Virus record (IMG/VR): IMGVR_UViG_3300005854_000025
Coordinates: 1 to 31,751 of that record
Reading direction: 5' to 3' (one strand)
DNA from: a virus
DNA length: 31,751 nucleotides
Positions 1 through 31,751 of the stretch are shown here, one piece after another. A model generated the notes under the pieces. The model did not search any database, was not told the origin of the DNA, and was given only the letters and a program-made list of their open reading frames with translations. A program made the translations under genes and the position numbers. Positions within the stretch are counted from its first letter, which is position 1; each line of letters starts with the position of its first letter.

Positions 1-442
1 CCCCTAACTTATACACCTTACCTAACTGCCTAAAAACTTCGCTAAACATTACTCCAACTACCCTCTCAAATACCTCCTCTCCCTGCTCCTCATAAATCCT
101 CTTCAATCCCCTCTCCAACACCTCCAACACCTCATTAATCCCTTTCAACCCAAACCCACTTAGCAATACCCTCAACAAATGCGACGGATGCCACACACCC
201 AACATATACGCACGATCCGAATTGCTCCCCTCCCTCACTAACAAAAAACACAAAACAAACTTCAATAAATGTGCATACATCTCCTCACTAATCTTTCCCT
301 CAACCTTAGCCTTCCCAAATACCTCTACCATCTCGTCAAGCCAACTAATCAACTCCCTCCCATCTTCTACATCCACCCTCAACCTGCTCAAATGAGAAAA
401 AACCTCAGACCAGTTAGGTGAATTCCCTTTACTAAACTTCAT
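1..442 (-). CDS. Hypothetical protein, 3' end cut by window edge
   Basis: An open frame of about 147 codons begins at ATG 440-442 and runs off the left edge without a stop. An AGGA element lies about 9 bases before the ATG. The N-terminus reads MKFSKGNSPNWSEVFSHL; the rest is helical and rich in Glu, Val and Leu, with a Cys-Phe-Leu-Leu-Val stretch near residue 70. I recognise no family. It is the last visible gene of the leftward train and follows the ParB-like gene by 22 bases. The composition matches the other minus-strand genes, which supports it being real. Confidence 0.7.
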   Translation of the reverse strand, partial: MKFSKGNSPNWSEVFSHLSRLRVDVEDGRELISWLDEMVEVFGKAKVEGKISEEMYAHLLKFVLCFLLVREGSNSDRAYMLGVWHPSHLLRVLLSGFGLKGINEVLEVLERGLKRIYEEQGEEVFERVVGVMFSEVFRQLGKVYKLG

Positions 443-464
443 ACCACATCCTAAAAAACACTAC

Positions 465-1241
465 CTAAACCTGAAAATCCTCCGCACTTAACAACTCACA
501 CTCCCTCTTCACTAACTCAACCGCCCTATAAAAATCATCACCAATCACCCTCACCCTATCCCCATACACATTCCTCACCGCCCTCCTCACTATCTCTCCC
601 TTCATCAAACTATCTTTCCACCCAAACTCACTAAACTTCATATTCACCACCTCATTCAACTCAACTAACACCCTCGCCCGCCTGCGCCTCTCCTCAATAG
701 CCTCTACCAACAATACCCTCAAAAAACTATCAATCTTCCCCACAAAACCCTCATAAAAACTAACAGGAAACCTCTTCTCAAACTCCTCCAACACAAACCC
801 AAACGTAATCAACATAGGCTCACCTACATACTCAACCAAATCCTCCTCTACTGTCACACCACCCTCCCTATAAAACTCCATATACAACCGATAAGCCTGC
901 TTAGCCAAATCCCGCACAGACGGAGGCTTCTCCGTATTAAAATCTAAAATATACCTATACATGCTACTATCAACCACAATCGCCAAAATCTCCCTCGCCC
1001 CTAACCCCTTCATAGCCTCATACCGATGCATCCCATCAATCACCTTATACTTGCACTCCCCAGAAACCACTATAATCGGCACCAAAAACCCTAACTTGTC
1101 AATAGACAACATCAACTCCTTCCTCAAACTATCAGACAAATCCCTCTGAACGCTCGGCACCTCAACCTCATCCATATCTAACACCACAAGCTTCAACACA
1201 TTCCCCTTCACAGGTTCCTTAAACACCGCTATCTCCCTCAT
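465..1241 (-). CDS. ParB/Srx-fold N-terminal domain protein
   Basis: A 258-residue protein whose first ~95 residues match the ParB/sulfiredoxin-like nuclease fold. It has an early VPSVQRDLSD segment, then L-x2-SI-x2-LGFLVPIIV, then the family box VIDGMHRYEAMKGLGA at about 67-82 with Asp69, Gly70, His72 and Arg73. In phages this domain occurs in DNA-binding, CTP-binding or nuclease-like proteins. The C-terminal ~160 residues are helical and unassigned. I see no helix-turn-helix as in partition ParB and no parA or parS nearby, so plasmid-style partition is not supported. The start ATG overlaps the upstream stop (ATGA), implying translational coupling. Confidence 0.75.
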   Translation of the reverse strand: MREIAVFKEPVKGNVLKLVVLDMDEVEVPSVQRDLSDSLRKELMLSIDKLGFLVPIIVVSGECKYKVIDGMHRYEAMKGLGAREILAIVVDSSMYRYILDFNTEKPPSVRDLAKQAYRLYMEFYREGGVTVEEDLVEYVGEPMLITFGFVLEEFEKRFPVSFYEGFVGKIDSFLRVLLVEAIEERRRRARVLVELNEVVNMKFSEFGWKDSLMKGEIVRRAVRNVYGDRVRVIGDDFYRAVELVKRECELLSAEDFQV

Positions 1242-1525
1242 ACACCCTCACCTCTTATTCTACTTATTATCTCATCTCTTACTTCACTTAACCTTCCCAA
1301 ATCTACAATATACCCATCACAACAAAACCCACCCTTCTTATCCTCGCAAAAACGCTCCTCCACATTCCCATCACTCCATACAAACCGCCCCAACCTTCCC
1401 TCCAACCAATCAACAAACAAAGACACCAACTGAACCTCTTCCTCACCCAAATCCTTAACCTCTAACTCTCTTTCCCTCTGCCTAAACCCATCAATCCACA
1501 CCGTCCGCCACTTCACTTCCCTCAC
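1238..1525 (-). CDS. Hypothetical protein
   Basis: A small acidic protein of about 95 residues with no recognised family. The open frame extends to a TTG at 1534, but that TTG touches the Shine-Dalgarno GGGAGG (1535-1540). The GTG at 1523-1525 sits 9 bases after it, which is the usual spacing here, so I chose the GTG. Trp-rich segments (KWRTVWIDG, VDWLEGRLGRFVW) are followed by three cysteines around FCEDKKGGFCCDG, a possible metal site. Its stop overlaps the start of the ParB-like gene, so the two are probably co-translated. Confidence 0.7.
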   Translation of the reverse strand: MREVKWRTVWIDGFRQRERELEVKDLGEEEVQLVSLFVDWLEGRLGRFVWSDGNVEERFCEDKKGGFCCDGYIVDLGRLSEVRDEIISRIRGEGV

Positions 1526-1554
1526 ACCCACCAACCTCCCCTACCACAAACCCT

Positions 1555-2031
1555 TTACCTCCATTCCTCTCTTAACACCTGCAACGCCCTCCTCGCCAAC
1601 TGCCTCGTCTCAGGCGTACAAAAAGAACAATTTACTAACATCATCAAATTATCCTCTGCATTCCTTACCACCTCATCATACAACTCCGCACTCGCCATAT
1701 AGTTAACCTCAGTCAACACCGCACCACTCCTTACTACCGCAGCTAACAAGTCAACCCCAAACACCATCTTGTCCAACTCTTTCAACGCATTCACAAGCAG
1801 AAACGCCTCAGCCTCCAACAACGCTATCCTCCTCATCTCCGCTAACTTCGCATTACACGAACCTAACTTATCCACCTTCCCAATCCTATAACTTACCTCA
1901 CTCGACACCTCCGCTACCCTCTTACCTATCGCATCCCTAACCGCAATTACCCTCTGCACATCTCCTGCAACACCCACTGATACCACCCCACATAACACTA
2001 AAACTACTAACATCACAACTACCTTCTTCAT
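1555..2031 (-). CDS. Secreted or periplasmic hypothetical protein
   Basis: A 158-residue protein with a clear N-terminal signal peptide: MKK, then a long Val/Leu core, then a small-residue cleavage region near VAG-D at residues 22-24. The mature part is mostly helical. It has a Cys near 59 and a CSFC pair near 135-138 that could form disulfides outside the cytoplasm. No enzyme family is recognised. The ATG at 2029-2031 follows a GGGAGGTGGGG ribosome site. An exported phage protein in an accessory region could act at the cell surface (superinfection exclusion, lysis control), but nothing in the sequence settles this. Confidence 0.75.
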   Translation of the reverse strand: MKKVVVMLVVLVLCGVVSVGVAGDVQRVIAVRDAIGKRVAEVSSEVSYRIGKVDKLGSCNAKLAEMRRIALLEAEAFLLVNALKELDKMVFGVDLLAAVVRSGAVLTEVNYMASAELYDEVVRNAEDNLMMLVNCSFCTPETRQLARRALQVLREEWR

Positions 2032-2046
2032 AGCACCCCACCTCCC

Positions 2047-2403
2047 TCATCTATTGTCTTTCCTTACTATCACAAGCTCCTGATGCTTCTTAACCTTCCA
2101 ACAACTATGAACACTCGCCGGAAACCTCGCCACCTCATTCTCAAACCTCATACCCTTTTTGTTCGCAGATAACCAGATCGCCTCCTCTCCTTCCTCCAAA
2201 TAAATCCATACCGCATTCCTCCCACCCGTATGAACCATACGCTCCCACGGATAAAATTCACCATCCACAACAACCCCTTCAACCTTATGCCCAGACAAAT
2301 GTCCAACAACTTCACGCCCAACCTGACACCCACATGGATGCCAATATGCCGCCTTCTCTGGTGAACATAACTCACAACTACAGAGCACACCAAGCACTTT
2401 CAT
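2047..2403 (-). CDS. Cys-rich hypothetical protein, likely metal-binding
   Basis: About 118 residues. I chose ATG 2401-2403 over the GTG two codons upstream because AGGGGGTGAG lies at the right distance. The N-terminus holds CSCELC (Cys8, 10, 13) and HPCGC (Cys24, 26) after a His, a cluster that could hold zinc. The rest is beta-rich with WERMVHTGGRNAVWIYLEEG. No known family is recognised. It lies between the secreted protein and the zincin-like gene with only short gaps, within the same transcription unit. Confidence 0.7.
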   Translation of the reverse strand: MKVLGVLCSCELCSPEKAAYWHPCGCQVGREVVGHLSGHKVEGVVVDGEFYPWERMVHTGGRNAVWIYLEEGEEAIWLSANKKGMRFENEVARFPASVHSCWKVKKHQELVIVRKDNR

Positions 2404-2418
2404 ACCCACTCACCCCCT

Positions 2419-2841
2419 TCACTCATTTTTTGAACTCTCCTCATACAACCTTTCCAATACCCTCTTATACTCCTCCCAATCCACACCCAACTGCAACGCT
2501 ACCATCTTTTCAACCAACTTCGCAAACTGATGCTCCCAATAGTACGGCGCCCTCACATCATCACCCGGCTCCTCTACCTGAACATTGCCCTTCCTCGCCT
2601 CCTCCTCCCACCACTCATCAAATGCCCTAACCTCCTCTTCTTTCACTCCCCTCATCCACAACAAAAACCACTCCACCAACTCATGAACCACCACCAAAAA
2701 CTCATACCTCACATCCCCTAACTCCGATACCTCAATGACCCACCTACCATCCCCTACCTCATAATAATCCCCCACCGTCTCATACCTATGCTCACGATGA
2801 GGTATAACCCTTATCACTACCTCAGGAAGCCTGCCCCTCAT
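2419..2841 (-). CDS. Zincin-like small phage protein (HELVE motif)
   Basis: A 140-residue protein with VVVHELVEWFLLW at about 50-62, an HExxE-type motif, followed by AFDEWWEEEARKG. Further on, GDDVRAPYYWEHQFAKLVE supplies a second conserved His/Glu. This pattern (HELVE, a downstream FD, then GDD-x-APY-x2-EH-x-FA) is one I associate with a widespread small phage family of unknown function, probably metal-binding. Whether it is a protease is not shown. The start ATG overlaps the upstream coiled-coil gene by 20 bases and is preceded by GGGAGG. Confidence 0.75.
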   Translation of the reverse strand: MRGRLPEVVIRVIPHREHRYETVGDYYEVGDGRWVIEVSELGDVRYEFLVVVHELVEWFLLWMRGVKEEEVRAFDEWWEEEARKGNVQVEEPGDDVRAPYYWEHQFAKLVEKMVALQLGVDWEEYKRVLERLYEESSKNE

Positions 2842-3025
2842 CCAATACCTCCCGTATCCTCTTCACCCTACCACGCACCTCCATCACCTTCTGAAAAACC
2901 TCATTCATTAACCCACGCAAAAAATACATCTCATTAGCTATCCTTACAGCTCGTGCCAACTTCTCCACTACATCCTCCATAACCGCCTCCAACTCCTTAA
3001 CCTCAACCCTCAACTCCTCCTTCAT
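2822..3025 (-). CDS. Small coiled-coil protein
   Basis: A 67-residue, almost wholly helical protein with heptad-like Leu/Val spacing (VEVKELEAVMEDVVEKLARA, then VFQKVMEVRGRVKRIREVL). It was probably annotated only by length in the past: there are no catalytic motifs. GGAGGTGG lies directly upstream, and the ATGA start overlaps the stop of the preceding gene. Its own 3' end overlaps the zincin-like gene by 20 bases, so the three genes 3321 to 2419 are tightly coupled. A role as an oligomeric adaptor is only a guess. Confidence 0.7.
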   Translation of the reverse strand: MKEELRVEVKELEAVMEDVVEKLARAVRIANEMYFLRGLMNEVFQKVMEVRGRVKRIREVLDEGQAS

Positions 3026-3321
3026 ACTCCCACCTCCTCACGCTTCATTAACTCACTAAACCACTCCTCAAGAGTCGGATACCTCTCCAACCACATCAAA
3101 TCCTCATCAATCAGCTTACACCAATAATCTACCCTCTTTTTCACCTCATCTACACCTAACCTCTCATCAAAAATCCAACTATCCAACATCCAACTAATAT
3201 CAAACTGAGCCCCCTCCTTCCATGCAAAATACGCCCGAAGAGGATCCTTATACCTCTCAAGCAAATGCTGAAACTCCCTCAACTCAAGCTTTGTCTTCAC
3301 CAAAACCTCCCTCTTATCCAT
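3022..3321 (-). CDS. Hypothetical helical protein
   Basis: About 99 residues starting at ATG 3319-3321, which follows GGAGGTGGGAGTG. The longer frame to 3342 would run into the upstream gene and place the start before the ribosome site. The product is helical, with Trp/Tyr-rich segments such as RAYFAWKEGAQFDISWMLD and PTLEEWFSELMKREE. No family is recognised. It ends in an ATGA overlap with the coiled-coil gene. Confidence 0.7.
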   Translation of the reverse strand: MDKREVLVKTKLELREFQHLLERYKDPLRAYFAWKEGAQFDISWMLDSWIFDERLGVDEVKKRVDYWCKLIDEDLMWLERYPTLEEWFSELMKREEVGV

Positions 3322-3334
3322 CACTCCCACCTCC

Positions 3335-3700
3335 TTATTCATTCAACTCACCTAACTTACAAGGAACCCACCTTTGACCTACCTGCCTAATACATACCGC
3401 CTTCAGCCTCTTCCTTTCAGCTGGTCTCGTCGGCTTCGTCTTAAATACCCACCATTCCTTACCATCATAACTACTACGCTCAAGCCACCAATCACTCCCA
3501 ACTACTACCAAATCTATCGCAATCTCCTCTACCCCATAGCTGTTATCATACCAAACATCCTTCGCAACCTCCTTGAATTCCTCCCAAGTAAACCACCCCC
3601 ATTCCTCACTCCCTACCCATTCTACCTCCTCCTCACTCTTACCATACTTCCTTAACACTTCCAAAGTCTCATCCAATAAATTCACCAACTTTTTTCCCAT
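3335..3700 (-). CDS. Trp-rich conserved-type small phage protein
   Basis: A 121-residue protein with repeated Trp/Glu segments: EEVEWVGSEEWGWFTWEEF, VWYDNSYGVEEIAIDLVVV, then SDWWLERSSYDGKEWWVF and a basic C-terminus with two Cys. The organisation (W-T-W-x-E-F, a Y-G-x2-E-I-A block, D-WWLER-x2-YDG-x-EWW) resembles small proteins I associate with tailed phages, but no function is known to me. AAGGGGTGAG lies upstream of ATG 3698-3700. A 78-base gap to the preceding gene contains no recognisable coding signal. Confidence 0.7.
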   Translation of the reverse strand: MGKKLVNLLDETLEVLRKYGKSEEEVEWVGSEEWGWFTWEEFKEVAKDVWYDNSYGVEEIAIDLVVVGSDWWLERSSYDGKEWWVFKTKPTRPAERKRLKAVCIRQVGQRWVPCKLGELNE

Positions 3701-3778
3701 CTCTCACCCCTTACCTACCTCCTACAGAAGGAACTCCTCTGCTCTATCACTTTACCATAACCTAAAATATGCCTCTCC

Positions 3779-3982
3779 TCACTTGCCCTCATCCCAACTC
3801 GGAACATACCGCCAACCATACCTCTCTACCACTTCCCAATAACACCTCATACTACACACCCACTTGCCCCACGCCTCAGTCCCCCATAACCTATAATCAT
3901 CCACCCAACTCCCATCTATCACCTTCCCAAAACCATCCACCCTCTCACTACCACAACTAAAACACCTAACTAATCCCTCCAT
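3779..3982 (-). CDS. Small zinc-ribbon-like protein
   Basis: A 67-residue protein from ATG 3980-3982, chosen because AGGGAGG lies 8 bases upstream; the frame continues to 4003 but would overlap the previous gene's stop. Cys7-x2-Cys10 and Cys43-x3-Cys47 (RCFSCG and WVCSMRC) form a probable treble-clef or ribbon zinc site. The C-terminus is Trp/Tyr-rich. It may bind nucleic acid or protein, but there is no further clue. It follows the membrane protein gene with a 17-base gap. Confidence 0.7.
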   Translation of the reverse strand: MEGLVRCFSCGSERVDGFGKVIDGSWVDDYRLWGTEAWGKWVCSMRCYWEVVERYGWRYVPSWDEGK

Positions 3983-3999
3983 CCCTACTACCTCCCTCC

Positions 4000-4305
4000 T
4001 CAAATTCTCTTTACCTCTACCTCAAACCCATCTTGCTCCAACCTCCTACACATCAAAACACAATCCCACCAATCCTCCCTCCTCACCACCAACTCCTCCA
4101 AAAACCTCCCCTCCCTATCATACAACCTCATCCTACCATACTCACACCAAACAGGAGGAACTACCTCAACCTTAGCCACACCATTCTCTACCAAATACCA
4201 ATACAACCTCTCATAACTCTCAACAAACCCCCTAAACCACTTAACAAACAAAACCCCTAAAACCACCACTACCAGAACAATAATCAACACCACATACCAA
4301 ACCAT
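4000..4305 (-). CDS. Single-pass membrane protein, paralogue A
   Basis: A 101-residue protein: a transmembrane helix at about 3-22 (YVVLIIVLVVVVLGVLFV), then a basic segment and a soluble domain. The domain contains VENGVAKVEVVPPVW, RLYDREGRFLEELVVR and DGFEVEVKRI. The same blocks occur in the gene at 6331-6636 (VEKGAKKVVLVVPKW, RLYDSDGVFIEELVVR, AGFEVEVERV), so the two are paralogues flanking the tnpB insertion. By topology the domain is probably cytoplasmic. Function unknown. Its ribosome site GAGGGGTAGTAGGGG overlaps the end of the upstream gene fragment. Confidence 0.75.
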   Translation of the reverse strand: MVWYVVLIIVLVVVVLGVLFVKWFRGFVESYERLYWYLVENGVAKVEVVPPVWCEYGRMRLYDREGRFLEELVVRREDWWDCVLMCRRLEQDGFEVEVKRI

Positions 4306-4311
4306 CCCCTA

Positions 4312-4476
4312 CTACCCCTCACCATACACTTTACCCAACTCTTCATCTATCAACCTAATTGCCTCTCCAAGCTCTTTACGCACTCGCTCTTCCGACCAAC
4401 CATCATTAACCCAATAACCAATAGCCTGAACAACCCCAAGCAACCGATACTCCTCAAGCCACTTGCCACCTGCCCC
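4312..4476 (-). pseudogene. 3' fragment of a gene truncated by the tnpB element
   Basis: Immediately after the tnpB stop, the same frame stays open for 54 codons and ends at TAG 4312-4314. It encodes KWLEEYRLLGVVQAIGYWV, then NDGWSEERVRKELGEAIRL and a short acidic tail. This looks like a genuine helical protein C-terminus with the local codon bias, but it has no ATG. The best start is TTG 4441-4443, 6 bases after GAGGAG, giving 43 residues. I infer that the element inserted into a small gene and left this end. The missing 5' part is not visible beside the tnpB start, so it was deleted or the gene really starts at the TTG. Confidence 0.55.
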
Positions 4477-4547
4477 TTACACAGGAGCTAAGGCTTCCTG
4501 CCTTACAGCAGGCTTACTAGCCCCTATCCCTGTCTTAATGAACAGGG
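4475..4547 (-). ncRNA. Candidate omega/reRNA 3' region overlapping the tnpB end
   Basis: Three stem-loops lie head to tail in the last ~70 bases of tnpB. The first pairs CCCTGT with ACAGGG (4528-4533 with 4542-4547, 8-base loop). The second pairs CCTGC with GCAGG (4497-4501 with 4508-4512, 6-base loop). The third pairs CCTTA with TAAGG (4475-4479 with 4489-4493) and includes the stop codon. In known TnpB systems the guide RNA covers the tnpB 3' end and the right end, with the guide just beyond. The guide here would be read from about 4474 downward, inside the truncated gene. No promoter or expression evidence is available. Confidence 0.5.
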
Positions 4548-6003
4548 ACTCAGGGTTACTTTTGTAAATCAAATTGTAAAGTTTAAACTTCACAGGATTA
4601 CATAACTTCACAAACAAAGTCTTCATATCAAAACACAGTCTACGGAGCTTTGCTCCGACCTTCAATATGTTCATTGCACCTACTAAATCCGCATTAAACA
4701 CCTTATTTAACTTCAAATCCTTATACAAACCTCTACTTACCCTCCTCCCTGAAAATTCTACTTCTTCTCCATTTACCTTCTTACCTTGAACCTCCACTAC
4801 ATCATTACTAATCGGAGACGCTTTACTTGTATACCTTTCATCAACTTCCACTACTTCAATCCCTAACTCCTTACACTTATACTTTAGCATATTTACTAAC
4901 TTCCTATGCGGTATACAAACATAATTCTGATTTACAACTCTACTGAAAGGTATCCCATTCTTATCTACTGCATCCCTCCCTACATAAACTACCTTATGCC
5001 CTGTTTCATAGAGTAAATCTACTACCCTCCTCGTTATCTGGTGCATCCAAGTGCTTAGCTTCCTGTCTCTTGCTTTACATAAGTTCCATAAATACTTCCT
5101 CAACCATAACCAATGCTTCTCTAAAATCTTCCTCTTCTCCTCATCCTTCTCCTCTTTCACCATATTCTCCACCTGATCTATATGACTCTGAACTTCTGCT
5201 CTCTTCTTATTCCACCACCGATTATAACTCTTCAATTCCTTCCCTGAGACTATAAAACTTTTTAACTCAGGATTATCACTTACCACAGATAACAAATTAT
5301 CTAACCCTATATCAATCCCAGCTTGATATTCTCCTGCCTTGTCTATACTAACCTCCTTTTCATATACTACATGCACCTCCACCCATCCCATATCATATAC
5401 CAACCTCACTTCCTTCACCTTATAACTAAAACCCTCAGGCAACAATACTTTCACCTTTTCCGCCTTACATTCCTTACTACCTGTTCTCAATATCAAAACC
5501 AACCTTCTCCCATCTACCTCAAAAGAAACCGGAACACTAAACCTTGTCAAATTCTTCAACTTCCTTGGCTTCGATAATCCAGGTCTGCCTCTAAACTTTC
5601 CAGGACTTTTCTTATACTCTTTCAATGCTTTTGCCCATAACTTCAAATTCCTTACTTCTTGCCTTATTATCTGAACACATGCTCCTGCATTCCTTACCCT
5701 CTTCTTCTGCTCCTTCAACTTTTCAACTAAACCCCTCAATACCTCATCCTCTTCAATTAATCCTTTCACTTCCTCTAACTCCTTCCTCTGCCACTCTGAC
5801 TTATTACTCTGTATCCTATCAGCCAACAACGAATACAATAAACTCGGATTAAAAAGCCTAAAAATATCATTTACCCTCTTATCCCATTCCAAAATAAATA
5901 CTCTCAACAAATTCTGAAACTGAGCTAAATCATAAACAAATCGCTTTACTTTACCTCCGTACTTTGAGCTTAACCTAATACACAAAACTCTCTTTACTAT
6001 CAT
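4477..6003 (-). CDS. tnpB: TnpB RNA-guided nuclease (RuvC-like)
   Basis: A 508-residue TnpB/OrfB protein. After an N-terminal helical region come RuvC-I GIDIGLDNLLSV (229-240, Asp231), RuvC-II EVDERYTSK (386-394, Glu389) and RuvC-III FNADLVGAMNIL (436-447, Asp439). The block GRRVSRGLY (419-427) before RuvC-III is typical. The usual C-x2-C zinc pair between RuvC-II and III is absent, as in some TnpB subgroups, but all three catalytic acids are present. TnpB is an omegaRNA-guided DNA nuclease that helps retain its element. A phage-type GAGGAGG site 10 bases before ATG 6001-6003 suggests it is translated within the phage operon. The C-terminal ~55 residues are encoded by the hairpin region. Confidence 0.93.
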   Translation of the reverse strand: MIVKRVLCIRLSSKYGGKVKRFVYDLAQFQNLLRVFILEWDKRVNDIFRLFNPSLLYSLLADRIQSNKSEWQRKELEEVKGLIEEDEVLRGLVEKLKEQKKRVRNAGACVQIIRQEVRNLKLWAKALKEYKKSPGKFRGRPGLSKPRKLKNLTRFSVPVSFEVDGRRLVLILRTGSKECKAEKVKVLLPEGFSYKVKEVRLVYDMGWVEVHVVYEKEVSIDKAGEYQAGIDIGLDNLLSVVSDNPELKSFIVSGKELKSYNRWWNKKRAEVQSHIDQVENMVKEEKDEEKRKILEKHWLWLRKYLWNLCKARDRKLSTWMHQITRRVVDLLYETGHKVVYVGRDAVDKNGIPFSRVVNQNYVCIPHRKLVNMLKYKCKELGIEVVEVDERYTSKASPISNDVVEVQGKKVNGEEVEFSGRRVSRGLYKDLKLNKVFNADLVGAMNILKVGAKLRRLCFDMKTLFVKLCNPVKFKLYNLIYKSNPESLFIKTGIGASKPAVRQEALAPV

Positions 6004-6021
6004 CTCTCACTACCTCCTCAT

Positions 6022-6237
6022 TTACTCATCCTTAAACAACTCATCACAAACCGACTTATACTGATACTTACACAGTCCCCACGGATCAAAATACTCAAAA
6101 CCCGGCATCCCTGCCCTATTGCAATCAGGATCCTGGTCCAACGAATAGCAACTGTAATTCCCCTGCTCATCCTTCCTAATAATACAAACGTTCTCCCCAT
6201 ACAATCCAGCATCCGTCACCTTTATCTCCTTAACCAT
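6022..6237 (-). CDS. Small hypothetical protein
   Basis: A 71-residue protein from ATG 6235-6237, preceded by GAGGAGGTGGTAGGG; the open frame continues 3 codons further. It contains four cysteines (ENVCIIRK, NYSCYSLD, DPDCNRAG and later GLCKYQYKSVCDELF) and is Tyr/Asp-rich. No family is recognised. Another frame (6018-6212) is also open but begins without a good ribosome site and has a less plausible composition. The stop lies 18 bases before tnpB, so this gene marks the closest possible left boundary of the tnpB element. Confidence 0.65.
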   Translation of the reverse strand: MVKEIKVTDAGLYGENVCIIRKDEQGNYSCYSLDQDPDCNRAGMPGFEYFDPWGLCKYQYKSVCDELFKDE

Positions 6238-6330
6238 CCCTACCACCTCCTCTAATCATTTTTATCAAACCTACCTACTGTTATCTCAACTCAGGTCCCC
6301 TAATCTCATCCTCACCTACAACACAAAAAC

Positions 6331-6636
6331 TCATACCCTCTCTACCTCAACCTCAAACCCTGCCCTCCTCAACACCAAAACTATTGCTCCTACAAACCAC
6401 TGAACCCCACCTCTCACTACTAACTCCTCTATAAACACCCCATCGCTATCATATAATCTCACCAACACACATCCAACCCATTTAGGCACTACCAAAACTA
6501 CCTTTTTAGCTCCCTTCTCTACCAAATAATCTACCAAACCAACACACTGCACCTTAACACTCACCTCTTTCACTAAAGTCACTAAAACCCAAAAAATAAC
6601 TAACCCCACTATCACATACACCACATACTCAAACAT
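6331..6636 (-). CDS. Single-pass membrane protein, paralogue B
   Basis: A 101-residue protein starting at ATG 6634-6636 (TGATG overlap with the upstream stop; GGAGG 8 bases away). A transmembrane helix at about 5-24 (VVYVIVGLVIFWVLVTLV) is followed by a soluble domain sharing RLYD, EELVVR and GFEVEVERV blocks with the gene at 4000-4305. The two share length, topology and motif order, so they arose by duplication; tnpB and two small genes now lie between them. The function is unknown and the domain is probably cytoplasmic. Confidence 0.75.
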   Translation of the reverse strand: MFEYVVYVIVGLVIFWVLVTLVKEVSVKVQCVGLVDYLVEKGAKKVVLVVPKWVGCVLVRLYDSDGVFIEELVVRGGVQWFVGAIVLVLRRAGFEVEVERV

Positions 6637-6893
6637 CACCCATCCCTCCTCACAACCTCATCTATCGACATATAACAAAACTCAAATGCTAACCCCGGAA
6701 AATCCCTAACAACATCCTCCTCCACTCTCATTAACTTATTCCTCAACACCTCATCTTCCTTATCACCATACACAACAACATATACACGCACCTTTTCATT
6801 GCTCGCTTCAAATGATACCATCCCAACCCTCTCCACCTCATAAAATCTATCAATAACCTCAGAAATCACACATAACCTGCCTACACCACCCAT
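6636..6893 (-). CDS. Hypothetical protein
   Basis: An 85-residue protein. ATG 6891-6893 was chosen because AGGTAGGGG lies just upstream, whereas the frame extending to 6920 would overlap the preceding small gene. The sequence alternates strands and helices: RVYVVVYGDKEDEVLRNKL, then VEEDVVRDFPGLAFEF. No motif is recognised. The first codons overlap no gene and its stop overlaps the ATG of the membrane protein, indicating co-translation. Confidence 0.65.
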   Translation of the reverse strand: MGGVGRLCVISEVIDRFYEVERVGMVSFEASNEKVRVYVVVYGDKEDEVLRNKLMRVEEDVVRDFPGLAFEFCYMSIDEVVRRDG

Positions 6894-6898
6894 AACCC

Positions 6899-7072
6899 CT
6901 ACCTCACAAAATACACCCACTCACCACCAAGCCTCTCAACCTCCCTACCATCAAATAACCTGCCCCTCCTCCCATCACTCCACGCCAAATACGCTCTAAA
7001 CCTACCCAACTCCTCACCTGACCTCTCATGAACCATCACAACCATCACCTTGTCCTTCTTCCTAGCCCTCAT
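6899..7072 (-). CDS. Small basic protein, first gene of a promoter-led unit
   Basis: A 57-codon gene with ATG 7070-7072 and TAG 6899-6901. AGGAGGTGGGG lies directly upstream, as strong as any ribosome site in the window, and a TATAAT lies 33 bases before the ATG. The product begins MRARKKDKVMVVMVHERSG and ends in EVERLGGEWVYFVR. It is small and basic with a predicted beta-alpha-beta pattern, and has no recognised family. The next start is only 5 bases beyond its stop. Confidence 0.75.
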   Translation of the reverse strand: MRARKKDKVMVVMVHERSGEELGRFRAYLAWSDGRRGRLFDGREVERLGGEWVYFVR

Positions 7073-7104
7073 AACCCCACCTCCTATTTACATTCTCTAT
7101 TACC

Positions 7105-7110
7105 ATTATA
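7105..7110 (-). promoter_or_regulatory. Candidate -10 element (TATAAT)
   Basis: A perfect TATAAT in the 161-base gap between the methyltransferase stop and the 57-codon gene. It lies 33 bases from the ATG and is preceded by GGTTTTGGG. No TTGACA-like -35 is seen at 16-18 bases. It shares only the -10 with the three 36-bp modules elsewhere. The rest of the gap holds no convincing gene or terminator. Confidence 0.55.
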
Positions 7111-7233
7111 CCCAAAACCATATACCTACCCCACACCACACAACTCCTACTTCCTCAAACATCATCTATCTACACTTCTAAAACCAAATTTCCCACTCTC
7201 TTATCTAGCACCACTTCACCCAACCCTCCCCTA

Positions 7234-8379
7234 TTAACCTCCACACTCAATAAGCCTTATCTCCTCCTCTGTAAGACCATATAACTCATAAACTAACAGG
7301 TCAATTTCCCTTTCAAGCTTTTTAACTTTTTGCTGTTTTTCTTGGCTGGTCTCAAAGTTGGGAGATTGGGTAAGTGTAAGAATTTCTTGAACCTTTTGGA
7401 CTATTTGGTCTGCAAGGGGTTGGGTCTCAGAGGTTAACTTTTTAATAGGTAATCTGCCTAAATAGCTTTCATTAAAATTCATAGTCATAACCGCCCCATT
7501 ATAAACAAACCAACAGTAAAACCACTCTGCTAGTCGTGAGTTCATTATCCCTAATACATATTCATACGGATATAAACTATTAGTTAAGAAAATATTCATT
7601 ACAGAATCCAAAGTCAAAAGCCCCTGTACATCATAAGTAGCCTTTATAACTACCCTACCAAAAGACTTCCTAGCATAAGCTAAAATTCTTTGAGAAATTA
7701 TCTTAGGTCTTAGCAACTTTTTAACTATATTACTGCTCAGCTCCTCCAATGTAAGAACAACTTTATCCAAAGGCTTACAAATTGCATATTTATCAACATT
7801 ACGTCCCCTGACTACTTCAACACCCCTATCATGATCTAAAATTTTTCCTTGCAAATATAAACCCCGACAAAACTCAGAAATATGAACAAGCAATATACTA
7901 TCTTTCAGCATCTTTTCAAATATTTTCAACTTTCTATTATCAACATATATCGGTAAAATCCCAAGCCTATCAGCCACAGAAGTTTTTACCACATTTATAA
8001 CCTCTATCATACCACCCCTGCATCTTCCAGCTTTATATCCATACCCATCAAAGTCTTTACCCTTCTGCGATATCAAAATAACTTGCTCAAGCTCAACACT
8101 TTCAAAAGCTTTCGTTATATCAATTAAAACAAGCAACTTATTGTTTTTGTAAATCAAAACCCTCGGCTTCTCCCAACTATCCACAAAAGTTATTGACTTA
8201 GGAACTACAAAAGCTAATATCCCACCCTGTCTCAAAAACTCAAAACCCCTCTCTATAAACAGAGATGCCGAGTTCCCTTTAGTTTCACAATATTTATAAT
8301 GCCTCCGTATATACTCCATACAACCTACCTTTACCCCATACGGTGGATTTCCAATCACTATATCAAACCCACCTCTCAT
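7234..8379 (-). CDS. N6-adenine DNA methyltransferase, C-terminal half (NPPY and target recognition)
   Basis: About 381 residues beginning MRGGFDIVIGNPPYGVK; the NPPY catalytic motif IV is at 11-14. It continues with a methyltransferase core (GGILAFVVPKSITF), a target-recognition region, and the closing IDLLVYELYGLTEEEIRLIE seen at the ends of Eco57I-type enzymes. Motifs X, I and II are in the upstream gene; the ATG overlaps that stop (ATGA), so the two halves are probably made as subunits, or one frame was broken by a -1 shift. The last third has reversed strand composition (in 7321-7440 the + strand has more G than C), unlike every neighbour, suggesting recent transfer. Confidence 0.85.
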   Translation of the reverse strand: MRGGFDIVIGNPPYGVKVGCMEYIRRHYKYCETKGNSASLFIERGFEFLRQGGILAFVVPKSITFVDSWEKPRVLIYKNNKLLVLIDITKAFESVELEQVILISQKGKDFDGYGYKAGRCRGGMIEVINVVKTSVADRLGILPIYVDNRKLKIFEKMLKDSILLVHISEFCRGLYLQGKILDHDRGVEVVRGRNVDKYAICKPLDKVVLTLEELSSNIVKKLLRPKIISQRILAYARKSFGRVVIKATYDVQGLLTLDSVMNIFLTNSLYPYEYVLGIMNSRLAEWFYCWFVYNGAVMTMNFNESYLGRLPIKKLTSETQPLADQIVQKVQEILTLTQSPNFETSQEKQQKVKKLEREIDLLVYELYGLTEEEIRLIECGG

Positions 8380-9323
8380 CTCAACCACTTCTCTGGAAAC
8401 TTTATCAACGCATTCCCTTGCACCACATTAAACCGCAAACACTGAAGAGGATCAACCTCCACCCTATCACCACTCTCCACCAAAGAAAACCACAACCTCA
8501 ACTTACAAATCTCAACCGCCCTCCCATCTATATCTACCCCATACAAAGAATTCTCTATAGCATGCCTCCTCACCTCATACTCAGATACACCACCCACCAA
8601 CCTCCTCAACCTAACTATCTCATCCAACATCCCAACCAAAAAAGCACCAGTCCCACACGCCGGATCACATACCTTCACCTCAGCTAATAACCTATCCACC
8701 TCACCTTCATACCCCCTCACACCAGATACATCACCACCCCTCACAAACTTATCTATCCCATTCTCACTTACCTTGCCCTCCAACTTCGCCACAAGATAAT
8801 AAAATAAACTCTCCCTACACATATACTCCACAATCATCTTCGGCGTATAATAAACACCCATCTTCTTCTTTTTCTCCTTACTCAACCACCCCAAAAACCT
8901 TTCATACACCCCACCCAAAACCTCATGCCCTAAACCTCTAAAATCATAAAACCTCAAACCCTTCCAACCCCTACTCCCACTATGCTTATACTCAAACACC
9001 TTTCTCAACGCATCAACTAATCCACTACACCCCAAAAACCTCTCCACATCCACCCTCAAAAACCCTACATCTATATACTTCCCTAAAACACCATACATAC
9101 CACCTAAAAAACCATCCAACGACTTCTCACAAAATACCTCAGAAATATACTCCCTCGACAACAACCGAAAATCCTCAAACATCCTCAATAACATCAACAT
9201 AAACAAAAGCTTAAAAACCCCTACCCTCCTCTCCTCCACATCTCCCACCTCACCCACCACACCATCTAAATAATCCAAATAACCCACCACATCTCTATAA
9301 AAAGCCTTTACCATATCATCCAT
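8376..9323 (-). CDS. N6-adenine DNA methyltransferase, N-terminal half (SAM binding)
   Basis: A 315-residue protein. A helical N-terminus leads to HEVLGGVYERFLGW and MGVYYTPKMIVEYM (motif X, about 155-168), then VCDPACGTGAFLVGM (SAM-binding motif I, 218-232), LYGVDID (motif II, 260-266) and VVQGNAL (300-306). It stops at KFPEKWLR, just where family members continue toward NPPY, which is encoded by the next gene. No PD-(D/E)xK nuclease is seen in the N-terminal 140 residues, so I call a methyltransferase, not a type IIG restriction enzyme. It would modify phage DNA against host restriction. Composition is typical of the resident genome. ATG 9321-9323 lies 3 bases after the sbcC tail relic. Confidence 0.85.
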   Translation of the reverse strand: MDDMVKAFYRDVVGYLDYLDGVVGEVGDVEERRVGVFKLLFMLMLLRMFEDFRLLSREYISEVFCEKSLDGFLGGMYGVLGKYIDVGFLRVDVERFLGCSGLVDALRKVFEYKHSGSRGWKGLRFYDFRGLGHEVLGGVYERFLGWLSKEKKKKMGVYYTPKMIVEYMCRESLFYYLVAKLEGKVSENGIDKFVRGGDVSGVRGYEGEVDRLLAEVKVCDPACGTGAFLVGMLDEIVRLRRLVGGVSEYEVRRHAIENSLYGVDIDGRAVEICKLRLWFSLVESGDRVEVDPLQCLRFNVVQGNALIKFPEKWLR

Positions 9324-9326
9324 ACC

Positions 9327-9407
9327 TCAACCCTCCACCCTCAACTCACTTACCCCATCCCTCTTCTCTACTACCCATACCTCATCCCAATCCACCATCC
9401 TTTTTAA
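9327..9407 (-). pseudogene. Relic of a second sbcC 3' end
   Basis: An open stretch of 26 codons ending at TGA 9327-9329 encodes LKRMVDWDEVWVVEKRDGVS and a short tail. The last 18 residues align without gaps to the SbcC C-terminus (EVWMVEKKEGVSKLIVGG against EVWVVEKRDGVSELRVEG, 12 of 18 identical). The stretch is G-rich like resident genes. It contains the GGAGGG used by the methyltransferase, whose ATG follows after GGT. An ATG exists at 9396-9398 but without a proper ribosome site. I read this as the displaced native sbcC end, cut off by the endonuclease gene. Confidence 0.8.
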
Positions 9408-9443
9408 TTACTCACTTCTTATCTCTCTATCAACATATATCTC

Positions 9444-10479
9444 CTATTTCTCATAAAAACACTCTACTATCTTACTTATTACTTTTGCAGGATTCTTCAT
9501 TATTTCATCTTCCCAAATCTCTAATACCTCATAACCATATTTCCTATAAACCTCTTTCTTTTCTTTATCCCGTTCCTTTACTTTAGGAAAACTATGCCAA
9601 TAATTCCCATTCATTTCAATTATCCAATCTTCCTCCTTATGTATAAAATCAGGGACAAACCCCGCAATAAATACTTTTCCATCACCTACATATCTCCATT
9701 CTTCTGGGAAATAACTCTGCAACAAATCACAAAAAACCTTCTCTAAACGAGAAGGTTTTTTGTGAAAAACTTCTACTCTGGCTCTCACATTTTTCTCTCT
9801 ATATTTCAAATCCTGCCACTTTATTTTAATTACATAAGATTGCCTTACCCTACGTTCCAAACTTGCCCATGCTCCTTTTATTTTTTGAGAATGTTTTCTT
9901 CTATACTCTTCACTTTTCACATATATTCTATAACACTCCCAACTACAACATTTTTTCTTTTCTTCACTTTTCCTTACTTCAAACTCTTTACCACAAACTA
10001 CACAAACTTTTCTTATTCTTCTCCCTTGTAAAAATTTCTGCCAACATTTCTCACTACAAAACTTTTTATTACCCCCGCTTGGAATAACCAAAAACTCTTT
10101 ACCACAATATATGCATACATTCCTTAATCTCTTTCTCTTTTTAAATTCATCACTACACTGTCTACTACAAAATTTTCCTTTATTCTTTTCAATTAAACAC
10201 CTATAAACTTTAAACTCCTTACCACATACTATGCAAACCCTCGTTAACTTTTTTGCTCTATATAACTCAAAACATTTTTTTTTTACTACAAAACTTTCTA
10301 CTACTCTTACTTGGATCTACCCAAAACTCTCTATTACATATAATACAAATCTTCCTTATCCTTCTTATTCTATGTAAACCTTCGCATTTCTTACTACAAA
10401 ACTTCGCTTTATTCGCTTCACATCTATATACCTCAAATTCTTTACCACAGTTCAAACAAACTTTCTTTACTCTTCCTAT
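9444..10479 (-). pseudogene. Homing endonuclease 1, zinc-finger array plus EDxHD nuclease, frame broken at an A10 run
   Basis: Two frames join into one homing endonuclease. Frame one (10479 to 10267) encodes fingers CLNCGKEF/FCSKKC and CIICNREF/FCSKK, then hits TGA after ten A residues (10275-10284). One base fewer continues into frame two with CIVCGKEF/FCSRQC, CIYCGKEF/FCSEKC, CVVCGKEF/CCSWEC, then the nuclease: SRLEKVF, GDGK, VPDF, NYWH, ERDK, YEVLEIWEDE. These supply the E, D, H and D of the Vsr-like EDxHD family (I-Bth0305I type). There is no ATG or GTG at the 5' end; TTG 10453-10455 would cut the first finger. Frame two can start at TTG 10091. It is either inactivated or read through by slippage at the A run. 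It lies directly after sbcC. Confidence 0.8.
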
Positions 10480-10481
10480 CT

Positions 10482-12146
10482 TTATCCTCCCACTATCAAT
10501 TTACTCACCCCTTCTTTTTTCTCTACCATCCATACTTCACTACATAAATCAATAATCCCTCTCTTCACATCCTCATGATGCGTCACTACTACCACTGTCC
10601 TATCATCCCCCCTCAACCACTGAAGCAACTCCACCACCCTTCCACTATTCACCCTATCAAACGGCGCAAACACCTCATCAAGCACAAGCAAATTCGTCCC
10701 CTTCCCCTGATACATAAGAAAATCCGATAACCCTAACATCACAACCAACATTATCAAATACCTCTCACTACCACTCCACCAATTAAGCTTGCTCATACTC
10801 TTATACCCATCACTCACCTCAACCTCCAGCTGACCTCTGCTACCAATCCTAAACCTCACATCCATACCTAACACCTCACCATACCTCCTCATAAGCTCAT
10901 TAAACACAACCAACACCCTATCCAATACATATGCCACCACCCCATCATCACTTAACCCCCTCTCCCACTTCCTCGCTGTCTCAAACTCCCACTCCAACTC
11001 CTCTACCACCGAAAAATCTACACCACCCAACCTCTCTACCTGCCTCCTATACTCATCCGCCCTCGCCTTAACCTCCAACGCCCTCCTATACTCTGCTACA
11101 TCCCCTACCCTCCTCCTCATATCCCATACCTCTTTCAATAACCTCTCCCTATCAATCCCCTTACCCCTCACATACACAACCTCAAGCTCCCTCAACTGTC
11201 CTTCCACTTCCTTCAATAACTGAGATAACCTCTCTAACTCCTCCTTCGCCTCCCTCACAAACCTCTCAGTATCTACTTCAGAACCACATACCCAACCCCT
11301 CCCATCCCTCACATACCTCATCTTCTCCTTCACATTCGCCACCTTACCCGATAACTCATCCCTCACACTCCTCAACTGCCTTATCAAACCCTCTACCTTC
11401 AACGCATCACGCCACCTCTGCACCTGCTCCAACACATACCTCCTCCTCTTCCTATACTCCTCAACCGATATCGGCAAATCATTACCCCACCTCTCCAATA
11501 CTCCTAACGCCCACCTCAACTCCTCTTCCTTCACCTCCATCTCCTTCAACCTTCCCATCAACTCCCTCATATCCTTCCGCACCCTTAACTCAACTTCTAC
11601 CTCTTTCCTCCTCTCCTTTACCCTCTCCCTCAACCTCTGAAACACATCCAACCCTAACCACCTAATAAATAACTCCTTCCTTTCCGCATCACTCTTCACA
11701 AGAAAACTATCCATCATTCCCTGCTGAAACCAACTCGTCAACACAAACTCCTCATAACTCATCCCAACAAGCTCAGCTACCCTCTTCCTCATCACATCCC
11801 AATTGTACGCCTCCACCTTACCATTAACCCTTGCTACCCACCTCCTTTCCGAACCCCTCACATACTCCACCTCAACCTGACCCACCCCTTCCCTCTCAAA
11901 TAACACCAACCCACTACCCTTCTTCCTCAACCTATTCACTACATCATCCTTCACCTGACCACGGCTGTTCTCCTCCCATAACACTGTAGCCAACGCATCC
12001 CACAACGCCGACTTCCCAACCATATTGCTACTACCATCCCTGTCCCAATTCCGACCTTCAAGCAACACAAGACCAGGCTTGAACTGAACATCCGCTTGAC
12101 CATAACTGAAGAGGTCCCTAACCTTCAATGCCAAGAAACGCACCAT
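10482..12146 (-). CDS. sbcC: SbcC/Rad50/gp46-like exonuclease ATPase
   Basis: A 554-residue SMC-type ATPase, the partner of the SbcD-like nuclease at 13524-14471 in end-processing and recombination. It has Walker A SSNMVGKSAL (39-48), a Q-loop region near WFQQGMMDSF (139-148), two coiled-coil arms (about 165-285 and 290-400), ABC signature WWSGSERYL (456-464), Walker B LLVLDEVF (486-493) and H-loop VVTHHED (520-526). At the hook apex only GWVCGSEVD is present (Cys287), so the CxxC zinc hook is missing. ATG 12144-12146 follows GGGGGTGGGAG. The last ~25 codons are more AT-rich than the rest and appear to have arrived with the endonuclease gene downstream. Confidence 0.9.
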   Translation of the reverse strand: MVRFLALKVRDLFSYGQADVQFKPGLVLLEGRNWDRDGSSNMVGKSALWDALATVLWEENSRGQVKDDVVNRLRKKGSGLVLFEREGVGQVEVEYVRGSERRWVARVNGKVEAYNWDVMRKRVAELVGMSYEEFVLTSWFQQGMMDSFLVKSDAERKELFIRWLGLDVFQRLRERVKERRKEVEVELRVRKDMRELMGRLKEMEVKEEELRWALGVLERWGNDLPISVEEYRKRRRYVLEQVQRWRDALKVEGLIRQLRSVRDELSGKVANVKEKMRYVRDGRGWVCGSEVDTERFVREAKEELERLSQLLKEVEGQLRELEVVYVRGKGIDRERLLKEVWDMRRRVGDVAEYRRALEVKARADEYRRQVERLGGVDFSVVEELEWEFETARKWERGLSDDGVVAYVLDRVLVVFNELMRRYGEVLGMDVRFRIGSRGQLEVEVSDGYKSMSKLNWWSGSERYLIMLVVMLGLSDFLMYQGKGTNLLVLDEVFAPFDRVNSGRVVELLQWLRGDDRTVVVVTHHEDVKRGIIDLCSEVWMVEKKEGVSKLIVGG

Positions 12147-12172
12147 ACTCCCACCCCCATAACATCATAACA

Positions 12173-12772
12173 CTACTTCCTTGAAAACCTCTTCAATCTA
12201 CTCGCACTAAACTTCCGAGCCATCGCATCACTTATCTCTTTCAACGCATCAAGCTCCTCCACATAATGAACACCCATATAAACCTTCACCATCTTCTTCA
12301 ACTTCTCAAAATCCACCTTGCCCAACAACAAAACAATATCCTCTACATCCTTCTCCCTCGCACTCTTCAACTTCATCATTATTAGAAATTCCGGTCGAAG
12401 AACCCTCACATCGCCAACCCTCACCGCCATATCTAATCCATCTTGCTCCCAAGCCTTCTCAGCCACAATCAAATCCACCTTCAACGACCCACAATTCACC
12501 ACCACCGTAGCCAAATCAACCCCACCATACCCACCAACACGACAACCAATCTCCCTCAACCTGTCCCTCGCCTCCTCTAAATCTTCCTCCCTAATCAATA
12601 AATCAAGCTCCCGAACAGTGGGCTTCCTCCCAGTCACCCAATACGCCACAGCAACCCCACCACATATCGCATAGTCCAACCCCTCAAGCTGAGACAACAC
12701 ATCCTCAACATCAACCCGCATCGCCTCCATCAAATCAATTACCCTCTCAAACCTCTCATCTAACCTAACCAT
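12173..12772 (-). CDS. Nucleotidyltransferase-fold protein (AbiEii/DUF6036-like)
   Basis: A 199-residue protein from ATG 12770-12772; the frame runs to 12826 but that would begin inside the terminator. It shows the minimal nucleotidyltransferase pattern: ICGGVAVAYW (36-45), RKPTVRELDLLI (49-60, with Glu55 and Asp57 as metal ligands) and KVDLI (98-102). LRPEFLIMMKLKSAREKDVEDI (125-146) follows. Relatives include AbiEii-type toxins and orphan nucleotidyltransferases. No antitoxin partner is recognised beside it. It sits between the SbcC gene and a terminator, so it heads a short transcription unit with sbcC. Confidence 0.7.
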   Translation of the reverse strand: MVRLDERFERVIDLMEAMRVDVEDVLSQLEGLDYAICGGVAVAYWVTGRKPTVRELDLLIREEDLEEARDRLREIGCRVGGYGGVDLATVVVNCGSLKVDLIVAEKAWEQDGLDMAVRVGDVRVLRPEFLIMMKLKSAREKDVEDIVLLLGKVDFEKLKKMVKVYMGVHYVEELDALKEISDAMARKFSASRLKRFSRK

Positions 12773-12793
12773 CAGAACATCCCCCTCCTCCTT

Positions 12794-12817
12794 GCTTTTT
12801 ACATAAATATAAAAAGC
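12794..12817 (-). repeat. Inverted repeat overlapping the terminator base
   Basis: GCTTTTTA and TAAAAAGC form a perfect 8-bp inverted repeat with an 8-base loop. On the transcript it starts two bases inside the terminator stem and absorbs its U-tract, so the two structures compete at their junction. It lies just before the ribosome site of the nucleotidyltransferase gene and could modulate read-through or translation. Confidence 0.6.
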
Positions 12818-12857
12818 GGCTTCCAACCCCTTACCCTACAAGGGTCAGAAGCCGCCC
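12811..12857 (-). terminator. Rho-independent terminator
   Basis: On the minus strand GCGGCTTC (12848-12855) pairs with GAAGCCGC (12816-12823), and a nested ACCCTTGTAGGGT hairpin lies in the loop; five T residues follow (12815-12811). It is 16 bases after the stop of the 12874-13272 gene and is the only clear intrinsic terminator in the window. It should separate the upstream sbcD-containing unit from the nucleotidyltransferase-sbcC unit, unless bypassed. Confidence 0.8.
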
Positions 12858-12873
12858 ATAAACCACACCGCAT

Positions 12874-13272
12874 TTAGCCTAATACTTTGTCCCTCTCTTT
12901 ATCAACCACAAACACCGCTACATATCTTAATATTACATTTACATTAATCTCACCCGCATCCTTCGACGCATTCAAATCATCAATCATCACACTATCCACC
13001 GAACATGCACTAAACAACAACCCTCTTCGTCCAGAACCCAAACTAATAAACACATCATGCGACTTCTTACTCATAACCCACTCCGTAAAAAATACCAATA
13101 CATCCAAATCTCTACTCTCTACAAACTCTAGCCTTAATTCCTTGCCTTCAGGAAACTCTGCAAACTTCACATCCTTCAAATACTTAGCTACATTCTCCCA
13201 ACCCTCCCTCTCAATTCTCACCTCAAATTCATTAGCCTTAAGATACCTCTCGCATACCTTAGACCTAGGCAT
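12874..13272 (-). CDS. Hypothetical protein ahead of the terminator
   Basis: A 132-residue, beta-rich protein with no family I can name. ATG 13270-13272 follows GGAGGTGGGAGT. Segments include EFPEGKELRLEFVESRD, KKSHDVFISLGSGRRGLLF and a C-terminal VNVILRYVAVFVVDKERD. The pattern of an extended beta domain could fit a virion or sliding-type fold, but I see no specific motif. It is the last gene before the terminator, in the unit that carries sbcD. Confidence 0.7.
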   Translation of the reverse strand: MPRSKVCERYLKANEFEVRIEREGWENVAKYLKDVKFAEFPEGKELRLEFVESRDLDVLVFFTEWVMSKKSHDVFISLGSGRRGLLFSACSVDSVMIDDLNASKDAGEINVNVILRYVAVFVVDKERDKVLG

Positions 13273-13289
13273 ACTCCCACCTCCTCTCC

Positions 13290-13508
13290 TTATTTAAACT
13301 CAACATCAACAAAACTCGGCAACCTCTTTAACTTATTCCACATAACCTCAAATTCATCCTTACTAATATCTGACACCCCTTCCCATACAGGAAACACCCC
13401 ATCTCCAACAAAACGAAACACAATCCTACGACCATCAGACCCCTCAAACAACTCAATCATCACCACATGGTCCAAATTCAATACCTTATTTGCTAATCTT
13501 ACCCACAT
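13290..13508 (-). CDS. Small hypothetical protein
   Basis: A 72-residue protein, mostly beta-strand, starting at ATG 13506-13508 after GGAGGTGAG. It opens with WVRLANKVLNLDHVVMIEL, contains RRIVFRFVGDGVFPVWEG and ends KRLPSFVDVEFK. Such a layout is common in small single-domain phage proteins of unknown role. It lies between the sbcD-like gene and the 132-residue protein with 15-17 base gaps, in the same operon. Confidence 0.65.
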   Translation of the reverse strand: MWVRLANKVLNLDHVVMIELFEGSDGRRIVFRFVGDGVFPVWEGVSDISKDEFEVMWNKLKRLPSFVDVEFK

Positions 13509-13523
13509 ACTCTCACCTCCTAC

Positions 13524-14471
13524 TTAATTTTTCAACAAACCTTTCACCCACTGAATTTCCTTCTCCCCTACCTTCAACACCTTCCTCCCATACTCCTCAA
13601 GTATCTTCCACACATCAACCTTCACATGTTCCAACTGAAACAACCTCGCCTCACTATCATACCCCCTCACTACTTCAAGCAAATACTCAACCCCTACCGC
13701 TCCCAACCCTCTCACCCTGCTCGCCAAATCCCTATCCTTAACCCTTACATAACAATTCTTCACATCCAACACCTCCAAATCCTCTACCCTGTCCACATGA
13801 ACAAACCTCACACCATACCCATCAACCCACTCCCACCTCAAAAAATCTAAATCCACAACCACACCTCCTACCTCTAACCCATCCCCAAAACCACGCTGAA
13901 ACGGAACACCTGCATATACCACCTTCCCAACAACCTGCCTCTTATGAATATGCCCTGATACCACTAACTTTACCCCTTCAAAATCATCCAAGCTTACCTG
14001 CTCCTTCCCTTCCCACACTACCGCCTCCCTCAACTCAAAATGCCCAAACACTACATCACCTTCCAACCTTCCCCTTGACTCCTGAATACACCACTTCCAT
14101 GGCACATACATAATATCCCTACCTCCCACCCGCTCACTACACACCACCATATCAACAACTCGCACTCCCTCCAACCCCTTCAACACCTCTAACCCACTCT
14201 CCTCACACCTTTTGTCGTAATAATCATGATTACCTGCCACTACTACTACATCCACTTCCCTACTCAACTCCCTAAACAAAAACCACACCCTATCCTTATC
14301 CCGACCACTATGCATCCTATCCCTAAACGCATCTCCAAGAAATACTACACGCTGACATCCCCACTCCTTTACCTTACTCAAAACCCAATCACAAAGCCTG
14401 TCCTCCTGCTCCCTCACCCACTGATACCGACTAGGACCTACATGAATATCACCAAAGCTAAAAATTCTCAT
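13524..14471 (-). CDS. sbcD: SbcD/Mre11/gp47-like nuclease
   Basis: A 315-residue calcineurin-like metallophosphoesterase. All phosphoesterase motifs are visible: FGDIHVG (6-12, Asp8, His10), FLGDAFRDR (44-52, Asp47), AGNHDYYD (79-86, Asn81, His82), VFGHFE (141-146, His144) and SGHIHKRQ (172-179, His174, His176). The C-terminal ~100 residues would be the capping/partner-binding part. With the SbcC-like ATPase it should process DNA ends for recombination-dependent replication, as T4 gp46/gp47 do. The two partners are separated here by three genes and a terminator. The start ATG overlaps the upstream stop (ATGA). Confidence 0.92.
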   Translation of the reverse strand: MRIFSFGDIHVGPSRYQWVREQEDRLCDWVLSKVKEWGCQRVVFLGDAFRDRMHSGRDKDRVWFLFRELSREVDVVVVAGNHDYYDKRCEESGLEVLKGLEGVRVVDMVVCSERVGGRDIMYVPWKWCIQESRGRLEGDVVFGHFELREAVVWEGKEQVSLDDFEGVKLVVSGHIHKRQVVGKVVYAGVPFQRGFGDGLEVGGVVVDLDFLRWEWVDGYGVRFVHVDRVEDLEVLDVKNCYVRVKDRDLASRVRGLGAVGVEYLLEVVRGYDSEARLFQLEHVKVDVWKILEEYGRKVLKVGEKEIQWVKGLLKN

Positions 14472-14764
14472 TTCTCATCTCCTTCCTTACCCTTGTCTTT
14501 CGTACTACCCTTTAACTCTTTTAACTCTTCCCATTCCTCCTTGAATACATTCCTCAAACATGAAAAATTAAACCCAAACCTCCTCTTCCTCTTCTCCACT
14601 TCATCCTCAAAAGACAAAACTACAGACCAGCCCCTCTTTATCAAACTCGTCAAATAATCATTCAGAACATAAGACGGTAAAATAAATACACTCATACGAG
14701 ACAAATCAACCCAATCAACAATAGCTACATGTTTCTTATTAACTGTCAAAACCGTAAGAAACAA
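14468..14764 (-). CDS. Hypothetical protein, possibly the 3' part of a split gene
   Basis: About 98 residues if translation begins at TTG 14762-14764, which follows GGAGG by 5 bases; the frame is open to 14788. It contains VNKKHVAIVDWVDLSRM, RGWSVVLSFEDEVEKRKRR and a Lys/Glu-rich end. The upstream 77-residue gene overlaps it by a few codons in another frame and ends in an odd basic stretch. One extra T in the TTTTT near 14790 would fuse the two into a protein of about 180 residues. So this is either a coupled pair or a frameshifted gene. No family is recognised. Confidence 0.55.
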   Translation of the reverse strand: MFLTVLTVNKKHVAIVDWVDLSRMSVFILPSYVLNDYLTSLIKRGWSVVLSFEDEVEKRKRRFGFNFSCLRNVFKEEWEELKELKGSTKDKGKEGDEK

Positions 14765-14979
14765 ATCTTCCTCCGTTGTCTTATGCAAAAATTAACTGAA
14801 TGCTTTACTATAAAAACATCATTCCATCTATAAACACTAAAGCTTATCGACTTGAAAATATCACCACTTAACCTCTCCTTCACAACAGAAAGCACTTTAT
14901 CAACTAACGGCAAACTTTCATCACGAACAATACCTTCTCCATAAACAACCGGATAATAAAAAATCGTACAAACACTCAT
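14746..14979 (-). CDS. Hypothetical protein, possibly the 5' part of a split gene
   Basis: A 77-residue frame from ATG 14977-14979, with GGAGGGTGGGTG upstream. It begins MSVCTIFYYPVVYGEG, carries VDKVLSVVKERLSGD, and then SVYRWNDVFIVKHSVNF. After that the reading frame turns into CIRQRRKICFLRF, which looks out-of-frame, while the other frame continues with a plausible domain. This supports an indel around 14785-14792 but does not prove it. Confidence 0.55.
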   Translation of the reverse strand: MSVCTIFYYPVVYGEGIVRDESLPLVDKVLSVVKERLSGDIFKSISFSVYRWNDVFIVKHSVNFCIRQRRKICFLRF

Positions 14980-14991
14980 CACCCACCCTCC

Positions 14992-15873
14992 TTAAATACT
15001 CTTATTTACTACTAACTTCACTACTCTGTCCTTGTCCACCTCCTCATACCGGACCCCAATCACCGCAATAAACCCATTCGGATGCAAAAACACTCTCGGA
15101 TACTCCTCAAATACCCTGCTCAAATCTATATCTTTCGCCCACTCCAAATTCGTATTCTTTATCACAGATGTATGCTCCCTACTCATAGAATTCCTCTCAA
15201 CCAACAAAACAACCCCACTCTCCTGAAAGAACCTATAGTGGTATGGTGCCAAACTCTCAGCAGAAAACGCTACCTTCACATCACCATACTCCCTAATCTC
15301 AACTTTACCCACCTTCTCCCTATACCTCTCCTCCTCTTCTCTTATTTTCCGACGAGGCTCATCCAATAAACCTATCTCATCCAACGCCGCATACACCTTC
15401 CTTATCCACAACGAATAATCATCAATCAATAACGTATCCCATAATACCTTACCCACTTCACCTCCATACCTATTCAAATCAATCAACAATATCTCCCTCC
15501 TCATCGCATCTTCCTGCGGATCTAACCTTACCCCAACCTCCTCACTTGCCCTCTTCACACCAAACCTATCCGCTACATCAATAAACCTCAACACCCTCGA
15601 CATCACAGATAACCCATAAACATGCCTCAACACCAATACCAACGAACAATTCAAACTCACATCCTGATGATGATCAAAATTCATCCACTCCGGCTCATAC
15701 CTACCTCCCACATCCACCAGACACACTTCCCTATCTTCATAATACTCCTGCGGCACCTGCTGAGGATGCACAAACTCAACTAACGCATCCGGATAACTCC
15801 TCTTCAATAACGCAACCGCAATAAAATCATCCCAATGCCTCGGCTCCTTGTGCGTAACTATCTTCCTCACCAT
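14992..15873 (-). CDS. MYG1-like DHH-superfamily phosphoesterase/exonuclease
   Basis: A 293-residue protein from ATG 15871-15873, preceded by GGGGGTGGGAGGT. The N-terminus has THKEPRHWDDFIAVALL (7-23), matching the metal-binding TH-x(4)-H-x-DE start of MYG1/UPF0160 proteins. LVDVGGRYEP (52-61) and MNFDHHQD (64-71, Asp67, His68, His69) follow. MYG1 relatives are 3'-5' exonucleases acting on RNA; the substrate here is unknown. The later region, with SAESLAPYHYRFF and RVFLHPNGFIAVIG, fits the family's C-terminal half. The 37-base gap upstream is AT-rich (TATAAATATAAG) and might hold a weak promoter. Confidence 0.8.
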   Translation of the reverse strand: MVRKIVTHKEPRHWDDFIAVALLKRSYPDALVEFVHPQQVPQEYYEDREVCLVDVGGRYEPEWMNFDHHQDVSLNCSLVLVLRHVYGLSVMSRVLRFIDVADRFGVKRASEEVGVRLDPQEDAMRREILLIDLNRYGGEVGKVLWDTLLIDDYSLWIRKVYAALDEIGLLDEPRRKIREEEERYREKVGKVEIREYGDVKVAFSAESLAPYHYRFFQESGVVLLVERNSMSREHTSVIKNTNLEWAKDIDLSRVFEEYPRVFLHPNGFIAVIGVRYEEVDKDRVVKLVVNKSI

Positions 15874-15910
15874 ACCTCCCACCCCCTCGCTTATATTTAT
15901 ACAATATTAC

Positions 15911-16405
15911 TTATATAACCTCATACAAACTAAACACCCCTCTCTCAACCTGACCAAGCTTCTCTATCTTCTTTACCTCAACCTCCTTACCACACAACTC
16001 TCTCAACATATCCTCAACCGCACGACCCTCAAACTCTACTTCCCAACTATCCGAACCAACCCGCACCTTCATCCTATACCTCCCACCTAAAACCTCCAAC
16101 TCATACACCCCCACACCACATAACACCCTCTCTCTACCCTCACCACTCCTCACTTCAGCCTTATCCACTTTCTTCAACACCCTCTCTTTCCACCTTTCAG
16201 GCTTACTTATTACTTTGTAAAAAGTATCATTACCCTCTTTTCTCATCTCAATCTTCCATCCTTGTTTCCTTCTCCGATGTAAAAACCTCCACAAATCAAT
16301 CTTCTCCTCAGGAAATTTCTCCTGAACCAACTTCTTGAACTCAGACAAATAAAAACCTCTCTCTAACAACTCATCCAACCACTCCGCATATTTAACCTCA
16401 GCCAT
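15911..16405 (-). CDS. Putative winged-helix N-terminal protein
   Basis: A 164-residue protein from ATG 16403-16405, with GGGAGGTGGTGGGT before it. Residues ~5-65 (EWLDELLERGFYLSEFKKLV, then LWRFLHRRRKQGWKIEM and DTFYKV) look like a helix-helix-helix-wing module with the basic recognition-like helix FLHRRRKQGW. The C-terminal ~80 residues are beta-rich (YRMKVRVGSDSWEVEFEG). It could bind DNA or RNA, for example as a regulator, but this rests on pattern only. No known family. Confidence 0.6.
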   Translation of the reverse strand: MAEVKYAEWLDELLERGFYLSEFKKLVQEKFPEEKIDLWRFLHRRRKQGWKIEMRKEGNDTFYKVISKPERWKERVLKKVDKAEVRSGEGRERVLCGVGVYELEVLGGRYRMKVRVGSDSWEVEFEGRAVEDMLRELCGKEVEVKKIEKLGQVERGVFSLYEVI

Positions 16406-16430
16406 ACCCACCACCTCCCTTCAAATTTGA

Positions 16431-16937
16431 TTAAGCAAATACCTCATCAAAATCTACAACATGAGGACGAGGAAACGGAACCCATCTGTTTGTCTCTCTT
16501 TCAATAGTCATAATATTACTAAGTTTACTCTTCACCTCTTCCTTCACAGCATCAATTTCCTCAGGAGTTAACCTCTCTAACAACTGCTGTATCGCATACC
16601 TCTCAGACAACTCCTGATCAGTATATAACTCATCACCCTCCAAATCAATTGGAGAATTTGCCTTATAAATCGGATACTCACCATTACAATACTTCTCTAA
16701 CAACACCAAACCCAAATCCACATGAGCCCGAACCCTACCAGAAAGCTTCGCCCTCCTAACAAGACCTCTATACCCAACCTTTACCTCCTCAAATTCAAAT
16801 GCAATCGGCACCTCCCCATACGCATACCTCTTGTGAGGAAGACCATACTTCTTCAACAACTCTAAAATCTTTCCTTTACTCCTAGCTTCTAACAACTCAA
16901 GTGAAGCTACTCCTTCGTAAAACACAAACCTCTCCAT
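16431..16937 (-). CDS. Hypothetical protein
   Basis: A 168-residue protein with ATG 16935-16937 after AAAGGAGGTGGGAGT. It is rich in charged helices: SKGKILELLKKYGLPHKRY, LTPEEIDAVKEEVKSKL, and a Pro-rich end WVPFPRPHVVDFDEVF. No motif is recognised. It is downstream of the coiled-coil gene led by the first 36-bp promoter module, so it probably belongs to that transcript, and its codon use is like its neighbours. Confidence 0.65.
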   Translation of the reverse strand: MERFVFYEGVASLELLEARSKGKILELLKKYGLPHKRYAYGEVPIAFEFEEVKVGYRGLVRRAKLSGRVRAHVDLGLVLLEKYCNGEYPIYKANSPIDLEGDELYTDQELSERYAIQQLLERLTPEEIDAVKEEVKSKLSNIMTIERETNRWVPFPRPHVVDFDEVFA

Positions 16938-16966
16938 ACTCCCACCTCCTTTTAGTTTTTATTTAG

Positions 16967-17392
16967 CTAAAACTCAATCTCTCTGTTCATTTTCGCCAAT
17001 TCCTTTTTCCACGACAAATAAGTCATCAGAAGATCACGCTTTGTCTCTAACGCCTGAACCAAAGTCGACAATAAATCAACCTCCTGCTTTGCTTCAATAA
17101 CACGCCTCTTCGCCTCCTGCCACTCAGGAGACCTCACCACCGCCTCCTCAACTGCCTTCTCGGTCACCTTAGGCAACGTCTCCCTAAAATGCTTAGCCAA
17201 ATTTGCCTCAAGCACCTGAAACTCTAACCTCCTACCCTCATACTCCGCCTTCGCTCTTGCTAATAACACCCCTAACTCTGCATACTTATAACTCAACTCC
17301 CTCAAATCCTCCTCAAGTCGGCTATCATCTATCACCAAAGTCTCCCTCAAAAACTTCTCAAACTCATTACCTCCCATCTCACTAAACCTCAT
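16967..17392 (-). CDS. Coiled-coil phage protein
   Basis: A 141-residue protein starting at ATG 17390-17392 after GGGAGGTGGGAGT; the frame is open five codons further. Most of it is helical: a long coiled coil from ~25 to 60 (LREL, YAELGVLLARAKAEYEGRR), then a second from ~85 to 125 ending LVQALETKRDLLMTYLSWK. An ALxxKRDxL end following an AExxY helix is common in small phage proteins near recombination genes, but I cannot name a function. A promoter module lies 22 bases upstream. Confidence 0.65.
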   Translation of the reverse strand: MRFSEMGGNEFEKFLRETLVIDDSRLEEDLRELSYKYAELGVLLARAKAEYEGRRLEFQVLEANLAKHFRETLPKVTEKAVEEAVVRSPEWQEAKRRVIEAKQEVDLLSTLVQALETKRDLLMTYLSWKKELAKMNREIEF

Positions 17393-17413
17393 ACTCCCAC
17401 CTCCCATCTCATC

Positions 17414-17449
17414 CTTCTACATACATTATACTCAGAAAAACCTCACACC
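17414..17449 (-). promoter_or_regulatory. Repeated promoter module, copy 1
   Basis: A 36-bp module reading GGTGTGAGG, ten bases ending TGAG, TATAAT, then GTATGTAGAAG. It starts just after the stop codon (TAA 17451-17453) of the preceding gene. The -10 is 32 bases from the ATG of the next gene. It matches copy 2 at 33 of 36 positions. There is no TTGACA at the -35 position, so the GGTGTGAGG box may serve a phage or phage-modified factor. Confidence 0.75.
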
Positions 17450-17450
17450 C

Positions 17451-18320
17451 TTACCTCCCACCTAACCTCCTATACTCATTAACAATCGCAATGTCCTCGT
17501 CAGTCGCATACTTACTAGCCATCTCTTTCAATATCGTCTCAACAGTCTCCTTATGCCTATCAGAAACATACCACCCAGGAGGAATGCGACTTGGCTTGAT
17601 CAGCCCAGGAAAAACAACAGAATCTATATCCCGTATCCCTCTCGTGTCCTTCAAATAGATCAAATAATCCTTTATCTTCGCTTTTACCTCACTAGGCAAA
17701 AGCTCAAACCTCAAACTATAATACACCCCACTTCTCCCCTCTCCTCTACCAATCCCAACAGGATTCAACATCTTCCCAAGCAAAACTAACCTAACCCAAT
17801 TGTTCTCTATCTCATCCCATAACAACTTCAACCTCTCACTCCTCTTCACCATCCAAACCTTATCAAGAAACTCTTCATAATATCTCCGAATATCAGCATT
17901 AACCTTCGCTAACTCCTTCACCTTTTCCTCCAACAACTCAAAAGTCATACCCTCAACACGAATAATGATCTTGCCATCCTTAAGCTCTGAACTCCTCACT
18001 AAATGCTTCGCCCAATACATCAAGCTCCTCACTACCTCAATCTCCCAAAGTTCCTCATCAATCAACTTCCTTACATAGTCCAACACCGTCTCAGCTTTCA
18101 ACTTCAAACTTCCTGTGCCCCTCTCTGCAACCTCCTTAATCAACTCATAAGTCTCATTCCGAAGAGCTAAATAAACATCCCCAGTCTTCCGCTCATAGAC
18201 AACAACCTTACAATCTACCCCCTTATACCTTTGGTCCACCTCCACTCTATACCTGTAAGGAGCCCGAAAAATCTTTGTCAAAAACTGAAAAACCTTATCT
18301 AACACCTCTCTCACTTCCAT
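17451..18320 (-). CDS. Hypothetical protein of 289 residues
   Basis: The protein begins at ATG 18318-18320, with GGGAGGTGGGTGT as the ribosome site; the frame extends to 18353 but that part overlaps the promoter region. It has an N-terminal mixed domain (YRYRVEVDQRYKGVDCKVVV, KTGDVYLALRNETYEL), a helical middle (LIDEELWEIEVVRSLMYWAK) and a C-terminal part with SRIPPGWYVSDRHKETVETI. I recognise no family. Its own promoter module suggests a gene needed in quantity or at a defined time. Confidence 0.65.
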   Translation of the reverse strand: MEVREVLDKVFQFLTKIFRAPYRYRVEVDQRYKGVDCKVVVYERKTGDVYLALRNETYELIKEVAERGTGSLKLKAETVLDYVRKLIDEELWEIEVVRSLMYWAKHLVRSSELKDGKIIIRVEGMTFELLEEKVKELAKVNADIRRYYEEFLDKVWMVKRSERLKLLWDEIENNWVRLVLLGKMLNPVGIGRGEGRSGVYYSLRFELLPSEVKAKIKDYLIYLKDTRGIRDIDSVVFPGLIKPSRIPPGWYVSDRHKETVETILKEMASKYATDEDIAIVNEYRRLGGR

Positions 18321-18346
18321 ACACCCACCTCCCACCTCATTTTCCA

Positions 18347-18382
18347 CTTCCACTTACATTATACCCAGAAAAACCTCACACC
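18347..18382 (-). promoter_or_regulatory. Repeated promoter module, copy 2
   Basis: The same 36-bp module: GGTGTGAGG, ten bases ending TGGG, TATAAT, then GTAAGTGGAAG. It begins inside the last codons of the Cys-rich gene, whose TGA (18376-18378) is part of the GGTGTGAGG box. The -10 lies 37 bases from the ATG of the 289-residue protein. Confidence 0.75.
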
Positions 18383-18594
18383 TTGCCCCGCCTCTTCTTA
18401 GAATAACCCTTACATTCCTCCCCATTAAAATACTTCGAACACAACCGACACATCTCATTCCCATGCTCAAACCCTACGCCAAACATCGGACACTTACCAA
18501 CTGCACTCACCACATAATATCCAGAACACATCTCAAACAGATTGCACCCAATACACTCCCCCGCCCCAAACCTCCCAAAACACTCTCTCAACAT
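18376..18594 (-). CDS. Small Cys-rich protein, likely metal or Fe-S binding
   Basis: A 72-residue protein with eight cysteines: CFGRFGAGECIGCNLFEMC near the N-terminus, then KCPMFG, MCRLC and EECKGY. ATG 18592-18594 lies 8 bases after GGAGG; another ATG at 18600 is too close to it. Such spacing fits a zinc or iron-sulphur site, but no family is recognised. It overlaps nothing and follows the resolvase gene by 5 bases. A promoter module begins at its stop codon. Confidence 0.7.
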   Translation of the reverse strand: MLRECFGRFGAGECIGCNLFEMCSGYYVVSAVGKCPMFGVGFEHGNEMCRLCSKYFNGEECKGYSKKRRGKV

Positions 18595-18599
18595 ACCCA

Positions 18600-18926
18600 T
18601 CACCTCCCCTTCAATATCAATCCTATAAACTTATCTATCCTCATAACCACAATAGGCTTCTGCCTACCCACACCTAATACCAATACATCTACTCCCTTCC
18701 CTACCGCCTCCTCAACCCACCTAAACAACTCCTTATAACTACCTGTTCGTCTCTTACACTCTATAAACAACTCAAACCCCTCATCAATTTTAACGATCAC
18801 ATCGCCTCTCATTGCAGGAGCTACCCCCGAAACAGGAACCCTATTCGCCTCAAACCCAGCTCGCCTAAACCAATCCCTAACCCTATACTCAAACCCCTTC
18901 CCAACCTTAATCGACCTCTTACCCAT
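18600..18926 (-). CDS. Hjc-like Holliday junction resolvase
   Basis: A 108-residue PD-(D/E)xK protein. The layout fits archaeal-type Hjc: GKGFEYRVRDWFRRAGFEA with Glu13, RVPVSG (29-34), MRGDVIV (39-45, Asp42), and FIECKRRTG (54-62, Glu56, Lys58). A helix and the strand DVLVLGVG complete the fold. It would resolve recombination junctions or branched replication intermediates. ATG 18924-18926 lies 3 bases after the polA tail relic, whose end supplies its ribosome site (AAGGAATGG). Originally it must have followed polA directly. A related replication-linked nuclease is the alternative. Confidence 0.8.
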   Translation of the reverse strand: MGKRSIKVGKGFEYRVRDWFRRAGFEANRVPVSGVAPAMRGDVIVKIDEGFELFIECKRRTGSYKELFRWVEEAVGKGVDVLVLGVGRQKPIVVMRIDKFIGLILKGR

Positions 18927-18929
18927 ACC

Positions 18930-19001
18930 TTACCATTCCTTGCAATCTCCCCACGACCTCCCAACCGCTACATCAATGTCAAACTCCAAAAACTTTTCCA
19001 T
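18930..19001 (-). pseudogene. Relic of a second polA 3' end
   Basis: Twenty-three codons ending at TAA 18930-18932 encode EKFLEFDIDVAVGRSWGD and then CKEW. The polymerase gene itself ends EKFVEFDIDIEVGKSWGE and CKEI: 16 of 22 residues match without gaps. The relic is G-rich like resident genes, whereas the tail now on polA is more AT-rich. It overlaps the last codons of the endonuclease gene in another frame, which marks the insertion point. The stop is separated from the resolvase ATG by GGT, exactly as in the sbcC relic. Confidence 0.88.
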
Positions 19002-19983
19002 AAAAGTAACTTAACACTTTTTCTACAACAGCCTTAGGATCAGAATACACCTCAGTTTCCCAAATCTCCAACACTTTATAACCATTTTCAATATATACCT
19101 TTGTTTTTATCTTATCTCGTTTCCTATTCTCAGGTAAACTATGCCAATAGTCTCCATGCACTTCAATTATCCATCTTTTCTCTCTATGAACAAAATCAGG
19201 AATAAACCCTTCTACAATCATCTTTCCATCACCCACATAAATCCACTCCCCAGGAAAAGAATTTTGCAACAAATCGTCTACCACCTTTTCCAGCCGGGTA
19301 GGTCTAACCTCTCGTACTTCTACTACTTTCTTAATAAACTCAGCTCTAAATTCAGGATCTTGCCATACACGAGTCGCCTTTTGCCTAAACTCCTGATCCT
19401 GCCACAAAGCAGAAGTAATCTTAGAACGCATAGCCTTGCCTTTTTCACTATTTAGATACCTTCTCCAACATTCCCGACTACAAAACTTACCATAGCCTTT
19501 CCTTACTAACCATTCGTCTGCTTCAAATTCTCTACCACAACCACGGCAAATTAATTTCACTTTCCTTCTTCTAGCTAAACCAGCACACTTCCTACTACAA
19601 AACTTACGAGATCCTGCCAAAGATGCTATTACTTCAAATTCCTTACCACAATAGGAACACTTCATCTTAACAGATTTCTTGTTCTTTTGAGCAACAATTT
19701 GTACAATCTCATACACTCGTTTTCTGCCTTCTTCACTATTTATATACTTTAAGTAGCATTCCCAGCTACAAAACTTTCTATTATGTTTATAATTCAGCTC
19801 ACTTTTTCTCACCTCAAACTCCTTACCACAACCAAAGCAAATCAACTTTACCCGTACTCTTCTATATAAACCTTCACATCTTTTACTACAAAATTTACGA
19901 AAATTCGCCTCTGATAACCTTACCTCAAATTCTTTACCGCAATAAAAACAACCTAGTTTCACTCTACTAGTTTTACTAGCCAT
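18979..19983 (-). CDS. Homing endonuclease 2, four zinc fingers plus EDxHD nuclease
   Basis: A 334-residue protein. Four C-x2-C...FCS-x2-C fingers are seen: Cys12/15/32/36, 49/52/72/76, 109/112/129/133 and 146/149/168/172, most with CGKEFEV after the first pair. Then come two short repeats (WQDQEFR, WQDPEFR at 194-212) resembling NUMOD-type DNA-contact helices. The Vsr-like nuclease domain holds TRLEKVV (Glu232), GDGK, FIPDF (Asp263), WIIE, DYWH (His281), KRDK (Asp290) and KVLEIWETE. This matches the EDxHD homing endonuclease family. It starts 11 bases after the polA stop and ends inside the polA tail relic. It is paralogous to the damaged gene at 9444-10479. Confidence 0.92.
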   Translation of the reverse strand: MASKTSRVKLGCFYCGKEFEVRLSEANFRKFCSKRCEGLYRRVRVKLICFGCGKEFEVRKSELNYKHNRKFCSWECYLKYINSEEGRKRVYEIVQIVAQKNKKSVKMKCSYCGKEFEVIASLAGSRKFCSRKCAGLARRRKVKLICRGCGREFEADEWLVRKGYGKFCSRECWRRYLNSEKGKAMRSKITSALWQDQEFRQKATRVWQDPEFRAEFIKKVVEVREVRPTRLEKVVDDLLQNSFPGEWIYVGDGKMIVEGFIPDFVHREKRWIIEVHGDYWHSLPENRKRDKIKTKVYIENGYKVLEIWETEVYSDPKAVVEKVLSYFYGKVFGV

Positions 19984-19994
19984 CTACCTTACAA

Positions 19995-22346
19995 CTAGAT
20001 CTCTTTGCATTCTCCCCAAGATTTACCAACTTCAATATCTATATCAAACTCTACAAACTTCTCATCTGGTAACTCAATATTTCTCACCTCTTTTTTTATT
20101 ATACGACAAACCTCTTCCACTTCCTCTCCAGGACAATCTACAATCACAGAGTCATGGACAAAATTCACTACCTTACCTCGAAAACCTTCCCTATACAACC
20201 TTTCCACTATTCTCCAAGCTGTTAGCGCAGCAATATCACTCGCCGCACTCTGTACAGGTGTATTCACTGCCTTCTGCTTCCAACCTTCCATATCTCCAAC
20301 AGGATCTATCCACCTAAATCTACCAAACATTGACCTAACATAACCAACCTCCCTAACAAATTCTCTTACTCTATCAAGCCAAACTTTTAATCCAGAAAAC
20401 ATCTGAAAATATTTTTCAAGCATCTTCTTAGCATCCTCTATAGGTATCGATAAATCTTTTGATATAGTTACATGACTCATCCCATAAATTACTCCGAAGT
20501 TATACACTTTTGCCCTCCTCCTATACTCCTTCCTTACCTCCTCTGGCGCATCCTGAGGCATTCCATACAGCTCAATCGCCACCTTCGTATGAATGTCTAC
20601 ACCAGACTCAAAAAACTCTTTCATTTTTTTATCTTTTGAATACTGACACGCAACCCTCAACTCATGCTGACTAAAATCCGCCTTCACAATCTTGCCATCC
20701 TCACCAAACCTGCTCACAAAAGCCTTCTCCAAAACAGGACCTAACCTCGTTGGAATATTCATCAAATTTGGCTCAGATGATGCAAGTCTCCCTGTATCCG
20801 TCCCAACTACAGAAAACTTCGAATGAATACAACCATCAGCCCTTATCCACTCTTCTAAAAATGGTTCCACATAGGTCCCAAGCAGCTTCTCTATTACCCT
20901 GTACTCAAGCAACCTCTCTATCCTCACCCTTGCCTCATCAGATAACCTATCCCCTTGAACCTTCAAAACTCCCTCTAAAACCTCCTTCCTCGTCGACTCA
21001 ATCTCAATACCAACCTCCCTTAACCACTCCAACACTTGCTTCGGCGAATTTAAATTGACCCTACCAACACCACGTAAAAACTTCCTCTTCCTTTCCTCTA
21101 ACTCCTTCCTCAACCCAACTAAATACTCCACATCCACATACATCCCATTCACCTGCAACTCAATACTCAAATTTAATATCCCCTTCACTACCTCATACGC
21201 ATCCCACAAACTTCTACTCACCCTCCCAAATATCTCACTCCACCGAAGAGGTACCTTCTTAAGCTTCTCCTTAAACAACTTATACAACTCCAACGTCACA
21301 TGCGCATCCATCGCATTATACTCATACAACCTCTCCCTCTCTAACCTCCTAATATCAACTTTTTTCCAGTCTATTCCATATTGCCCCACATCCAAAAAAT
21401 CTAACGCCAACCGCTTCAACGACACACCCGGAACCGCCTTCCCACTAAGCAAATAATACATCACCTGAACATCCTCTATATCACTACTCCTCCCATGCAA
21501 CTCCCAACCATACTCCTTCACACCCAGTACTACATCAAACCCAGCATTATACACAATTAACTTTCTCGCCCGCTTATACACCTCCTTCATAAATTCCCTT
21601 GCTCTATCTTCACCCAACCTCTCCAAATCCACAACATAACACCTACCATCAACCGCTAACCCAACCGTCAACACCTTAAACTCTCCATGCCACACATCAC
21701 TCCCAACCGTCTCAAAATCAAGCGCAACTTCCTTGCCCCCCACCACCGATAACACTTCATCTAACCTCACACCATCAACCACATCATACCTAATCCTCCT
21801 ATACAACTTCCCAGTCTCAACAAATACACACCCCCGAACTAAATCCTTTACAAATTGCTCATACGGACTCACATCAAGAACTATATCCTTATTAAACATC
21901 TGACGATACGCCGGATGCCAAGTTACTAACACTTTTCCATACTTCGTATCAACAATATTACCCCTCACATCAGATAACGCCCCAGGGACCTCAAAAAACT
22001 CTTTCGCTGTGGACCCTAACGCCACTATCAACCGTCGCCCCTTCAAACGCATTAACTCCTGCTCCAACTTCACCCTACAACACTTCACAATCTCCTTTGA
22101 CAGTTGATTATTCGGAGGATAACACTTGACTACATTCGTGATATAAACCTTAGACCAATCTACACCTATCGCCTCTAACACCGTCTTCAAAATCTTGCCT
22201 GAATAACCAACGAAGGGACGCCCCTGGCGCTCTTCCTCCTCACCAGGAGCCTCCCCAACAAGCACTAACTCTGCTCCCAAATCTCCCTCAGGATCAACCC
22301 TCCTCTTCCCACGCAAAGGACAAGATAAACATACCACATCACTCAT
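19995..22346 (-). CDS. polA: UDG / 3'-5' exonuclease / PolA-type DNA polymerase fusion
   Basis: A 783-residue replicative polymerase. Residues 1-170 are a family-4-type uracil-DNA glycosylase: CLSC (Cys6, 9), GEAPGEEEERQGRPFVG (31-47), NVVKCYPPNN (71-80), VKCC (Cys89/90), VTWHPAY (141-147); the four Cys fit a 4Fe-4S cluster. The exonuclease has LDFET (209-213), YNAGFD (266-271) and NAMDAHVT (344-351). The polymerase has TDTGRLASSEPNLMNIPTR, motif A KADFSQHELR (555-564), motif B RRAKVYNFGVIYGMS (610-624) and motif C FVHDS (729-733). A glycosylase-polymerase fusion also occurs, to my knowledge, in SPO1-like phages. The last codons seem exchanged with the homing endonuclease. Confidence 0.95.
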   Translation of the reverse strand: MSDVVCLSCPLRGKRRVDPEGDLGAELVLVGEAPGEEEERQGRPFVGYSGKILKTVLEAIGVDWSKVYITNVVKCYPPNNQLSKEIVKCCRVKLEQELMRLKGRRLIVALGSTAKEFFEVPGALSDVRGNIVDTKYGKVLVTWHPAYRQMFNKDIVLDVSPYEQFVKDLVRGCVFVETGKLYRRIRYDVVDGVRLDEVLSVVGGKEVALDFETVGSDVWHGEFKVLTVGLAVDGRCYVVDLERLGEDRAREFMKEVYKRARKLIVYNAGFDVVLGVKEYGWELHGRSSDIEDVQVMYYLLSGKAVPGVSLKRLALDFLDVGQYGIDWKKVDIRRLERERLYEYNAMDAHVTLELYKLFKEKLKKVPLRWSEIFGRVSRSLWDAYEVVKGILNLSIELQVNGMYVDVEYLVGLRKELEERKRKFLRGVGRVNLNSPKQVLEWLREVGIEIESTRKEVLEGVLKVQGDRLSDEARVRIERLLEYRVIEKLLGTYVEPFLEEWIRADGCIHSKFSVVGTDTGRLASSEPNLMNIPTRLGPVLEKAFVSRFGEDGKIVKADFSQHELRVACQYSKDKKMKEFFESGVDIHTKVAIELYGMPQDAPEEVRKEYRRRAKVYNFGVIYGMSHVTISKDLSIPIEDAKKMLEKYFQMFSGLKVWLDRVREFVREVGYVRSMFGRFRWIDPVGDMEGWKQKAVNTPVQSAASDIAALTAWRIVERLYREGFRGKVVNFVHDSVIVDCPGEEVEEVCRIIKKEVRNIELPDEKFVEFDIDIEVGKSWGECKEI

Positions 22347-22355
22347 TATCCACTC

Positions 22356-23219
22356 CTAAAACGGAATATCCTCATCTTTCAATTCTTTATACTGATATTG
22401 CTCCACAATTCGCCTTGCTATTTTCAACATCTCATCAATATCCATAGAACCACCTTTCGCCTTCATACCAACAACCCCAACATCGGCTTTCTTCTCATCA
22501 CTCTCTCTTTTCCTTTCCTCTTCTAACGCCCCAGCACTCACATACCTCTCAACTAAGCCCTCAACTCCCAGCTCCTCATCCCCACCATACAAAATACTCT
22601 TCAACTCATCATACCCTTTCAACCTACGAGAAACAAACTCATGCAAATCAGGAATCTCCTCCATATACAACTCTCTCTCCAAAATCTCCCTTATCGAAAT
22701 CTCACGAGGCTTAACTCTAACCGTATAATTCACAAACCCCCCACTACCTTGTATCTTTTCAATAACAACATTCCGCCCTTTCTCCAGGTCAGTAATATCG
22801 CCATAATCAGGATCCAAAACCGTCTTTAATAACGATAGTCTTACAGTCTTCGGCGCTAAATACTGCTTAATCGACTTCTCTTCACCCTCCTTGAGCGGAA
22901 TAATGTTCATCAAAAACCGCTCCACCACAGCTAACCGATTAACAAGCTGCATCGCCACCGGCGTCCTCAATCTCTTCAACTGATCCACAACCTCACACAC
23001 CGGACAAGCTAAACCCTCACTAATTTTGGGACAATACTCCATCCCTGACCCCACAAGCTTGAAATGAACACCAACTTTCTTGTAGAACAACTTGCCATCA
23101 CGAGGAGGTAATACCCTAATAAGATTCTCGCCATAGTCAGGCACCCAATACTCATCCACAGCTTGTTGTGCTATCGCTTCCAAATACTCCTTCCTCAACA
23201 ACTCAAAATCTAACGCCAT
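22356..23219 (-). CDS. ssb: Single-stranded DNA-binding protein (gp32-like, SSB-type tail)
   Basis: A 287-residue protein from ATG 23217-23219 after GGAGGTGGGTGTT. The N-terminal half resembles phage gp32-type proteins: DEYWVPDYGENLIRVLPP, then a zinc site His52, Cys63, Cys72, Cys75 (VHF...YCP...ACPVC), and beta strands in an OB-like order. The C-terminus is acidic and ends in KDEDIPF, the tip bacterial SSBs use to recruit partner proteins. It lies next to the polymerase, as expected. Identification rests on motif layout, not on a match to one named homologue. Confidence 0.82.
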   Translation of the reverse strand: MALDFELLRKEYLEAIAQQAVDEYWVPDYGENLIRVLPPRDGKLFYKKVGVHFKLVGSGMEYCPKISEGLACPVCEVVDQLKRLRTPVAMQLVNRLAVVERFLMNIIPLKEGEEKSIKQYLAPKTVRLSLLKTVLDPDYGDITDLEKGRNVVIEKIQGSGGFVNYTVRVKPREISIREILERELYMEEIPDLHEFVSRRLKGYDELKSILYGGDEELGVEGLVERYVSAGALEEERKRESDEKKADVGVVGMKAKGGSMDIDEMLKIARRIVEQYQYKELKDEDIPF

Positions 23220-23234
23220 AACACCCACCTCCTT

Positions 23235-23804
23235 TTAGTTTTTATTTTGTTTATCAAGATCACTCTTCTTGCTTTCATTATCTAACACACCAAAAACCTT
23301 CTTATCTACTGCCTCTACCACACAACCCATATACCAATGGGTCATCAATTCTAGAACTTCACCTATATACATCACATGAACACTACACTTATCAGGTAAC
23401 CTCACACGATCCACCCACTCTAACATATGCCTCACCACAACCTCATCCACATCTGCTACATAAAACGAATACCTCCTCAAAAAATCCTCGCTCAAACAAA
23501 TACAAAAAGGCAAACAAGCCGCCACACCTAACCTCCCTACCCACAACAACGGAACATCATCTGAAAACTTTGCCAAACATACCCCTAACGTCAACACCAA
23601 TACCTTATACAACCCTAAATCATTCCTTTCACCAGATACCAACAACCAGAAATCAGGAATATTACTAGACAAAAATCGCAACTGATAAGGCTTAACCTCT
23701 ACCCAACGGTCTCCATCAACAGGAACTAACTTAAACCGCTTCATATCCTCCTTAAACAACCTATATGCAACTAAATAATCTTCAACATCAGGTATCTTCA
23801 CCAT
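23235..23804 (-). CDS. Hypothetical protein, tandem paralogue B
   Basis: A 189-residue protein from ATG 23802-23804 after AAGGGGGTTGG. It is clearly related to the next gene upstream: YRLFKEDMKRFKLVPV, QLRFLSSNIPDFWLLV, GLYKVLVLTLGVCLA and LPFCICLSEDF line up with YELFKEEIRNFELIPV, QLRLLSCNIPNYWLLV, GLYRVLVLTEDLCLA and LPFWIYLTSDF. The C-terminus is charged (SKKSDLDKQNKN). The function is unknown; position between primase and SSB suggests a replication or DNA-protection role. Confidence 0.7.
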   Translation of the reverse strand: MVKIPDVEDYLVAYRLFKEDMKRFKLVPVDGDRWVEVKPYQLRFLSSNIPDFWLLVSGERNDLGLYKVLVLTLGVCLAKFSDDVPLLWVGRLGVAACLPFCICLSEDFLRRYSFYVADVDEVVVRHMLEWVDRVRLPDKCSVHVMYIGEVLELMTHWYMGCVVEAVDKKVFGVLDNESKKSDLDKQNKN

Positions 23805-23825
23805 ACTACCAACCCCCTTCATTTA

Positions 23826-24365
23826 TTAATTTTCATTCCCACTCAACTCACAAGCATCCACCACTTCTAAAATACTGCATGCATTCCACCAACTCGTCAG
23901 CTCCATCATATCCACAATATACCTACCCCTCACATCATTCACCACAGGTAGCTCAACTTTCTTGACCCACTCAAGTAAATACCGAATTACTTCCTCCTCC
24001 ACCATCGCCACAAACACAGAATTCTCCTCAATGAAATCACTAGTTAAATAAATCCAGAACGGTAGACATGCCGCATAAAGACGCTTGCCAACACGTAAAT
24101 ATGGCACATCTTCCCTAAAATCCGCTAAACATAAATCCTCCGTCAACACCAACACTCTATACAAACCAAACCCAGAAACCTCACACTCTACCCCATCAAC
24201 CAACAACCAATAATTTGGAATATTACAAGACAATAACCTCAACTGACGAGGTTCTACTTTGACCCTCTGAGACTTTTCAACAGGAATTAACTCAAAATTC
24301 CTTATCTCTTCCTTAAACAACTCATACACAGCTTCCAAATTAATACCTTCAACCAACCCCTTCAT
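23826..24365 (-). CDS. Hypothetical protein, tandem paralogue A
   Basis: A 179-residue protein from ATG 24363-24365 after GGGAGGTGGGTGG. It shares motif order and length with the following gene, so the pair arose by tandem duplication and diverged. Conserved pieces are an N-terminal helix, the NIPNYWLLV strand, a GLYRVLVLT block, LPFWIYLTSDF, and YLLEWVKKVELP. There is no catalytic signature. It is the first gene after the third promoter module, so the pair and SSB-polymerase downstream may be driven from there. Confidence 0.7.
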   Translation of the reverse strand: MKGLVEGINLEAVYELFKEEIRNFELIPVEKSQRVKVEPRQLRLLSCNIPNYWLLVDGVECEVSGFGLYRVLVLTEDLCLADFREDVPYLRVGKRLYAACLPFWIYLTSDFIEENSVFVAMVEEEVIRYLLEWVKKVELPVVNDVRGRYIVDMMELTSWWNACSILEVVDACELSGNEN

Positions 24366-24390
24366 ACCACCCACCTCCCATTTTTTACTC

Positions 24391-24426
24391 CTTCCACTTA
24401 CATTATACTCAACTACCCCTCACACC
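24391..24426 (-). promoter_or_regulatory. Repeated promoter module, copy 3
   Basis: A 36-bp module with GGTGTGAGG, ten bases ending TGAG, TATAAT and GTAAGTGGAAG. It overlaps the final codons and TGA (24409-24411) of the primase gene. The -10 is 36 bases before the ATG of the paralogue pair. The middle differs from copies 1 and 2 (GGTAGT instead of TTTTTC), while both outer blocks are kept. Confidence 0.72.
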
Positions 24427-25377
24427 TCCACCCAAAACCCTCAAACCCTCCTCAACCCTCTTAACCATCCATTTACGAATAACCTCCACCATCCGACCAA
24501 CTCCATCAGTTAACCTAAAAAACTCAGATGCCCTCAACACCTCATCCTTACTCCTACCCTCTCCAGGATCCTTCAACCCTATCAAAAAGCCAACCTCAAC
24601 CTTGTCATACCCAACTACCCTGCCTATTTTCAAACCTACCATCACACCATCACGCCACGCATCCCTGTCCAATAACACCCTCACAACCTTCCCTTCTCCT
24701 ATCCTTTTTACCACCTCCACCTGCTCATCACTCACCTCCTTCCCCAATAACGCCACACCTCTCATCCTATACGCATCCTTCCACCCCTCACACACATACA
24801 AATACCCATCACTCACATCATACCAGTCCAACCCCCATACCACCCCTCTTCTCGGAGCAGAACAATTCATATACTTCGGCTCCATATCCTTTACCGCCCT
24901 CGCCACCCAATACCACAACTCCTTCCTGCCTCTATCCCTCCAACACGGTATCACCAACCTCCCATTCCACCACCTACACCCCATCTCCACTAAATCCTCA
25001 TACCTCACATTACTCTCCTCACACCACTCCCTAATCAACCACTCCACCCCTTTGCCTATCTTTTTTAACTTTAACTCTACACTCCCCTCAGGAAAAGCAA
25101 CCTCGTCACGCCTCTCCTGAAACCTAACCTCACCCTTCACCCTCCTAAACCCCACCAACAACTCCCTCACATCCCTAAACGATAAACCAAACCCATCTAC
25201 CAATATCTCCTCAACCCTCCCAGAATAGCCACACCGAAAACAATGCCCAACTCCCAAATAAGGATTAATATACAAATGCTTCTTCACATCTCCACACTTT
25301 GGACAATTCACACAATACTCCTGACCACCCTTGCGGACCTTAGCCCCCTGAGCCAAAAGCCACTCAATAAGATCCAT
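24409..25377 (-). CDS. dnaG: DnaG-like primase (zinc finger plus toprim)
   Basis: A 322-residue primase from ATG 25375-25377, in a TGATG overlap with the nuclease gene. The N-terminus has a CHC2-like zinc ribbon: CVNCPKCG (22-29) and HCFRCGYSG (45-53). The toprim fold follows with YVCEGWKDAYRM (195-205, Glu197), ALLGKEVSDEQ (209-219) and VLLDRDAWRDG (234-244, Asp237, Asp239), then KDPGEG (269-274). It is shorter than bacterial DnaG and has no fused helicase, consistent with the separate DnaB-like gene next door. It synthesises primers for the lagging strand. Confidence 0.9.
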   Translation of the reverse strand: MDLIEWLLAQGAKVRKGGQEYCVNCPKCGDVKKHLYINPYLGVGHCFRCGYSGRVEEILVDGFGLSFRDVRELLVGFRRVKGEVRFQERRDEVAFPEGSVELKLKKIGKGVEWLIREWCEESNVRYEDLVEMGCRWWNGRLVIPCWRDRGRKELWYWVARAVKDMEPKYMNCSAPRRGVVWGLDWYDVSDGYLYVCEGWKDAYRMRGVALLGKEVSDEQVEVVKRIGEGKVVRVLLDRDAWRDGVMVGLKIGRVVGYDKVEVGFLIGLKDPGEGRSKDEVLRASEFFRLTDGVGRMVEVIRKWMVKRVEEGLRVLGGGVRGS

Positions 25378-26018
25378 CACTTACCTCCTACTTCCTTACA
25401 CCTTACCTTAAACTCACACCAATTACATTCATTAACATCAATAGATAACCCCTCCACACTTTCCGCACTAAACACCTCAGCCGCCTTCCTCATAACTCCC
25501 TCAAACAACCTCACATCCGGATCCCTTATAACCTCAACCGTCCTTCCACTCTCCTTATGCACGCCCAATATCCCTACCTTCCTTATACTCTCAACAAGCT
25601 CCCTTATATCATCCCTAACACACGCCAACTTCAACCCAAAAAAGTACACATTCACCTGAACCAACCACCCCTCATAAATATTACCCTCCGATAACTCAAT
25701 AAACCTCCTCAAATTACACGTCTTAATATCCACCAAAACCTCCCTATCAAAAATCGCATCAAACCGCCCCACCACCACACCTCTCCCAACTTTCAACACA
25801 AAATCAGGCTCATCCTCATGACCCTTCGCATTATAAAACACCTCTCTGCCTTTCCTCCTCTCCCACTCCACCACCACAGGCTCAAGCGCCCTCCCTATAT
25901 CAAAAATCCTCCTGGTAGCCTCATCTAACTCAGCACCCTCAACCCCATTCGCAATAAACCACAACCTCCTCAAACAATTCACCCCTAACACACTCGCCGA
26001 TAAACTTAACCTCCTCAC
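25377..26018 (-). CDS. Cas4/RecB-like PD-(D/E)xK nuclease with 4-Cys cluster
   Basis: A 213-residue protein. GTG 26016-26018 was chosen: GGGAGG lies 7 bases upstream and the start overlaps the helicase stop (GTGA), while the ATG at 26045 lacks a ribosome site. LSLSASVLGVNCLRRLW (Cys15) opens the fold as in Cas4. Glu46 (RALEP), Asp87 (GRFDAIF) and Asp97/Lys99 (LVDIKTC) form the active site. Cys198, 201 and 207 (CNWCEFKVRC) complete the four-Cys Fe-S signature. Phage Cas4-like proteins are 5'-3' exonucleases; here it sits between helicase and primase, suggesting end processing or recombination. No cas1 or CRISPR repeats are present. Confidence 0.85.
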   Translation of the reverse strand: MRRLSLSASVLGVNCLRRLWFIANGVEGAELDEATRRIFDIGRALEPVVVEWERRKGREVFYNAKGHEDEPDFVLKVGRGVVVGRFDAIFDREVLVDIKTCNLRRFIELSEGNIYEGWLVQVNVYFFGLKLACVRDDIRELVESIRKVGILGVHKESGRTVEVIRDPDVRLFEGVMRKAAEVFSAESVEGLSIDVNECNWCEFKVRCKEVGGK

Positions 26019-27238
26019 ATCATCTCCTCCCGAAAATATCCACATTCCCTCACCACCCTCAACGATATCACATCCCCCCTCTTCCCAAACTTATTCTTCA
26101 ACACCACAAGCCTTATCAACCCCTGCTGCTCCTCCTCCTTCGTCTGAGACAACGCTATCACATAATCCGCTACCTGCACCTTCCTAAAACTCCTACTCAC
26201 ATTCCCTAACGACAACACCTTCTTATCCACCGCCTCTCTATTAGCTTGAGACGCAGTCACCACCCACTTGTTATACTTGTCCGCTATCCTCATCATCCTC
26301 TCAAATACCTCACCCTGCTCAACCCAATCAGCCTCCTTATACACCCTCCCCACACTCAATAAATCCCCATAATCCACCATTACCACATCCACCCTATCCG
26401 CCAAACCATCAACCAAACCCTCCAACTCATCTACCAACATCCTAGGCACATACATCACCTCAACCTTACCCATGCCCTTCAACAACTCAATCCTCTTGCT
26501 CAAACCCTCCACATCATTCCTCACATTCGAAAATAACAACCTGTCAAACCTTTCTAACACCACATCCTTGCTATCCTCAAGCGATATATACAACACATTC
26601 TTACCCTGCAACATAAACATCACCGACTGAAATACCAACATCATCGTCTTACCCACACTCGTCGCCCCTACCCACACCACCAACGACCCCTGCCTAAAAC
26701 CTCCACCAAGCACAACATCCAACTGAACAAATCCAGACAACAACCTCCTCTCCTCCCTCTCCTCCACCACATACCCAATCATTCTATCTAATACACCATC
26801 CAACACATCCTCCCTCAAACTCACACGCCCTATCGACCTCGCCATAACAGTCCTATACACCCTACCCAAATCATCCACCACACTATCTATATCCACCCCC
26901 TTTAATAACTTTTCCTCAACCCTCTTCACCCCTTCAACTACCACCTTCTCTTTCCATAACCTATCCACTACATCCAATACTAACTCCGCCGATAAATTCA
27001 CATCATTCCCTTTGTACCACAAGATCCTCTGTAACACATCATCACCTGCCCCATCCATCAACGCAAACATATACAAATCATCCCAACTCCTTACTAACTT
27101 CCCTCTCTCAGCAGCCTTTCTCAACAACATCCATACCTTCCTATCCAACTCCTCACTAAAAAACCATACATCCACCTCAGACAACACAGAACTCCCCACC
27201 AAACCATCTACCACCGCCTTTATCAAAAACCACTCCAT
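26015..27238 (-). CDS. dnaB: DnaB-like replicative helicase
   Basis: A 407-residue RecA-fold helicase. The N-terminal ~100 residues are helical and fit a small DnaB N-domain. The C-terminal domain has SGFVQLDVVLGGGFRQGSL, Walker A VGATSVGKTMM (190-200), the family's ISLEDSKDVVLERF (218-231), Walker B VDVVMVDYGDLL (283-294, Asp289), VVTASQANREAVDKK and the C-terminal VVLKNKFGKRGDVISLRVV, as in DnaB (KNR-x-G). It unwinds the fork with the primase and loader encoded on either side. The start overlaps the loader gene (TAGATG). Confidence 0.93.
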   Translation of the reverse strand: MEWFLIKAVVDGLVGSSVLSEVDVWFFSEELDRKVWMLLRKAAERGKLVRSWDDLYMFALMDGAGDDVLQRILWYKGNDVNLSAELVLDVVDRLWKEKVVVEGVKRVEEKLLKGVDIDSVVDDLGRVYRTVMARSIGRVSLREDVLDGVLDRMIGYVVEEREERRLLSGFVQLDVVLGGGFRQGSLVVWVGATSVGKTMMLVFQSVMFMLQGKNVLYISLEDSKDVVLERFDRLLFSNVRNDVEGLSKRIELLKGMGKVEVMYVPRMLVDELEGLVDGLADRVDVVMVDYGDLLSVGRVYKEADWVEQGEVFERMMRIADKYNKWVVTASQANREAVDKKVLSLGNVSRSFRKVQVADYVIALSQTKEEEQQGLIRLVVLKNKFGKRGDVISLRVVRECGYFREEMM

Positions 27239-27781
27239 CTACACACCCCTAAACGAACTACCCACCAACTCAACCTCCACACACATCTCTCTCAACCTGT
27301 CCCTCACCCTCTCATCCACATCCCACTTCTCATAACTCCAATTTGCCGTATAACACAACACCTTTTTGCTGTCATAACACCTAAACACCAACTCCCTAAC
27401 CAAATTCTTCTCCTCAACCGATGCTCCCACACTCCAAATATCATCCACAAAAATCAAATCATAAGTCTCAACTAACTCCTTCAATACCCTCCTATCCTCC
27501 CTATACTCTACAACTAAGTCAAAAAAGTTAATCCAAAACGGAACACCACCACCCTGAAATACAGACACCCACGCCCTATTCTTATACAAAGCCGACAACA
27601 AATGAGTCTTCCCTACACCAACATCCCCCACTAACCCAACCCCCTTCTCCCACTCCCTCCTCTCAATCAACCCATAAAAGAAATCCCTCAAATGACCATT
27701 CCCTACACCCCATACAAAATTCTCAAGCGTCTTGTCCGCAAACCTATGCCCCGCTAGCTGCCCCAAAAGATACTTGCCCAT
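27239..27781 (-). CDS. dnaC: DnaC/IstB-like helicase loader ATPase
   Basis: A 180-residue AAA+ protein from ATG 27779-27781; AGGAG lies 7 bases before it, while the TTG at 27802 overlaps the previous gene. A short N-terminus (KTLENFVWGVGNG) leads to Walker A LVGDVGVGKTHLL (50-62), WINFFDLVVEYRED, Walker B LIFVDDIWS (109-117), and sensor 1 VLCYTANWS; arginine-rich VRDRLREM follows. The neighbour helicase makes the loader role likely. It is small compared with DnaC (about 245 residues), lacking the N-terminal helicase-binding domain; the preceding gene may supply it. Confidence 0.88.
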   Translation of the reverse strand: MGKYLLGQLAGHRFADKTLENFVWGVGNGHLRDFFYGLIERREWEKGVGLVGDVGVGKTHLLSALYKNRAWVSVFQGGGVPFWINFFDLVVEYREDRRVLKELVETYDLIFVDDIWSVGASVEEKNLVRELVFRCYDSKKVLCYTANWSYEKWDVDERVRDRLREMCVEVELVGSSFRGV

Positions 27782-27794
27782 CTCACTACTCCTA

Positions 27795-28598
27795 CTACTC
27801 AAGCAAATTCTCCGGACATCCCTCTGCCTTCCACCTCTTCACTATATTCTCAACCGAATACTCCAACCTCAACTCATTCCTTTTCAATAAATCAGCATTC
27901 TTCAACTTCTCCCAATACTCCCTCGCTACATCAGCAAGCCATCCCCTCTTTGACACATAAAACACTATACCAACAGACAAAATGGTCCTCCAATACTTAG
28001 CCACCAACTCCTCCAAATCCCTCTTACTCTCTTCAAACCTCTTGCTAACTACACCCTGCCGTCTATCCTCATCCATCTTCACTTTTATCCGCCTCTTCAC
28101 CAAATCCTCATCCGCCATTCTCTTAAATACAAGAGGCTCCCTTATCTCCTCCCAACACTCATGCTGATACTTTATCACCTCATACACACTCATCCCTAAC
28201 TCCCTCGCCACACGCTGAACAACCTTCGCCGCTTTTATCACCTCCTTATCCATTAAATCCACATAAACATCCTTCCCAAACCGCTCCCTCACATACCTCT
28301 TATACTCCTCCACAACCTCCCTCACACCATTCTCTACTTTTGTATCTATTACATATTTAGTCACATACCGCCACCCATCACCAAGCTTCTTCCCCTCCAC
28401 CCACAACCACTTCAAAAACCCATACAACCACTCAACCTTCTCCCTAAGCCCCTTCCCCTGCCACCCCTTCACCTCCACCTCCACACACTTCACAAGCTTA
28501 CACGCCCCCCTATAATCCAATACATCAACCCCAGATATATCCTGCCATACCGCAAGAACTAGATAAACATCAGCATGTAAATACCTAAAATCCTTCAC
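27795..28598 (-). CDS. Hypothetical replication-module protein
   Basis: A 267-residue helical protein, starting at GTG 28596-28598 (GGAGG 10 bases upstream; overlaps the preceding stop as GTGA). The N-terminal part has HADVYLVLAVWQDISG and KVEWLYGFLKWLWVEGKK; the middle has AAKVVQRVARELGMSVYEV and a basic helix LVKRRIKVKMDEDRRQG. I recognise no family. Its place before a loader lacking an N-terminal domain makes a primosome adaptor (DnaD-like or gp59-like) a reasonable guess, but I see no defining motif. Confidence 0.65.
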   Translation of the reverse strand: MKDFRYLHADVYLVLAVWQDISGVDVLDYRGACKLVKCVEVEVKGWQGKGLREKVEWLYGFLKWLWVEGKKLGDGWRYVTKYVIDTKVENGVREVVEEYKRYVRERFGKDVYVDLMDKEVIKAAKVVQRVARELGMSVYEVIKYQHECWEEIREPLVFKRMADEDLVKRRIKVKMDEDRRQGVVSKRFEESKRDLEELVAKYWRTILSVGIVFYVSKRGWLADVAREYWEKLKNADLLKRNELRLEYSVENIVKRWKAEGCPENLLE

Positions 28599-29017
28599 TG
28601 AACCATCACCTCCCTCTCCTCTATTTTCTTGCTTATCTCATCTACACACTCATCTAACATCTTCTCTAAACACACACTAAAAGCCTTAAAATCTTTCTCA
28701 TCATACAACCTCTCAAGTCCCCTTTCAGCAGCATCCACAACCTCAGACAAATACCTCAAACCTAACCCTTTCGCTACAAGAAAAAACAACACATCCCTCC
28801 TATCACCTTCCCCACTATTCAACCGACGCATCACATCAATCACCTCAACCAAAAAAGCTAACCGAATCAAATACGCTAACACACCTTCAAACTCCATTAA
28901 TACTGCATCACTCCAACCCTTAAAACAAGCCCTATCCACAAACTCCTCGCCCGAATCACACCTCAAACCCCTCAATATGCTAAACACCCTCTCAAAATCT
29001 ATCTGAATATCAGCCAT
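28595..29017 (-). CDS. Hypothetical helical protein
   Basis: A 140-residue acidic helical protein with ATG 29015-29017 after GGAGGTGGTGTGAGGT. It has long amphipathic helices (VLAYLIRLAFLVEVIDVMRR, YLSEVVDAAERGLERLYDE) and four dispersed Cys. No family is recognised. It is translated together with the next gene through an overlapping stop/start. A 65-base gap separates it from the UvsW-like gene, and this gap shows neither promoter nor terminator. Confidence 0.65.
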   Translation of the reverse strand: MADIQIDFERVFSILRGLRCDSGEEFVDRACFKGWSDAVLMEFEGVLAYLIRLAFLVEVIDVMRRLNSGEGDRRDVLFFLVAKGLGLRYLSEVVDAAERGLERLYDEKDFKAFSVCLEKMLDECVDEISKKIEEREVMVQ

Positions 29018-29082
29018 ACCTCACACCACCTCCTAACCACTCACTCCTCTACTAAATCCTACTTCCAAAACATTCTCACCTC

Positions 29083-30540
29083 TCACAAAATCTCCCTCTG
29101 AGCACCGCCCTGCTTCATCTCAACTAACCCACTCCCTGCCCACACCCAAAACCTCCACTCTAACTCCTCCTTCCCATAATACCCAACCCTCTTCTTCAAA
29201 TGATTCTTCATATACCTATTGTCAACCACAAACTCCCATACATTCACCTCATTTTTACCAGCCTCAACCCTCACACCTCTCCCTATTCGCTGCATCACCC
29301 TCACCACACTCTTCGTGCTACACCAGAACACTACCCCCTCTATACCCGCCACATCAATGCCCTCATCAAAAATCGTCGTCGCTATCACTACATCATACCC
29401 CTTCTCCCTCATACTCCTCAAAATACCTACTCTTTCCGCATCACCCCGACCTCCATGCGCAAACACCACATTCCACCCTTCCTTCTTCAACTCTCCAAGC
29501 AACCTCTCCCCGTGACGTATCTTCTCAACAAACACAACTATACACCTCTTGCCAAGCCCTAGTTCCCGCCTCAAAACAGCCTTCAACACCTCAACCATCC
29601 GCTCATCTCTCCCATACACCTCCTCAAACACCTCATTCCAAGTGCCCTTGAACTTAAAAGGAACTATTACAATATTCACAATAGGCTTTGCCGCATAACC
29701 CTTCTCAACTAAATCCTTCACCTGCACACCATGCACCACCTCACCAGTCAAACCAAGCAATAACCAATCCCTTTCCTCATTATAAACAAGAGGCGTCCCG
29801 GAAAACCCGTACCGCCACTTCGCACCACACAACATAGCAATCTGAGCCCAAGTCTTGCTCGAACTATGATGACACTCATCTATCACAAGAACTCCAACAT
29901 CTTCTTTCAACCATCTTGCCAGTTGAGGTTTCTTCATCCATACCGACTGGACCATACCCACAACAATCCTCTTCCCTACATCAACCTTCCCACTCCCTAT
30001 CATACCAATTTCCTCACTTAGCCTTAACCTCAACCTCTCAACCATCTGATGCAATAACTCAACCCTATGCACTAACACCAACGCCCTCTCGTTAGACAAA
30101 GCTTTTAATATTCCCGCTATTACCTCCGTCTTCCCTGCCCCCGTACCCATCTTCACTACCGCCCTCTTACAAGCCAATACCTGCCGCAACACAGGCAACT
30201 GCGTCTCCCTCCACCTCACCTCATCTATCCCATTCAACACTAAACTCTCCACATCCCCCTCCCACCCACCAAACACATACTCCTTACCTTCCACCTCAAC
30301 CTCATACCCCTTATCCACAAGACTAGCTAGCACAAGCGTCAAAAAACCCGTCAAAAACCTATTCCTCAAAATATCATAAAACCTCTTATATCCATCCCAC
30401 AACCCCATTCTATACGCCTTACTCCACCTCGCCCAATCCAATTTGACAGATAACACCTTATCTATTACACCATACACCTCATGCTTATCCGTCCTCACAT
30501 ACGTATAAACAGCATCAACACTCAACACCACATCAGCCAT
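29083..30540 (-). CDS. uvsW: UvsW-like SF2 helicase
   Basis: A 485-residue SF2 DNA helicase. The N-terminal domain includes YRMGLWDGYKRFYD (43-56), the substrate-binding pattern of T4 UvsW. Helicase motifs: MGTGAGKTEV (131-140, Walker A), ALVLVHRVELLHQM (motif Ia), VIDECHH (219-225, motif II), YGFSGTP (244-250, motif III), FDEGIDVAGIE (motif V) and MQRIGRGVR (motif VI). UvsW-type enzymes unwind D-loops and reverse forks in recombination-dependent replication, fitting the SbcCD-like pair and the resolvase here. ATG 30538-30540 follows GGAGGTGGGGTGGG. Confidence 0.92.
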   Translation of the reverse strand: MADVVLSVDAVYTYVRTDKHEVYGVIDKVLSVKLDWARWSKAYRMGLWDGYKRFYDILRNRFLTGFLTLVLASLVDKGYEVEVEGKEYVFGGWEGDVESLVLNGIDEVRWRETQLPVLRQVLACKRAVVKMGTGAGKTEVIAGILKALSNERALVLVHRVELLHQMVERLRLRLSEEIGMIGSGKVDVGKRIVVGMVQSVWMKKPQLARWLKEDVGVLVIDECHHSSSKTWAQIAMLCGAKWRYGFSGTPLVYNEERDWLLLGLTGEVVHGVQVKDLVEKGYAAKPIVNIVIVPFKFKGTWNEVFEEVYGRDERMVEVLKAVLRRELGLGKRCIVVFVEKIRHGERLLGELKKEGWNVVFAHGGRGDAERVGILRSMREKGYDVVIATTIFDEGIDVAGIEGVVFWCSTKSVVRVMQRIGRGVRVEAGKNEVNVWEFVVDNRYMKNHLKKRVGYYGKEELEWRFWVWAGSGLVEMKQGGAQREIL

Positions 30541-30553
30541 CCCACCCCACCTC

Positions 30554-31540
30554 CTACTTTGCCTCCAAATTCTTCACCCACAAAGCAGCAGATAACAACT
30601 GATACAACACCTTATCCTCTTCTCTGATACCATACAAACCCATGGGCAACGACATCGCATTCAATACCCCAAACAACTTCACCACTTCATGATACGAAGA
30701 CGCCCGCTTTATCTTCTTCACCACTACCCCAACCACATACGGAACCACATTTTTCACACCAACTTCCTTTATTACATCATCCACACCTCTCACCACACCC
30801 ATTACATCACCAGATAGTACCATATCCACAACAGACATCACCTTCTCCTCCTCTTCTACTACAACCTCACCTCCCAGATATACCCTCTCAAGTAAAGTCA
30901 AAAACCGACGAGGACTACCCCTCGCCTCAAAGAAAACATCACGCAACATCCTATCTTCCAACTCAAGTAACCTAGGTTCATCTTTCACAACCCTCACAAA
31001 CAACTTCATCAAATCATCCTGAGACACAAGCTTAAACTCAAACTCTTGACACCTCTGCCGCAACGGCTCAATTATTCCGTCAAGCTTCGTCGTACAAAGC
31101 ACAACTACAACATTTTGAGGAGGCTCTTCAAGCACCTTCAACAACAAATTCTGAGCTCCAACAGATAAATTATGCACCTCATCTAACACTAAAACCTTCT
31201 TTACCAAAAACACCGGCTTATACATCAACCAATCAACTATTCCCCGCATCGCCTCTATCGTCCTACTATCCCCTACATTTTCCTCTCTATAGTCAATAGC
31301 ATGCCCACTCAGAATAGCTTTACACTTCTCACATACACAACACACATCATCACTACCACTTTCACAATTCACCCACATCGCAACAAGCCTCGCCACAGTC
31401 GTCTTGCCCGTCCCAGAAGGTCCATGAAATAGAAGAGTCTTCCAATCCCGCTTCCTCTTCAAGACCCTTACAACATGATCCTGACCAACTACCTCACTCC
31501 ATTTCCTAGGTCTATACTTCGTCGCAAAATCTCTACTCAT
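30554..31540 (-). CDS. dnaX: DnaX-like clamp loader subunit
   Basis: A 328-residue AAA+ protein. It starts FATKYRPRKWSEVVGQDHVV, the standard start of DnaX. Walker A is HGPSGTGKTTVA (39-50); a zinc module uses Cys59, 67/68, 70 and 73 (CCVCEKC); Walker B is VLVLDEVHNL (116-125). LLLKVLEEPP and the arginine-finger region EPLRQRCQEF (SRC in canonical DnaX) follow. It would load a sliding clamp for the polymerase; no clamp gene is visible in the window. The ATG overlaps the upstream stop (AATGA). Short length suggests a gamma-like form without tau's C-terminus. Confidence 0.93.
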   Translation of the reverse strand: MSRDFATKYRPRKWSEVVGQDHVVRVLKRKRDWKTLLFHGPSGTGKTTVARLVAMWVNCESGSDDVCCVCEKCKAILSGHAIDYREENVGDSRTIEAMRGIVDWLMYKPVFLVKKVLVLDEVHNLSVGAQNLLLKVLEEPPQNVVVVLCTTKLDGIIEPLRQRCQEFEFKLVSQDDLMKLFVRVVKDEPRLLELEDRMLRDVFFEARGSPRRFLTLLERVYLGGEVVVEEEEKVMSVVDMVLSGDVMGVVRGVDDVIKEVGVKNVVPYVVGVVVKKIKRASSYHEVVKLFGVLNAMSLPMGLYGIREEDKVLYQLLSAALWVKNLEAK

Positions 31541-31751
31541 TCGCAGCCCTCTTTAACTCCGGAAAAACTTCCACTAAATAGTCATATATCTCAGCTCCAA
31601 ATACCCCCTCCAAAGCCGGAAAAACTCTCTCCAGCTGCACCGCTAAAATCTCCAAAAAATCACCTGCTCTCCACTTTTTATCTTCATACACAAACTTATA
31701 CCAACCACCTGCCTCTATCACATTCCCCTCTAGTATTAGAATATCAAGCAC
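31533..31751 (-). CDS. Hypothetical protein, 5' end beyond the window edge
   Basis: The last 72 codons of a frame that reaches the right edge; the GTG at the edge may be internal. Visible features are WYKFVYEDKKWRAGDFLEIL and an acidic helical end VFPALEGVFGAEIYDYLVEV. It overlaps the clamp-loader start. Family unknown; by position it may be a replication component, for instance part of a clamp or second loader subunit, but no motif supports either. Confidence 0.6.
   Translation of the reverse strand: MLDILILEGNVIEAGGWYKFVYEDKKWRAGDFLEILAVQLERVFPALEGVFGAEIYDYLVEVFPELKRAANE

Follow-up and report, generated by a model that had tools for sequence, protein, structure and literature searches.

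Introduction

Homing endonucleases leave their hosts unharmed by residing in introns, in inteins or between genes. A fourth solution, in which the endonuclease comes with an extra, recoded copy of its target gene's end, is known to us only from fungal mitochondria. In atp6 of Allomyces macrogynus, and in atp6, atp9, cox2 and nad3 of Glomus sp., each gene ends in a foreign C-terminus brought by a mobile endonuclease ORF, with the native C-terminus displaced; DNA identity to a close relative is 64–81% for the inserted copies versus 91–98% for the native copies (PMC3630166). Among phage endonucleases, T4 SegA, SegF, SegG and MobE are among those that a T4 review lists as targeting the flanking gene; a term search of that review, which covers co-conversion and gene-boundary insertion, returned no displaced tails (PMC2988022).

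Here we examine an uncultivated virus record (the window, 31.7 kb, taken whole) whose gene content points to a phage and in which two genes each appear to have exchanged their 3′ end for a foreign one that arrived with an endonuclease gene. The original prediction, made from the sequence of the window, held this design to be undescribed, but the fungal mitochondrial mobile ORFs have the same design (PMC3630166).

Results

The genes relevant here all lie on the minus strand, and both elements show the same order of host gene, EDxHD endonuclease gene, second in-frame host-gene end of ~20 codons, and GGT-ATG of the downstream gene. The host gene of element 2 is an apparently hybrid UDG-PolA DNA polymerase gene (polA, 19995..22346; Pfam DNA_pol_A at E=1e-82, UDG and 3′-5′ exonuclease), whose C-terminal end in use, closed by the stop codon, reads EKFVEFDIDIEVGKSWGECKEI. 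Endonuclease gene HEG2 (18979..19983; 334 aa, intact) has its ATG at 19983, 11 nt past the polA stop, and its last codons overlap the second polA end, EKFLEFDIDVAVGRSWGDCKEW and stop (relic 2, 18998..18930), which is followed by the GGT-ATG (18926) of an Hjc/Mrr-like (PDDEXK) gene (18600..18926). In element 1 the host gene, likewise a putative hybrid, encodes an SbcC/Rad50-like ATPase (10482..12146; Pfam AAA_23/SMC_N/SbcC_Walker_B) ending in SEVWMVEKKEGVSKLIVGG and stop; its endonuclease gene, HEG1 (about 9444..10473), begins at ~10473 against an sbcC stop at 10482, and the second sbcC end, DEVWVVEKRDGVSELRVEG and stop (relic 1, 9386..9327), precedes the GGT-ATG (9323) of an N-6 DNA methyltransferase gene (N-terminal part, 8376..9323; Pfam N6_Mtase), its native downstream neighbour. 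Thus, both endonucleases do start within a few bases of a host-gene stop, and both elements do leave a native-looking tail before the GGT-ATG of the next gene, as had been proposed. Replication genes had been named as the targets, which holds for polA and not for the sbcC-like gene, a recombination gene.

The polA tail and relic 2 are identical at 17 of 23 residues and 49 of 69 nt, and the sbcC tail and relic 1 at 13 of 20 residues and 42 of 60 nt. We scanned for such duplicates in 10,143 tests of a gene tail against its downstream sequence, covering the window and 132 other loci, with an equal number of shuffled tails. The polA pair scored 102 and the sbcC pair 68, the latter barely above the top shuffled tail of the entire scan (64), yet located exactly at the predicted position; chance was considered as the source of the tail duplicates and rejected. 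The scan also returned high-scoring tail repeats at other loci (L017, L039, L063, L114), which appear to be tandem gene copies, repeats or low-complexity sequence and not endonuclease flanks. Weak matches at L128, L097, L024 and L140 are ascribed to chance or GC-rich noise.

Differences between the two copies are distributed over codon positions 1/2/3 as 3/3/14 in the polA pair and 3/5/10 in the sbcC pair, so that third positions hold 14 of the 20 and 10 of the 18 differences, respectively. Because the differences lie mostly at third positions, both copies appear to have diverged under protein constraint, a pattern as expected for functional gene ends that diverged in separate lineages and not for decay after a duplication.

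Codon usage distinguishes the tails from the relics. Third-position GC is 0.50 in the phage genes and 0.28 in the endonucleases, and a score of synonymous codon choice, trained on the phage and the endonuclease genes, gave endonuclease-like values for the in-frame tails of both polA (last 69 nt, 19995..20063; +6.9 bits) and sbcC (last 60 nt, 10482..10541; +7.6 bits). Values as extreme occurred in 1.5% of native windows for the former and 1.2% for the latter, each test being modest when taken alone, and in none of 31 native gene ends for either. Relic 2 (−2.5 bits) and relic 1 (−6.4 bits) were both ordinary for the phage. Since the tails are HEG-like and the relics native-like, the tail in use looks to have arrived with the endonuclease and the unused tail to be native; that is, each element looks as if it consists of a foreign 3′ end plus an endonuclease gene, with the relic as the displaced native end.

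For polA, a related virus record with an empty site could be identified. IMGVR_UViG_3300028675_000094 (L010) has the same gene order as the window, lacks the endonuclease, and its polA ends in EEKFVEFEIDIAIGKSWGDCKE and stop, followed immediately by the GATATG of the same Hjc-like gene, the native downstream neighbour of polA. PolA of the window is 85, 77 and 77% identical in protein to those of L010 and two further relatives, L011 and L013, respectively. Along the gene, nucleotide identity of the window to L010 drops at ~20549, from 87.7% to 75.0% in the final 555 bp; across the same switch, identity rises from 74.6 to 79.8% against L011 and from 75.1 to 80.7% against L013, with no drop at this point between L010 and L011 themselves (74.2 to 76.1%). 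The strength of this breakpoint, 24.4 log units, was equalled in none of 1000 codon permutations (at most 10.8), and codon usage also changes, to +0.07 bits/codon in the segment 19995..20549 versus −0.34. Over the terminal 69 nt, identity is 91% to L011 and 85% to L010. Downstream, the Hjc-like gene shows 82.9% nucleotide identity to L010 versus 76.5% to L011, and relic 2 lies beside it at the position of the real polA end of L010; relic 2 itself is 75% identical to L010 and 77% to L011, being too short, and L010 too diverged, for assignment by identity; its codon usage and its flanks fit the model of tail replacement. Given the identity switch within polA and the L010-like gene downstream, the last ~555 bp of polA were most likely imported together with HEG2 by co-conversion from another lineage, the DNA on either side being resident. 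A folE-like gene occupies the spot of HEG2 in both L011 and L013, so neither is the direct donor, and among the relatives examined we found no close one with HEG2 beside an L011-like polA. With 12% divergence between the window and L010, an independent mosaic exchange might also have produced the breakpoint in polA.

In sbcC, codon usage becomes HEG-like only over the last ~60–90 bp. Searches with sbcC, with sbcD and in the L010–L013 records yielded neither an empty site nor a related record that carries sbcC, and import of this 3′ end is suggested by two features, its codon usage and the relic.

HEG1 and HEG2 share 47% identity overall and 55% in the nuclease domain and are paralogues, in line with their earlier placement in one family. 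Both have repeated CxxC...FCSxxC fingers, HEG2 with four CxxC/FCS fingers ahead of its EDxHD (Vsr/DUF559-like) domain, and in Pfam the C-terminal domain of both matches DUF559/MTES_1575. Profile comparison matched this domain to the EDxHD enzyme I-Bth0305I (3r3p, E=5.6e-6), with weak matches to Vsr, and the AlphaFold model of HEG2 (pLDDT 87) had 3r3p as its best PDB match in Foldseek (TMt 0.81). The nuclease domain of HEG1 and HEG2 is thus predicted to have the Vsr-like EDxHD fold of the I-Bth0305I family. Its three closest members, HEG1, HEG2 and the HEG at locus L138, all have E12, D43, H61 and D70 in this domain, residues whose roles, assigned by alignment, are putative. The target of I-Bth0305I is reported to be nearly 60 bp (PMC3943268), a size comparable to that of the ~60–70 bp relics.

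In HEG1, which is not intact, no ATG or GTG start precedes the first finger, and a frameshift lies near a run of ten A (10275–10284). The gene looks decayed, which would fit the decay phase of a homing cycle. At such an A10 run the frameshift could be a sequencing error.

Neither element matched an Rfam intron family, and over the polA element there was no match even at E<=1. No splicing is needed, since each host gene ends at its own stop codon, and the HEGs occupy separate frames; the splicing-free character originally proposed for the elements is thereby upheld.

A wider class of zinc-finger EDxHD proteins, defined by flanking tail duplicates, had also been proposed, and the survey named as its possible refutation went against it. 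The EDxHD relatives that we gathered from viral contigs, genomes and phages made up 13 distinct loci, 12 of them with a testable upstream gene, and a tail duplicate was present in none of the 12, the closest relative, L138, included. At L138 (55% identical in the domain) and the distant L046, the HEG lies between the stop of a PAAR gene and the start of a baseplate gp25-like gene, with no relic at either site. Of the viral UDG-polA loci whose 3′ flank could be read, 47 in all, only the window showed a polA tail duplicate. A nuclease-domain scan of 84,980 genomes found one distant archaeal relative (L137), without a tail duplicate, and the same arrangement was not found in mycobacteriophage and Microcystis phage relatives. 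Several EDxHD members lie at gene ends, and tail replacement characterizes the two elements of the window rather than the family as a whole.

Discussion

We propose that each element combines two parts, a free-standing gene for an EDxHD homing endonuclease and, physically linked to it, a foreign 3′ end of its target gene. In a mixed infection, the endonuclease would cut the resident gene in its native 3′ coding end, and donor-templated repair would bring in a diverged but functional tail along with the endonuclease gene, over ~555 bp in polA and ~60–90 bp in sbcC. The last ~20 resident codons would be left stranded downstream, still bearing the ribosome-binding region of the next gene, while the imported stop codon would end the host gene and make splicing unnecessary. 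With the recoded tail differing at ~30% of positions, mainly third codon positions, the element's own allele should escape recutting. Cleavage, the location of the target, immunity through the recoded tail and actual homing are steps that we infer. Tail replacement with retention of a native relic, as first conceived, is borne out by the empty site in L010, the breakpoint in polA and the split in codon usage between tails and relics, and we give the account of a tail-replacing homing endonuclease as a whole a probability of roughly 0.78. The relic contains a Shine-Dalgarno-like sequence, AAGGA or GGAGGG (ribosome-site sequences AAGGAATGGTAAGGTATG and GGAGGGTTGAGGTATG), and it is plausible that the relic is kept because the ribosome site of the next gene is in it.

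Two flanking tail copies could also arise without a foreign donor, if an endonuclease gene entered the 3′ end of each host gene and duplicated ~60–70 bp of target, the copies then drifting apart. Such a target-site duplication is improbable in light of the lineage switch in polA, which starts 555 bp before the stop, far beyond the duplicated part, the difference in codon usage between the tail copies, and the concentration of their differences at third codon positions where a decaying copy would have them scattered. Still less credible is a metagenomic assembly chimera of two phage strains: the window is an uncultivated virus contig and strong conservation of polA around 20549 might let an assembler pass from one strain to another, but the junction of HEG2 and relic shares only ~9 nt with polA, insufficient for a k-mer join, and sbcC would require a second, independent chimera. 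Homing endonucleases, those of EDxHD type included, are often intron-encoded, and a group I intron or intein whose boundaries had been misread was considered for that reason; the in-frame tails with their own stop codons, the separate reading frames of the HEGs and the negative Rfam search leave this reading next to no weight.

The main open alternative is an ordinary free-standing HEG, for which the exchanged tail would be incidental co-conversion and the relic the product of an imprecise right junction at microhomology, the tail being no part of the element's strategy. Phage HEGs routinely co-convert the sequence beside them (PMC2988022), HEG2 has its right junction within a GAAAAGTTT stretch that resembles other HEG ends, and the HEGs of L138 and L046 lie at gene ends without a relic. 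What makes this by-product reading unlikely, although less so than any of the preceding ones, is that two paralogues of one genome ended up in this arrangement beside genes unrelated to each other, with tracts of unequal length, and that a relic arising as a by-product is strange when seen twice. We suggest tentatively, and at somewhat less than even odds, that these are natural phage home-and-rescue elements. Their EDxHD endonuclease would bring along a recoded, working 3′ end of the gene it cuts and so gain entry to conserved coding sequence with no need of an intron or intein; paralogues redirected to other genes would make up a mobile family in this phage group, and the relic would keep the operon translated.

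Our literature search found the same design only in the fungal case and in no phage report, subscription papers being mostly outside the search, so that this absence is no proof. The mobile ORFs of fungal mitochondria resemble the phage elements in combining a foreign in-frame C-terminal part, a homing endonuclease ORF and a displaced native C-terminus without splicing, and in having copies whose protein sequences remain similar while their DNA has diverged. They differ in residing in mitochondrial DNA and in encoding LAGLIDADG or GIY-YIG enzymes, whereas the phage elements encode an EDxHD nuclease with zinc fingers, have replication or recombination genes as hosts, and leave a relic that bears the ribosome site of the next gene. 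With an EDxHD nuclease in a phage genome, they are thus a variant of the fungal mitochondrial kind that lies outside the fungal set, and two cases in one phage would mean that such elements also emerged beyond mitochondria, on the basis of another family of nucleases. I-Bth0305I shares the nuclease domain profile and fold of HEG1 and HEG2 but is intron-encoded (the title of 3r3p reads 'Mobile intron protein'), in contrast to the free-standing HEG1 and HEG2, in which tandem CxxC/FCS fingers precede that domain. The T4 seg and mob endonucleases are similar in lying between conserved genes and spreading with flanking co-conversion (PMC2988022). Engineered home-and-rescue and cleave-and-rescue drives likewise pair a nuclease with a recoded rescue copy of the essential gene that it cuts (PMC7968924, PMC7951863); they are CRISPR-based, whereas the phage elements are natural and use a protein endonuclease, and the likeness is one of analogy only. 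As a natural counterpart of these engineered rescue drives, the elements would offer a bacterial-virus setting for a direct test of immunity by recoding.

Possible insertions at gene boundaries and within genes

The 3' boundary of polA, possibly a hotspot for insertions, holds the endonuclease gene HEG2 in the window and nothing in L010, a syntenic relative. At the same boundary in two further relatives, L011 (5263-5859) and L013 (from 8370), we identified by eye a folE-like (GTP cyclohydrolase I) gene. Matches to the DNA polymerase gene with a UDG domain (UDG-polA) were oversized at L098:1132-4365, L104:1884-5132, L116:6001-9441 and L133:4994-7984; because these spans exceed the protein's need by about 0.6-1.1 kb, each of the four genes is probably interrupted by an intein, an intron or some other insertion.

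An EDxHD endonuclease gene lies directly between the PAAR gene and the gp25-like baseplate gene both in L138 (4150-5370), locus of the closest HEG1/HEG2 relative, and in L046 (5340-6360). The two genes, distant relatives of each other, occupy this identical boundary in different phages, and it looks like a recurrent homing site. Tail relics were absent at both endonuclease genes.

In L017, four paralogous genes in tandem (7214-9504), all sharing the ending KLDEFLKDHPEVK, directly follow the 3' end of a zinc-finger/EDxHD-like endonuclease gene. Another such frame (L008:5368-6678) lies antisense to and inside an apparently intein-interrupted Mu-like head gene (ORFs 4306-5877 and 6415-7647 on the minus strand). 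Two mycobacteriophages, Malithi (L139:2408-3262) and Fishburne (L140:2534-3394), carry the zinc-finger/EDxHD reading frame opposite in strand to genes 54/58, which are annotated as hypothetical protein; the antisense frame was apparently picked for annotation.

Elsewhere in the window, 4477-6003 encodes a putative TnpB-like (OrfB) transposon protein of 508 aa, identified only by eye, and an adenine methyltransferase is split between two overlapping ORFs (7234-9323). The second of these (7234-8388; GC3 0.32) has AT-rich codon usage resembling that of the endonucleases, which suggests recent import or exchange of this half.

Follow-up and report, generated by a model that had tools for sequence, protein, structure and literature searches.

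A homing endonuclease gene between two diverged polA 3′ ends in a virus genome, a phage version of an arrangement known from fungal mitochondria

In a metagenomic virus record from IMG/VR (IMGVR_UViG_3300005854_000025; 31,751 nt, analysed over its whole length and referred to here as the window), the DNA polymerase gene polA is followed by a gene for a homing endonuclease, and beyond the endonuclease gene lies a second, diverged copy of the polA 3′ end. The arrangement is real and unusual, and it is a phage version of one found in mitochondria. A homing endonuclease has to leave the gene that it invades unbroken, which introns and inteins achieve by splicing. A swapped-in 3′ end that keeps the invaded gene whole is known in fungal mitochondria and seemingly unreported in phages. 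The best explanation, which is probably correct judging from the sequences compared below, is homing with co-conversion, in which the endonuclease gene would arrive with the 3′ end of a donor gene and leave the recipient's own tail stranded. A second locus in the window has the same layout, and the presence in one genome of a fresh case and an apparently decayed one suggests a recurring route. Such a route would leave a searchable footprint of hybrid gene, endonuclease, and stranded tail, and it would mean that homing is able to replace parts of a replicative polymerase. The features of both loci are listed in Table 1.

Table 1. Features at the polA locus and the SbcC-like locus of the window
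Feature	Position	Strand	Basis
polA: uracil-DNA glycosylase domain, 3′-5′ exonuclease, family A polymerase; 783 aa, hybrid gene	19995..22346	minus	ORF, Pfam, mosaic
Imported-looking polA 3′ part; left edge uncertain, ~20546 (codon 600) to 20366 (codon 660)	19995..20546	minus	Similarity switch from L006 to L007/L009, GC3 drop
polA near tail, EKFVEFDIDIEVGKSWGECKEI, at the C-terminal end	19998..20063	minus	60/63 nt identical to L007
HE1, free-standing EDxHD homing endonuclease (by fold; activity predicted) with putative zinc-finger repeats, 334 aa	18979..19983	minus	ORF, Pfam, fold
Far tail, MEKFLEFDIDVAVGRSWGDCKEW-stop, candidate displaced native polA end	18930..19001	minus	tblastn, shuffles; placed like the single tail of L006
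Holliday junction resolvase-like gene, native neighbour	18600..18926	minus	Pfam, PHROGs; 83% nt to L006, 77% to L007
SbcC/gp46-like gene; near tail EVWMVEKKEGVSKLIVGG at 10485-10538	10482..12146	minus	phrog_77, E=3e-47
HE2, HE1-related endonuclease, frameshifted, no standard start	9444..10482	minus	DNA search with HE1
SbcC-like gene far tail, MVDWDEVWVVEKRDGVSELRVEG-stop; next gene ATG at 9323	9327..9401	minus	Tail match, shuffles

Every feature of the polA locus is on the minus strand. The polA open reading frame is complete and uninterrupted, with a stop codon that ends at 19995, and 11 bases (19984-19994) separate this stop from the ATG of the endonuclease gene, HE1, at 19983. The stop codon of HE1 (18979-18981) falls inside the far tail, in another reading frame. 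The far tail is open from its own ATG through to its stop, after which come GGT and the resolvase ATG at 18926, just as a preliminary description of this DNA had it. That description also spoke of two diverged polA tails flanking the endonuclease, the near one being AT-richer, and both observations are confirmed. Between EKF and CKE the tails are identical at 16 of 21 amino acids and 47 of 63 nt, with a GC content of 0.35 in the near tail and 0.45 in the far tail. The pair has an alignment score of 100, which was reached in none of 5000 shuffles (maximum 45), and the best of 597 other windows of the same length scored 45. A tblastn search of the window with the last 45 amino acids of polA also matched the far tail (E=5e-10). 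At its other end the polymerase carries an N-terminal uracil-DNA glycosylase domain (Pfam; residues 20-157, ~21875-22290, minus strand).

The HE1 protein consists of repeated Cys-x2-Cys zinc-finger-like units, likely for DNA binding, followed by a C-terminal nuclease domain, and its Pfam match is DUF559. The structure model (mean pLDDT 84) has its best Foldseek match in the catalytic domain of I-Bth0305I (3r3p, E=1.6e-4), an EDxHD homing endonuclease encoded in a group I intron of a phage recA gene. In VIA-align the two superpose over 93 residues with a Z score of 12.1, an rmsd of 2.4, and 28% identity, and Vsr endonuclease ties with I-Bth0305I in this comparison. Residues E232, D263, H281, and D290, which we take to be those of the EDxHD motif, are positioned as expected in the alignment, and a phmmer search with HE1 agrees with the assignment. 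HE1 is thus well supported as an EDxHD homing endonuclease by its modelled fold, with predicted activity, and the match to I-Bth0305I in both fold and sequence bears out the earlier reading of the gene after polA. An alignment search of viral contigs with HE1 found one close family member (L093, 39%). The L093 endonuclease follows a PAAR-like gene and has no duplicated tail, which counts against the best explanation, and the layout is therefore no fixed property of the HE1 family. No relative was found in the genome contigs searched. Another zinc-finger, EDxHD-like homing endonuclease is present in L013 (4404-5678), on the opposite strand amid pieces of a minor capsid gene with intein-like fragments.

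Unlike I-Bth0305I, with which it has the nuclease fold in common, HE1 is free-standing and has zinc-finger repeats, and no intron was found around it. An Rfam search of 18800-20700 with a threshold as loose as E<=1 gave no intron or riboswitch match, and there was no match over the whole window at gathering scores. A group I intron or an intein at the polA locus was rejected on the lack of an Rfam intron match and on the uninterrupted polA frame, which stops before HE1 begins at its own ATG. HE1 accordingly stands outside any intron or intein, as free-standing homing endonucleases do, and the earlier suggestion that polA is kept whole without splicing agrees with the complete reading frame and the Rfam result.

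Four relatives of polA are present in IMG/VR (L006, L007, L008, and L009), one of which, L008, is cut before the polA end. In L006, which has no endonuclease, the polA stop is followed by 3 bases and the resolvase ATG. In L007, also without an endonuclease, a folE-like gene (5291-5859) lies between polA and the resolvase gene, and in L009, again without an endonuclease, polA runs into the start of a folE-like gene, where the contig stops. Neither L006 nor the window has a folE-like gene at this position. An allele without the endonuclease therefore exists at the same site in L006, as in intronless homing. A relative of this kind had been expected to run polA into the resolvase gene with its tail at the place of the far tail, and L006 does; the far tail is thus native by position. 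None of the relatives compared that lack the endonuclease was seen to carry both tails, and no case was seen in which the near tail is ancestral and the far tail an unrelated gene, the outcomes named beforehand as contrary to a displaced native end. The flanks on both sides of the locus are L006-like, with 86% identity in the upstream gene, 83% in the resolvase gene, and 87% in the next gene.

The polA gene itself is a mosaic. In codons 1-600 it shares 87.7% identity with L006 and 74.7% with L007, whereas codons 600-792 are 75.4% identical to L006, 79.4% to L007, and 80.8% to L009, with a similarity to L007 of 0.85-0.90 over codons 675-792. The similarity between L006 and L007 stays level across both parts (0.742 and 0.759), so the polA of the window, rather than that of L006, has changed. 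Class sites start to shift near codon 600, and a breakpoint near codon 660 gave a maximum chi-square of 75.5 that was reached in none of 2000 permutations. GC3 falls from ~0.5 to 0.27-0.35 over the 3′ stretch, and the identity of the near tail to L007 exceeds that of all 171 windows of the same length in codons 1-600 (maximum 56). The mosaic and the L007-like 3′ end together point to the import of ~0.35-0.55 kb of the polA 3′ end, and the endonuclease probably came along with it. The earlier claim of an imported near tail consequently stands in its main part, but the idea that a short tail alone was carried does not, since the foreign stretch spans ~120-180 codons. This stretch adjoins HE1, as it would after co-conversion, and we infer a single cause; an import of such length looks like homing with co-conversion and not like a self-contained insert. 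Near the polymerase O-helix (codons ~620-650, ~20400-20490, minus strand) two very different alleles occur, GMSHxxISxDLS in the window and L009 and GRGxxSVxEELG in L006 and L007.

The far tail had been read as the displaced native end, and here too the result is divided. The position of the L006 tail favors that reading, but the sequence does not place the far tail, which is identical to L006 and to L007 at 50 of 63 nt each; being equidistant, it owes its native status to position. Three sites are common only to the far tail, L006, and L009, and three only to the far tail, the near tail, and L007. The near tail is slightly closer to L006 (53/63) than the far tail is, which counts against the best explanation. 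Identity as low as that between the far tail and L006 occurs in 5% of native windows and is compatible with a native tail that has been released from constraint. Other phages had been expected to carry the near tail together with HE1, and this was not borne out. Neither the IMG/VR scans nor the annotated phages searched yielded such a donor, which also weighs against the best explanation, and a near-type tail is present in L007, where the endonuclease is absent.

A second copy of the layout is located at 9330-10541 of the window, where a related endonuclease, HE2, directly follows an SbcC/gp46-like gene that ends in EVWMVEKKEGVSKLIVGG-stop. Beyond HE2 come the far tail, whose match to the near one spans 9330-9383, and its stop, GGT, and the ATG of the next gene, a methylase gene, and the spacing from stop through GGT to ATG is identical at the two loci. 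The near and far tails of the SbcC-like gene agree at 12 of 18 amino acids, a score reached in none of 5000 shuffles, and again the base composition differs, with an AT-rich near tail (GC 0.38) and a G-rich far tail (GC 0.52). The reading frame of HE2 changes at a run of ten A residues (10275-10284, minus strand), and with this frameshift and no standard start HE2 is probably decayed. The run itself could stem from slippage or an assembly error, or be a sign of decay. For this locus a search for relatives of the SbcC-like and SbcD-like genes found none; a motif match in L171 proved to be an unrelated gene. The second locus, with its same order of parts and related endonuclease, is support for homing with co-conversion.

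Under that explanation, the free-standing HE1 would cut a polA lacking the endonuclease near its 3′ end, and the break would be repaired from a donor of an L007-like polA lineage, copying the 3′ part of polA and HE1 together. The recipient would then be rejoined inside its own old polA tail. Such one-sided repair might be expected if the gene downstream in the donor differed, as it does among the relatives. The right junction of HE1 is at GAAAAGTT, a sequence similar to the polA tail and also to the 3′ end of the L093 endonuclease, TATGGAGAAAGTT, and a short-homology join is possible there. The old tail would persist, stranded, and what remains of it would preserve the 3′-end sequence, including a ribosome-binding-like AAGGA before the resolvase gene; in L006 the last polA codons (AAGGAG) occupy the place of this AAGGA. 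The replacement 3′ end would leave the polymerase whole without any splicing, and it is hypothesized to recode the cleavage site as well. The same process may have taken place earlier at the SbcC-like gene, with the endonuclease there decaying since. More tentatively, phages could harbor a class of non-splicing mobile elements, comparable to introns and inteins, in which a homing endonuclease is coupled to a substitute 3′ end for the invaded gene. Such elements would be directed at the 3′ ends of genes for replication and recombination, and the substitute end would also remove the cleavage site; this generalization is doubtful at present.

A rather unlikely alternative is that the mobile unit is shorter, consisting of a recoded gene 3′ end and a homing endonuclease that insert at a matching site, with the longer foreign polA stretch derived from a separate recombination. 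The SbcC-like gene speaks for such a unit, as only about its last 15 codons are AT-rich and look foreign, which counts against co-conversion of a longer stretch, and so does the near-type tail of L007, which differs from the tails of L006 and L009 and occurs there without an endonuclease. The fungal mitochondrial precedent also takes this form (PMC3630166). Against it, the foreign polA stretch of 120-180 codons adjoins HE1, so that one co-conversion event suffices and no second recombination is needed.

Far less probable is that the polA tail was duplicated in tandem at its own site and that the endonuclease then inserted between the copies, both of which diverged. Two tails do flank HE1, and the comparison with the end of the L093 endonuclease suggests a right junction at a short shared sequence, but the copies differ in base composition, the near tail is nearly that of L007, and the polA sequence upstream of it is likewise of another lineage. 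A functional far tail is just as improbable, whether as an alternative polA end or as a small reading frame whose translation brings the ribosome to the resolvase start. Its frame is open from ATG to stop and the distance to the next ATG is the same at both loci, yet no intron was found at the locus and polA is complete without the far tail. A role of the far tail in translation of the next gene alone would not conflict with homing and co-conversion. The least credible account is an assembly artefact joining two co-occurring viruses in one metagenome contig. The record is metagenomic and its polA a mosaic, but both flanks are of one lineage, the right junction appears to share only ~8 bases, too few for a usual assembly join, and the same accident would have to happen twice, given the second locus.

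The closest known systems are hybrid genes of fungal mitochondria. In Glomus sp. DAOM 229456, atp6, atp9, cox2, and nad3 each combine a C-terminal part of foreign origin with a mobile endonuclease ORF and the displaced native C-terminal part, and the first such hybrid described was atp6 of Allomyces macrogynus (PMC3630166). The polA locus has the same layout, a host gene with an in-frame foreign C-terminal part (here L007-like), an endonuclease ORF, and a displaced end in the native position matching relatives, and in both systems the hybrid gene is whole without splicing. The fungal endonucleases are mitochondrial LAGLIDADG or GIY-YIG enzymes, whereas HE1 belongs to the EDxHD enzymes and comes from a virus record; the window thus appears to work like the fungal hybrids, yet it is not classed among them. 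It further differs in its measurable co-conversion-like stretch and in holding two cases in one genome.

Among phages, co-conversion of flanking sequence is established for free-standing homing endonucleases such as the Seg and Mob enzymes of T4 (PMC2988022). These resemble HE1 in their intergenic position beside a replication gene and in the replacement of recipient flanks by co-conversion, but under the same tail test a downstream tail copy was present at none of nine free-standing T4 endonucleases and at both of those in the window. Other homing endonuclease insertions split genes, as with mobE in nrdA of Aeh1 and mobA in gene 60 of T4 (PMC2988022). They too lie in or near a replication gene; there the protein is split into two chains, whereas the polA of the window stays whole through its replacement 3′ end. 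A screen of 83 other homing endonuclease loci for tail duplication gave no convincing case, and the part of the literature covered held no phage example of a swapped gene 3′ end. Candidates in that screen were discarded because neighbouring genes lay on the opposite strand (L162), because the match was weak and distant (L124), or because the sequence matched only itself (L094).

Other observations concern a T4 gene and small genes of the window. In T4 (NC_000866, 42906-43538; L173), mobC begins with MNYDRIYS, and at the DNA level this is a diverged duplicate of the beginning of nrdG (MNYDRIYP), the gene that follows; this is possibly a mirror image of the polA layout, with a gene 5′ end duplicated at a homing endonuclease. 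The window also contains paralogous pairs of small genes with no assigned function, in tandem at 23235-24374, at 4000-4305 and 6331-6639, and at 2-442 and 28595-29017.
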